Source of the DNA: Bryopsis sp. KO-2023
Taxonomy: Eukaryota > Chlorophyta > Ulvophyceae > Bryopsidales > Bryopsidaceae
DNA length: 64,000 bases
NCBI GenBank assembly: GCA_030272585.1
Contig: BSYQ01000005.1
Location: 372,001-436,000, forward strand
Reading direction: 5' to 3'
Part shown: piece after piece, positions 1 to 64,000 of the stretch
How positions within the stretch are numbered: position 1 is the stretch's first letter
Layout: every line of letters begins with the position of its first letter
Position numbers and translations under genes: made by a program
The notes under the pieces: generated by a model
Told to the model about the DNA's origin: nothing
Databases searched by the model: none
Seen by the model: the letters and a program-made list of their open reading frames with translations, nothing else

Positions 1-507
1 AGCGGAGTGCTCAACCCAAACCCGATTTGCCAAAAACTCGCTTCTGATGTGGACGGGACCGGCGTTTACTCGAAACTTACAGTCATTTAATCGAAGATGA
101 ATTTATTGTTTGTCCGTCGCACAAGCGGTCCACTCCCAGTTTGCACCACCAAGAAAAAGCCTTGTTGCTGATGGGATTCCAGAATTTCGATTCCTGTTAT
201 TGTGTTTGGGTTCATCTTCGCATTCATAGCGAACAGCGACTGTTTTTTTCATACAATAAACTAATTTGGTTGTTCAGAGCTACTCAATTTCACGAATTCT
301 GTCGAATATTTAAGTATGAAGAAACTGAGTTGCATATGTTCTCTTCATTCACGGTGACTTGAAATATAAAAGAAACAAGCAGACACGAGATAATTGGTTG
401 ATGAATAAGAAGCTAGAACCATCCAAAAAAAGCCACTCTTCTTTTTAAATTTCACCTCCCAATCAATGAACATGTGAGTACCAGAATTGTATCAAACAAA
501 AGAATGC
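1..507. other. AT-rich intergenic, no gene seen
   Basis: No reading frame here resembles a known family. The short frames are AT-rich and compositionally ordinary. It is probably the 3' flank of the minus-strand F-box gene that ends at 508. Confidence 0.5.
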
Positions 508-1554
508 TTAGACTCCCTTGGAAAAATCCCACTCCCAAATATGCCCATTACCACGAACGGCCAGTAACCTCTCATCATCTACCCATAACAAAACCATCCT
601 TAACGGGAAACCTTGGTCCAGATTTTTCGAACAATGAAAACTCCTCACACACTCCCCCTCCGTTACATCCCATATTTTTATCGCATCATTAGATCCCGTG
701 AATATCCGACCTTCTCTAACAAAAACAGAGGTCCCACCATTTATAGGACCTCGAAAGGTTCGGACATGCTGACCGCTTTCGCATTCCCACAAGCGAATGT
801 TGCCATCAAACGCTCCACAAAAAATAAGTCCATCAGACACATTCAAACAGATTGCTCCCCCTTCCTGCCCACCAATCACTCTGAGGCAAGTATTATCAAG
901 CAGGTTCCATACTCGAATAGTCTCATTCATCGACCCACTCATCAGAAGATTATTTGGTTGGGGCAAGAGACAAGTAATTTTTTCTTTATGACCTTGAAGA
1001 GATTCAATCATCCTGCTCCCTTTTCTCCAAATGTGAAGACCCCCAAATTCACTCCCAAGAGCCACATTATCGCCAAGGTCCGCAATCGATAAGATTTCAC
1101 GATTGGAAATACGAATTTGGATAAGCTTTTCCCATTTGGATGGGATATATCCACACAGATGACCTTTGTCACCCCCGGTCACAAGAATCCTATCCATGAA
1201 AGAGAGACTACGGACGACGCCAACCTCCTCACAATCAAAAATAAATTTTTTTCGACCGAAATCAAACACCTTGAGCCCGTGATAACCTCCCAAGGCAATG
1301 AAATTCTCCATCATGGCACAACAACATGCGGGAAACCGTGTTTGAGGATTATGAACAATAGGCTCTACCGGTTCATGCAGCCACGCGCGCTCCAAATCGA
1401 TTTTCCTTTTCAGGGAAGACTCCTGATTCGTGACTTCTCGCCAATATTTGGCCACACAACGACATGTGGCAAGCGATACAACAAGAATTCTTTGTAGAAT
1501 ATCGACCATGATATCTCTAGGCAACTCCCATTGGACCGGAATACAATCGCTCAT
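508..1554 (-). CDS. F-box/WD40-repeat protein, intronless
   Basis: The frame encodes 348 residues from the ATG at 1554; it stays open upstream to a TTG at 1608, but the ATG lies just before the F-box and is the likelier start. Residues about 11-44 form an F-box (LPRDIMVDILQRIL, followed by CRCVAKYW). From about residue 85 to the end there are WD40 blades, best seen at LQGHKEKITCLL with IRVWNL, GNIRLWEC and AIKIWDV. Family knowledge: such proteins are substrate receptors of SCF ubiquitin ligases, the F-box binding SKP1 and the propeller binding the target. The target cannot be read from sequence. The gene has no introns, unlike the rest of the window, which could mean a retrocopy or an intron-poor family. 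It is the only unbroken conventional gene in the left 9 kb. Confidence 0.75.
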   Translation of the reverse strand: MSDCIPVQWELPRDIMVDILQRILVVSLATCRCVAKYWREVTNQESSLKRKIDLERAWLHEPVEPIVHNPQTRFPACCCAMMENFIALGGYHGLKVFDFGRKKFIFDCEEVGVVRSLSFMDRILVTGGDKGHLCGYIPSKWEKLIQIRISNREILSIADLGDNVALGSEFGGLHIWRKGSRMIESLQGHKEKITCLLPQPNNLLMSGSMNETIRVWNLLDNTCLRVIGGQEGGAICLNVSDGLIFCGAFDGNIRLWECESGQHVRTFRGPINGGTSVFVREGRIFTGSNDAIKIWDVTEGECVRSFHCSKNLDQGFPLRMVLLWVDDERLLAVRGNGHIWEWDFSKGV

Positions 1555-1820
1555 GGTTCCGCCCCCTTCAATTCGAAAAAACGATTCACCAATCAGCAAA
1601 TCAACCAATGAAAATATTTTTCAGGAGGAGTCACTCTGCTTTCGAAAGAAACGACGCTCTCAAAAGCGAGATTTTGATTGCCTTGCCGAGGGCGCAAGCC
1701 TTTTTAAGCGAACAAAGCTTTTTCGCTGGGGCGCAAGGCGGCACCATAAATCGAAATCACTACTGTACTCAATCTAGAGCTGCACCAACTCAACCAGCAA
1801 GGCACGAACGATAAACGCAG

Positions 1821-1910
1821 CCTTTCACGAAGCCTTTGGGATTGCGATGAATCGTTTTCAGCCCACCTTTCACGAAGCCTTTGGGACTACGATGAATCGT
1901 TTTCAGCCGA
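1821..1910. repeat. 45-bp direct tandem duplication
   Basis: The block at 1821-1865, starting CCTTTCACGAAGCCTTTGGG, is repeated at 1866-1910 with only a few substitutions. It lies upstream of the F-box gene and has no coding frame. Confidence 0.8.
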
Positions 1911-3715
1911 CCTGAGGGGATGATTTGGCAGGTCTACGTTCGATCGGAGAGGAGTGGATGCGAGCATCACAGATAAAAAAATACGTATATAATGGTCATC
2001 GTCCGTGCACGTTGCGTTCCTCGGGCTTTGATTGGATGGTTTGAGATTTTCTCTGACAAATCTAATGCATTGGAAAAGACAGCATTTGCCATCCATCCAA
2101 ACTCCACTCCCTCCCCCAGAATTGCCACAATCCAGAACCAGGTTCACCAAGGGAGGGGGGTATACTTCTCCCATATAATAAACCTCAGAAGCAAATTTGC
2201 TTTAAAGGCAAGAAAATAAGGAGGAAAAACGGAGACCAGGCACGAGTAGAGTAGTGAACATGATTTGTACAAACAAATATTATGAGAATCGAACCAACCA
2301 TTAATTGGAATTTCGAACGCGCCCGTCTCTCTTTTTCTCAAGTTCTTTGAAAAATACAAGAAAAAAAAGGGCAAAAGGGCCCCACAATGGACTAGGATCC
2401 CACGATTTGGTCTCGAACATCAGAATTATTTGATGCAGCAAGACCCAGCACTGAAATCATGGCTCCACTTCGATACCAATATCGAATCATTCCATAACGT
2501 TTTTTTGGTTTTCGCCTACACTACCCTCCACCTCTAAATCACATGGATTTTCTTTATGGGTGTGTTTCCTGAATAGTTCTTCTCTAATATTGCATCCCAA
2601 ACATCAATCGATCAAAGCGTAAAGCAAGTCGAAACCCCCCGCCACATTGATCCAAGTAACCAATAACTTGACGTTCCCACATCAACAATTTTTTCCCTTG
2701 TGCTTAAAAATTATGTGGAGGTGCACTGGTAAAGACCCCGGAGAAACAGAATGAAAAGGGCTCGACACCAAGCATGCATGAAACCCCACAGCCGGACCAA
2801 TTCCATTGATCCAACATATTTTGTAAGGTCCCCCCCCCCCAAAAAAAAAGAAAATGATGGAGCTTCTTTTGTAGAACTGCTGCTTTTCATCAAGCACCGA
2901 ACCTACTGTTTCCCCTTGAAATCAAGTTCAACTGACCAACGCTGCTTCAGGGAGTCAAGGATTAGTAATATGTTGCAGCCAGTGCCTGGAGCGCCCCGTC
3001 TATGGATATCTCATTGAAAATCCTTTCATATCAAAATACCCTCCACCCCAACTCCCCCAACCTCAGAAAGGAGCAAAATATCTAGCCAGTTGTTGTTTTT
3101 CCGAGAAAATTCTTACTGTTTTGAATTCTTACTGTTTTGAAAATCACGCGTGTTCTTGGCAATAAGCAATGACATTTGTTGCCAATTGCATCGAAATACC
3201 AACTCATGATCTACAAAATGATGACTAATGAAACGATGACTCCAAAAGGTCGAAAATCCATCAACATCAGCATAACAATGTTTGTTTGTTTTTTTCCCTT
3301 TAATAATAAAATTTGAAAACCCTGCCTGTCAGACAGAAGGCAAGTATTTGCTTTTGGTGAAAAAATACATATATATATATATATATTTAGAAATGTCAAA
3401 ATTGAGGAATCTTGATGAACAGACGTCAAGATTTAAAAAATCATGCTTTTTTTTGCTTTTTTTGATATAAACTCGAAGGAAAATTAGTTTATCCCTGAAC
3501 ATCATGGGCACCAAAACATGGGGGAGCATACATCTTGAGCCCAGCAGCTTGCGCAAACGGTGGAGTCTACGGGGCTGCAAGAATCGCAAGTGAGTCGACG
3601 CCCTGTGGTAGATGCACTTAGCTGCAAAAAAAGAAAGAAATACAAGAAGAATCAACTGCCTAAGGTAATAATAAGGAATTCTTTTCTATTTATTTTTGAT
3701 TGAATGTTCATGAAC

Positions 3716-3739
3716 ATGTAAATTGAATTCAATTTACAT
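3716..3739. repeat. 24-bp perfect palindrome
   Basis: The sequence reads identically on both strands around a central GAATTC and overlaps by two bases a 14-bp palindrome at 3704-3717. It is AT-rich and could be chance or a cruciform-prone site. Confidence 0.7.
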
Positions 3740-4677
3740 TGAGCAAGCTTGCCCAACGAAGGGCGTACAAAACGATGTGATTTAGCCAATTTATTTACAT
3801 ATATGAAAGAAAAAGTGAGGATTCAACAAATGCAATACCCCAAAAAGGAAGAATTAACGATAGGCTCCAGATGCATTGGTTGGCATTTATGTATGGGGAA
3901 ATGAAGTTGAGATTGGGCAGCTATGCTGAACCTTTAATATTTTTCTGAATTCGTGGAACAGCTCCATAGTATCTGTGGTTAGTTTCAGTTTAAATCCGGG
4001 GGGGGGGGGGGGGGGAGCTGAATGAAAGAATTTGCTTATACAAGTTTCTCATTCCTTTTTTCCCTTTCTATTCATTACGACAAGAACCCCCTCACAAACT
4101 GATCAACGAGCGCTCTGCTGCCGAATTTCTTCAGTGAAATCAAAAAGAAAAAACCTTGGAAGAGCTTGTGTTCCATTTCTTTATCCTATCTTGTCGAGCC
4201 TCCAGTTTGAAATGTGCTGTTGAAGTAGGATTAATTCTTTGATATTTGTTAATTTTTTAAACCACAACACCACGCTTTTCGCCAAATATTCCTCAAGCAG
4301 TGAAAATCTGTTTTCTGGAAGGGCAAAAACACAAGGCTGCAGCTTGACTTTATCAGATTTTCTTTTTTTTTGTCTGCAGTAAGTTTAGATTTAGGCGCAA
4401 GCAGACAATTGCACACATACCTGGGATGTGGGATCTGCTTGGATGATACTTAGCATCAACTCTCGATTGCTCAGTATCCCACTCATGGCATATGCAAGCA
4501 GAGCCTGATCAAATGGCTTGTCTGGGAGAACACCAAGCAATGCTAAAAATAATAAAAGCAATCCAGCCAAAAAAACACTCCAGAAACACAGAATAAGGAT
4601 TCAATGCAATTCATGGGTGCATTCCAGTCATCCACACAGCTCAAATCGAATCCTCTTTCACTATGGGAAATCGCGGT

Positions 4678-5180
4678 CTGTGCGGGGTGTTTTGCAGACC
4701 CCGCACAGAAGCCTGAAACCCGTGCACAGAGCCAGAAAAACCCCGCACGGCTCTGTGCCCCGGTTTGGCCCCGTATTGTGCGGGGTCCCGATTTAACCCC
4801 GCACAGACTGGAACCCCGCACACAGAACCTGACGTCTTTTCCGTTGTAGGACCCCGCACAGATGAAACATAGCCCCGTACAGTGTGCGGGGCATCCTATT
4901 CTCTGTGCGGGGGTGCCGTGCGGGGTGGATATGAAAGACGTCAGGTTCTGTGTGCGGGGTTCCAGTCTGTGCGGGGTTAAATCGGGACCCCGCACAATAC
5001 GGGGCCAAACCGGGGCACAGAGCCGTGCGGGGTTTTTCTGGCTCTGTGCGTGGGTGTTGGAGGTTTGTGCGATTCTTGCAACACCCCGCACAAGGAGGCC
5101 AGGTCCCCGCACAACTGTGCGGGGTCTGTGTGCGGGGTGATTGTGATGACCGTGTGCGGGGTGATTGTGGCTTTGGGCGG
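4678..5180. repeat. GTGCGGGG motif array, GC-rich island
   Basis: About 500 bp of GC-rich DNA inside AT-rich surroundings. By eye it contains about 11 copies of GTGCGGGG and 8 of its complement CCCCGCAC. Neither the spacing nor the orientation is regular. All six frames are open over hundreds of bases because the motif lacks stops, so the long frames here (for example 4543-5112 minus and 4793-5209 minus) are not evidence of coding. Composition unlike the neighbours suggests an inserted or locally amplified element. I see no clear target-site duplication. Confidence 0.75.
4724..5049. repeat. 116-bp perfect inverted repeat, 94-bp spacer
   Basis: Bases 4724-4839 are the exact reverse complement of 4934-5049, checked base by base. 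The spacer (4840-4933) is itself built of the same motif. Transcription through it would give a long perfect double-stranded hairpin, and the DNA could form a cruciform. Confidence 0.9.
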
Positions 5181-5276
5181 GGATTAAAACCCTGACAAAA
5201 CACCCACAATGGAAGAATTACAACAGGGTCTGAGAGATCTCAATCATGGGAGGCTCTCAGAGAAAAAGAAGCAATG

Positions 5277-5445
5277 GAAAAGAGCAATTGAAGACTTCAA
5301 TGTGAGCTGGTTCCAGTATGTTTTGATTGGATGGCAACAGTCTTGGTAGACTTCCAACATCAGGTGACTGGGAATCAGTGGTTATTACAGGTACAAATGC
5401 ATCAAGCATTCACCCACACTGGCTTGAAAATAAACCCAATATTCT
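5277..5445 (+). repeat. Dispersed repeat, copy 1 (pair with 57237)
   Basis: A block including GACTTCAATGTGAGCTGGTT and GATTGGATGGCAACA recurs at 57237-57390 in the same orientation with scattered differences. The right-hand copy follows a kinase remnant, so this block may mark the same duplicated region of an earlier array unit. Confidence 0.6.
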
Positions 5446-8400
5446 CTTTTGGGAGCTCACCTTTTTGAGGCCGTCGAACAGAACACCTGGCGCATCTTTC
5501 TGAGGAGCGATCCCTCTTGAGTCCAGTTTTTTCCTCTGCAAAAGAGCCATGTTGAACCATCCGCTCGTGTCAAGGAGACCTTCGAATTTCAGAATGCGTG
5601 AGATTCAACCAGTGCACCTGTCAGGTTCTTGGGGTATTCTTCCATTCTGGTCGGAACATCTGACATTGTACATTGTCAGTCCATATCCATGTTGATCTGA
5701 TCCCAAGTACTTCAATGTGCGATCAATCGTGTTCGTCACCGTGTCGACCATTAGATATGACTCTCCCATGGAAACACCAAATAACAAGAACGCAAGCAGA
5801 CGGCAACTCCTGATGGAGTGAGGGTTGTCCAGTGGCAGTGAAAAAAGAGTTTCAAGCCGAACGAGCGTGAGTTCATTTGTGAACACATTTAATGTTGATG
5901 CAGGGCTGCGGTGATTATATTTCAGGAGGGAATATCTGCTGCTCGAAAGCAAAACATGGACCAGCCAAGAGAAGCTGGACCAGACAATCGACTACGCTTT
6001 CACAATGCCAGATCTATCGTTGTATCCCACAACTGTGTCATCGACATGCTGGCGCGGTGTGTATATTTGATTAATTTGGGTAATGGAACTGGAGATTGAT
6101 AAGGAAAGTGCAAAAAAAAAGGATGAAGAAGTCTGATGAACATCAGAGTTCAAGGGTTCATGAAAAGATCTTTTTTATGACTATTTCTAGATATAGTCCT
6201 GCAAACAACAAAGTGCTGGGCCCCTCTTTCGTTTGTGTCTTGTCTATTGGCGATTATTTTTGGGTTGGTTACAGGAGCTTAATTCCAGTCTTTGCCATTC
6301 AGCAGAGCGACGACGTCGACGTTACCCCTGAGCCTGTTTTTCTTCTTGTTTTGATGAATTATTTTCTGCCAGATGCACAGGGAACCTTAGAAAAAAAATT
6401 GATCCTTCGGCTTCTTGATTGAAACACCTTTTTTTTCCTTACTGAATATGAGGGTTGGGCTGGGTTGGACTCGATGATTTTGTATTAGGCTGTTGCCAGC
6501 AAGGCCTGTATCAATTGGATAGTAGTAGCAGTAACGCAAGGTGTTCCGTCAGTGTAGAACAATGGCTGACGCGGTGAACAATGGCTGAGCCAAGGATCAG
6601 GCATAGAAAGGTGTATCAAGTACTGCTTTGGAGACTGGCTGGCCAGCACACATAACTTCAAAAAACTCGAAAACGAAAACAAAAGAAAAAAAGGGAAAAA
6701 AAAAATATTCATCCTTGTTGTTTCAGATTTTTGGGAAGACCATTTATCACGATTTCGCTGTTTTGTTGTTTTTTCGGTGGGTTTTTTTTTTTTGCGGTTT
6801 TTTTTTCCCTCCTTCTTGTTGTTGATAATGTGGAAAACGATAATGTAAAAATCATAAGGAAAAATTATTTCAAAGTAGCACCTTTGGGTCAAGTGCTGGG
6901 GTGCTTTTTTATTTTTGCTCGATGAGCTGGTTCCAAGTGCAGGATTTTTTTTTATTTTTTTTTCGTTGTTTTTGATTTGCCAGGGCTCACCCAAGATTTC
7001 TATATTGAGATCGGTTTTGGCTTCCTGTGTTTACATCAAAATCTCAAAAGATAGGGGGAGGGGAAAGAATGGCTTTTTTCTCACTTTTCTTTTTCCCCTT
7101 TTTTTCTTTTTTTTTTCAGGGATGCCCTGGTTCACACCGGAAAACGAAAAGAGGACGGGGTTTCAATTGTTTCAGAGAGGGGTCTTTTGGTGTGTTTTTT
7201 TTTCTTTCTTTTTTTCTGGGGGGGGGCTTTTTTTATCCTTGAAGACAGGTTACAGTCGATTACTACTGCTTTCAGATTTCATCCCATGTCTCGGAACATG
7301 TTCATTCAGCCTCAACCGTTACAACCAATGTTCCAGAACATTATTGAATCACCAAACTGACTTTCCTTACTTCTCATTCAGTCTGCCACAAAATCAAAAC
7401 AACCTTTTCTATTCGGCAGTTCATTCAGCAGACTCCATTCCTAAAACTCCAGGCACAACTCTTAGCACACAAGCAGACAGAAAGGTCCTCATGTCTCTAT
7501 TTTCAGTTTACTTCACATCTCTCAAGGAGGGCGGTTTGTGGGGAAGAAAGAAGAAACAAAACTGTTTCGCATGGTTCTCTTGCACTCGAAATACTCATGC
7601 ATATGAGTAACATCCAAGTCATGCGAAGCTTCCTGTGACTCATCACATTGGGTAATGTGCAAGAGTATTTGAACAGGAAAGGAAACATTCGAAACAATTC
7701 TTGTTTTTCTTGTCCCACAACCGCCCTTCCCTGATAGGAATGAAGTAAAATTAAATAGAAAGAGGAAGTCCTTTTGTCTGCTTGTGTGCTAAGAGTTGTG
7801 CCTGGAGTTTGTGCTGAGTGATGTGTGTTTGAGTACCATTGTATTGGAGATGGTGTTATGTTGGTTTAGAAAAAACTAGACAGAACTGGGAAGAAGTGTA
7901 ATCTGCTGGAAGAATGATGTGATTAGCACTTGTTGTAATATTGCGTGGTTGATAAACATCTGATGAGATACTGAATGCAGGCTGATAGCTGTAGTGACCA
8001 ACTGTAATGCGACGGAGCATCAATTGATAGATCGTGATGCTGGTAACGCATGATTCAACATGGACTTCCAATTGATCTGGCCTTTTTTTTTCAAGGCACA
8101 CTGAGTGTAGCAAACTGATCCCAAAAGATCACCAAGATCTGATCGTGACTGATTGAAAGCAAATCGACAGTTCAATCTTTCAGTCTTCCCAGATACCACC
8201 ACTCCAATTTTCCATATCCCAACACATATAATTGGAATGTATTGAATCTGTTGTTTTTGAAGTAGTAGGAGCCGGTGCTTATGAATTAACGGGCCATGAA
8301 CCTGTGAAAGAGAACGGACGATTAACAGTGTTTTTCAAAAGAGGATGAGGGTATTCTATTCATGGTGGCTTCCTTTTGCTGTTTTGTGATTATTGCGTGT

Positions 8401-9397
8401 CTGTTTGGGTTCTTCTTCTCTTTTGCTAGCAATGTCTTTTCACTATGGACCGACAGTAGTAAGTCCTATCTTCAGTTTGTGTCCCGAGCTGATTCACAAG
8501 AGCTGCCTGGACCAGCATACATTCAAAGTGCCACACATTGCCGCTTATTCAACTCGTAAGAATATTCGATCCATTGTGAAGCGGGTGGTTTGCATCTCTT
8601 GCGGATTTTTTATCCATCCCAGGTTCCCCGTAGGTTCCAAACGTGACAAGAGGAGAGTTCCGTGAAACCCAGGTCAACGCTTTCGTCGCGCAGGCCATGT
8701 GCGTGCGACTCTAGCAAGCAGTTTAACATCAAATTGTGATTAAGGGAATTCGAAATACAGTATGAAGAAAACATAGGGTTCCCCATATCTTGTCCAGCGA
8801 AAAGAATGAAGGAATAATATTGCACAGAACACCGTTGCTTTTTTTTTCCCACTCTACTTCTTTGTGTTAACTTAACACATCGATTACATTGAATGTAATC
8901 TTTTTTAATCCGGTTTATTCAACAAGGTGGGTTTATTTCTACCACTTTTTGTTTCCTTGAAAAGGGCGTCACCACACATATGAAAGTCTACGTTCCAGAG
9001 AAGAAAAGATTTTCAAGAAAAAATGTTTTTCCCCCACACCTGAAGGAGTCTGGTGAGCTTACTGACACTGTATGGTCTGACTTTCCCACCAATGCAGAAA
9101 TCACATTTTCAACAGCCGTCAAGAAAAAGTTAATTTTGATGCCTTCTTTCGATTGATCACCTGCAATGCGACAGACCCCATAAACAACTTACCAAAAACA
9201 ATTTCAATGTTCCCTACGAAGCCACAATCCTGAGCTGATTGATCAACCAATATTTCAGAACAAGATAATTCCTGCCACCCATTTCAACAAGCAACCAAAA
9301 CTACGCTCATATTCGATGTTCGAAGCCCGACATCGAGTTTTCCACTGAAGACCAAGTTATTTTAATTACTTTTCACTCCCCTCTGAATCCATTAAAT
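5446..9397. other. Intergenic, poly-T/poly-G rich, no gene
   Basis: Nothing here resembles a known protein. A minus-strand frame at 5605-5952 (115 codons) has no recognised domain. Frames at 6485-7610 translate homopolymer-rich DNA (T runs beside G runs near 6780-7230). Imperfect hairpins lie near 8865-8901. It is probably the far-upstream part of an array unit whose leader would lie left of the window. Confidence 0.45.
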
Positions 9398-9720
9398 TTA
9401 TTTTTCCAGCCCATCAGTTTTTTCACAACGTCTCCACTTTCCATTGGGTCTTAGTGATGAGATTCTCGATAAGATATGCTGTCGAGCGACGCACGACACG
9501 ATTTTCACGCTAGAGTAAAAAGACACGCCAGGAATCAGCATCCAATCGGTTTGAAAGCCTTTTTGTACTTCAAAGTTGGGACGCACCTGTTGGCATATCG
9601 CCATGACTATGAAACGCCATCTCTATTCCTGTTCGTCCTATCAATTGTGTCCATCACAGACAAGAGGAACCATCACTCTGTTGGGAAGAATGTTCAGTTT
9701 GTTTCTCACAAAGCATTGTC
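9398..9720 (-). repeat. Dispersed block with ICQQV-type exon remnant
   Basis: On the minus strand a short stretch reads AICQQ followed by a GT donor. The same stretch occurs at 27057-27218, where the preceding codons are open (DGVPHMVTAICQQ). Here the equivalent upstream frame has a stop shortly before, so this copy looks decayed. Both copies lie downstream of a dynein unit, in keeping with unit-wide duplication. The protein is not recognised. Confidence 0.4.
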
Positions 9721-9740
9721 AAACAGAAAACCTACATATG

Positions 9741-9789
9741 AAAAAAGGCGGCACCAGGAATCGAACCCGGAATCCCACCAATACCGCCA
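9741..9789 (-). other. tRNA 3'-half-like remnant with T run
   Basis: On the minus strand 9770-9754 forms a T arm (CCGGG TTCGATT CCTGG, one G-T pair), followed by a 7-base TGCCGCC like an acceptor 3' strand and then six T, as in a pol III terminator. A box-A-like TGGCGGTATTGG lies only about 20 bases upstream of the B-box-like element, too close for a complete tRNA, and no matching 5' acceptor strand (GGCGGCA) is present. It is a degenerate tRNA or tRNA-derived SINE fragment, not a functional tRNA. Confidence 0.35.
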
Positions 9790-9937
9790 AGGTTATATAA
9801 ACTGAGTCTCTCATCAATCACATTCCTCCATTACAAGAACTCCTTCTCACATTCCTCCATTACAAGAACCTCTTGTCCAAAAGATATTTTTCTAATGAGA
9901 AGAAAAAATTTTTCAAAACCACTCGTCGCTGACTCAC

Positions 9938-10108
9938 GGTGTCTTCTTCCCCTTGGTCGAACAGCTCATCTTCAAGCTTCGTGTATTCGTTCACGAGCTC
10001 AATGTCAGTCCAGTCGAAGGCTGTGGTGTGTCTGGGTTCGCAAGGGGAGTGGGCGGTTTCGACATTCAAGTTCAACGGAGGGAATACCTCGGTTTTCAAT
10101 GGGCTACC
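9938..10108 (-). CDS. 57-codon exon of unknown family after mini-dynein
   Basis: Flanked by a good acceptor (TACACAG) and a strong donor (GTGAGT), phase 0 at both ends and in phase with the preceding dynein exon. It has acidic stretches ([14 protein letters not shown]). I do not recognise it as dynein. The sequence says it is a plausible exon; the downstream partner exon was not found. Confidence 0.45.
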
Positions 10109-13100
10109 CTGTGTATTAAAAAAAAAATGCGTTGAGTTTTTTCGCCATCCTTTCGATTTTGGATTTCGGGTTGGTGATGGCCAACTGGAGCCATGAGCAT
10201 GTTTGAGGAAAAAGGGCGATTTGACGTGACGTGAGCGTGTGTTTGTTGCAGAATTACTAAGGTTGGCAAAATGGTCGTTTGGTTTTTGTTTTCTTACTTT
10301 TGATTTTTTCTGATCAAGGAGTTGAAAATATGGTTCACAGTTTAGCATTTTCATGGTTGTTTTGCGAGGGATTGGCCCTGTACTTAGTCTTGTTGGTTTT
10401 TGCTGCGGTTTAGTAATCTCAATTTGTGGAGTGGGGCAAAATGATTGAATCTATGGGAAGAGGCAGGCAAGCCATCGGGAATGCACCTGAATCAACAGCC
10501 TCTCGGCTGTCGTCTCTTGTCCTTTTCCCAATGGCACCTTCCCGAATTTCTTGATGAACATTTCCTCCCCCAGTTTAAGCCAATCGCCCATGTCCATCCC
10601 GAAGTTTGGAAAACCCATTACCAGTTTGTCGGGCCGCAAGCATCTCAAAACCAAAATCTTTTGGAAAGTTTCGAGCTTGTCGTTCCATGGGGAGGCCAAG
10701 TTGAATTCGTGGGTATGGTCGTCGAAAATGTTCTTGTAATGAAGGATGTTGTCAGTGAAGTGCGTGTCGAATCCCTGGAAGTTGGGAAGTTTGGATAGGT
10801 TCAGAATTTCAGCCCATGATTCTTCCGTCAGCCATTCACTTGCTGGGTTGGGGGTCATAACTTCGCTGGAGGTTGGCTTGATCAGCAAAAACCTGTAGAA
10901 AGCAATTATCACCTTTTCGAACGAATAATATTGAAAGAAACGCAATGCATGAACAATCGACAAGTGCAGCAAATATACAGCTGTAAAAAAATTCAGGAAA
11001 TCAGTCGATCAGTCCCAACATTTCTTGCATTTTTTTAATGGGAAACTGACCTCCACTCCAATATTTTGCCATTCTGCTTCATCATTCTCACACACAGAAG
11101 CAGCGAAAAGATCAGCTTGTGCTTCTCGAACAGCGATTGGCAAACGTTCGCATATGGGGAATACTCGTTCGAGTTTTCCCCTCTTTCCTTGATATCCTTT
11201 GCCTGTGGGGCTTCCCTGATCCCCCTCACAAACAGAGCAATAAACCACCCCAGCGAATATTGACACATGGGATCCACTGAGGCCAAGTCTGACATGCAGA
11301 AGAACAACAAGCTCGCCCGAATTGCCACCGGTCTGTAGATCTCTTCATTCTGTGCTTTTTCATATTCTTGGAACTTGGCTGCAATAATATTCGAAGTGAT
11401 CTTGGACTGAGGGAGCATGTCGGTGGGCTGTTCCTCATCCACTATGTTTCCTTGAGAGTTGCTGAGTATGAAAAGAATGTTTTCCTCGATGTCTACGAGT
11501 TTTTTACTGATGCTCGGGCTGGATACCACCATTTGATTTTCCATGTTGGCCAGATCCTGCCTCTCTTCTGCAGCTACGATGCCCAGAAGTTGTTCCTCCA
11601 AGGCTTCCGGAGTGACGAAAAAACTAAGGAAGGACACCTGATTTCACAGAGATCCACAGAGTGGGGAAACTACATCCAGGTTCTATTGGAAATCCAGCGA
11701 AGTTGATTGTACCTTGTGTACCGGAAATTGGGGAGGAGAAGGAAAAAAACTGGCAGTTGATGGACAAGGAAAGCTTGCGCACCTTTGCAGCTTTCTCATC
11801 TTCTTGGACCTCGGCTGCAAATTTAGCCACTTCTGGAGGATTTCGCAGCTTCTTGGTCTTGAAAATATTGAAGTCAAGATCGTACCGAATGATATGGTCG
11901 CCACTTTTGATCATTTTGCTGCCCCCAGACGATAACAATACAATCAGAGGGGTCCGGGGGGAAGATTTCAGGAATTCCAGTGGGTTTTGGAGGTGGCAAT
12001 TGTAAGTGTGTCTGAAGTACACAAAGGTGATGCACCCAGAGGCAGTCAAATGTTGAAATACGAAACAAGGCAAGGACAAAAAAATATGGATGGGCTGCGG
12101 AACCCAATCCAATCCACAATCAGTCCAAAACATACACGGATGGTACATATCTTCATAAGTACTTCTGACTTTGGGTGTGTGTGTGTGTTTTTCTTATTTA
12201 AACTATTTTTTTTGGAACTTTCCCCGAACCTTGGAGCCACTTTAAACTCCCATTCTGCAGTATCCACTGTCATGATTCGTATTTTGTCGCGGCAATACCC
12301 TCCTGAGTAGTTCATGAACTGACGCAACAGTTCGATTGACGGCTGTGCACCCTTGACTGGCACGAAAGTCACCCACTTTGTACCAACCGGGGGCCCGAAC
12401 ACTCCCTTACGGCGTTTCTCCAGTCTACAATCCACTTGAAAATCTTGGGTCATGTCCCCAGACGTCCTGGCGGCGATAGTTTCGAAGACTGGGCGATGCA
12501 ACTCTTTGGCGAGACCCTCCACAAGATGCCGCATGATGTACACCGGCTTGCCTGCCCCGTTCGGTCCCACCATGAGGAGGGGCTGACTATGCTGGACAGC
12601 AAGGTACCTGAGCCATCCAAAAAAGATCGACATTTCAGAGAATGAAATACTGGAGCCAACAGGTGCCAAGAACATCGAAATATTGCTTTTTTTCTACCTC
12701 GCCGAGTCCTTGATGAGCACAATAATATCAGAAACTTGTGCTCCAGAAGATATGTCCATGTCTGTGGGTATATTCGTCCACAGCTGCCAAGCGGACGTTT
12801 CCTTGTTGAAGACGTAGTTTTTCACCGTGGTTTCCTGCGTGTTAGGCATGAGCGGGCAACAGAATCCGACAGGCTCCACTATCACTTTCTCAAACCCTGG
12901 AACGAGCTTTCCTTCAGAAAGTTCTCGAAAAAAGTTGTTGAATTTCTTTCTGCCTTGATCGTCAGTGGTGCCTCCAACTGACCACACGAACGAAAAAAGC
13001 AACGAGCTGTCTATCCACAACAGCTTCTTGTCTTGTTGGTCCAAATTTGCACCTGGGAAGAACATCAGTCAAAACTGTGTCAGAAAAAGCGGATGGACCA

Positions 13101-15966
13101 GGCAAGGAAAAGGTGCGTCAGACAAGGTTCCCTTTTGTTCCATTTTTTGTGATCAACTTTGGGTGGGGACAAACACGGATGGCAATTTTACCGGCTGGTG
13201 TAGGTGCGTCCTCTTCTTGTGATGATTGGAACTCATCCAAAAGTAAAACAATCGTGTTCATGGCTGTACGTGCAACATTGATCCCTTCGGTTGGGGATAC
13301 TTTTTTGGTCTCCTTTCTCAAAAACCTCAAACAGCACGGGAGAAGCCAGCTGAAAAGCTGGCCAATTCGATCGACTGGACTCTGTCCCAAGGTCGATTGC
13401 GGCAATGTGTTCATCCACGATGTCAGCAGGAGCCTCCAGTCGAGCTCCAGGTACACGATGCCGCATCTGTATTGAATAAAAAGTGCGACTGCTTGTTGAT
13501 CGGATCAAAGCTGTGAAGCACACTGGGCGTGAAATGCACAATTTACTGGATTGTTGCTGAATTGAACTACCTGGAGACTGTGGCCGGTGAAGCAGCCGCC
13601 AAATCCCCGACTTCATAGATTGTTGACGTCGTTGCCGACATCTCAGAGTCAGGCAAACGAAGCTTCTTGTTATTGTCCAAAGAAGTGTTCATGTTTTCAA
13701 TCCAGAGTTTCCTGCCAGGAGAAGGATCCGATGCCAGCCGCCTGGAAGTAGTAGCTGCCAATACCCCATCCTTCCACTCCTGAGTAGCCTTGTTTGCGCC
13801 ACAAATTTGCCCCATTGTGGCAGACTTGGGATTCAAAATGCGTGTTTGAGCCTTATCGAAAAGGACGCCCTTCACTCCTTGATCGTTTAGTTCAGTCAGA
13901 GCGCCCGACAACACCTTGATGGAGCTCGACTTGCCAGAGAACGGCTGGCCGACAAGCATGACACCTTGGTGGCCAATAATCATTTCGTGGAGATGTACCG
14001 TCTGCATCCAGCCACACAACTGTAAAAAGCTCATCACATTCACAAAGGGATATTCACATTTCCTGCGAGGAAGCCCACCTTCACGATGAAATACTCCTCC
14101 GATGCTTGCAAGTTGTGCAGGTCGCACTGGTTTTTCATGGCTTGCACCAACTGGTTATTGTCCGCTCCTGGCATTTCGACTCCGGGGAAAAGATCAGAAA
14201 CGATAGCGTTGAAAAGGGGAACATCATGGCTGAGGAGCTTGCACAAGTTGACGTCTATGATCGCCCGCAGCGTCAGGACAAATTCGTCACCATCAACGTA
14301 CTCCCTCTTTTTTTCTGCTGCTGCTTGAAGGACGGTGACCAGGGCTCGCATTCCATAGTCGTAATGACTCGAAAGCTGCTCCGAGCAGAGCTTGTACGTG
14401 GCCACAATTTTACGAGCGCAGTCCTTCGCCTGCAATGCAACATGGATACTTCGACTGCTCCAACGTCCGACGAGCAGCACACAAGGAAGAAGCTCTTCCC
14501 ACGAGATCATACCTTCAGATATCCGTTGGAATAGAGAATTGTCTCCCCGATGAAAGCATCATCAGGAACCATCATCGCCACAGTTCTGAACAAAGTTTTG
14601 GCAGGGAGCTCCGAACGACCAGCGGATCCAGGATTCATCGTGATAAAAGCGTTGCAGCTGTGTCGCACTGAGCCCTCAAACACGACTGTCTTGATTTTGT
14701 TGTCCGCTGGAAGCTGCAGCTCGAGGACTCGTTGCGCCGCCACAGACAGCACCTGGTGGGAGAAAACAAAACCTTTGAGTGAAAAAACCGTCTAGATATT
14801 GAATTAAGCTTTAAGCACACCAGGGATCTGCCAAGAGGTCGATGATCCGACCTCAAGATGTATCCTTTTAAACCCATCGAAACAAGCCCATGCTCCAAAA
14901 GAGATAAGCCCTTCGAAAAACTTCGCCATTGTCAAGCAATCCAGAGCGTCCAAACAGTTGAAGACGACGCACTGACGAGCCAATGCCTTGGCAACGTTCT
15001 CCGTCTTTCCCATTCCAGCGGGCCTGGGGGAACGAAGAAAACCCATCATGACTGTCATGGAACGTGCTTTGTTTGCTTTGTGGACGTTTTGATCTTTCCA
15101 TGCCAGTTCTTACCCTTCAGAATCTCCACCAAAGCTGGGATGGATCGCATCCATAAGTGTCCGATAACACCGATGTGCGAGTGGAGTCACCACGAGCCTG
15201 GATAAATTTCCAAGATACTCGTATCCACACTCCGCTCTTGAGTTTCTCATGCTGAGTGGAATGGAAAGCTCTTCCGGTTGATCGGGGTCCGGGCACTGAT
15301 TCAATGAGCAAAAAACGATTGAGCTTTGACCCTTGCAGCAAAATTGCTTCAACTCAAAACATTCATTTTAGTGTGCACCTGCCAGTAGCTTCGAAATTGG
15401 ACTGGATTTAGCTCCACAAGACCTGCCACCACGTCTCGAGCGCGGACGTCCATGATCACCAGTGAGCTCAAAGTCATTCTGTTTAGCTTGCTCAAATTTC
15501 CGCGCACCAGACCCACAGTGTCAAACAGCTGGGACGTACACTCTTCACTGACTTCCTTAAGAGCCCTCGCACGCCCAGATCGAATCCCATTCTCCACATC
15601 CACTGTCCTGTGTATTGCAGCGACGACAAGCACTACCTGACCAGGCCATTCAAGAGCCCATTCACAGCGGGGCTTTTGTGGATAGAACTCCACACCCAAG
15701 CTGCAGACCTCGCGTATCGACTGAACCACACCAGCGACGTCCACCAAAGCAGCGTCATTTGGTACTTCGACGTGCTCATTCTGGTTTTGATGGTCGTTTT
15801 CCTCGCCATTTGTTACTTCGACGTGGTTGTTGTCGTAACTGTTCTGGTCGTCACTGTCGTCTTCCAAGTCGTTTCGGTGGTCGTGTCGTCGGTTTCGAAT
15901 GATTTTTCGAATGCCTTTGATGCTAAGAGTTGAAAGCCCGATCACGAGCGCAACTTTTTTCCACAT
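9938..15966 (-). CDS. Leader-anchored, stalkless mini-dynein heavy chain (unit 1)
   Basis: Exons placed by eye (minus): 15966-15379, 15331-15114, 15023-14852, 14752-14513, 14429-14079, 14019-13571, 13466-13177, 13052-12698, 12607-12230, 11918-11810, 11637-11051, 10892-10487, 10108-9938. All junctions are GT-AG and all phases match, giving 1,438 codons without a stop; the 3' end was not found. Order: leader, end of the dynein linker ([11 protein letters not shown]), AAA1, AAA2, AAA3, AAA5, start of AAA6, then a 57-codon exon of unknown nature. Motifs resemble single-headed inner-arm dyneins (DNAH3/7/12 group), which are about 4,000 residues long. The tail, most of the linker, AAA4 and the microtubule-binding stalk are absent. 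AAA1 has GMGKTE, but its Walker B reads CFDGFKR instead of CFDEFNR, so ATP hydrolysis there is doubtful. AAA2 keeps FSGKSS; AAA3 has GAGKP instead of GTGKS/T. It may be an expressed compact protein or a duplicate that still reads through. Confidence 0.6.
10487..11918 (-). CDS. Unit 1 exons 10-12: AAA5 and start of AAA6
   Basis: Exon 10 (11918-11810) resembles the AAA5 entry ([17 protein letters not shown]). Exon 11 (11637-11051) has [27 protein letters not shown] and [14 protein letters not shown]. Exon 12 (10892-10487) has [15 protein letters not shown] and [11 protein letters not shown], then loses similarity. AAA4 and the stalk, which should lie between exons 9 and 10, are missing. Confidence 0.6.
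12230..13466 (-). CDS. Unit 1 exons 7-9: AAA2-AAA3 with altered P-loop
   Basis: Exon 7 (13466-13177) begins CGIVYLEL and carries [12 protein letters not shown]. Exon 8 (13052-12698) has [10 protein letters not shown] and [14 protein letters not shown]. Exon 9 (12607-12230) carries the AAA3 P-loop as [12 protein letters not shown], where Pro replaces the Ser/Thr that binds magnesium, then [12 protein letters not shown] and [13 protein letters not shown]. The frame stays open past 12230 through an intron that also recurs downstream of unit 2. Confidence 0.6.
13571..14019 (-). CDS. Unit 1 exon 6: AAA2
   Basis: AAA2 P-loop [10 protein letters not shown], then [18 protein letters not shown] and AASPATVSR. 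Compared with units 2 and 3, about ten codons (the CVLDGPVDAV segment) are deleted in frame just before WIENMN. That removes the AAA2 Walker B neighbourhood. Confidence 0.65.
14079..14752 (-). CDS. Unit 1 exons 4-5: rest of AAA1
   Basis: Exon 4 (14752-14513) carries [15 protein letters not shown], the AAA1 sensor region, and [11 protein letters not shown]. Exon 5 (14429-14079) carries [34 protein letters not shown] and LFPGVEMP. The next intron begins GTGGGCTTCC in most units, a handy marker for comparing them. Confidence 0.65.
14852..15331 (-). CDS. Unit 1 exons 2-3: AAA1 start, P-loop and Walker B
   Basis: Exon 2 (15331-15114) has [19 protein letters not shown], the typical stretch before AAA1. 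Exon 3 (15023-14852) has the P-loop PAGMGKTEN and CVVFNC. The Walker B line reads ACFDGFKRI: the catalytic Glu is Gly and the Asn is Lys. The intron between them is short (about 90 bases). Confidence 0.65.
15379..15966 (-). CDS. Unit 1 exon 1: leader fused to dynein linker end
   Basis: ATG at 15966 was chosen because it aligns with the leader ATGs of the other units, although the frame is open to 16200. Residues 4-19 are hydrophobic ([12 protein letters not shown]), then comes a polar D/N/H/E-rich stretch to about residue 70. From about residue 80 it matches the end of the dynein linker ([27 protein letters not shown]). Leader and dynein are joined within one exon with no intron between. The exon ends at CAG/GT (15379). 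Confidence 0.65.
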
Positions 15967-15975
15967 CTTCTTTAG

Positions 15976-15993
15976 ACCAAGTCGTAACCTGAT
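15976..15993 (-). promoter_or_regulatory. 5'UTR hairpin before leader ATG, unit 1
   Basis: On the minus strand ATCAGGT-TACG-ACTTGGT can pair over seven positions with two G-T pairs. It ends nine bases before the ATG at 15966. Equivalent hairpins precede the other three leaders. Confidence 0.45.
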
Positions 15994-16028
15994 CGACCCA
16001 GAGATGGAAAACGGACTATCTTTGCACG

Positions 16029-16103
16029 TTTTATACTTGCAAGGATAGTCCAATAGGAAGGGAGTCGCGGAGTTTGACCTTTGGATTTCTGTCAAATCAC
16101 GTG
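16029..16103 (-). promoter_or_regulatory. Promoter of unit 1: TATA box and CACGTG
   Basis: TATAAAA (16035-16029, minus) lies 63 bases from the ATG, and CACGTG (16098-16103) lies upstream, followed by a GA-rich run (16110-16142). The same layout precedes the units starting at 34444 and 59848. Transcription start is inferred at about 16000. Confidence 0.5.
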
Positions 16104-16520
16104 GCTTGTGAGGAGAAAGGAAAGGAAAGGGAGAGAGAGAGAGTTCACAGGAAAACCACCAATTGCAAATTAAAAAATTATTAAAAACACACCCCACCAA
16201 TTACAAAAAACAACCATAATTTCACCTGCCAGAACCAGAACTCTAAACAAAGAGATACTGACATAGCAAAAGAAGGCCTAGCTCTATTCTCATTGGACAC
16301 CATTGAAAGCAGATGGCAGTGCTCTTGGACCACTTTCTGATGGCTCGAATCGTTGCACCATCGTTTCAGGCCCCTCCTTGAGTTTCTGGCCAGGTAGTGC
16401 CTGTTCTCCAAATAGCTGGATGGGCAGGTCACAGGAAGGTATTCCAGCCAAATCACACTTTAATGAGGAGCCAGACCGAAAGTGTGGTACAAAAGATCGA
16501 AGCAGCACCTTATAGAGAAA
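16098..16520 (-). repeat. Upstream cassette R1, copy 1
   Basis: This stretch recurs at 20336-20700, 34555-35020 and, inverted, 59425-59737. Marker segments are AAGCAGATGGCAGTGCTC, CTGGCCAGGTAGTGCCTG and GAAAGTGTGGTACAAAAGAT. It lies directly upstream of leaders. On the minus strand it contains TTTTCTCTACAAG/GTGCTGC, which looks like a splice acceptor, so part may be an upstream exon. Reading frame is not conserved between copies (2-base indel), so I do not call it coding. Confidence 0.7.
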
Positions 16521-17127
16521 AGCAAATGAACAATCAGGTCAACCCAGACCTGCACCACCCCAGCCTCTGCAACAGAACATGGAATAAACTCAAGAACAAC
16601 TTACCACCCCTTGTTTGAGTGAGAGTTTCCAGTGTAGCTGCATGGGCAGCTGTCCACAATCATGACCATTACAACCTTCCTTGGATCATAACAGGCGTTC
16701 GACCTGATTAAATCAAAAATGGTTCCCGTAGCTGTCCTTGAAATTCGTGTGCTCGCACCTAACCTCGTAACACTTCCTGCACTCGTATACAAGCTTTTTT
16801 ACGAACAAACTGTGAGATCGCCCATGCAGTTCTCGATTTGCGAGTCGAGCATTGAAAAAAACGACATAGACGCAGGAAAAGCAACACCTACCATCATTTA
16901 GTCCGTGCGCCCCCGCACACACAATCGAAGCAGCAGCACCACAGCCATATGCTGATTGCCAGCCGCCCTCCAGGAGAACAGCTTTAGCTGTCCGCAGTCT
17001 CGAGATAACACACAGGCCATGAAAAGGAAGAGTCTCGAAGATCGGTCAACAAAGCAGAACCGAAACTAACCACGTCTTTCGAGAGAGCGACCCAGCAAGA
17101 CAGGAATGAATTGTGGTGGATACGAGT

Positions 17128-19620
17128 TCTCCCAGGCCCTCGATAGCATGTCATTTCATGCGATTTCGCAGCCCCATGCAGGTCATGCAGGGTGTCTTTT
17201 GTTATCAGCAACTGTCAAAACAGTCTGGGAACGCCCCCAAATTACTCACGTGTTGTCAAAGCGTAGCCACTGCCATCATGAGCCATACTCTGACGACAAC
17301 ACTCCCAGCGATGCGCGCGTTATCGATTCGGTCAGAGGCGAAGGGCGGAACCTGCCATTCCAGTGAAATCGCCGCCATCTTGAACTTTTCTCGACGTTTG
17401 TGTTGGAATTTTGTCTTTGCTCCAGGCTGACACCAAGCGTGCATCATGTCGTAAGGAGGTGAAGAAGGGAAAGATGTGTCTTCTTTTTGGTGGCTTCCTT
17501 GCTTGCAGATTTAATAATTATTTTTTGGCCGAAGGGGAGATGAGCAATACTTTTTCGGTCAGATCTTCAACCCTTTTCTGTTTGTTAAATTTTTTAATGA
17601 AACATCACCTGCTTGCTATTTCGTTTCTGTTGTCAGCATCGGCCATCGTTTTGCGTGTTGAGGTCCCACAGGGATTTCTGAAGTTTTTCTTTTCCCCTAC
17701 GCAGTGTAGAGTTGAAGATGAAGCTGCTGCAAAGATTTCACCTCTACGGGGAAAGCATTGCAGTTCTGAAGACTTGAGCAAAAAGAGGCCAAAGGGATGC
17801 AGTGATGCTACCTTTCAGGGTATTGAAACTCAAAATGGCCTCAGAGGGCAACAGCTTCGTTCTCAATCTTGAGCAGCTGGGCATAATTGAGGCGCGATTC
17901 CGATAGAAAGTTGGAAAAACATTAATAACTTTTTTTTTTCTGATGCTTTACTCCTATGTCAAAATGATCGAGGGGCAAATTCTGTTTTAAATGGGAGGTT
18001 CGAGATTACCTCTTTTTGCATCAGGGATGATGAGCCGGAACTTTTCATTTCCATGAACCTAACCCTACACGGCCAGCACAGTTGAGGTAAGCTCCGACTA
18101 TGGAGCTAATCACTTTCTATTGTATAAAGATGGGTATGTACGAAGGAAGCTCTTTTTGCATGAGCTACTGCCGATTGGTCTGGATACGATTCAAGCATAT
18201 GCATTTTCGCAAAATTATGTGTTCGATTCTAACTAGTTCTTGTTTTCTGTTCACTGGAGCTTTTATTTTTCCTGTTTCTGAAAAAACAAATTTTCCTGCA
18301 AATAGCTGATGTATTATTTATTTTATTTTATTTTGGGGGGGGGGTCATCTGCAGGGAGGGAAAAGAAACTTGTTGGATGACTGCAGTCTCGTTGAGCTTT
18401 CAATGAAAGATGTATACTGTGATTTGGTCAGAGTAAAAGGTCCCTGGAACTACTTTTAATCTAGTTCTGGTTCCAGTAAGGGGAGCTGTAGTCTGGTGCG
18501 TTGGTATTTTTGCACATTACGTTCAGGTGAGGACAAAAAAAACTGCAACCTAGCCATGGAATGTTTTTGTAATAGAGTGAGTAAAACAAGCCATGAAATT
18601 GAAGAAAAATATGAAGCTGTTTTGCAGCTGCCTCCCCAAAACAAAGAGTTTTGAGTTGGAGCAAAAAGGCACCAAAAAACATGAAAGTGATCGAATACGG
18701 GATGATCACTGGTGATACCTTAAAGCAGCAATATTGAAGCTGTCAATATACCTGGTCATTTTTTAAATGCATTACATTACTAATGAAAGCTCCATGGCAC
18801 CCACACCCAGCTAATCAACCATTTTTTCGTTTTTCATTGCACTGTGAGAAGCAACATAGTGCGCACAGAAAGCCTTTGTTTTGTTTTTTCTATGCATTTT
18901 CTTTTTCAAGAAACAACCCTGGGGGAGGAGGGAGGGTGTTCAAAAGTTTTTCTTTATTTTATCTTTTTTTCTAAGGAATGTGCATCGGCGATCAGTAATG
19001 GGGCTTGCAGGAGTGCACTTTCTGACATAGAGCTGGACGGTGCCCAGTACAGTTAACTGGACTCCAAATCCTTAATTTTAACATTATTGAAACTAGGCCA
19101 GATCGTTTCACATGAAAACAGATGGGGCAAATGTAAAAGGAATTTGGATTAAGGTGCCGCCCCCTATGTCATCGTTACTATTGCTTTTACTGTTTGTTTG
19201 CTTTTTTTCGTAGTCTGAGGAAATGTATGGTGGAGCCGAAGACTTTCGCTTGTTAGCCGCCTTTGTTTCTGTTGCTGCTCTTTTTTCTTTCCCAAAATTG
19301 ATTGATAAAGAAGTGAATTCTTGGGGGCAGCTGTCGAAGTGTGGAAATGCCCTGATAGCTTGTTGTGCAGTGCTGGCCGGACATCAACTCTTTTTTCTCA
19401 GTTCTTGGATGGGGGTTTCTTTGATGGTCTATTTCGTTCCTCTGCACTAACCAGGGAACCAGTTCATTCATTGTTATTTTTTTTTCTCATCTCGATTTCA
19501 ACTCGTGTTTTCAGCAATGTCACACCAGAGATTTTCTGATTCTTTTCCTTTTTACTTTGGTTTTGTTTCCTGTCTTCAAGTGTTGTGGTTCAATACATTG
19601 GGTCCTTAAGAAATTTCATG
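17128..19620. repeat. Long upstream repeat region, unit 1 copy
   Basis: Blocks from here recur elsewhere: 17145-17780 at 20700-21330 (and a part at 52440-52560); 17850-18080 at 22170-22400 and 37410-37660; 18500-18660 at 22830-22985, 37660-37800 and 52660-52800; 18780-19560 at 36930-37400 and 53826-54600. Frames are broken by differing indels and nothing resembles a protein. It reads as duplicated non-coding upstream DNA. Confidence 0.65.
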
Positions 19621-20335
19621 GTGGCTCCAGATGCCGCAACATACTAGGTCCATACAAATTCAGCAAAAGAAAAGTAAAAGAGAACCAACTTACATATATA
19701 CGATGATAAAAGTCACCTGATTTTCAAGCGAAACAAGTGGTTTTCCCTTTCTGTTTTTTCTTGGGGGGGGGGGCTGGGAGTGGGGGAAAAGTTTTGAAAA
19801 TACATTTGTGTGAAGGTGTGTTTGGGTAGGTGGGTGGAAGCTTCCAATTTTTGTGTGTTTGATTTTATTCTGCAGTATCTCTTTTTGATTTTTCTTTGGG
19901 GGAAAAGAGCCGAAAGCTGGATGGTTCTTGGGTGTTGATGTTGGGTTACTTTAAAATTAAATGTTGTTAGGTGTGAGTCTGGCGGGCAGGGGACTATGAG
20001 GGGAGACAAAAAAAATCCTATGATGGGAGTGTGCAGGGACTGTCTTGATTCTTGGAAAAGTAGGATTTTTTATTCGGAAACATCTTGTTGAACAAGATAA
20101 GTTACTGCTTTTGTTTTGCTGGTATTGTTCTAGACACTAGACGGATCATGCATGCGTTTTTGGTCCAATAGCTGGCACAAACGCAAGATTTATCAAAGAG
20201 CAAGATTCGCCTGTGCCTGCCATTCAAAGAAAGGAACTGCATAGTATGCACTATTGCAAATATGTAGTGCACACACCATCGCAGTGGAAATTGTATCAAG
20301 TTGAGAACCCCTCTGAATTCGCCACTCGTATGTGG

Positions 20336-20700
20336 TGCTTGTTTGGGATGGAGGGGTGGGGGGTGGGGATGGTGGCTTGTGGGGGGAAACGAAAGGAAAG
20401 AGAGAGAGAGAGTTCAGAGGAAAAGCACCAATTGCAAATTAAAACATTATTTAAAAAACACACCCCGCACCAATTACAAGAAACAACCATAATCTCACCT
20501 GCTATAACTCTAAACAGAGAGATACTGACGTAGCAAAAGAAGGCCTATCTCTATCCTAGGAAAAAAGAAAAATTGGAAGCAGATGGCAGTGCTCCTGGAC
20601 CACTTTCCGATGGTTGCGCCACCGTTTCAGGCCCTTCCTCGAGTTTCTGGCCAGGTAGTGCCTGTTCTCCAAATAGCTGGATGGGCAGGCCACATGTGAT
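20336..20700 (-). repeat. Upstream cassette R1, copy 2, without leader
   Basis: Clear copy of the 16098-16520 block, including the GA-run (20398-20412), but it is not followed by a TATA box or leader exon. Instead it joins unrelated sequence near 20336. It therefore marks a truncated or rearranged unit. Confidence 0.65.
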
Positions 20701-22985
20701 CAGGCACTCGATAGCATGTCATTTCATGCGGTTTCACAGCTTCATGCAGGTCATGAAGGGCGTCTTTTGTTTCCAGCAACTGTCAAAACAGTCTGGGAAC
20801 GCACCCAAATCACCCACGTGTTGTCAAAGCGCAGCCACTGCCATCATGAGCCTTACTCTGACGACAACACTCCCAGCGATATCGATCAGCTTAGAGGCGA
20901 AGGGTGAAACCTGCCATTCCTGCGAAATCGCCTCAAGCCGCCATCTTGAATTTTTTTTCAAAGTTTGTGTTGGAAATTTGTCTTTGCTCCAGGCTGACAC
21001 CAAGCATGCACCAACGTCATGTCGCGAGGAGGTGGAGAAAGGAAAGATGTATATTTTTCTGGTGGCTTCCTTGCTTTCAGATTTTAGAATTCTTTTTTGG
21101 CCGAGGGGCAGATGGGCAATACTTTCTCGCTCAGATTTTAACCCTTTTCTGTTTGGTAAATTTTGCATGAAACACCGCTTGCTCTTAAGTTTCAATTGCC
21201 AGCATCGGGAATTGTTTTATTTGTTGAGGTCCCACAGGGACTTTTGAAGTTTTTCTTTTCCCCTACACAGTGTAGATTTGAAGATGGAGCTGTTGGAACG
21301 ATTTCCCCTCTATGGCGAAAGCATTGTAGTTCGGGAGAGTTGAGCGAACAGATGCCAAAGGGGTGTGGTGATGCTAGCTTTCAGGGTAATGAAACTCAAG
21401 TTGTTGTCGGAAAACATCATGGACACTAACGAAATCCTAACAAAATTGATCCTGAGTCTATTTTTGGAGTTCCATGCATGTTTTTCTGCGTAAACATAGT
21501 TTTTTTTTCACTTTCCAATCTGAAAATCGAAGAACAAAGTCCATGATGGTGGGATTTGTAATGATAATGTCTTTCAGTCAATCTGGAAGAGTGAAAATTT
21601 TTCCATGTGATATGTACAGGGATGCCAAGCTTTTGGTCATCAGCTCGCTGCATTGTTCTGAATATGACCCTGCTCTGCAAGTTGGTCATGAGAAAAAAAT
21701 TGGCAGAAACGTACATATGGAGCTATTCTGACGGAAGAATGTACTGGATCAAGTATATTGAAAAATCTGATCAAAAATTGCTCTGCTTGAGAAATCAGAC
21801 AAAGCAAATGCAAGGTGTTTTTGTAATAGATTCTTTGTATTGCCAAGTTGCACGTGGGGGAAATAAAGGAGCTCAGAATCGTTGGCTCATGTCTTGTTTT
21901 TCTGTGACATATGTAACATGCATCGAGGTAAAAATCCTAACCATGTGGATTCTCCTCTGTGCAAAAAGAGCGATATGGCCCTTTGGTGCTTTCTTTCTTT
22001 GGTGATCAAATGTCCAGGTTTTGTCATACAGGTGGTTGCACATCCTCAAGGTCGATGGACATTTCATTTCCTTATATTCTACAGCCAACCCGCAATTCTC
22101 CTAGCAATAAATGTTCAGCAACCATCCAGAAGAATCAGGAAAGAAACTTTTCGAAGAGGGGCTCAGACGGCAACAGCTACGTTCTCAATCTTGATGAGGT
22201 GCGATTTCGAAAGAGAGTTGCTTAAAAATTGAGACTTTTTTATTTCTTGATGCTTTACTCCTGTGTCAAAATGATCGGGGGGTAAATTCTGTTTTTGAAT
22301 GGCAGGTTCGAGATGACCTCTTTTTGCATTGAACATTATGAGCCAGTCATTTTCATTTTCCACGAACCTAACCCTATACCTTCTTGAATTTACGAAGGAC
22401 ATTTTCTTGCAAGAGCTATAGCTATGGTCTGGATACAATTCAAGCAAATGCTTTCTCGCATAAATGTGTGGTTGAGTCTGACTGGTTTTTTTTGTTCTTG
22501 CCGAGATACTGTTTCTGTTAACTGTGGAGCATTCTTTTTTTTGGGGGGGTGGGGGGTGGTAAAAGCTTTTATTTTTCTCTTTTTCTGATCAGATTTAAAA
22601 AACATTACCTACAAACAACTGATTTTTTTAATTTTTTTGTCTTTGGGGGGGGGGGGAGATTCATCTGCAGGGAGAGAAAAGACACTTGTTGGGTGACTAC
22701 TGTCTCATTGAACTTTCAAGAAAATATACATCCTGTGACCTGGTCAGCAAAAGGGCTTTCCAGTGATGCTTTTTAATCGATTCTGGTTCCAGCCCGAGGA
22801 GCTTTTGTGTTGTGGTCAGTATCTTTGCTTATTACAGTCTGTTGAGGACAAAAAAAATGCAAGTAAGCCAAATGGAACTTTTTTTTTAAATGAAGTGAAT
22901 AAAACAAGCCATGCAATGAAAAATAACACTAAGATGTTTTGCAGCCACCTCCCCAAAACAGAGAATTTCAAATAGGAGAAAAAGT
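20700..22985. repeat. Second copy of the long upstream repeat
   Basis: Parallel to 17128-18660 with similar block order but an extra segment (about 21430-22170) of unknown nature. No coding frame is recognised. Confidence 0.6.
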
Positions 22986-24477
22986 AGAGCAAAAACAAAG
23001 AAGTCTAATAGTGGATGATCACTCGTGTTGGAAAAACTCTTTGATGGGACAGGAATCGCATGGACGTTTCGTTTTATTGTCCTCCTAGCTGGTCGCCATA
23101 ATAGTGCTTGCTATGCAGAAAGGGAGCTGGCGGGAGCTCTGATAGGGTAGGTCAAACAAATTCAGGGCTGACCTTGTGGAAAAGCACAAGACAGCCCTTC
23201 ACATTTCCTCACAGTGGGTGGCATAAATAAATATAAATAAGTTACAGTGATTCGAAAAGGGAGGGGGGGGTTAGGGGGGACATGTAGCATTTTCGAAGAG
23301 ATGCTGAAAACTAGATTCAAGATAGCTTTGGGAACTTTTTTTTTTTAGCTGCTGGTGAAACGGATGCTTTCGATGCAGTGAATGAGAAAGAACATAGATT
23401 TGTCTAATAACAGCAGAACCTCTTTTTTGTGAAACCAGATAGCTGCATATTTATAGAATTATAAGAAAAAAATTTGGGACTCAGTCAATCCATCATAGTC
23501 AACAGAAGCCCATAGTATAGTACCGATATTGGTACATTAATGTTCATGATTTGAATGCTGACATTTGCGACTTTCTGTAGGATGGTAAAACATCGCGTTA
23601 TTTTGAATGCAGAAATCCCGGTACCTCATGTGGAAGAAGTTTGGGCCTTGCAATACAGTGTATACAGAGGGAATGGCTAAACAGTTTGGCATGATGTCAT
23701 CAGATACCATCATCAGCATTCTTACTTGAACAGCTCTACCAGAAAGAATTGTGCCGAATAATGTGTGTAATGTCCACGGACACCACTCTTTGATGCCAGT
23801 TTCAATCTCTGGCTGTAAGTTTGAATCAAAGATTCCCTCGCAGCCACAAAGCTATGGATGGAACTTGCACCAATGGGGACACCCAGCCCCTTTTTGATAT
23901 CCACCTGAATTCTAATGATTCGACTAGCACACCGCCCCCAGCTTTTTGTAGTTTTGCATTATGAGACTCAGTTCCAAAGGGCTCCCAGGTCAACTTCGGA
24001 GTCGATTCCAATCTCCAACTATTGGAGTGGGTTAGGGATCCATGCCCAGAGGTGAACACCTAATATCGGGGCTATGGATAAGAAGATGATCGTTGAGGTG
24101 TCTGAACTGGTACCAAGACCTGAATGGATGCAGCAAAAAAAAAAAGATTAAAAAACTGTTTAAAATTGAAGTGCTTCAGCAGTTTCAACTTTCTTTTTGG
24201 ATTAGAAGAATTGGGTGTATGCAAGCAGATTTCGACTTCTTTTTACCATGCTTTTTGTTTAATCCACACCTCATGGCCACCCCTGAGAGCAGGATTGTTT
24301 TCAAATCAAGCAGCGAGCTTGTCCGAATTGTGTCAGCAAAATCGTCCCATTCGATGAAAAAAAGCTTGGCATTCCTGCACAATTATAATGGAGCCTGTGC
24401 ATTATCATTCTGTCATTCTGTATTGATTGATTTGTCATCACACACCCCTGGATGTATATCTTAAAAAAAACAAACAA
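22986..24477. other. Intergenic, no gene recognised
   Basis: AT-rich with G runs (23261-23278). No frame resembles a known family. Minus frames at 23537-24059 are short and unremarkable. Confidence 0.45.
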
Positions 24478-24580
24478 ATCAGACAACAACAGACAGAGAC
24501 AGACAGAGACAGACAGAAACATCCACTTGCAGACAGAGACAGACAGAAACAACAGACAGAGACAGACAGAAACATCCACT
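24478..24580. repeat. (CAGA)n-type microsatellite with 50-bp repeats
   Basis: Irregular CAGACAGAGA repeats, with the segment ending AAACATCCACTTGCAG occurring twice (24518-24533 and 24570-24585). It abuts the donor of the kinesin-like exon on the minus strand, so it would be the start of an intron there. Confidence 0.7.
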
Positions 24581-24769
24581 TGCAGTACAGTGGTAATTTC
24601 CGACACACCTTTCACAACAAAATTGCATTCAATTTTTGCCGAAAAACCCATTGTCCCAATGGTTTCTTTCAATTGCAATATCTTGTCATAATGCTTGGAC
24701 AGCAAATCACGAATTTCTTTGCTGTAGATTTCCAGACACGAGGCCACACCAAAAACTCTTTTTTACTGC
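24580..24769 (-). pseudogene. Kinesin motor-domain exon fragment, frameshifted
   Basis: From an AG acceptor before 24769 the frame reads KKEFLV. One base out of phase it continues CLEIYSKEIRDLLSK and FVVKGVSEITTVLQ up to a possible donor at 24580. That order (EFLV, LEIYNEEIRDLL, VEEI) is typical of the kinesin motor core. A single extra base separates the two halves, so the exon as given is broken or the window has an indel error. No P-loop, SSRSH or DLAGSE motif was found nearby, so this is an isolated fragment. Confidence 0.55.
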
Positions 24770-27050
24770 CTGCATACAGACATAAAAAAAAAATTCAATA
24801 TGCCCTTTCTTTCAAAAGCAATTTTTCTACTGACCGCAATCAATTTCTTTTGCTATTTTTATGTATGCTCTCGCTCGACAACTTTCCAAAATCAAAATTT
24901 AACAGACAAAAACATTGATTCCTGGGTTGTGATCAATTGACAACAGTTGAAAAGAAAAAAATTAAAAGAATGGACAGAAAGTGCATGCACAGAAATCCCC
25001 TCGCCCCCCCTTTCGGAAAAAATCAAACGATTGTCACTTTTTTTTTAGTAAGGGGGGGAGGCATGCCACAAGATGTGTTTAACAGCTTCTCCCTTTCTTT
25101 TCATATTCTGTTGAAAAAATAGTCGAAGGTGTTTGGATTGTTCCCTTGTGATCGGGTGGATCGTCTCTACCTTCTGATGTGTGCAACTTCCCCGTCCAGG
25201 TTTGACTATATATGCGGTGCAAATCTTGTCCCTGAATTGAAATAAACCAAGCAAACCACAGTTTCAGCGGTCTAAATCACCATTCTGAAGAATACAGACA
25301 TTTAAATTGGTCTGTATTTTTTTATGGTTTCTTACTTTTCTGTTTTGGGTTGGGTTTCAAACAAAACCTGTGTTTCCAACGATTCAATCTCATCACCAAG
25401 GAACATTTTCGTTTTTTGGATTGCTGGGCTGACTGCTGGTCACTCTTTCTGTGTGCAATTAGAAAAAAGTCTTTGTCTTTTTGAGAAGAAAAATTAACAA
25501 GAGAAAAAGTGCAGTTTTTTTACCACACTGTTTTCTTTTGTTTTTTAATGTTTGATACTGTTCACTGTTCATTTTTGGACATTCAGATTTTTGTTTGCTG
25601 TTGCATAGCATTCCACACATATTTTGTAACCAAAAAAGCAGAACGAAGTGCATTTCGCATGCATTCCATCGATTTTTCGTGTTTTGATTTCCCCTTAGTA
25701 ACATCCACTACTGCATCCCGACTGAACAGCAATACCGAGATTTTTTTTTTGACCCGTGTCCCAACTCCAGACCTGGTCAACAGTGAATCTTCTGGATGTT
25801 TCATCAGGATCCCCTTTGAAATTCTTTGAATTTTTTTTTTCTTTAAAAGAACGTACTTTCATTTTGGTACAGAAAAACTGTAAATAACCGAATGTGGCTG
25901 AAAGAGGGATGTGTCTTTTTTCAGGAAAAGAACACAACAGTCCCTGTTGCTTTGTGATCAAAAATCCAGGCAAAAAGGAAGAAAGACAATGGAACAGAAT
26001 TTAATCAAAGAAAATCAATTTCTTAATCCTGATATGGGAGATCAACCCGGCATGGACTTGTTGAGATTAGAAAACAAAGATGGCGCTTCACAATCATGGA
26101 GAAACAAAAAATGGAAAACCAAATACTTTTTGGGAATCCTGTGACTCTTGCTCCGTTTCAAAGAGTGCCACCGCCTAAAGCTTTCAAAAACTTTTTTTTT
26201 CTGATGCACGACATGATATTTCCTTCCACCCTGCCTGTCAATCGTCGGCTGCTCTGGTGGCATATGGAAAATCCTGGGTGATGGACAAAAAGAACATGGA
26301 TTAGCAAAAAAAAGGAAATAATGTTTGCTGTGTCTGATTCTCAAACAAAGTGGTTTTCGACGATATCGTGGTTTTCGGTATACTCTTCTAAAGATTCCAC
26401 TCAGACGATCAAAGTCCCAGAGTGTTGTGCAGTGCAAAAATAGATCCACCAGAAATAGAGTCTGAAAAATCCTCAGATTTGAGCCAATTTGAATTGAAAA
26501 AATGTCATTTTTTCACCACCCGGGGGAAATGAGATTTCTTATTACTGGAGGAAAAGTTTGTTAAAATAAAGCAGGCTTTGATGAGATTAAAATGAACCTT
26601 GGAACAGATCATAGAAGAGTCACTCATGTTTGGCCATCTATTTTCCCATATATATTGTCAATGGTGGTGGTCCCCACCTCACACAGTGCATCTCCAGCTG
26701 AGTGGAATTTGATTTTCCAGAATCAAATTCGGCAATCCACAGGCTTCTTCATCAGACTCCGATCATCAGAGGTTGGGCAGCATGTCAAATAGGTACTTGC
26801 ACATTGAGTCACTCCAGTGGGTGGATCTGGGACCATATTTGATATAGAGTTCTGAAAACAAAACATCAACAACTTCCACCACATCCTCACTTTCAACAGT
26901 TTTCATGGAGGTCATTCTATGACGGAGAAACAAATCACTAAAAGAAAAAAAGATAAAAGAAATGACCAGCGACGTGGCACGAGTTCCACCCCAGAGTAAA
27001 AAAACACGCCAAGACGCAGATTTTGAAGTCTTCTTCACTCCAATTTTGGC
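24770..27050. other. Intergenic, no gene recognised
   Basis: Minus frames at 25045-25254, 25583-25804 and 26042-26449 have no recognisable domains. Homopolymer runs are frequent. Isolated small exons of the neighbouring genes could be hidden here. Confidence 0.4.
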
Positions 27051-27056
27051 ACGAAC

Positions 27057-27218
27057 CTGTTGACATATCGCCGTGACCATATGGGGGACGCCATCTCTCT
27101 CGACTGCCGACGATTCAGTCGGCAGAATGGTTTCTGTTGACGCTTCGCGGAATTCATCCATCTCCGTACGAAATGACAATTGCGCACGATTCGTGTCAGT
27201 CTGGCGGATCACGGACAA
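27057..27218 (-). repeat. ICQQV-type block, second copy, frame open
   Basis: This copy of the block at 9398-9720 is open for about 54 codons (TEMDEFREASTETILP, then DGVPHMVTAICQQ) and ends at a CAG/GT donor (27057). It could be an exon. The family is unknown. Confidence 0.35.
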
Positions 27219-27477
27219 ACTTCTGGGTGGCGGCTATGACTCATAGCCGCCATATGGAAATGTCTTCTGAATTGACCGCATTTTGCATGTTGCGGTCACA
27301 GGCTTTTTTTCCACAAGCGCGTTTCCCTTGAAACACGCGTCGGAAAACTGTAACGTGTTGCGGCAATAGTTGTTGCCAGGGCCAGTCGATTGGTTCCTGT
27401 TGGATTGTAAGGCTTGGTGCCAAAATTGTACATTCAACAACTTGAAATTACTTACATTGCCCAAATATCACAACAGT

Positions 27478-27678
27478 CTATCTTCCCTCCTTTAACGACT
27501 CCTTCAGTTTCAAAAACATTCGTGATTTCATCATTGTTTGGAGAAGATTATGGGAATCATCCGATGGATCTTTTGGGAATCCCTCCGTTTCCAGCTTTTT
27601 ATATAATCGTAGTTTCTGAAGGCCCGACATTTGTTCTTGAAGGAAAATACCTAGACATAGCACAAGACACATGGTCAT
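27478..27678 (-). CDS. Possible C-terminal exon, unknown protein
   Basis: An ATG-initiated 66-codon frame. The first part (MTMCLVLCLG) looks like translated intron; a splice acceptor (CCTTCAAG) then precedes a charged tail (LQKLRLYKKLE, MMKSRMFLKLKESL) ending in a stop. The composition is protein-like but the family is not recognised. Confidence 0.25.
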   Translation of the reverse strand: MTMCLVLCLGIFLQEQMSGLQKLRLYKKLETEGFPKDPSDDSHNLLQTMMKSRMFLKLKESLKEGR

Positions 27679-28011
27679 ATTGACAAATCAGTTGCCTCTC
27701 ATTAGATAGCAAACTTCTTCCATGGGGTGATTTTATTTTATTCCTCTTGTTTTCTCAGGTGTATTTGCATTTCGTGTGGAGTACTTAAAGGTATTGACGG
27801 TATAAGAGCATCTCAACCGCTACACTGTAAGTTGTTAGCTGTTAGATGTTGAGAAAACGACGGTAAAACACCTTTTTTTTCCCGTTTTCCGTGCCTGTTT
27901 TCCAGTATTCTTACTAATTCGCGCTGTCAGTTACAGTTTAACGTGCGTCGATGGGTGTACATTTTTTGGTGGAGACGGTAAAATAGCCTTACGATGCCGT
28001 TGACGGTAGGG

Positions 28012-28958
28012 CTAAGGTACAAAGTTGAAGAATGATGGTGGTGGTATCCTACTTTGGTTTCGCAGCGAATTCTTGATCGATAGCATCTTCGTGGGCGGTG
28101 GTGGTATCCTCCTTTGGTTCTGCAGTGGATTCATGATTGATGGCCTGTTCGGTGGTGGGAGGGGTATTCCACTGTTGGATGGCAACTTTTTTTGTCGTGG
28201 TGATTGTGGCTGCGGAATCCTACTGCGTTTCCACAATGGATCCGCGGTAGATGGCAATTTTTGTCTTGGCGGTGGTGGTATTCTTGCTGGTTCCTTGATT
28301 TTTTTTGTGGCAACTTTGTTTTCTTGTTCAAGCTCAACTTGAACTTCCCTCTTTTCCACTTGAATTGCTCTCTTTCCAGATTCAACCTTTTCAGGTTTCT
28401 TCAACTGAAGAGCAAGGCTGAGTTCATGACTGTCCATCCCATTTTTTTCAAGTTTATTGGCTCCCTTTGAAGGGATTATGTCACATATTGCGTGCGCGCT
28501 CTGGACATTTGCATGTTTGTGCTCCAATTCTTCAATCTCAGCAGAATGTTGTTCCCGAGCTGACGCCTCGTTCAACAGATCAGGGTCTTCGTGGTTGGGC
28601 TCAATGAACTTAGGTCCCATATCCTCCACCAGGTTATTTCCTTGATTGGTTGTGGAATTGTTCCTTGATTGTTTCCTTTCTTTTTTGAGCTGACGAATTT
28701 CTCCTTGGGCCTCCAGCTCTAATCTCAGACTTGATATAGTCTGACACACATTAACACATTCTAAATCTTAGATTTGTTCCCCAACAGGGTGCAAGCACTG
28801 TTGACTGATCCTTGTCTCACCTGTTCAGCTTTTTGCAACTGACAAGCAAGATCACGTTCCTTGCTCGTTTGGTACACATCCCCAGTTTCAATTTTTTCGC
28901 ACTCCTCTTTACTCTTTTGTAGGAAAGCCGGTAGGATGGTCTCCGACTTCGGCACCAT
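28012..28958 (-). CDS. Coiled-coil protein with proline-rich tandem repeats
   Basis: Two exons, 28958-28821 and 28740-28012, joined GT-AG in phase 0, encode 288 residues from the ATG at 28958. Residues 1-150 are rich in E, K, Q and L with heptad-like spacing (SLRLELEAQGEIRQLKKER; IEELEHKHANVQ), suggesting a coiled coil. The last 85 residues hold about four imperfect repeats of roughly 24 residues of the type RIPPPP-K-LPS---PL---R. Such proline runs often bind SH3, WW or EVH1 domains or profilin; that is family-level inference only. The gene sits 350 bases downstream of the unit 2 stop on the same strand. No known family is recognised. Confidence 0.5.
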
Positions 28959-29036
28959 TTCCCTGGGAGAACTGATTTTCAGTTATAGATCTTGAGAATC
29001 TATTGATGCTTACCAAGGGACTCGGGATGTGACATA

Positions 29037-29200
29037 TGTAAGTGTGTCTGAATTACACAAAATTGATACCCAGATACTGAAATACTAAACAAGCTGCTGT
29101 AAAAAGGCATGGAAAACAAATGAGGATAAGCTGTGGAGCAAAAACCCATCCACAAACAGCCCAAAACATGTGCGGCTGGTACACATTTCTAAAAGTATGG
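29037..29200 (-). repeat. Block shared with intron of unit 1 (12000-12160)
   Basis: AAGTGTGTCTGAA-TACACAAA and the CCAAAACAT region recur in order in both places. In unit 1 the block is inside the intron between AAA3 and AAA5; here it lies downstream of the unit 2 stop. The units have therefore been rearranged relative to each other. Confidence 0.55.
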
Positions 29201-29311
29201 CTGTACATGTGATTGTACGACTGCATGTACAAATATATAAGACAGAAGTGATGTAATCCATTCTGTGTGGATATCTATTTTTTATTTACCACGTATTTAC
29301 TTTATTCTTTC

Positions 29312-29519
29312 TTATTTTCTTGCAACTGCGGATTTGCTTGCAAGCATCACCAACCTCGGATCCACTTTAAGGGAGTTGTTGGTGAAATGAGTGTCGAATC
29401 CCTGGAAATTGGGGAGTTTGGACAGGTTCAGAATTTCAGCCCATGATCCTTCCGTCAGCCATTCACTTGCTGGGTTGGGGGTCGTAACTTCGCTGGAGGT
29501 TGGCTTGGTCAGCAAAAAC
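29312..29519 (-). CDS. Unit 2 last exon: AAA6 start, truncated
   Basis: Carries [15 protein letters not shown] and [13 protein letters not shown], then diverges from the unit 1 sequence and stops at 29312. The C-terminal dynein domain is missing. Confidence 0.6.
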
Positions 29520-32500
29520 CTGTAGAAAGCAATTATCACCTTTTCGAATAATGTTGGAAGAAATTCAATGCATGAACAATCAACAAGTGCAGCAAAACAC
29601 TGCTATACAAAAATATATATATATTCGAAAAATCGATAAGTCAAGCCAACAACATTTCTTGCGTTTTTTGTTAGATGGGAAACTGACCTCCACTCCAATA
29701 TTTTGTCATTCTCCTTCATCATGTTCACACACAGCAGCAGCGAAAAGATCAGCTTGTGCTTCTCGAACAGCGATTGACAAACGTTCGCATATGGGGAATG
29801 CTCGTTCGAGTTTTCCCCTCTTTCCTTGATATCTTTTGCGCGTCGGGCTTCCCTAATCCCCCTCACAAACACAGCAATAAACCACCCCAGCAAATATTGA
29901 CACTTGGGATCCACTGAGGCCAAATTTGACATGCAGAAGAACAACAAGCTCGCCCAAATCGCCACTGGTCTGTAGATCTCTTCATTCTGCGCTTTTTCAT
30001 ATTCTTGGACCTTGGCTGCAATAATATTCGAAGTGACCTTGGACTGAGGGAGCATGTCGGTGGGCTGTTCCTCATCCACGATGCTGCCTTGGGAGTTGCT
30101 GAGCACGAAGAGAATCTTGTCCTCGATGTCTCTGAGTTTTTCTCTCATGCTGGGGCTGGACACCACCAGTTGATTTTCCATGTTGGCCAGATCCTGCCTC
30201 TCTTCTGCGGCTACGATGCCCAGAAGTTGTTCGACAGACGGCTGTGCGCCCTTGGCTGGCACGTTGATAACATCAACGAAAGTCACACACTTTGTACCAA
30301 CCGAGGGCCCAAACACTCCCTTTCGGCGTTTCTCCAGTTTACAATCCACTTGATCTTGGGTCATGTCCCCAGATGTCCTGGCGGCGAAGGTTATGAAGAC
30401 TGGGCTGTACGACTCTTTGGCGAGACCCTCCACAAGATGCCATATGATGTTCACCGGCTTCCCTGTCCCGGTCGGTCCCACCATGAGGAGGGGCTGACCA
30501 TGCTGAATAGCAAGGTACCTGAGCCATCCAAAAAAGATCGACACTTCAGAGAATGAAATACTCAAGCCAACAGGAGCCAGAACATCGAAATATCGCTTTT
30601 TTCTACCTCGACGAGTCGTTGATGAGCACAATAATATTGGAGAATTGTGCCCAAGCAGGGATGACCATATCTGTGGGTGTATCCGTCCACAGCTGCCAAT
30701 TGGACGTTTCCTTGTTGAAGAAGTCATACACTGTGGTTTCCTGCGTGTCAGGCGTGAGTGGGCAACAGATTCCGACGGGTTCCCCTATCACTTCTTCATA
30801 CCCTGGAACGAGCTTTCCTCCAGAAAGTTCTCGGAAAAACTTGTTGAATTTCTTTCTGCCTTGATCGTTAGTGCCGCACCCAACTGACCACACGAACGAA
30901 AAAAGCAACATGCTGTCTATCCACAACAGCTTCTTGTCGTTGGGGAAATGTGCACCTGAAAAGAACACCAGTCCAAACTATTTCAGAAAAAGCGGATGGA
31001 CCAGGCAAGGAAAAGGTGCGTCATACAAGGTTCCCTTTGTTCCAACCCTGGGTGAGGGCAACACGGATTGCAATTTTACCGGCTGGTTTAGGTGCGTCCT
31101 GCTCCTCTGATGACTGCAACTCATTCAAAAGGGAAGCAATGGTGTTCATGGCTGTACGTGCAACATTGATATCTTCTTTTGGGGATACTTCTTTGGTCTC
31201 CTTTTTTAAAAACCTCAAACAGCATGGGGGAAGCCAGCTGAAGAGCTGGCCAATTCGATCGATTCGAGTCTGTCCCGAAGTCGATTGCGGCAGTGTGTTC
31301 ATCCACGATGTCAGCAAGTGCCTCCACCAGAGTTGGTGAGGCTCCAGGTACACCATGCCGCATCTGTATGGGAAGAAAAGTGCGACTGCTTGTTGATTGG
31401 CTCACAGTGAAATAAACTGGTCGTGAAATGGCATTGTTGGCGATTGCTGGATTTCCGCTGGAAGTACCTGGAGACTGTGGTGGGTGACGCAACAGTCAAA
31501 TTCCTGACTTCAAAGATCATTGACGTCGTTGCCGACATCTCAGAGTTAGGCAAGCAGAGCTCCTTGTTATTGTCCAAAACAGCGTTCATGTTTTCAATCC
31601 AGACGGCATCCACAGTCCTAGGACGGTCCAGCACGCAGAGTTTCCTGCCAGGAGAAGGGTCGGATGCCAGCTGCCTGAAAGTAACTGCCACTACCCCATC
31701 CTTCCACTCCTGGGTAGCCTTGTCTGTTTCGCCACACATTTGCGGCATGGTGGCAGACTTGGGATTCAAAACCAGTGTTTGGACGTCATCCAAACGAACG
31801 CCCTTCACTCCTTGCTCGCTTAATTCAGTCAGAGCGCCGGACAACACCTTGATGAAACTCGACTTGCTAGAGAACGGTTGGCCGACAAGCATGACACCTT
31901 GGTGGCCAATAATCATCTCATGGAGTTGTATCGTCTGCGTCCAGCCACACAACTGTAAAAAGATTATCTTCTCGCTCATCACATTCACAAAGGGATATTC
32001 ACATTTCCTGCGAGGAAGCCCACCTTCGGAATGAAATTCTCCGATGCTGGCAAGTTGTGCAGGGCGCACTGGTTTTTCATGGCTTGCACCAACAGGTTAA
32101 TATCCGCTCCTGGCATTTTGATTCTGGGGAAAATATCAGAAACGATAGAGTTGAAGAGAGGAACATCACGGCTGAGGAGCTTGCACAAGTTGACGTCTAT
32201 GATCGCCCGCAGTGTCAGGACAAATTTGTTGCCATCAACGTACTCCCTCTTCATGTCTGCTGCTGCTTGAAGGACAGCCACCAGGGCTCGCATTCCATAC
32301 AAGCAGGAGACCACAGCCACAATGTCGCTTTCTTCTTCTCCCATCGAAGACAGCAAAGCAACGATTTCGTGGCCAGTCTTTGACAACACTGCAGGGTTGA
32401 TCCTGTCCCCACTGGTTTGAAACATTCCCCTCAGAGCTGCTAAGTACGGCTTGCGAACCGCAGGCTCACTTCGCCCAGCGTCGCCTGACAGATCCGCTGC

Positions 32501-34444
32501 CAACTGATCAACTCTGGGACTCATGCGAGTCAATTGACCTAGATTCTTGGCAGCCTGGTCTCGGACGTTTGGAGTGGGGTCCTGTAGACATTTCAAGAAA
32601 GTGGTTTGCAGCTGAGGGACGAATGCCTCGAGTCCGTCTCCCGCTTTGTTGATCAGCAACCCCAGCGTTGTGAGGATGGCAAGCTTGATTCGCCAGGGGA
32701 ATCTATCACGGATGATCCTGATGAGCGGAGCAGTGATTTGAACGACGAATGGCCTCAGCATTTTGGTGCTGGTCAGCTCGACGAGCTCTCCTAAACCCTC
32801 AGTAGCGAGCTCACGGAGATCAGCTGAACTTCCCTGTAAACAATACTCTCAGTCATCCTCCACAAAGGTTCAATCCCAACAGCCTCGAACCAATTCAAAA
32901 AATAACAAACGGGTTTGTCCACACTCAAAAATACCTGCAACACTCCTTGGAGGTAGATCTGCAAGACTGGACCTAACCCTTTAGGCAAGCAGAACTCATG
33001 CACCAAAATCTCCTCCCCGGTCATTTTCCTCCTCTCCTTGTCCCTGGCACTCGCAACCGCATCTTTCAGGCAACGCACAAAAGAGGGCTGCGTGTCCTTG
33101 GGGATGGTTGCAGTGACCGACTCCAGGGCAGTCCAACAAGTCTTCACCACAATTTCATTGTCTTCCTCAAGCAATGGCACCAGTGCTGTGATGAGCTCCG
33201 CGGTGTGCTCCGAAACATCCACCTTGGCATCGCTGCACAGAGTTTTGACCAGCTCTGCTGAGCAGAGGTACCTGGTCAAATCCTCCAGCCCCTTCAGCAA
33301 CTCAGCAATGAGAATCGAGGTCGCTTCTTCTGGCACAGACAAGGCCACCTGTCTTGCAGCAACCTTTGCTGCTTCCTCCACAGGTTTCCCGCTTTCCATG
33401 CTGGCCAGTGACAAAACAGCCGGCAGAATGGTGGGCAAATGTGCTCGCAGGGATGCCCCTGCAGCACTCGCCAGGGCCCACAAGGCTTGGATATTTGTGA
33501 CTGAGATGGGTTTGTGCAGCAGCCTTGGAACCATGGAGTTCAGCGTTTGAGGTCTTACGCTCAGAATCACTTGAAGACCTTTCAAGGCCTGAGAATTTCC
33601 CCTGTCTGATTGAAGCTGTGCCAAAATGGCTGGAACAACGGTATTCACGACAGAACCAGCACCTGCCTTGAAAAGGGCATTAAAAGCTCCAGCCGCCGCC
33701 TCACGGACCTGATCAACAACCACCAGGCACAGTTGCTCTCGGTTTAAAACTGTCTTTTCTACAGCATGTGTTTTAGCTTGAATCTGATATGATGTGATCA
33801 ATGCCCATTACTTCTTTTTGTTCCGAAACTGCAGCTTTCGGAAGACTGGTCCCATGCATTTTGAAAAGACATTTTTTTACCTCAGGATCCTGGGACCCTT
33901 TCGACCCACACAAGCTCACGATCAAAGGGCATGCGATTCCATATTGACGTGCATCAAAAACGCCCCAGGAACCATCAACGCCTATGGAAATTCGACATTC
34001 GGGTTGGCACCTGACCCTTCCAAGTTGTACATTCAGCAACTTCGCTTTGTCTGGATTGCGCCCCTGAATGACCTGAAAAGCAAAAGTCGAATTAGCTACA
34101 AATCGACACACCTGCATGCTCCACCCCGCGACAGCTGAGGATTCCAAAGAGTTTCCTCCAAGTTCGGCTTGTGTCGGACCCAAACCCACAGCTGAGCTGA
34201 TTTCCTCGATTTCTGCTTCCACATCTTTGTCGCGCTCGTTTTGGTAGTTGTTGGCGTGGTTCTTCTCTTGGACGTGGACGTGGTCGTCGTCGTGGTCGTG
34301 GTCGTGATCGTTCTGTTTCTGGGTCTGGGTCTGGGTCTGGTTCTGGTTCTGTCGTCTCTTACGAAGACGAAGGATATGGTGGATTCTTGTTGCGCCAGCG
34401 ATAGCAAGTCCAACTCCAATCACTATCTTGGCTTTCTTCATCAT
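29312..34444 (-). CDS. GCN1-dynein chimera with leader (unit 2), complete frame
   Basis: Exons by eye (minus): 34444-34112, 34072-33881, 33708-32935, 32833-32024, 31952-31468, 31363-31065, 30955-30607, 30518-29688, 29519-29312. All phases match, giving an uninterrupted ATG-to-stop frame of 1,426 residues. The 39-base gap between the first two exons is a multiple of three and open, so it may not be an intron. Order: leader; unknown segment; HEAT repeats of GCN1, the ribosome-bound activator of the eIF2-alpha kinase GCN2 (LRPFVVQITAPLIRI, FVPQLQTTFLKCLQD); then dynein from the end of AAA1 through AAA2, AAA3, AAA5 and the start of AAA6. The GCN1-dynein junction is inside one exon near 32300. AAA2 reads FSSKSS (Gly to Ser), AAA3 GTGKP. 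No stalk. Joining two unrelated families in frame with intact splicing is unusual; an expressed product is inference. Confidence 0.6.
29688..30518 (-). CDS. Unit 2 exon joining AAA3 directly to AAA5
   Basis: The exon starts [21 protein letters not shown] (AAA3 P-loop, Pro at the Ser/Thr position) and runs to GAQPSVE. Near 30230 it continues at once as [16 protein letters not shown] (AAA5). About a thousand residues of a normal dynein, including AAA4 and the stalk, are absent without leaving an intron. Confidence 0.7.
30607..31952 (-). CDS. Unit 2 AAA2 and AAA2-AAA3 exons
   Basis: AAA2 exon 31952-31468 (VGQPFSSKSSFIKVLSG; TVDAVWIENMN retained), then 31363-31065 (CGMVYLEPHQLWWRHLLTSW) and 30955-30607 ([21 protein letters not shown]). 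The AAA2 P-loop has Ser where Gly precedes the Lys. Confidence 0.65.
32024..32833 (-). CDS. Unit 2 fusion exon: GCN1 into dynein AAA1
   Basis: The exon starts GSSADLRELATEGLGEL (GCN1) and continues through the GCN1 helices to SMGEEESDIV near 32318. Within a few codons (near 32300) it becomes dynein: [26 protein letters not shown], ending at the GTGGGC donor used by the other units. There is no stop, no intron and no linker between the two families. Confidence 0.75.
32935..33708 (-). CDS. Unit 2 GCN1 HEAT-repeat exon
   Basis: Starts VREAAAGAFNALFK after TTGATCAG, runs through LSVRPQTLNSMVPRLLHKP, ASARDKERRKMTGEE and FCLPKGLGPVLQIYLQGVLQ, and ends at a CAG/GTATTT donor. It corresponds to the C-terminal third of GCN1. 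It keeps a segment of about 57 residues (from ARQVALSVPEEATS) that the plus-strand copy has lost. Confidence 0.75.
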
Positions 34445-34450
34445 CTTTGG

Positions 34451-34468
34451 ACCAAGTTGTAACCTGGT
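34451..34468 (-). promoter_or_regulatory. 5'UTR hairpin before leader ATG, unit 2
   Basis: Minus strand ACCAGGT-TACA-ACTTGGT pairs over seven positions with one G-T pair and ends six bases before the ATG. Compared with the plus-strand copy, the fourth pair changes from G-C to A-T, a compensatory change. Confidence 0.5.
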
Positions 34469-34504
34469 CGACCCAGAGATGGAAAACGGACTATCCTTCC
34501 AAGT

Positions 34505-34560
34505 CTTATACCCATCACTGGGTCGCGAAGTTTGACCTTTGCATTTCTGTCAATCACGTG
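34505..34560 (-). promoter_or_regulatory. Promoter of unit 2: TATA box and CACGTG
   Basis: TATAAG (34510-34505, minus) lies 61 bases from the ATG; CACGTG is at 34555-34560, followed upstream by a GA-rich run (34568-34610). Confidence 0.5.
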
Positions 34561-35020
34561 GCTTGTGGGGAGAAAGAAAAGGAAAGGGAGAGGGAGAGAG
34601 AGAGAGAGAGTTCAGAGGAAATGCACCAATTGCAAATTAAAAAATTATTTGAGGAAATGCACCAATTGCAAATTAAAAAATTATTTAAAAAACATACCCC
34701 CCACCAATTACAAAAAACAACCATAATTTCATCTGCAACTGGAACTCTAAACAAAGAGATACTGACATAGCAAAAGAAGGCCTAGCTCTATTCTCATTGG
34801 ACACCATTAAAAGCAGATGGCAGTGCTCCTGGACCACTTTCCAATGGCTCGAATCGTTGTGCCACCGTTTCAGGCCCCTCCTTGAGTTTCTGGCCAGGTA
34901 GTGCCTGCTCTCCAAATAGATGGATGGGCAGGCCACAGGAAGGTATTCCAGCCAAATCACACTAGTGAGGAGCCAGACCGAAAGTGTGGTACAAAAGATC
35001 GAAGCAGCACCTTGTAGAGA
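34555..35020 (-). repeat. Upstream cassette R1, copy 3
   Basis: Same block order as 16098-16520. It also contains an internal tandem duplication of about 40 bases (GAGGAAATGCACCAATTGCA at 34614 and 34650). The upstream end is near 35020 (GAGAAAAGCAAATGAA). Confidence 0.7.
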
Positions 35021-36839
35021 AAAGCAAATGAAAAAACATGTCCAGAAAACTAGACCAACATTTCATTGCGATCTGTACAAACAAGCTGGAACCCAATGTA
35101 AATGAAACTTGATGCAACCCCACAAAAGTTGGGCAGATTTTTTTTCTTTGATCCTGGTCCACAACGAAAGCACGGCCCATCCCTCTCAAACAGATCGTGC
35201 CCACTGGCGGCTGTCATGGGAGCGAGACATCCAGCGATAATTTCGTTGCACATTCTGTCCATATATTTGAACAAATCCAGGTGACTCATCACATCTTGGG
35301 TCACATACTGCAGAACCGCAGACCAAATGCCATCGGGCATTACCAGCAGGATTTCCACATCCAGATTGTTGCCTGGAGAGAGTCCGAGTAGTAAGATTGA
35401 ACAAGCTTCCTCAGACCAGCCGTGAATCCTTCGTCATCTATTCATTAGATGACTTCATTCGAGTGCGAAGGGCATCCAACCTTCAGACGTCATCCCTCAA
35501 GCTCTTGATCTTTCTTTGGTGGATGGCAGAAGCAAAAACGACGGGGCACAACAAAACAGCGAAGAACATGATTGACTATTGTTCGATCAATGCATGACCT
35601 ACATTCCCAAGGATCTTCAAAACCAACTGTAGTGAGGATGTTCATTTTAAAACTTTTTCGATAGAATCGATTTATGGTCTGAATGACACTACTAAATCCT
35701 TTCGTCTTATTTTAGGAACCAGTATACACTTCACAGGTACGGCGGGATTCTCTTATCATCAAAGATACCCAAAGTGTCTATTTTGACAAATTGTCCTCCT
35801 GAACTCAGTGGAAACTGCTTGCAAACGCTCAATTTCGACTTCTTCTTTGTTGCATCCCCAGAGATCTTGGACCCCATTGTTGTTCAGCAGTGCCAATGGA
35901 GGCAGAAGCGTCGCCAGCAGAGGCTATTTTCGATTTGATCGAAGTGGGTCCATCCATGTCGGTGTCCTCCTCCTCCTCTGCTTCATTCTCGACATCCATC
36001 TAAATCAAACTTGGCTCGGTCAGCCTGTTTTGGGCCACCTTTGGAGGATTTCCCCCCACCCCTTGCATATTGTCTGGATATCCCCTGCCCATTCCATTTA
36101 TCTTCATCCGCCAACTCCAGTTTCTCGGAGTATTCTCGTGGTGGTGGGCTCGCTTTTATCCTGAGTGGCCTAAACACAGAAGATATGCCGACAGTGTTTT
36201 TCTCTCTCTGTTTTTTTTTCCCTCAGGAAGAGGCTTATTTTTCTCTTTCGGATCACACTGCATGAACAGAAACAGATCGCGAATAAGATGCGCTGCGGAT
36301 TCGCGTGCTGCGCTACCCATGCAGCGCAGCGCTAGCGTTAAGCGCCGCCGGAAAAAAAAAGCAGCAATGGGAAAGCCCCTCGATCCAGGCAGACATGGTT
36401 TCTGTGGACGATTGAAAACACTCACCATTGGCGATCGGGGCCCACCTCAGGATTTCTTCCATCCATTCCTTTCGACGTCGAGTGAACTGGGTCGACACTC
36501 GGCCCATATCACTCCGCCCCACGCACGCATCAAAAACGGGATTCCGAAGAGTTTGGGTCCTTGCAATCGTTTGTTGTCGTATTTTGGAGATGGTTCTGAG
36601 GGGTTTGGAGCACCGTCGTTCCCTGTCGACTTCACAGCACATCGTACTGGCACTTTTTTTGAGGCCACTCTCAACATCGTATTCACATCACATAGTCGCA
36701 GCCTCATGAGGCTGCGTTTTTCATTCGTCAAGTCCTCATCGAGTTGGAGCAGCTCCGGACGGAGCGGGGGGGATTGGCGGTGTGTGTTTGTTTTGGATAG
36801 CTTCCTCATAAAAAATTGCAGCTTTTCTGGTTTCGCTTT
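35021..36839. other. Unit 2 upstream region, no gene recognised
   Basis: No known family. The plus frame 36070-36852 and the minus frames at 36156-36809 are long but lack domains. A block at 36590-36665 matches, inverted, 58605-58690, extending the similarity between the plus-strand unit and unit 2 beyond the promoters. Confidence 0.4.
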
Positions 36840-37810
36840 TTTTTTAGCCTAAGGATTGAAAAGCGGCAATGATGAAGCTGACAATGTACCTTTTCGTTTC
36901 TTGAAAAAAAAGAATGCAATCTTTGATGACTGATGAAAGCCCCCATATCGGCCATCTCTTGGGTAATCGACCATTTTTTCTTCTTTTTTTTCTTTCTGTG
37001 GGAAAAAACATTTGTTGGGAATCAACATATTGAGCACATAAACCCTTTGTTTGTTTTTTTTGTTCTACGTCTTTTTTTCTTCTACAAACAACCCGGGGGT
37101 GGAGAGGTGTTCAAAGGTTTTCCTTTATTTTCTTTTTTTTTAACCCTTTATGGTAAGGAATGTGCATCGGCAATCAGTAAAGGGGCTTCTAGGAGTGCAT
37201 TTTTTGACGTAGAGCTGGACGGTGCCCAGTACAGTTGGATGGACTCAGAATTATTGCTTTGGGCATTGAAATCAGGCCAACTTAGTTCTGTTCGTATGAA
37301 AACAGGCCGGATGAATGTGAATGGAATGCAGATAGTAGGGTTGCTTCTTCTATTCCTTTTGTTGATTGATATACCACAACCAGCATTTTCCATCGTGCCT
37401 ATAGCTTTTCAAGATTGAGAATGTAGCTTTCGCCCACTCAGGCCGTCTTGGAAAAGATTTTGTCTGATTCTGAATGGTCGATGCATAAGTATAAATAGAT
37501 TTCCTCAGATGCTTCACTCTTATGCGAAATGACCGGGCGGTAATTTTTCTTGGAATCGTAGGTTTGAGATTACGTCTTAAGAGACAATGAACAACAACAT
37601 TGTATTTCTACTCAAACTCAACCCAACACGGCCAGCACAGTTGAGGTAAGCTCCGACTATTTGCATATTAAATTCAGATGAGGGCAAAAAAGATTCAAAA
37701 AAGCTATCGGTTCTTTTTTTAATTTGAAGGGAATATAAAATAAGCCATGAAATCTATAATAATATTGAGGTGTTTCGCAGCCGCCTCCCTAAAACAAAGA
37801 ATTTTGAATA
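36840..37810. repeat. Long upstream repeat, unit 2 copy
   Basis: Contains GGAATGTGCATCGGCAATCAGTAA, AGAGCTGGACGGTGCCCAGTACAGTT and CACGGCCAGCACAGTTGAGG, each also present in the copies near 18975-19055 and 18070-18095. Block order matches, but the middle is shortened compared with unit 1. Confidence 0.65.
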
Positions 37811-38010
37811 TATATTCTCCATAGGTGGTGGAGGCGATCTTACTGTTATGAGAAGGGGAGTAGTGGGGGAAGTCCTAATAGGTAAGAGAGAATTAAGTGA
37901 ACATGCATGCGACAGAGTGGTATGAGGCGAGTGTCGGGTATGGAATGATTCTTGTGAAAAGCGATCCAGAGAAATCAGAGTGAGACTATTTTTGTTTCCT
38001 GTTTTTTTCT

Positions 38011-38125
38011 ATGAGGCTTCACTTGGACGTGTTTCTCAAAACGAAAGCTTTTTCCTTCCAGCTGATCCCCATTCTGTTTCTCATTTGTTTTTTGGGTTTT
38101 GCCATTGCTTGTTGCGTTCCAAGAG
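38011..38125 (+). CDS. Possible signal-peptide exon
   Basis: From the ATG at 38011 the frame encodes a hydrophobic core (LIPILFLICFLGFAIACC) followed by a strong donor (AAGAG/GTGAGT). This resembles exon 1 of a secreted protein. No in-phase partner exon was identified, so it may be fortuitous. Confidence 0.25.
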
Positions 38126-39607
38126 GTGAGTCTTTCCTCCCAATACAAGCAGCAGATTTCATATTCTCAGGATCTGCTACTGCCTCTGTTCTATACTCCA
38201 TGTACTGGTATTTATGATTCTGAGTCCTGTGCCCTTGCGTCAACCATCTTGAATATCTGTGCACATACTGATATCTTCCTGGAAACGGTGCTTTCGCTTT
38301 GAATCAGGTTTTCCTATCAGAAAAACACTTGTGGAGAGTTATGCATTATGCTGCTGTACAGAATTTGGCTACTTATGTTCACAAATGATGATCCCGTAGT
38401 GAGGAGATATCCTTATATATGGGCAGATGAATTTTCCACCAATTCATTATGGCTGTGGATTCCTGTCGCAAACAGGCATGTGTGTGTATGTACGCAGCCT
38501 CTTGTTTTTTTTTCTTTTTTTGAAAAATGGGGGAGGAGGGTGCAGATCCTGAGTGATTGATGTGACGTTTTTTTGGTTTCAACTCTTTCTCCGGGGATTC
38601 AGATTTGCATTTGGTTTTAAGTAACATTGTGGAGAAACTTGAGTGTGAAGACTGTTCGATAATAGAAACGCTTGAAGGGGCATTCGATGCAAGCCCTTCA
38701 CTTTCCACACCCGAGGTTTCTGTTGTGAATTCGTGATGGAGTTTCTTGGAGTAGAGAATTCTCAAAAGAGTTTTGTGTTTCGTGTTGCTTCAGATTATTG
38801 ATATCGTCAGGGTGACTATGGAGCATCCTCGGTTCAGGAAACAATCTGCCACTTGACAAGACAATTTTGTGGGGAATGGAAGTGGGTTTTTTTACTATTG
38901 TTATTGGCTGAATAGAGGGTTGAATGTGGGGCACAGGGGCAGGAAGGTTTTTTCTTGCAAAAATTGAAGGGCAAAGAAACAATTGTCTTTTTCGTTTTGA
39001 CTTGACTTAACGTGGGACTGCTGGTGGCTTGTTTTTTTGATTTCTACCCTTGGAAAGAGTTTATGGAAGACCTTTATCATATGACAATATATCAACATGT
39101 TAAAAATTTCAAATCAGACCACAAAACCAAGAGATTCCAATTCCTCACCGACTTTCATTCCAAATTCTTTAAGAACCACGTATTTCAATAACGATGTGGC
39201 TGGCGGTGGTTCAATCTCTTCGATATCCAAGAATGCCTCCATTAGCTCCTTAGACGTCCAACCGTCTTCAAATTGATCACATCCTTGGGCTTCCCTTGTT
39301 GAGCGTAATTGCGACCTCCATACCTCGTTTTCTTCATGGTCTTTTTGTGTCCATTGTCTTTGTAGCCCAGATCTCTGGAAAAATATGAACAAATGCTCAT
39401 AATATAGATATACCTGTGCTCTTGTATTTTTTCGTAATGTGTTGTTCGTTGCCTTATGCTTTTCTTTTTTTAGTCCAATTTTTGTTAATTGTTTCTGGCT
39501 CCTCGGCTTTGTTCTTAATTTTTTCGGCTTCTATTCTTTGTTAATGGGTGGTGTTTGTTGTCTGTCGTTTTTTCTTCTTCAGATTTTGTACGTTGCCCTT
39601 ACTGTTT
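38126..39607. other. Mostly unassigned
   Basis: A minus-strand frame at 39114-39392 has a protein-like acidic tail (MEAFLDIEEIEPPPATSLLKY) and a possible acceptor near 39376; the family is unknown. The rest shows nothing. Confidence 0.35.
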
Positions 39608-41078
39608 CTATTTTTCGTTTTTTTCAAGTGGTGGACGAATTTTTCGCATACCCACAAGGTGTGGACTTATTGAGAGCGACGGCTGTAGTCGTAATTCAAG
39701 GGTTCTACCGACCTTGGTTGTGATTTCATTTGGGGGTTCATGGAGTTGCTTCCCATCAGTTTGTTCGACTGCTTGGACCTTGGCTGTTTCACTGGCAGTA
39801 GTTTTGGACTGGGAGAGCGTGTTGCTGAGCTTTTTGTCGTCTAAAATGCTGCCTTGGGAGTTTCTGAGCTCATCATCGATGTGTGTGGGTTCCTGTTTCA
39901 TGGTGGCGTTGGTCATGGGGATCACTTGATTCTTCCTGCTCGGCTTTTCATTTGTGACTGCGTTGGCTTGCCCTTGCAGGTCAATGATCAATGGCCACTG
40001 CCTTGGGTTTTGGACGTCCTGGTATTTGATAGAGAGTTGCGTTTCTTGGACGAAGTTTTTCTGTCGATTGAGCCATGCCTGATTTTTGTTGTCGGTGATT
40101 TGATCGGCAAGAACTCTTCCAAATTCATCCATCCACAGGGGAAGGTTTTCAGGTTGATGCACAGTGGTCATCATATCAGCAATGGCTCCCTGAATGACAT
40201 GAAAGTAATAACTGGGGTTAGGGGCATCTGGTGCATGTTTTGCCATGTCTATCGGCTGAGCTTTCCTCCCCCAAATCACCTCCCATCGCACGTCAAAACA
40301 AGTTCACTGAAGGGTAGAAAGATCCACCAACGTAATAATAGTAATAATGATCACCTGGGTGAGCTCGATTTTGATCACTTCGCTCTTTGATTTCCCTCCT
40401 TGGCTGGCAGTGATGGCAATGCTTTTCTCTAACACCTCGAAACACCCACTCAACTCCAGAGAACTTTCTGGAATCATCCTCCCCCCCAGCAGAGCATTCC
40501 CTAAGGATTCTACCACAGGGCAGATCCTTGACATGGCCATCACGACGTCCTGGAATTTTAGAAAGAGTTTTGTTTTTTGGAGGGTTTTCCGCTGTTGGTG
40601 CAACCAGTTCTGATTTCCATTTTCGATGAGTCCATCAGCAAGAATGCTTCCAAATTCATCCATCCATTTGAGCTTTTCTTGGGCTCCGATCAGATTGCTC
40701 ATTTGTACGATGTCGCGAGAATCGTGCACGTATACTGTGCGAGGGTCTGTAGAACGTCGCACAGACCACTTTTTCCCATAGCATATTAAGGAAAGATGGC
40801 CCATTTGCACGACCGAAACCTTGCCAGGCTCCCCATTGGCTTCATTGACTGTGGCCACATCCACCACCGCATCCAACATTTTGTCATTCTCCTTCATCAT
40901 GCTCACACACAGAAGCAGCGAAAACATCAGGTTGTGCTTCTCGAACAGTGATCGGCAAACGTTTGCATATGGGGAGTGAGTGAAATTCTCCTTCGAGTTT
41001 TCCCCTTCTTCCTTGATATCCTTTGCCCGTGGGGCTTCCCTGATGAGGAGGGGCTGACAATGTTGGATGGCAAGGTAC
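39608..41078 (-). CDS. AAA3/AAA6 join plus duplicated unknown domain
   Basis: Exon 41078-40355 starts YLAIQHCQPLL (AAA3) and jumps in frame to IREAPRAKDIKEE and LFEKHNLMFSLLLCV (before AAA6). It then becomes unrelated: LKWMDEFGSILADGLIENG followed by NWLHQQRKTLQKTKLFLKFQD. Exon 40189-39608 repeats this domain (LPLWMDEFGRVLADQITDN, NWL-like AWLNRQKNF, LSIKYQD) and later has RNSQGSILDDKK, a faint echo of AAA5 (SNSQGSIVDEEQ). The duplicated domain of roughly 50 residues is not recognised. Confidence 0.5.
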
Positions 41079-41166
41079 CTGAACCATCACAAAAAAATCG
41101 ACACTTCAGAGAATGAAATACTCAAGCCAACAGGTGCCAGAACATCGAAATATCGCTTTTTTCTAC

Positions 41167-42291
41167 CTCGCCGAGTCTTTGATGAGCATAATGATATCGG
41201 AACCTTGTGCTCCAGCAGTGATGTCCACATCTGTGGGTGTATCCGTCCACAGCTGCCAAGTGGACGTTTCCTTGTTGAAGACGTAGTCATACACTGTGGT
41301 TTCCTGCGTGTCAGGCATGAGCGGGCAACAGAATCCGACAGGTTCCCCTATCACTTCCTCATACCCTGGAACGAGCTTTCCTTCAGAAAGTTCTCGAAAA
41401 AACTTGTTGAATTTTTTTCTGCCTTGATCGTCAGGGGTGCATCCAACTGACAACACGAACGAAAAAAGCAACATTCTGTCCATCCACAACAGCTTCTTGT
41501 CGTTGGGGAAATTTGCACCTGGAAATAACATCAGTCAAAACTGTGTCAGAAAAAGCGGATGGACCAGGCAAGGAAAAGGTGGGTCAGACAAGGTTCCCTT
41601 TTGTGCCATTTTTTGTGATCAACTTTGGGTGGGGACAAACACGGATAGCAATTTTACCGGCTGGTTTAGCTGCGTCCTCTTCCTCTGACGACTGGAACTC
41701 ATCCAAAAGGGAAACAATCGTGTTCATGGCTGTACGTGCAACATGGATATCTTCAGTTGGGGATACTTCTTTGGTCTCCTCTCTCAAAAACCTCAAACAG
41801 CACGGTAGAAGCCAGCTGAAAAGCTGGCCAATTCGATCGACTGGACTCTGTCCCAAAGTCGATTGCGGCAGTGTGGTCATCCACGATGTCAGCAGGAGCC
41901 TCCAGTCGAGTTGGTGAGGCTCCTTGTTGTCGTCCAAAACAGTCTTCATGTTTTCAATCCAGACGGCATCCACAGGACCGTCCAGCACGCAGAGTTTCCT
42001 GCCAGGAGAAGGATCCGATGCCAGCTGCCTGGAAGTAGTAGCTGCCAATACCCCATCCTTCCACTCCTGAGTAGCCTTGTCTGTTGCGCCACAAATTTGC
42101 CCCATTGTGGCAGACTTGGGATTCAAAACAAGTGTTTGAACCTTATCGAAACGGACGCCCTCCACTCCTTGCTTGCTGAATTCAGTCAGAGCGCCCGACA
42201 ACATTTTGATGGAGCTCGACTTGCTAGAGAACGGCTGGCCGACAAGCATGACACCGTGGCGGCCAATAATGATCTCATGGAGTCGCACCGT
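41167..42291 (-). CDS. Second-ring AAA2 merged with AAA2-AAA3, then AAA3
   Basis: Exon 42291-41643: a 4-base deletion destroyed the usual start of this exon, but a new CTGCAG/ACG acceptor keeps the frame. The P-loop reads FSSKSS. LDDNKE is joined directly to [13 protein letters not shown], so the intron and both exon edges seen in other units are gone, apparently by deletion between GAGCC-like matches. Exon 41518-41167 continues with [15 protein letters not shown]. Confidence 0.6.
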
Positions 42292-42376
42292 CTGCAGCCA
42301 CACAATTGGAAAAAACTTATCGTCTCGCTCATCACATTCACAAAGGGATATTCATATTCCCAGCGAGGAAGCCCAC

Positions 42377-42813
42377 CTTCGGAATGAAATTCTCCGATGC
42401 TGGCAAGTTGTGCAGGGCGCGCTGGTTTTTCATGGCTTGCACTGTCAATTCTTCCATGGCAGCAGCCGATTTCTTGGATTCTTTTTCTGCATTTTCCTGA
42501 CTTTTTTTGAAAGGTTTCTTCAAACTGTCGACTTTGACAGCTTTTGCAGATTTTTTATCCACGATAATTCTAAGCTTCTGGTTTTCCTCTTGCAGGGCAT
42601 CGTTCCTTTTCCAAACCGAATCCATCTCCGACCAAAGAATATCAATCATGCACTCCAACTGACCGTTTTCTTTCTGTAGGTGCTCCACTTGTTTCTGCAA
42701 AGCCTCCACTTGCTTGTCCACATCATCTTGCCTTCCCAGAATATCAGCAGCTTGATCACTGACTTGCTCACTGATTGTGGCCTCCAGTGGTGTTTCAATC
42801 TCGCTCCAAACAC
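42377..42813 (-). CDS. Coiled-coil exon fused to dynein
   Basis: About 115 residues of strongly heptad-like sequence (VEALQKQVEHLQKENGQLE, NDALQEENQKLR), then the same [18 protein letters not shown] coil as at 45060, then dynein [20 protein letters not shown]. It sits after AAA3, where a normal dynein would begin AAA4 and the stalk, but the sequence is not the dynein stalk. Its source gene is not recognised. Confidence 0.6.
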
Positions 42814-43086
42814 CTGGTCAGAAAAACAAAAAATGGAATGAAGGAAAATAGGATATTGGCTCAGGGACCACTCCCTTCATTAGCACCATTCAGAAACCCA
42901 GCAAGGCTCGTTTCCCAGTTTATGATCGTTCTTTTAATTAGTATCCATGATTGCAGCTCCAACAATTATGGCAAAACAGCCCAAACTTCTCGATGTGTCG
43001 TCCAAAAGCCAAATTGAAAAATTGTTAACCAGAGAGAAGAATCGGGAAAAATCTCAACTGTCGGGCCGGCAAAAGCACCCACTTAC

Positions 43087-43464
43087 TCATTTTTTCACTT
43101 TCGGATCCCTCGATGTTGCCACCAGCCAGGTTGTCGCGGCCATACCCTCCTGAGTAGTCCATGAACGGACTACACTTCGATTGACGGCTGTGCGGCCTTG
43201 GCTGACATGTTGATATCCTCAACGAAAATCACACAATTTTTACGGACCGGGGGCCCAAACACTCCCTCACAGCGTTTCTCGAGTCCACAATCCACTTGAT
43301 CTTGGGCCATGTTCCCAGACGTCTTGGCGGCGAAATTTATGAATACTGGGCTGTGCGACTCTTTGGCGAGAACCTTCACGAGATGCCGCACGACGTACAC
43401 CGACTTTCCTGTCCCGGTTGGTCCTACCATGAGGAGGGGCTGACTATGCTGGATAGCAAGGTAC
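43087..43464 (-). pseudogene. AAA3 exon with intact P-loop but a frameshift
   Basis: The P-loop reads VGPTGTGKSVYVV, the only AAA3 P-loop here with the normal Ser. After AAQPSIEV there is a TAG (43172-43170). Compared with unit 1 ([13 protein letters not shown]) about two bases are missing before FMDYSGG. The exon then stays open to the ATGA/GTAAGT donor. Confidence 0.65.
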
Positions 43465-43553
43465 CTAAGCCATCTAAAAAAGATCGACACTTCAGAGAAT
43501 GAAATACTCGAGCAAACAGGTGCCAAGAACATCGAAATATCGCTTTTTTCTAC

Positions 43554-44865
43554 CTCGCCGAGTCCTTGATGAGCACAATAATATCCATATCTGTGGGTGT
43601 ATCCGTCCACAGCTGCCAAGTGGACGTTTCCTTGTTGAAGACGTAGTCATACACTGTGGTTTCCCGCGTGTCAGGCATGAGTGGGCAACGGAATCCGACG
43701 GGCTCCCCTATCACTTCTTCATACCCAGGAGCGAGCTTTCCTCCAGCAAGTTCTCGGAAAAACTCGTTGAATTTCTTTCTGCTTTCATCGTCAGTGGTGC
43801 ATCCAACTGACCACACGAACGAAAAAAGGCACATGCTGTCTATCCACAACAGCTTCTTGTCGTTGGGGAAATTTACACCTGGAAAAAACATCAGTCGAGA
43901 CTGTGTCAGAAGAAGCGGATGGACCAGGCATGGAAAAGGAGTGTCATACAACGCTCGTATACAACGTTCGGTGGGGGCAACACGGATTGCAATTTTACCG
44001 GCTGGTTTAGGTGCGTCCTCTTCCTCTGATGACTGGAGTTCATCCAAAAGGGAAGCAATGGTGTTCATGGCTGTACGTGCAACATGGATATCTTCAGTTG
44101 GGGATACTTCTTTGGTCTCCTCTCTCAAAAACCTCAAACAGCACGGTAGAAGCCAGCTGAAAAGCTGGCCAATTCGATCGACTGGACTCTGTCCCAAGGT
44201 CGATTGCGGCAATGTATTCATCCACGATGTCAGCAGGAGCCTCCAGTCGAGCTCCAGGTACACGATGCCGCATCTGTATTGAATAAAAAGTGCGACTGCT
44301 TGTTGATCGGCTCAAAGCTGTGAAGCAAACTGGGCGTGAAATGCACAATTTACTGAATTGTTGCTGGATTGAACTACCTGGAGAATGTGGCCGGTGAAGC
44401 AGCCACCAAATCCCCGACTTCAAAAATCGTTGACGTCGTTGCCGGCATTTGTATGATCTCAGAGTTGGACAAACAGAGCTCCTTGTTATCGTCCAAAACA
44501 GTATTCATGTTTTCAATCCAGACGGCATCCACAGGACCGTCGAGCCCGCAGAGTTTCCTGCCAGGAGAAGGGTCCGATGCCAGGTGCCTGAAAGTAACTT
44601 CCACTACCCCATCCTTCCACTCCTGGGTAGCCTTGTCTGTTTCTCCACACATTTGCCTCATGGTGGCCGACTTGGGATTCAAAGCCAGTGTTTGGACGTC
44701 ATCGAAACGGACGACCTTCACTCCTTGCTCGCTTAATTCTGTCAGATCGCTCGACAACACCTTGATGAAGCTCGACTTTCCAGAGAACGGCTGACCGACA
44801 AGCACGACACCTTGGTTGCCAATAATTATCTCGTGGAGATGTACCGTCTGCATCCAGCCACACAA
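43554..44865 (-). CDS. AAA2 to AAA3 entry, first ring
   Basis: AAA2 exon 44865-44378 keeps [25 protein letters not shown] and an IIQMP segment lost in units 1 and 2. It is followed by 44273-43984 and 43878-43554. These are the best preserved AAA2 and linker exons in the window. Confidence 0.65.
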
Positions 44866-44924
44866 CTGTAAGAAGCTCATCCCATTCACAAAGGGATATT
44901 CATATTCCCAGCGAGGAAGCCCAC

Positions 44925-45419
44925 CTTCGGAATGAAATTCTCCGATGCTGGCAAGTTGTGCAGGGCGCGCTGGTTTTTCATGGCTTGCACTGTCAATTCT
45001 TCCATGGCAGCAGCCGATTTCTTGGATTCTTTTTCTGCATTTTCCTGACTTTTTTTGAAAGGTTTCTTCAAACTGTCGACTTTGACAACATTCTCCGTCT
45101 GTCCCATTCCAGCGGGCCTGGGGGAGAACAAAAAATGTGTTGGAACGTGCTTTTTTTTCCTTGTGACGTTTTTATCTTTCCATGCCAGTTCTTACCCTTC
45201 TGAAGCTCCACAAAGGTTGGGATGGATCGCACCCATGAGTGTCCGATAACACCGATCTGCGAGCGGGGTCATCACGAGCCTGGATGAATTTCCAAGGGGA
45301 GTAAATGGGACGCGTTTGAAGACGTCCCCCATTACGCTCTTATCCCGCGCTCTCCTGTTTGCAATAGCCTGGTAGGCTTGCAACGCTCGGACTCGGATGG
45401 AAACGGACGTATATTCCAT
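44925..45419 (-). CDS. AAA1 start, dead P-loop and coil insert
   Basis: Exon 45419-45196 ends [16 protein letters not shown]. The normal GYEYLGNSSRL is replaced in part by an unrelated stretch ([15 protein letters not shown]). Exon 45117-44925 has PAGMGQTEN, where the P-loop Lys is Gln, and then within one exon [18 protein letters not shown] (a charged coil), followed by dynein [15 protein letters not shown]. Nucleotide binding at this AAA1 is not expected. Confidence 0.6.
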
Positions 45420-45449
45420 TTCGAATTTTTTGGCGGTGAAGACGAAAGC

Positions 45450-46271
45450 TTAAACTTTCGTGCACCGTAGAATTCTCTCCTTGATTGCTACACGGCTGTG
45501 CACCAATGACCCAGAGGTGTCGAACTGCAACAGACTCGTCGATAAAAGAGCTGTGTTGTTTGACCAAAGCCACGTGACCTGTGTTGACAGAAATTGCCAC
45601 AAGCACCATGGGTTGAGGGTTTGCGACGTACCAGAGCAGCTTTTTCCTTTCCAAAAATCCAAGTTTTTGTTTCCATCTACGGCCCAGCTCGAGACAGCCC
45701 CTTGTGGACCAATGCCAGCATGCTGGTATGTAGAGGACTGTGTGGTAGGTTTTCCCCGAGATACGAGCTTCTCGACGCCTTGGCCCGCCTTCTTCACGTG
45801 TCTGGTTTCTTGCACATGGCACTGCGCCTTTTCCAGTCTGTCATCCCCGCAACACCCCATGAGGGTCTTGTGGTAACCCACGTAGTCTGGGTTGGCGGTG
45901 AACCCACCTTGTCTGTTCATTTTGAGGCAGCCCCCCACGCCTTTCCCCCAGGGGCCGAAAGAGAAGCCGTCGCAACCGACCATCGAGCGGCATTCCTCTT
46001 TCGCAGCTTCCACAGAGGGGTAGGGCGAGCACTTGAAATCTCCACCGAAGTCGCCGACGGACTCCAAGTAGCCACCCTCCACCTTGAAAAAATTGCACTC
46101 AGGGGTGGAAAAAGCTGCAAAACAGCTGTATTATCGTCAAACAACTAGTTGAAACGCAGTACTGCGTTCCGCCGCCAATCGCAGCTATCTGACGACGAAG
46201 CCTTTACCTGGGGCGAGGGCGCTGAGCAAAATGGCTGCAATGACACCACTCACGTTCACGAAATTCGCCAT
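45450..46271 (-). CDS. Secreted PAN/apple-like plus F5/8C (discoidin-like) protein
   Basis: Exon 1 (46271-46208) encodes a signal peptide (VIAAILLSALAPG) ending at CAG/GTAAAGG. Exon 2 (46114-45450) joins in phase (AFSTPECNFFKVEGGYLES). Residues about 30-95 look like a PAN/apple or WSC-like module: EECRSMVGCDGFSFGP, then CLKMNRQGGF and DYVGYHKT. From about 125 it matches the start of an F5/8 type C or fucolectin domain (RGKPTTQSSTYQH, AVDGNKNLDFW, NPW). The usual WQVDLG and later strands are not in frame, so the second domain looks truncated or frameshifted after NPW, and the stop at 45450 may be premature. Such modules bind glycans or proteins outside the cell. The dynein locus starts 30 bases after the stop. 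Confidence 0.6.
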
Positions 46272-46568
46272 GGTGCGGATCAGAAGCATGTTGCGGCCCA
46301 TGGGACAGCGCGCGAGCGTTAAATGGAGGTTCTTTGCAGCGCTACAGTCGCACACAACCTCAAATTTGAACGAACGAAAAGACTGGCAGGCGACTTTAAC
46401 AAAGAGAAATCAAGGGCAGATCGATAGAATCCTTCAGCTGAGCATAATCATAATCATAATTACAACCCACAGCAAAAGAGAGCCATCACCCTCTATGATG
46501 CTGGAACAAAGACAAAAAGGAAAGAAAAGAAAAAGAAAAACAAAAAAAACAAAAACAAAACAAAAACC
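46272..46568. other. Upstream region of secreted-protein gene
   Basis: Short region between the PAN/F5-8C gene and the retroelement remnant. An A-rich run (46509-46565) could be the poly(A)-like 3' end of the minus-strand retroelement, which ends at 46569. Confidence 0.45.
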
Positions 46569-46889
46569 TTAGGATTGTAAACCTGCTGAACGTATTGAAG
46601 CCATTTTGCTGATAACTAAAGCTAATTTGCCCGATGGCACCCTACTAAAAAGATCCTTGGGATTAGCCCATCGAAAAACATCTGAATGCAAAGAACGAAA
46701 GGAAGAATAAAAAGGACATTCAAAAAGAAAATGCCGTTCATCTTCCACCGCGGATCGACACAACCGACAAATCCTGTTTTCCCTTGGTACACCATTATAT
46801 CGTCCCACTTCCACTTCCAAGAAATGAATACCACAACGAAAACGAGTAAAGAAAACCCGAAGAGAAGTTGGTCCTTCAGCTGAACCCAC
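46569..46889 (-). mobile_element. Non-LTR retrotransposon remnant, zinc-binding C-terminus
   Basis: The frame reads LRVFFTRFRCGIHFLEVEVG, then RICRLCRSAVEDERHFLFEC. C-x2-C-x7-H-x4-C is the zinc-binding (zf-RVT) module at the C-terminus of many LINE-type ORF2 proteins. It is followed by a stop at 46569 and an A-rich stretch on the coding strand's downstream side would be T-rich here; the reverse transcriptase and endonuclease parts were not found upstream to 47514. A 5'-truncated old insertion is likely. Confidence 0.5.
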
Positions 46890-47969
46890 CTACTCTGGCA
46901 AAAAATCGTTTTCTCCTCTCATTTGCTTTGCCTTGCTGGAGGTGTAGGTAACAACTGTTCAGCAATAACAACTGGTAGACTTTGTTTAACTTGTTCATGG
47001 GCTCGACGGGTTTTTTTCTTAATACATCAATGTTTGCCGTACTATGATGAAAGTACTAGTAATGATAAAGAATTTCGGACATCAATTTTTCACGCCATTA
47101 TGGGCGGTATCGAGCGGTTTTACTACTACTTAAATCCACGTCTTAGGTTCAATGTTGCTTTGACGCAAATCTTCCCAATATGGCTTCGGATGTTTTTTCC
47201 TCGCTTTCGAGTTGGGCTCCACGGTTTGTATCTGCAAGGTGGATTAGATCGTAGTCACGGATTATCATTCTCGCCTTGTTTCATTTGGGTATTCTTGCGG
47301 ATGAAGCCCATCCATTTTTTTTCCTGGCGTTTTCATCCATTAGAGGGTGTTCTCGGATCTGATTTTTCATCGATATATTTCTTGGATGTTCTGTCAGCAT
47401 TTTCAGAACGGGTAGCCATTTTTTTCTAAGACGTGCATCTTTGGCTCGTCGTGCAAGTGCATCAAGCTTGAAAAAGACTATAAAATTTGAAACAACTTTT
47501 AAAATGAAATGCACTGTTTTAAGTGCAATCGATGACTATATATATTTTTTGCGCTGTACAAAATCCACCTTTCTGGTTGCTCATGCTATATGTAAGACTC
47601 ATTTCATTCCCACTGATGAAACATTACCGGATCTCTCTATTTCCCCCAACCCCTTCCCGGCTTTCTAAACAAAAACTTAAAAAAACACTAAATTTATCGA
47701 AGCACTCAGTTCCGGGACCTCCGTCTATCAGTGCTTTGCACCAATCCTCGGGCCTGCACACAACCAAGCAAACATATTCGTCCGAACATATGCTTTTCAT
47801 GCAAGAATTGACGATGAAAAAAGAAACTGACAGAAAAAGAATAAGAAAAAAAATCGAAATCTTCCTAAACGAACACGATCGAAGAGGTCTCAGTAGGAGA
47901 AAAATTACTTCCCTTTCTTTCTTTCCTTCATTTATTTATTTTGGACCTTTGTTTTTTTCCATACGCATT
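46890..47969. other. Unassigned, AT-rich
   Basis: The plus frame 46923-47429 (168 codons) lacks recognisable domains and sits opposite what may be decayed retroelement sequence. Nothing else is supported. Confidence 0.35.
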
Positions 47970-49341
47970 TCAAGATTGTTTATTTTTTGAACCTGATTTT
48001 GGACGGTTCCTTGATTCTGGCCTGTCTCCCCTTTCAGCCATCATTCCCAATTCCTCCACCAAAGTTTCGTAGGAAAAGTAGACATTGGCCAAAGCGCCCG
48101 AATCGCCATGCAATAAGCTGCTGTCTAAATCGCCATCCATCGTCTCTTGCACATGGGAGGCCTCGTTTTGAGCTCGAATAGAATTTCCTGAAATTGAAAA
48201 ACCAACGATAAGTCAATTAAAAAACAAAATACAATCAGAGTACGTTTTCAATATAATTACGAAGGAATCGGACAAAAAAACCTGTGAAGTTGAAAGACAA
48301 AGAGAGCAAATTTCGTCCAAAACTAAAGAAAACAAACGTCAGCAAACGTCGGCAGTATTACTAGAATTTCCCTCCCACCTCCTGAAAAAAAAATAAAAAA
48401 ATAGAAAAATGGAATAACAAATAAAATAGAATTCTATAATGAATAAATATAAATAAAGTACATTGCAGTGAACTTATCATTGAATCGCAGTGAAAAAGCA
48501 CCAACAAGCAAGTTTCAAAAAAACAAACCAACTTGAAAAAATAAAAGAAGAAAAATCCACCACCACCACCATCAGGATGATCAAGACTTTTCGATTTTTT
48601 TCTTTTTCATTTTGGATGCACCCACCAGCAAACTGTACGTGTTCGATTTGCCAGGAGCCATCGTATTCGCTGTACTTGCAATGAGCCATTATTTTCTCCT
48701 GATATTTCGGAGGAATTGAGCAAGCAATCGAGAGGTCTTTTAGCTTCAATTGCTGAGTCAGCTCTCGAACATCGTTCAGCAGATCTGCATTTCATCAGGA
48801 CAAAAAAAAATATCTATTTATTTATTTATATTTTTTTGAATTTGAAAAACCTAACAAACAAAGTTGGGTGGAAATTTGATGAGGACAAAAAAAAAGACTA
48901 ATGATTGAATAAAACTAACAAACAAGGTCGAAAAAAAAAAGAAAGAAAATTGATGGGGTTCTTGAGAAAGCAACACTTCACTGCCGGCAAATCCTACAGA
49001 GTTTTTTTTTGAAAAATCGGGGTTACGAATCGTACTCACAGCATAGCATGCAGAGATTCTCGACTAACTTTCTCCATGGATCGACATGATTTTTTTTTTC
49101 CGACAATTTAGGGGGGCTAATATTTGAACGGAACAAATTGACAATGCATCCTACTCAGAGGATTCAAAAAGGATTTCGCCACTGTCGATTTTCTCAATAT
49201 ATTTTCTTACTTTATTCTATGTAAGAGAATATATATTTTGCTGTGTTTTCATTATCTTTTTTAATTTCAATGCGTTTTTTGCAAACCTTCACGCTCTGCT
49301 TGAAAGTGTAAATCCAAATCTTTCAATTCGGCCTTTTTGTT
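47970..49341 (-). pseudogene. Kinesin-II (KIF3A/FLA10-like) tail fragment
   Basis: Exons by eye: 49341-49287 (AELKDLDLHFQAERE), 48784-48626 (LNDVRELTQQLKLKDL, IPPKYQEKIMAHCKY, YDGSWQIEHVQFAG) and 48187-47970 (ALANVYFSYETLVEEL, RPESRNRPKSGSKNK, stop). Order and motifs match the end of the kinesin-II coil and the globular tail of KIF3A-type heavy chains, which drive anterograde intraflagellar transport. A small exon near 49040-49072 with donor GTGAGT may lie between the first two; its acceptor is unclear. No motor domain lies upstream within 3 kb. Instead there are unrelated exons and then dynein, so this is a tail fragment or the 3' end of a chimera. Confidence 0.55.
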
Positions 49342-49549
49342 CTGACAGGTGCCATACAGTGATTTAAATTTCGAAGTTTTTGCAGCAACAACTTCCTTTG
49401 TGCACAAAAATATAATACATTAAAAAGAAAACAAAACGATGAGAAAAAAAACCTACAGATCACCTTCTTCCAACTGTGAAAAAAGAAAAATATCCAAAAA
49501 CACGTGCTAGAGAGTGGAAATGAGTAAAGATATCTTCCGCAATGAATGG

Positions 49550-50475
49550 CTGCACGGAGGGCGTAGGCCATGTTCTCAGATTTGGGCCCCTGCTTGGTTT
49601 TCTCCTCATGCAATAAAATGCGGCTGACTTTTTTGTGAAGAGCCCAGGGGATCGAAATCTTGATGCCACTGCGTGTGGAATTCGGAGTATGTCAGATCTG
49701 TCAGTCTAGACTGGGGGGTGCACATTATAAGTCCATGTATATATACGAGTTTGTGGAAGCAGCGACGGAGGGGTGGGGGTGGGGACACCCCCTTTTTCTT
49801 GAAGATTTTTTGTCATGTTGTATGGCTCAGTGAGTCTGACAGAGAAACAGAAAACCAACAATACTACCTAATCTTTCAACATGGCCCCAAAAAGCACCCT
49901 GATAATTTCAGGACAAGAGGAGAAAGAAGTGAGAAACCCTCTGGTAAGCTTTTGGATTTACATTGCTTTATTAAAAACAAACTGGTGCTGAATCAGAGAA
50001 CTCATACCGTAGGCGGATGTCCGATTTTGGGGAGGCCACAGGTCGAGGCAGTGTTGAAATGATTGAACCCTTCTTTGTCCAATCCTTGCAAGCCAGGTGT
50101 CACATCACTGTAGGTGCCCAAGAAGTTCTTTGGGATGACAGGGAGACTCATCTCACAAAACTCCGGACAGAGACCCACCTGGAAAATTTCAACACATCAA
50201 AGAAATTGAAAAAATGTGAAGCGAGAAAACCCTCCGAATGAAATATCTTGGGAAAAGAATTATATAAATAGAAGAATTATTTCAAGTCAAATTGTCTTCA
50301 TAAACTGTTTACATATTCTATGTATGCTGACGATATCAAAGCCGACCTGAAAAAGCAGATTTCCCTGTGTGGATACACTGCGCTCTGAATCCCCTCCTTC
50401 GAAAAACAAATGTCTGGGAGAAGCACCGAAAACCTCAACCGTCTGTGTAATTGAGCTCCCTGTATTCTCCAAAAT
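49550..50475 (-). CDS. Unassigned exons between dynein and kinesin pieces
   Basis: Two clean phase-0 exons: 50475-50347 (43 codons, ILENTGSSITQTVEVFG; acceptor ATGCAG, donor GTCGGC) and 50178-50008 (57 codons, LPVIPKNFLGTYSDVTPGLQ; acceptor TTCCAG, donor GTATGAG). A further protein-like stretch at 49668-49552 (ISIPWALHKKVSRILLHEE) has an acceptor, but its phase does not follow directly. No family is recognised. They lie between dynein unit 3 and the kinesin tail on the same strand. Confidence 0.4.
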
Positions 50476-50524
50476 CTGCATGCATACATTCCATAGAATC
50501 AGTTTCATTTTCCCCCAGCGGGTT

Positions 50525-52075
50525 TCAACGAGTCCCAATTCTCATCCTATAAGACGTTTTCTTTTTGTTTTGGGACTGCAATGCATTTCTGTTCTGGTTG
50601 GAAGAAATGCCGGGTGCGTCTTTTTCTGATTTCTGACGCAGACTTCCTTGCACCTTGAACATAGACAGCATGAAAAACCCAAAAAACACCCCATGGATTG
50701 CAACTTTGAACCTTGTTTTGACTGCAATCAATTCGACCACCATGTGGCATTGATCACGCCGGATTTTTGAATGAAAATATATGTCAAACTGCACCTTGTT
50801 GCACATCTCTCGTATGCCCTCATGGAAGATCTTGTTATTGTCCAAAACAGCGTTCATGTTTTCAATCCAGATGGCATCCACAGGACCGTCTATCACGCAG
50901 AGTTTCCTGCCAGGAGAAGGGTCGGATGCCAGCTGCCTGAAAGTAACTTCCACTACCCCATCCTTCCACTCCTGGGTAGCCTTGTCTGTTTCTCCACACA
51001 TTTGCCTCATGGTGGCCGACTTGGGATTCAAAGCCAGTGTTTGGACGTCATCTAAACGAACGCCCTTCACTCCTTGCTCGCTTAATTCAGTCAGAGCGCC
51101 GGACAACACCTTGATGAAGCTCGACCTGCCAGAGAACGGCTGGCCGACAAGCATGACACCGTGGTGGCCAACAACAATCTCGTGGAGCTGTATCGTCTGC
51201 GTCCAACCACACAATCGTAAAAAACCCTTATCATCTCGCACAAAGGGATGTTCATATTTCCTGCGAGGAAGCCCACCTTCAAAATGAAATTCTGCGATGC
51301 TCGCAACTTGTGCAGGTCGCACTGATTTTTCGTGGCTTGCACCAACTGGTTATTGTCCAATCCTGGCATTTCGACTCCGGGGAAAAGGTCAGAAATGATA
51401 GTGTTGAAGAGGGGAACATCATGGCGGGGGACCTTGCACAAGTAGACGTCTCTGATCGACCGCAGCGTCAGGACAAATTCGTCGCCATCGGATAGCACCT
51501 GGTGGGAGAAAACGAAAAAGTGAAAAAGCCGTCCAGATATTGAGCTAAACTTTATGCACAGCAAGAATCCGCCAAGAGGTCGATGGTCCAACCTTAAGAT
51601 AGAAAAAAAATCCTCACGAAGAGCCTTGAATATTCATCAACCATTAATGGTTCGAAAAAACTGCCAGGAAAAACACATACATACATCTATGTATATATAT
51701 TCTTTCTGTCAAGCTCGTCCGGTTCATCGGGGTCCGGGCACTGATTCGATGAGCAACAAACAATTGAGCTTTTTCCATGGCAGCAAATTTGCTTCAAATC
51801 ATAACACTCATTTCATTGTGTACCTGCCGGTGGCTTCGCAATTGGAGTGGGTTTAGCTCGCCCTCGATTCCTTCCTCCACAACAGATGCCACCACGTCTC
51901 GAGCGCGGACGTCCATGATTACTGGGGCTACATGGTTGTCTTGGTCGTTTGGATTTGCGTCGTCTTGGTCGGTTTGGTTCTGGTTCTGGTTTCGGTTACG
52001 TTTTCGTCGAAATATTTTGTGTGCGGCCACAGCGATCCCAATTAAAAAGGTCACTTTGGTCGCTTTCTTCATCAT
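50525..52075 (-). pseudogene. Leader plus decayed dynein piece (unit 3)
   Basis: Exon 52075-51824: leader (TFLIGIAVAAHKIF, then an N/Q/D stretch) fused directly to the dynein linker end ([15 protein letters not shown]). The next exon equivalent (about 51770-51700) keeps QCPDPDEPDEL but has lost its acceptor and AAA1. Exon 51498-51277 starts VLS and jumps to [12 protein letters not shown], deleting the AAA1 core. The AAA2 exon (from 51214) lacks the acceptor AG (TACGATTG where others have TACAGTTG) and its P-loop is FSGRSS (Lys to Arg). Dynein similarity ends near 50831 and the frame continues into unrelated sequence to a stop at 50525. Several lesions make a working dynein-like product unlikely. 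Confidence 0.6.
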
Positions 52076-52084
52076 CCTTGAACG

Positions 52085-52098
52085 AACAAGTGTCTGTT
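52085..52098 (-). promoter_or_regulatory. 5'UTR hairpin before leader ATG, unit 3
   Basis: Minus strand AACAG-ACAC-TTGTT can form five pairs, ending nine bases before the ATG at 52075. It is weaker than in the other units. Confidence 0.35.
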
Positions 52099-52130
52099 GA
52101 CCCAGAGATGACCTTGGACTATCCTTCCAC

Positions 52131-52138
52131 CTTTTATA
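52131..52138 (-). promoter_or_regulatory. TATA box of unit 3
   Basis: TATAAAAG on the minus strand lies 56 bases from the ATG, within the shared context CTTGCAAG-TATAAAA. The CACGTG and GA run of the other promoters are absent here. Confidence 0.45.
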
Positions 52139-52439
52139 CTTGCAAGAATAATCCAAGTGCCATCTCTGGATCAAGAGCTTTGACCTTTGGATTTCTGTCA
52201 AGACCGACAGTAACTGAGGAGAGAAGCTCTCGATTTCCGAGTCAAGCACTGAAATAGAAGAGTCTCGACGACCGGCCAACAAAACAGAACCAATACTACC
52301 CACGTCTAAAGCATTGTCACTCTCTGCGACGCGCGAATATGATTTGGTAAGATACGAAGGGCGCCCTCCACCTGCCTTCCTCCGGAATCGCCTCACAGGC
52401 TGTGAACAGCCGCCATTTAAGTGTTTGGTATTCGTTTCT

Positions 52440-54660
52440 TTTGTTAGCATGTGCCATCGTTTTGTGCGTTGCGTTCTCCACAGGTATTTCTGAAGTTTTT
52501 TTCCCCCCTATGCAGTGTAGTGTTGAAGATGGAGATGGTGGAACGATTTCCTCAGACATATCCTTTTTATGTGAACTGGTGAGAAAAATAGATCGTTAGC
52601 AACACTTATAAATTGGTTCTGGTCCCAACATGAGGGGCTGTAGTCTTGTGTGTCGGTATCTTTGAATATTACATTCAGGTGAAAACAAGAAAATGCAACC
52701 AATACATGGAATGTTTTTTTAATAAGGTGAAGAAAACAAGCCATGAAACTGGAGAAAACTATGAAGCTGTTTTCAGAGCCACCTCCCCAAAACAAAAAAA
52801 AATGAATGGGAGCAAAAAAAAAGCAAAAACCAAGAAAGTGGTTTGAATACTGGATGATCCCTGGTGTTGAAAAAATTCCTTTTGTGGGATCGAGGTATAT
52901 GGTGCTTTTCATCACCATCACAAAAGCTTAAAAGATGCTCGGAAATCAATTTTTGAAGACTGTACTAAGTTAGTACTACTCACAAGGTGGTACAATTTTT
53001 TCTAACAGTTGTGTACAGGTGCTTGAAGACACTGTATTTGTATAGAAACGCATATCAAGTGCTTTGGATCGGTCAGGAGCAGCATTTCCTTGTTGGAGGG
53101 ATTTTATTTGCTTTTTCTGAGCCGCGATCAAAACGTCGAGTGCAACAGCTACGGAACTGGCTGTGGACTTCAATGTCCATCCAGTAAGCTCTGTACGTTT
53201 TTGGTCTTTTTTGAAGTGCATCGTTGCGTCTGTGCCCATGCTTCTTTTTGGATGATTTCCTCGTGAAAATTTGAAGATTTTCTGTTTTCAAAACTGTTTT
53301 TTTTATTTCTCCCAAAGGATTGAGAAGCGGCTGTCCCTAACTTTTGAGGTTGCTCCTTAAGAAGATCCGGAAGGACTATTGTCACTTCCTTTTCGGGAGG
53401 AGTCCAACCACTTTGGGAAAAACACAACGGAGACAAAAAGAAGAGACTCGAGGGCTGAATTACATTCATCCTGACCGACTTAAATAGTCGAATCGCAACT
53501 TCTATCCAACTGCTGATTAACTGTAAATCAGCTTCTAATGGGTTCAGTAAATCGTCCCATTCTGTGTCAGTTTGTCGTCCTAATCCCCCAGATCATCGAT
53601 CAAATCAAAAACCCCACAGGACCTGTTCCTCTACATGTCCCAGAATTACTCCATAACATTCCAGAAAAACTCGAAGTACTCTTTCCAATCGTATTGTCAA
53701 TGTATTTCCAGTTATTTTTAAAAACAACCTTCCCCCCTGTCCAACCTTCTTAACCACCCACAAGCGGCAATATTGAAGCCGACAATGTACCTCCTTGTCA
53801 TTTGCTTATTGCACTGCATTACTGATGAAAGCCCCATGGCGCTAATCGACCATTTTTTAGTGCACTTTTGGAACCAACATATTGAGCACAGAAAGCGTTT
53901 GTTTTTATTTTTCTTTTTTTGTGTCTTTGTTTTGTCAAGAAACAACCCGGAGGAGAGGTTTTCAAAAGTTTTTTTTTATTTTCCTTTTTTTTTGATTTTT
54001 TATGTAAGGAATGTGCATCTGTGATCAGTAATTGGGCTTGCAGGAGTGCACTTCTCGATCGAGACCTGAACAGTGTTGGCTGAACTCTGAATCCTTAATT
54101 TTGGCATTAAAATCAGGCCAGCTCGTTTCTGTCCACACGAAAACAATTGGGAAAAATGTGAATAAAGGAATGCAGGTAGAGGGCCGCCCCCTCAGCTAAT
54201 GCTACTGTTGCTTTTATGATTTCTTTGCCGTTTTGTCAGTCTGAAAAAATGTAGAGTGGAGCCGAAGACCTGTTAGTCGCCTTTGTTTCACTTGCTGCTC
54301 TTTTTTCCCTCCAAAACCAATTGATAAAGAAGTAAACTGTCGGGGCAGCTGTCAAATGTGGAAATCCCCCGATAGCTTGTTGTGCACTGGTGGCTGGACA
54401 TCGACTCTTATTCCTCACTTCTTGGCTGGGGGTTTCTTTGATGGTCTATTTCGTCCCTCTGCACTCCATTGAGGGAGCCAATATTTTTGTTCTCATCTTG
54501 ATTTCAACTCGTGTTTTCAGCGATGCTACATGTTATGTTTTTTTTTTAGATTTTCTGATTGTTTTTTTATTAACTTTGGTTTTCGTTTCCTGTCTTCTAA
54601 GTGTTGTGGATGTGGTTTAATGAATTGGGCCCTCGAGTAATTTGATGGTGGCTGGAGCAC
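52440..54660. repeat. Long upstream repeat, unit 3 copy
   Basis: Holds TTTCTGAAG-TTTTT-CCCC and GTGTTGAAGATGGAG (52487-52535), the 52660-52800 block (GGAATGTTTTT, AAACAAGCCATGAAA) and the 53826-54600 block (GGAATGTGCATC at 54008; GATGGTCTATTTCGT at 54438), in the same order as upstream of units 1 and 2. No coding frame is conserved. Confidence 0.65.
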
Positions 54661-56599
54661 CCACTGATGCCGCAACATACAATATCATAAACAGAAAAGC
54701 AAAAAAAGCAACAACTCACATAGATATGCATTTTGAAGGCAATCTCGAATCCTGAATGCTCCACCTTTTGCAAAACGCCTCGTTTGCTCTGATGCAATTT
54801 CCCAGGCAAACTCGCAGGCCGAACTTGTTTCGAGCACCCTCTACTTGGATGTTTTGCTTTGGCTTATAATATTGATCGATTGATTGAGGGAAGGGGCTGT
54901 CAGTGCCTTGTTTGTTATGGCTCCGAGCTTTTGAATCGTCTGTCGAGGAGGGGGCTGGATGGAAATCTATGATTTGCCTCAATGAAAAACAATCTGCTGG
55001 TTTAATTCAACTGCAGCGAAATTGTTCTGCCACAGTCGCAGCAAATTTTTTCAGTTTCAACGTGAAGTTTGAAGCAGAAAGCATAGAGCAATCACATTCA
55101 GTTTTTCCATAAGCACCTTGGAATTATTAAATGGGGCATTTTGCAAACTTACATCAGTGCAGTTTACCCTGTCTTCTTCTGCTTCGGCATCAGCACCTCA
55201 GATCACAAGATCCTGAAAAGCATGTTAGAACTCATGTCAGATTAAGAAAATTCTCAAAGAAAGTAGGGTTGGTTCGTATAAAATTCTCAAAGATTTATGA
55301 ATTGAAACAACAGTGGGCTTTTAAAATGGCACCAGCGAGCTTCACTCCAGGTGTACCTTAACAGTGATTTATTTACCCTGACAAGCTGCTTCGATTAAGG
55401 AAGAGCATCGAATCCACACCCTCCATGTCGCCCCCCTTATCAAGCAGATGCTGAACTTCAGAAGTCCAGAAAAATATGCTCGATTATGAGGGGGAGCAAA
55501 ACTGAATGACTGAATCAAGAATGAGAATCATTTTTGGCCAACATGAAGACACAATCCCAGAATGCGTTGCTGGATACTGCTTCGCAACGACTTTTTAACA
55601 TTGTGCATGGAGAATTGCTTGTTTCTGAATGTGCATTTGTTTCTCTTTGGCACGTCAAATCTAACATTTCAAACAAACAAACAAACATCAAACATCAAAC
55701 TCGGATGATGCCCTGCATTATTGCTGCCATGACACTCAACATTCATACACCAAGTAATGAAAGTGCAACTGAGGGTTGTGGAATGTTAGATCCCAATGAT
55801 CAGGATTTGTGGGGTCCTCACCTCATGGAAGGCGACAAGGTTGGGGAAAATATTCAGTTCTCGATTGAACACCTCTTGCAACAGACGTCCCGTTCCCTGC
55901 GCAGCCGTCAGAAACGCTGACAGTTGCAGATTTGCCGAGTCGAGGATCAAGGACGAAACAACCGCAATGTAAGCATTCGCACTTTTCTTTGAAGCTGCAC
56001 CATTTTTGGTCCATCATCGTCGATTGTAGTAGCACGCCAGACCTCGTCACAGGCACCCTCACCCACCAGATTATCCTGCGCGCCGATACGTCCATTGGTC
56101 AAATCTCACGCACTTTATACCGAGCAAATGATTCAACATGGCTCTTTTGCAGAGGAAAACTGGACTCTAGAGGGATCGTCCCTCAGAAAGATGCGTCATC
56201 CTTTAAGTAAAGAGATGGTTCTCCTCGGCCCATGGGCGTCGACAACCAAACAGCATTCACGACCCTTTTCTGAGGTCAATGGAGGTAACGAACAATTGGC
56301 CTTGGATAAATCTGCTTTTGATGAAACAGCCCTTCTGAGACGGACCATCTTCTAAAGTCGAGTTATGGGGACAGTGATAGACCCACTTCATCCAAGGTCT
56401 AAGGAATCAAGCCCTCTCTGAACTCACCAGCTAATCATGTGGATGTTGTGAGAGACAAAGATAACAAGTTGCCTCTTTGCCATGCACCAAAGATCCTGAG
56501 GTTAAACAGCCAGTTTGAAACACTTCATGACCATCTGAATCAATTTGTACAGGAGATGTTGCGATGCATTATTCATCCCAGTTTCGTGCAGGCCTATGA
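54661..56599. other. Unassigned region upstream of kinase remnant
   Basis: The plus frame 55534-55920 and the frames at 55932-56355 are protein-like in places (LMEGDKVGENIQFSIEHLL) and may be decayed upstream exons of the kinase, but no motif supports this. Confidence 0.3.
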
Positions 56600-57170
56600 A
56601 TGATGCCTGGTGGATCATGGAAATACGGGGGGAGTGGAGCCTTGTATTGTGATGGAGCACTGCACCAATTGGTGCAGTGCTCTTGCAAGAGATTGTTGTC
56701 GAAAGGGATTGATGAGGACTGGCTGAAGACCAGTGGTTGGAGAGCTCGATTGCAGTTGCTTCAAAATTATGCGTGTGGACTCAGTATACTCCACAATTTG
56801 GGGAAATTACGATGCGCAGTTGGAGAATTTGCTGTGAATTTATGTTGAATTTGGAGGCTTCATCGTAAACTTGCTGATGGGGGCATGGCCAGGTAAGCCC
56901 TTATTGAAGCATTCAGATCTGACAGACCAAGCAAATATCCCAAACATGCACCTTTCACAGGCCGACGATATGTTGAATATGTGGTGACAGCAGAGTGCAT
57001 TGCTGTGGGAAGATCGTTTGAGGGTGGCAATTGTTTCGCTCAAATGAATTGGTGGACTGGCCCTGAGTTTGGTGGTACAACCATCTCCAAATGTGATGTT
57101 AATTCCTTTGCGCTTGTCATGTGGTCAGTGTATTACCTAAAGCACCTTCCAGAAAGTGATTCCTAACCCA
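56600..57170 (+). pseudogene. TKL-like protein kinase remnant, frameshifted
   Basis: One frame has EPCIVMEHCTN (hinge, 56640-56675). Another has ARLQLLQNYACGLSILHN (helix E, 56735-56800). A third, after a gap, has WTGPEFGGTTISKCDVNSFALVMWS (subdomains VIII-IX, 57056-57125; APE is GPE). The HRD and DFG motifs are missing. Order and spacing are kinase-like but the pieces are in different frames, so it is not functional. Confidence 0.55.
56655..56682. repeat. 28-bp perfect palindrome
   Basis: GAGCACTGCACCAA followed by its exact complement, centred between 56668 and 56669, inside the hinge region of the kinase remnant. It may result from a small inverted duplication and could explain the nearby loss of frame. 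Confidence 0.8.
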
Positions 57171-57236
57171 TTGATTTCATCCAAATGGAACAGGAGCCAC
57201 CCGCTCTATTTTACATTGGGAAACTAAAGAGTGGAC

Positions 57237-57390
57237 CTTACTGACTTCAATGTGAGCTGGTTTCACCATCTTGTGATTGGATGGCAACACTCTTGGTAGA
57301 TTTATGGACTTTCAACGTCAGTTGAATGGGAATCTGTGGATATTGCAGGTATATCTGCGTCAAGGGGTCACTTACAGTGGCTTGAAGTTA
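57237..57390 (+). repeat. Dispersed repeat, copy 2 (pair with 5277)
   Basis: Same orientation and block order as 5277-5445, with small indels. Confidence 0.6.
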
Positions 57391-59424
57391 CACTCATAAT
57401 TTTTGGGGGTATCAGCTCATTTTGTTGAGGGCGAAGCCTGTAGAACCCGGGGGAAGCCTCGTGGATGGAGCTTTCAATCTAACTGCTCCAAAATGAAGTC
57501 CATTATGATGGCTGAATTTCTTGAATCCAGACGTCTTCTTGCTGCTGCCGCTCTTGTTGCTGCTGCTGTGAGGGTGACTCATCAAGTTCAGGGCCCCATT
57601 CCATGAGAGGACCTGGAAATCAAACAGAGCAAACATCATCTGGGGTTGGAATTGCACCCGCTGATGTGGGCAGTACATAATCGAATTTCCCCAAAGAAGC
57701 ACGCCACCCTGGCGAACCTGGAACTGCTGAGCCAGAATCAAACAACAGATCTGAACAGGGTGTGAACGTGATTCCGTCCACACCAGTGTTTTGTAGGAAG
57801 TGGAATGACATTCAGGCCGAGCTACAGAAATTTTGTATCAAATTCCTCGTTTTGGTGCTTGGGGAAAGTTGATTGTCAGTTGATTGTGTATTGTCAGCCC
57901 TCACAGGAGCAGTGAAATAAGTTTGTTCAATTGTTTTTCTTCAGCAGCAGAATGTGGGGCAAACATCACAGTGGGAACAGGTCCAAAGACTAGTGGTTTG
58001 GAGGGGGAGTTTTGCTGAAATCCTCAACCAACCATGTGAAGTTGAGTTACAGAACTTGTTAGTAGTATCCTGGCTCTGGATACCAAGTTCGATGAGGAAT
58101 GCCTGGTCAGAATCCCCAGCCAGAAACTCTGAAGATGATGCAGAGGGGCATTGGCTTTTTTGGAGGCCTTAAACCCGCTCCCAAAGAATGATCTCCACTC
58201 TGATGCTCCTCCGATGCTCAAAAAAGTTAAAACAGATAATATCTGTCTCGGGGAAAGCTAGTTAACGCTGGTTTCTGATTGTCCACCCAGTTTAATTCCC
58301 ATAGCTGATTGGTTGCTGATCAATCAAGAGAGGAATGATGATGAGATGCACATCTGGAAAGTGGGTTTGAAAATTGAAAATTTCTTCGGCTGTCGGAGAT
58401 TTTCATGCAAGGGGTATGTCCCATCTGGGTATTTCCTTATGCACTCGTCACCAGCAAACAAACAAACAAACAAACAAACAACATTTACTCGTCACCAGCA
58501 CTGGACGAACAATTAACTACCCTGGGGAGTTTTAAGCTTCTCTGTGTGTAATCTTTGTTTGTTTGTTTGTTTTTTTGAGAACTTGTGATGTACGATGTTG
58601 ATGGCGGCCTCTTAGTCCCAGTACGATGTGCTGTGAAATGGGCAGGGAGCGGCGGTGCTGCAAACCCCTCAAAATCCCATCGCACACCCATTCCACAACA
58701 GAACGACAGTAAACCCTCCCAGGCGCTGCTGGCTCGTGGGAATCCTTTTTTTGTTGCGTGCAGAAACACTCGACGCCTAGGCCAGCCCTTTTAGGCTTCA
58801 TGGCAGGAATTTCTGCGAAAGAGTGGGTTGGACGCCTGTCGAAGTTTTGATTGACACAGCGGGGTCTGTCCGATCGCTGGCTGCCCGGATCGCGGTCTAA
58901 GGAACATGGAAGAGAGCAAAAAAGTGCGCTGTCGAACAATGCCGCCGTGATCCAGCTTGTTGCGCGTGGGTTTCCCTCCGCTGTAGCCGTATCTCGAAAC
59001 TCCCGACTTTTGAGGAGCGGAAACAAGCGGAAAACGATAAAGTAGGGAGGTAATTTTGAGTTTTCTGCGTGGCTCTGCACAATTCTCGGGTTGGGGCAGA
59101 AATGTTTGGGGATCGTGCACCGGTATCGCTCTTTTATGTCCTACGTTTTTTTGCTGATGGGAGTGTGCAAAAAGCAACACTGGGGTTTTCTTCGGTAATA
59201 GGAGCAAGAGAACGATCATATTTTTTTTCTAAGGTTTCGCTTGTCGTTTTTGTTTCGACAGCGCTGCTCTTTTTTGGCGGGGAAATTGCTTCTTTTTTTG
59301 AAGAAAATGGTCACGATTGTCGACCGCCGCCCATGCAACTACACTGGCAACTCTCACTCAAACAAGGGGTGGTAAGTTGTCGAGTTTATTCCATGTTTTG
59401 TTGCAGAGGCTGGGTTGACCTGAT
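57391..59424. other. No gene recognised; microsatellites
   Basis: The plus frame 57403-57606 and the minus frames at 58532-59219 have no recognised domain. 58605-58690 matches 36590-36665 inverted. (CAAA)n at 58455-58482 and (TTTG)n at 58554-58571 are complementary simple repeats about 75 bases apart. Confidence 0.4.
58443..58500 (+). repeat. (CAAA)n flanked by 13-bp direct repeats
   Basis: ACTCGTCACCAGCA occurs immediately before the (CAAA)n tract and again right after it (58487-58500), as if the tract had been inserted or copied between duplicated ends. Confidence 0.6.
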
Positions 59425-59599
59425 TGTTCATTTGCTTTTCTCTACAAGGTGCTGCTTCGATCTTTTGTACCACACTTTCGGTCTGGCTCCTCACCAGTGT
59501 GATTGGGTTGGAATATCTTTCTGTGGCCTGCCCATCCAGCTTTTTGGAGAACAGGCAATACCTGGCCAGAAACTCAAGGAAGGGAGTGCATTTCCTCTG

Positions 59600-59648
<49 letters not shown>

Positions 59649-59737
59649 CCTTTCCTTTCTCCCCACAAGCCACGTGATTGACAGAAATGTCTCTCTCTCT
59701 CTCTCTCTCCCTTTCCTTTCTCCCCACAAGCCACGTG
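59425..59737 (+). repeat. Upstream cassette R1, inverted copy 4
   Basis: Contains TTTTCTCTACAAGGTGCTGCTTCG and CACACTTTCGGTCTGGCTCC in plus orientation, as found on the minus strand at the other leaders. The middle of the cassette is deleted: CTCAAGGAAGGGAGTGCATTTCCTCTGAAA joins directly to the CT tract. Confidence 0.7.
59603..59737 (+). repeat. (CT)n tract and duplicated CACGTG block
   Basis: A (CT)n tract (59603-59646) is followed by CCTTTCTCCCCACAAGCCACGTGATTGACAGAAATG. A shorter CT tract (59689-59708) and the same block follow again, so CACGTG occurs twice (59671-59676, 59732-59737). The other units have one. Confidence 0.75.
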
Positions 59738-59781
59738 ATTGACAGAAATGCAAAGGTCAAACTTCGCGACCCAGTGATGGG

Positions 59782-59787
59782 TATAAG
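59782..59787 (+). promoter_or_regulatory. TATA box of the plus-strand unit
   Basis: TATAAG, 61 bases before the ATG at 59848, the same distance as in unit 2. It is followed by ACTTGCAAGGATAGTCC and TCCATCTCTGGGTCGACC, shared with unit 2. Confidence 0.5.
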
Positions 59788-59823
59788 ACTTGCAAGGATA
59801 GTCCGTTTTCCATCTCTGGGTCG

Positions 59824-59841
59824 ACCGAGTTACGACTCGGT
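59824..59841 (+). promoter_or_regulatory. 5'UTR hairpin before leader ATG, plus unit
   Basis: ACCGAGT-TACG-ACTCGGT: seven perfect pairs and a four-base loop, ending six bases before the ATG. Confidence 0.5.
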
Positions 59842-59847
59842 TCAAAG

Positions 59848-62800
59848 ATGATGAAGAAAGCCAGGATAGTGATTGGACTTGGACTTGCTATCGCTGGCGC
59901 AACAAAACTCCACCAGATCCTTCGTAAGAGACGACAGAACGACCACGACCAAGACGAGAATCACGTCAACAACCAAGAAAACGAGCGCGAAAAAGATGTG
60001 GATGCAGAAATCGAGGAAATCAGCTCAGCTGTGGGTTTGAGTCCAGCACAAGCCGAACCTGGACATTTTTTTGTTCGATTCTTGTTTTGCTCTCTCAACG
60101 TCGGGCTAGAATCAACATGTGGAAAGCCGGGTTTCGACCTTGAATCACATTGCCTTTTTTTCTCGAAATCACACCTCCCTTGATGAATCTTTTTCCCCGT
60201 GCATTTCTTCTTTCCATCGCAGGAATTTGCCGAGGACGAGTCTGATGCCAAGATCCGAGAAGGAGCTATCCTTGCATTCGAATTGGGGAAACTGTTTGAG
60301 CCCTTTGTCATCAGCATTCTTCCCTTGGTGTCGACATGTTTTGGCGATCCCGCCCTTCCTGTCCGAGAGGCCACCGTCGACGCTGCCAGAGCAATCATGA
60401 GAAACCTGTCAGCCCAAGGTGAGGCATTCCGACGATTTCCTGGTTTATAAATGGATTTCATAAAAAAGTCAAAACTGCTTTAATTCAGGAAAGTTGGACC
60501 TTGCTAGGGGTGTGTGCATCTGGACATTTTGATGAAAGAAATGTATTTTTGTGAATTCGGCACCAGTTTTAGGTAGTATGAATCTAGGAGTTATTTCTTG
60601 ATGCCGCGGAAAGAATGACGCTGATTGTTCCTTTTTAACATTTTCAAGGTATGAAGCTTGTGCTGCCATCGTTGCTCAAGGGGCTGAGCGATTCGGTTTG
60701 GAGAACCAACCAAACCGGGGGGGGTATCCAGCTTCTGGGTACAATGGCATGGTGTGCTCCAAAGCAGTTGTCCAGTTGCTTGCCAACCATTGTCCCACAT
60801 CAAAAAGTTCAAAAGGCTGCACAATTGGCACTCGATGAGGTATGCTCTAAAAATTGTTTAATAAAAAACCATCCAGAGCTGATATTCGTACACATAGATA
60901 TATTTGTTTGCAAATTGGGGAGTTTGCAATCTGACAGACTGGGTGCGCCACCAGGTTGGTGCCACGATCAGAAATCCAGAGGTGCAGGAGCTCGTCCCAT
61001 CGTTGCTGAGTGCCATTGCCCAGCCAAACAAATTCACCAGGGATTGCTCGGAGAAGCTGCTGGACACCGTGTTCGTTAACACCATCAATGCCCCCAGTCT
61101 GGCTCAGATCATCCCCGTGGTGCACAGAGGCTTAAAGGACACAAGCGGAGAAGTTAAAAAACGAGCTTCACGGATCGTCCAGAATCTTTGCAAGCTCGTC
61201 AATGATCCCAAGGTCTGACTGAGCATATCCTTGTCACCGTCGTTTGATTGCACACCTTGTCTAGCAAGCTTTCAATCCTCATTTTATCAAATTCCTTGGT
61301 GAAAGCTCTTCATCCGCTAAGTCCCTGTGCTGTTTATGTAGGATATGGCACCGTACGTTACTCTGCTTGTCCCTGAGCTTCAAAAAACAAATGTGGACCC
61401 GCTTCCAGCTGGTCCATCTGCAGATGTCAGGGCTCAAGCGTCCAAGGGTTTGGGATCGTTGATGGGTGACATGGGCAGAGATGCCCTTCAAGATGTCATG
61501 CCTTGGTTGATCGAGACACTCAAGTCGAAATGCTCCAGTGTGGAGCGGTACGGAGCCGCTCAAGTGAGGTTTACACTCTCTGCATGCCCAGCAAAAGAGA
61601 ATTCTACAATTGGTCCCCGATCCTGAGTTTCTTTTGACAACTTTGATGGCTGCAAAGTGTTGTTTAAGACCTGGTGATCAATGAAAGGAGTGCTTGTGCA
61701 GGCGCTGGCCGAAGTTTTTGCTGTGTATGGAACATCCTACTACGAAAGCATTCTCCCTCAGATCCTGGAGGATTGTCGAGCTCCGACGGCGGCCATACGC
61801 GAAGGTGACATCATTCTGTTCAGATTCTTGCCTTCTACCATGTGCGAAACATTCCAAACCCATCCGGATGCTGTCCTCCCTCTCATTTTGGATGGGCTGG
61901 CTGACGAAAACGAGGGCGTTCGAGAAAAGGAGGAGGGCCTTTCGAACGACAACTGGAGGATTAGCCAGAGCTCCGTGGAGCTTCTTGGCAACTTGTTCTA
62001 TAAGGTAGCCCTTTTGTTGGATGGGGAAAATGGAGTGGGTGTCCTTTCAAGCAGCATGGAGCTCTGGATTCGAAATTTTGTTGCCTGGAATGCCTTGGAA
62101 ACCCTGAAGTGCCCGCTTTCTCTTGGCAGGTTGCTGGAACATGTCGAAAGACTCAAGTCGATGGGTACTCTGATGACGAAGGCATTGCAGTTAACAGCTA
62201 CAGCGCTGCCATCGTTCATTCCCTCGGAATGGAGCGTCGAAACGACGTGTTGGCCAAACTCTACATGGTCAGACCAGATGTTCAATACTACGTGCGATCA
62301 GCTCCCCTCCACATCTGGAAGACAGTGGTGGTCGACACTCCAAAGACCCTTGGGGAGATTTTGCCTGCATTGATGGACTACATGATAGAGACATTGGCGC
62401 ACAGTGGAGAGGATGGGCGACTGTCCGCAGGTCGGTGCCTTGGTGAATTGGTCAGGAAAACGGGGGAGAGGCCTCTCCCTTGGGTGTTGCCCAGCATTCT
62501 GCCCATTCTCAAGGGTGGAACGGAGTCGGAGAGTCCTGAGACAAGGCAAGGGGTTTGTTACGGTCTCTCCCAGGTTTTGGATGATCTGACGAGGTCGCAA
62601 TTGACGCATCACCTGCCCATGCTGTTGCCTGCGATACAAGCCACTCTATGTGACCAGGATCCTGAGGTAAAAAAATGTCTTTCCAAAATGCATGGGATCA
62701 GACTTCCGAAAGCTGCAGTTTCGGAACGGGTAGAAGTAATGGGCATTGATCACATCATATCAGATTCAAGCTGAAACACATGCTGTGGAAAAGACAGTTT

Positions 62801-64000
62801 TAAACCGAGAGCAACTGTGCCTGGTGGTTGTTGATCAGGTCCGTGAGGCGGCGGCTGGAGCTTTCAATGCCCTTTTCAAGGCAGGTGCTGGTTCTGTCGT
62901 GGATACCGTTGTTCCAGCCCTTTTGGCACAGCTTCAATCAGACAGTGGAAATTCTCAGGCCTTGGAAGGTCTTCAAGTGATTCTGAGCGTAAGACCTCAA
63001 ACGCTGAACTCCATGGTTCCAAGGCTGCTGCACAAACCCATCTCAGTCACAAATATTCAAGCCTTGTGGGCCCTGGCGAGTGCTGCAGGGGCATCCCTGC
63101 AAGCACATTTGCCCACCATTCTGCCGGCTGTTTTGTCACTGGACAGCATGGAAAGCGGGAAACCTGTGGAGGAAGCAGCAAAGGTGGATGTTTCGGAGCA
63201 CACCGCGGTGCTCATCACAGCACTGGTGCCATTGCTTGCGGAAGACAATGAAATTGTGGTGAAGACTTGTTGGACTGCCCTGGGGTCCGTCACTGCAACC
63301 ATCCCCAAGGACACGCAGCCCTCTTTTGTGCGTTGCCTGAAAGATGCGGCGGCGAGTGCCAGGGACAAGGAGAGGAGGAAAATGACCGGGGAGGAGATTT
63401 GGGTGCATGGGTTCTGCTTGCCTAAAGGGTTAGGTCCAGTCTTGCAAAGTGAGCTCGCTACTGAGGGTTTGGGAGAGCTCGTCGAGCTGACCAGCATCAA
63501 AATGCTGAGGCCATTCGTTGTTCAAATCACTGTTCCGCTCATCAGGATCATCGGTGATAGATTCCCCTGGCGAATCAAGCTTGCCATCCTCACAACGCTG
63601 GGGTTGCTGATCAACAAAGCGGGAGACGGACTCGAGGCATTCGTCCCTCAGCTGCGGGCCACTTTCTTGAAATGTCTACAGGACCCCACTCCAAACGTCC
63701 GAGACCAGGCTGCCAAGAATCTAGGTCAATTGGCTCGCAGGAGTCCCACAGTTGATCAATTGGCAGTGGATCTGTCAGGCGACGCTGCGCGAAGTGAGCC
63801 TGCGGTTCGCAGGTCGTACTTAGCAGCTCTGAGGGGAATGTTTCAAACCAGCGGGGACAGGATCAACCCTGCAGTGTTGTCTGAGACTGGCCACGAAATC
63901 GTTGCTTTGCTGTCTTCGGGAGAGGAAGAAAGCGACATTGTTGTTGTGGACGTCAACTTGTGCAAGCTCCTCAGCCGTGATGTTCCTCTCTTCAACTCTA
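59848..64000 (+). CDS. GCN1: Leader plus GCN1 fused to dynein, runs off window
   Basis: The leader (IVIGLGLAIAGATKL) starts at the ATG 59848; the donor that ends it is uncertain. GCN1 exons by eye: 60223-60418, 60649-60839, 60955-61212, 61342-61563, 61702-62004, 62130-62666, 62839-64000, all GT-AG and phase matched from 60223 on. Landmarks: LGKLFEPFVISILP, FVNTINAPSLAQIIPVVHR, LDGLADENEGVR, NDNWRISQSSVELLG, VRKTGERPLPW, SARDKERRKMTGEE, IIGDRFPWRIKLAIL. These span roughly the last third of GCN1 before its C-terminus; GCN1 normally has about 2,600 residues. Segments are missing compared with GCN1 or with unit 2, for example about 57 residues after EEAAK. Near 63945 the frame passes in one exon from EEESDIVVVD into dynein [16 protein letters not shown]. 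Whether the product is made, or regulates GCN2, is unknown. Confidence 0.6.
62839..64000 (+). CDS. GCN1 exon with second GCN1-dynein junction
   Basis: Equivalent to two exons of unit 2: at 63448 VLQ is followed directly by SELATEGLGEL, so the intron and the codons around it (IYLQGVLQ, GSSADLR) are gone. At about 63945 GCN1 joins dynein about 40 codons further into AAA1 than in unit 2 (VNLCKLLS rather than YGMRALV). The frame remains open to the window end. Confidence 0.7.

Follow-up and report, generated by a model that had tools for sequence, protein, structure and literature searches.

Chimeric genes are usually met dead or long after they have settled. The nearest known kind to the genes described here appears, by analogy, to be Sdic of Drosophila melanogaster, in which AnnX is joined with a dynein intermediate chain, the coding part deriving from the dynein gene only, and for which a role in sperm competition is reported (PMC3395120). 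The family on contig C5 (BSYQ01000005.1) of Bryopsis sp. KO-2023 would resemble Sdic in being young, species-restricted, chimeric and tandem, with a parent among the dynein genes, parents that have been kept and copies reshaped by deletion; it differs in that GCN1, a dynein heavy chain and an RNA polymerase subunit-like piece have all contributed coding sequence, and in that the parents lie on other contigs. The C5 genes form a local multi-copy array with parents elsewhere and hold a coding frame under selection, as would be expected of an Sdic-like system. No report of a GCN1-dynein chimera was found in the literature, searched by title and abstract opening.

GCN1 is a HEAT-repeat, ribosome-bound activator of GCN2, and its GCN2-binding part is C-terminal. 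The GCN1 part of the C5 chimeras is about 90% identical in DNA to the gene on contig C1, but unlike GCN1 the chimeras hold an internal piece only, fused to other domains; in the unit at the center of this analysis (unit A) GCN1-type HEAT repeats were found, and a full-length GCN1 carrying the C-terminal part was not. The dynein copies share the parental exon structure and sequence of a DNAH3/7/12-type inner-arm axonemal dynein heavy chain. Unlike such a chain, unit A is without the AAA1 front, half of AAA3, AAA4, the stalk, AAA6 and the C-terminus, and its P-loops are altered. On sequence grounds the C5 genes are best described as a frame-keeping mosaic family and not as a lone chimera.

Bryopsis sp. 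KO-2023 is an ulvophycean green alga, and its genome was searched as 28 contigs with a total of 91 Mb. Male and female plants of it had been collected (PMC12509668). The window, that is, the whole stretch of 64,000 nucleotides that was analysed, corresponds to C5:372001-436000, and positions without a contig prefix count within it. Unit A is composed of the following parts.

34073..34444, minus strand: leader, with ATG, a short hydrophobic stretch, then charged low-complexity residues
33891..33940, minus strand: Pol III largest subunit-like piece, about 50 bases left, limits set by eye
32300..33893, minus strand: GCN1 piece, 90% identity to C1 in a 1,654-column alignment
32299..32300, minus strand: GCN1/dynein breakpoint, inside exon 32833-32024, in frame
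30229..32299, minus strand: dynein piece, 82% DNA identity to C13:1396043-1398178
29355..30228, minus strand: dynein AAA5 piece, Pfam AAA_7 then AAA_9 in one ORF
28049..28971, minus strand: C-terminal tail exons 28971-28821, 28740-28387 and 28171-28049, as in the deposited model BSKO_05772

A sequence-only reading of this DNA had proposed that GCN1 HEAT repeats and dynein AAA modules share one exon, and this was confirmed: exon 32833-32024 (minus strand) runs from GCN1 HEAT into dynein AAA without a stop or an intron. Pfam labels the ORF upstream of the joining exon HEAT_GCN1 (E 9e-33, bits 114, cut-off 27), the joining exon itself AAA_6 (E 2e-19), and the sequence downstream of it AAA_7 (2e-25) and AAA_9 (4e-13). 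The GCN1 piece consists of the end of one exon, the whole exon 33708-32935 and exon 32833 up to the join, with its introns kept; homology to C1 stops at C1:3367873, beyond which the parental frame continues. The dynein piece spans the end of AAA1 to the first half of AAA3 (exons to 32024, 31934-31468, 31363-31080, 30955-30607 and from 30518), and the AAA5 piece (exons to 29688 and 29519-29355) directly follows this half AAA3, without AAA4 and the stalk. Much of the same tail is present in copy B. A start of exon 4 at 31934 is more probable, since this is where the acceptor of the C13 parent lies, and copies B, C, D, g, k and m are without an AG at the type of site chosen previously.

The same reading had given unit A an ATG-to-stop frame of nine exons and 1,426 residues. 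A frame from ATG to TAA with GT-AG introns does run from 34444 to 29312, here rebuilt with 8 exons and 1,434 residues, so that the frame stood and the nine exons were not reproduced. The stop at 29312 is probably intronic, and the 3' end drawn there too early, because BSKO_05772 has a splice at 29355 and continues in exons as far as 28052. With all exons kept and the tail exons of this model added, unit A reads as 11 exons with GT-AG introns from 34444 to 28049, giving 1,623 residues.

The unit had been described as standing alone and as having its own leader; neither description survived the genome search. A 200-base DNA probe across the join matched 10 places genome-wide. Its full length was matched by two, A itself and B; its GCN1 half (1-101) alone matched C1, and C and D over 90 bases, and its dynein half (102-200) alone matched C13 and four C5 copies. 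Unit A is one of four GCN1-dynein copies on C5, and its join is also found in B. No clear shared bases were seen at the break between 32300 and 32299, and C and D have a 114-base deletion at the join that keeps the frame. Related leaders precede other C5 copies, with matches besides A at C5:291873, 312171, 424075 and 431848, and weaker ones at C5:284739, 333337, 354743 and 387775.

A protein probe gave 40 genome matches, many of them on C5. Thirteen dynein-derived copies (A-D and e-m), compared as DNA aligned with the C13 parent, lie within C5:281-438 kb; four of them (A-D) hold GCN1 and nine are GCN1-free relatives. The copies that concern us here are listed below.

C5:406-400 kb, minus strand: copy A, GCN1-dynein
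C5:312-321.5 kb, plus strand: copy B, GCN1-dynein
C5:291.9-299 kb, plus strand: copy C, GCN1-dynein
59743..64000 and past the window to about C5:438 kb (C5:431.8-438 kb), plus strand: copy D, with leader, GCN1 exons, shortened dynein AAA and a different tail
10742..16035, minus strand: copy j, leader and dynein (linker, AAA1-3, AAA5), without GCN1
40872..42442, minus strand: copy k, shortened dynein copy, no stop in the exons compared
43131..45296, minus strand: copy l, dynein copy with the parental AAA3 P-loop and no stop in the exons compared
50830..52141, minus strand: copy m, partial dynein copy with a leader match

An open frame of 648 codons lies in copy D at C5:434740-436683. In copy B, which is a mosaic, the leader is followed by the Pol III-like piece, a dynein piece, no less than 3.9 kb of GCN1 and a second stretch of dynein. 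The part of its GCN1 that aligns with the C1 stretch compared is 3.9 kb long, between two dynein pieces, and may reach about 1.3 kb further upstream; an open frame upstream in this copy (C5:313770-314471), which may be GCN1, was assigned to no family by Pfam. Unit A is without about 4.6 kb that B has between the leader and mid-GCN1. Similarity is 97-98.5% between C and D and 95% between A and B. In a tree of the dynein part (the parent and 12 copies, without m) A is paired with B and C with D, and A-D are grouped with a support of 0.89; the C13 parent is placed between C5 copies, which may reflect gene conversion or uneven rates. The family is enclosed by large segmental duplications that reach about 95-98% identity in the longer pieces and take in most of the window. 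They include interrupted inverted duplications within C5:301-341 kb versus 380-417 kb and a tandem duplication of C5:284-299 kb versus 424-439 kb.

The donors are GCN1 on C1 and an axonemal dynein heavy chain on C13 and, for A and B, also a Pol III large subunit-like fragment on C8; the parental genes on C1 and C13 were read in part only. The best matches of the C13 parent are chains of the structure entry 8glv, from Chlamydomonas, and chains named dynein axonemal heavy chain 7, 12, and 3, and its stalk domain lies at C13:1400424-1401341. The third donor is represented in copy B between leader and GCN1 (C5:312610-312967), where four main pieces match C8 with 71-95% DNA identity, and the piece is longer in B than in A. 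The match at C8:383579 is 82% over 22 aa. The C8 frames read [28 protein letters not shown] and [38 protein letters not shown], which we take, from their motifs, to be the RNA polymerase III largest subunit; Pfam PF05000 on the piece is below the cut-off (E 0.016). Short stretches at C6:730658-730843 are 79-88% identical to the dynein piece.

It had further been argued that stops or broken phases would be expected had the sequence decayed at random. This holds family-wide: indel events are multiples of three in 36/36 exonic or exon-spanning cases versus 13/48 intronic ones (Fisher 4e-13), counting identical gaps in several copies once, with some rows overlapping and the events therefore not fully independent. 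The dynein alignment (13 C5 copies and the parent), with gap events classed by the exons of A, contributes 22/22 versus 8/27, and the GCN1 alignment (A-D and the parent), with events classed by parental exons, 14/14 versus 5/21. One 113-base row, which came from unrelated sequence upstream in f and l, was removed before counting, and one 4-base row (C, D and k) was moved to the introns since the parental acceptor lies downstream; counted as exonic it would give 36/37. By reading of the carriers, 16 exonic events arose within the chimeric lineage, all in frame (12 in GCN1, 3 in dynein, and the 114-base deletion at the C/D join). The dynein exons compared have no stop in all 14 sequences, each taken in its fewest-stop frame and several of them partial, and the GCN1 exons compared have none in the parent or in any of A-D. 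GT-AG splice sites border every compared dynein and GCN1 intron that has not been deleted. For single copies the simulated stop expectations are weak, with a probability of zero stops of 0.01-0.29 for dynein and 0.10-0.38 for GCN1. Gene conversion among the copies could help to keep the frames. What the decay argument does not reach is a joint product of GCN1 and AAA1-3, as the four deposited models skip AAA1-3.

The pair A and B taken alone gives a similar picture. Between 33893 and 30482 there are 3 exonic indels (6, 6, and 3) in 2,714 bases versus 7 intronic ones in 685 (Fisher 0.0009); a 627-base in-frame deletion in exon 7 of B, common to g and k, lies outside this interval. For GCN1 only, the counts are 2 in 1,302 exonic versus 2 in 283 intronic bases, which is not significant (P 0.15). 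We relied on Fisher tests here, since a Poisson test with a fixed intron indel rate overstates significance.

Ka/Ks for A and B is 0.39 in the GCN1 part (Fisher 0.003) and 0.56 in the dynein part (0.04), jointly 0.0006, and for C and D 0.60 and 0.51, respectively, with a joint Fisher value of 0.04. The plus-strand copy that had been suggested for such a comparison is copy D, which turns out to be a GCN1-dynein chimera itself; against it A gives 0.64 in GCN1 (P 0.20) and 0.67 in dynein (P 0.06), with a joint P of 0.04 and neither part significant alone. Values are 0.24-0.36 for C5 copies versus their parents and 0.39-0.75 among C5 copies, the codons comparable with C1 GCN1 numbering 436 in A and 953 in B. 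From these ratios and the Fisher tests, coding constraint is present but relaxed or weak.

Two simple origins were considered and rejected. A pseudogene would pile up frameshifts and stops in its exons, and these were not found, with the one exception of an in-frame TAA in the leader of B. A processed retrocopy is at odds with the parental introns that are kept, and where C and D have lost introns the flanking coding bases are gone too. One C/D deletion, AAG/GTTGCT...CCAAG/GTGG, resembles a splice-type removal; the other C/D deletions do not. Transposon capture was set aside as well: Pfam found no transposase family in the 10 window ORFs submitted to it.

We consider it likely that unit A codes for protein and belongs to a young family on C5 that was duplicated locally, with a frame kept by selection and a fused product. 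Since selection has kept one frame running from GCN1 through dynein to the tail, we strongly infer that a fused protein would be the most likely product of that frame. The present structure can be read directly from the DNA, and the order of events leading to it may be reconstructed as follows. A C5-specific leader would have been joined to a cut-down axonemal dynein heavy chain; the ancestor of A-D would then have taken at least 3.9 kb of genomic GCN1, introns included, inside its dynein part with the frame kept; inverted and tandem duplications and many in-frame deletions would have produced the present copies, in which selection would hold a single frame all the way from the GCN1 part to the tail. 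With four fusions, donors on other contigs, nine GCN1-free relatives and dozens of indels in one genome, each stage at which selection takes up or discards a new domain join would be readable directly.

Such a product appears very unlikely to be a working motor, because it has no stalk and no AAA4 and the P-loops are altered in A, C, and D. The six dynein AAA modules were not found in A, where only the AAA1 end, AAA2, one half of AAA3 and a portion of AAA5 are present. The stalk PF12777 was found at no fewer than 48 places in the genome and at none within C5:281-438 kb, the nearest being C5:485750. Weak stalk matches with short open frames at C5:485-562 kb and C8:5.05-5.14 Mb are possibly further dynein genes or derived clusters. 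Intact P-loops were not found in A. The motifs of the AAA2 P-loop read GQPFSGKS in the parent (kept in B), GQPFSSKS in A and GQPFSSRR (broken) in C and D; those of AAA3 read GPTGTGKS in the parent and GPTGTGKP in A, C, and D, and the motif is deleted in B. The combination of a HEAT scaffold and ring modules with a leader suggests a scaffold or decoy to which partners of GCN1 and of the dynein ring might bind, perhaps in the flagellated gametes; although speculative and of low probability, this seems to us the most likely role.

The deposited gene models lead to a different possible product. They are BSKO_05772 (A), BSKO_05765 (B), BSKO_05763 (C), and BSKO_05777 (D), and all four skip dynein AAA1-3 through long introns. 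BSKO_05772 maps onto unit A residue for residue and exon by exon; it has 945 aa, starts in another frame of the leader exon, removes 32311-30194, retains dynein AAA5 and ends at 28052, and it is the only one of the four with a dynein Pfam label. The main transcript of the locus might accordingly run from GCN1 to the tail past AAA1-3, with the dynein exons serving a different isoform or start site, and GCN1 and AAA1-3 would then seldom or never occur in one protein. We regard such a two-product locus as possible but unlikely. It would agree with the models, which skip AAA1-3 with three different donors (after 32312 in A, after C5:318821 in B, and at one common site in C and D), and the C/D donor, GTGAGC, looks close to a good splice consensus. 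However, that donor sequence also occurs inside the parental GCN1 exon, whose frame runs on. In A and B a single exon and frame hold both GCN1 and dynein, and the 114-base deletion in C and D keeps this frame. The very dynein exons that the deposited models of A and B skip have a much lower number of indels than the introns (1 in 1,412 versus 5 in 402 bases, Fisher 0.003), and the frames of the dynein exons lead into the tail frame of the deposited models. With all exons kept, one GT-AG frame runs from GCN1 through dynein to the tail in A, B, C, and D, which in B, C, and D was read without a stop from the large GCN1 exon to the tail exon; B may start elsewhere, as in its deposited model, because of the TAA in its leader. 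Should a fused product be confirmed, the dynein part of GCN1-dynein genes may have been lost in automatic gene modelling.

Protein database searches gave 42, 404 (best 120 listed), and 49 matches, with about 8,000 candidates scored per search by shared words. Among the matches listed, for some of which in the third search the label lists are shortened, GCN1-type HEAT and dynein labels occur together only in BSKO_05772, and no GCN1-dynein chimera was seen outside Bryopsis sp. KO-2023, in searches that need shared five-residue words and similar length.

The same mosaic structure may also be viewed as a fast-evolving selfish or gamete-competition family, which would repeatedly rebuild itself from inserted and trimmed pieces of essential genes, namely GCN1, Pol III and axonemal dynein, and whose frame-held subunit mimics would interfere with those machines; this seems to us doubtful. 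That the copies are recently dead or transcribed, non-functional duplicates, too young to have broken, is improbable. The closeness of C to D and of A to B, the raised Ka/Ks among copies and the stop in the leader of B would fit such duplicates, but the introns of these copies gathered many frame-changing indels and the exons compared gathered none. An assembly artefact joining unrelated loci might be feared in a region so rich in near-identical inverted and tandem repeats, but it is very improbable given that A and B, about 4-5% apart, have the same join, that C and D have a derived form of it, and that the deposited model of A likewise connects GCN1 to dynein AAA5, although this model comes from the same assembly.

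Around the protein-coding copies which we favor, the window has some features of its own. Positions 20372-20694 are a copy of the sequence upstream of the leader, and leader searches gave no match adjoining them. Long near-palindromic hairpins occur at 4679-5092 and 7444-7810, self-complementary at 82% and 75%, respectively, and the interval 38001-40000 has an AT skew of -0.28, the strongest among the 32 intervals of the window.
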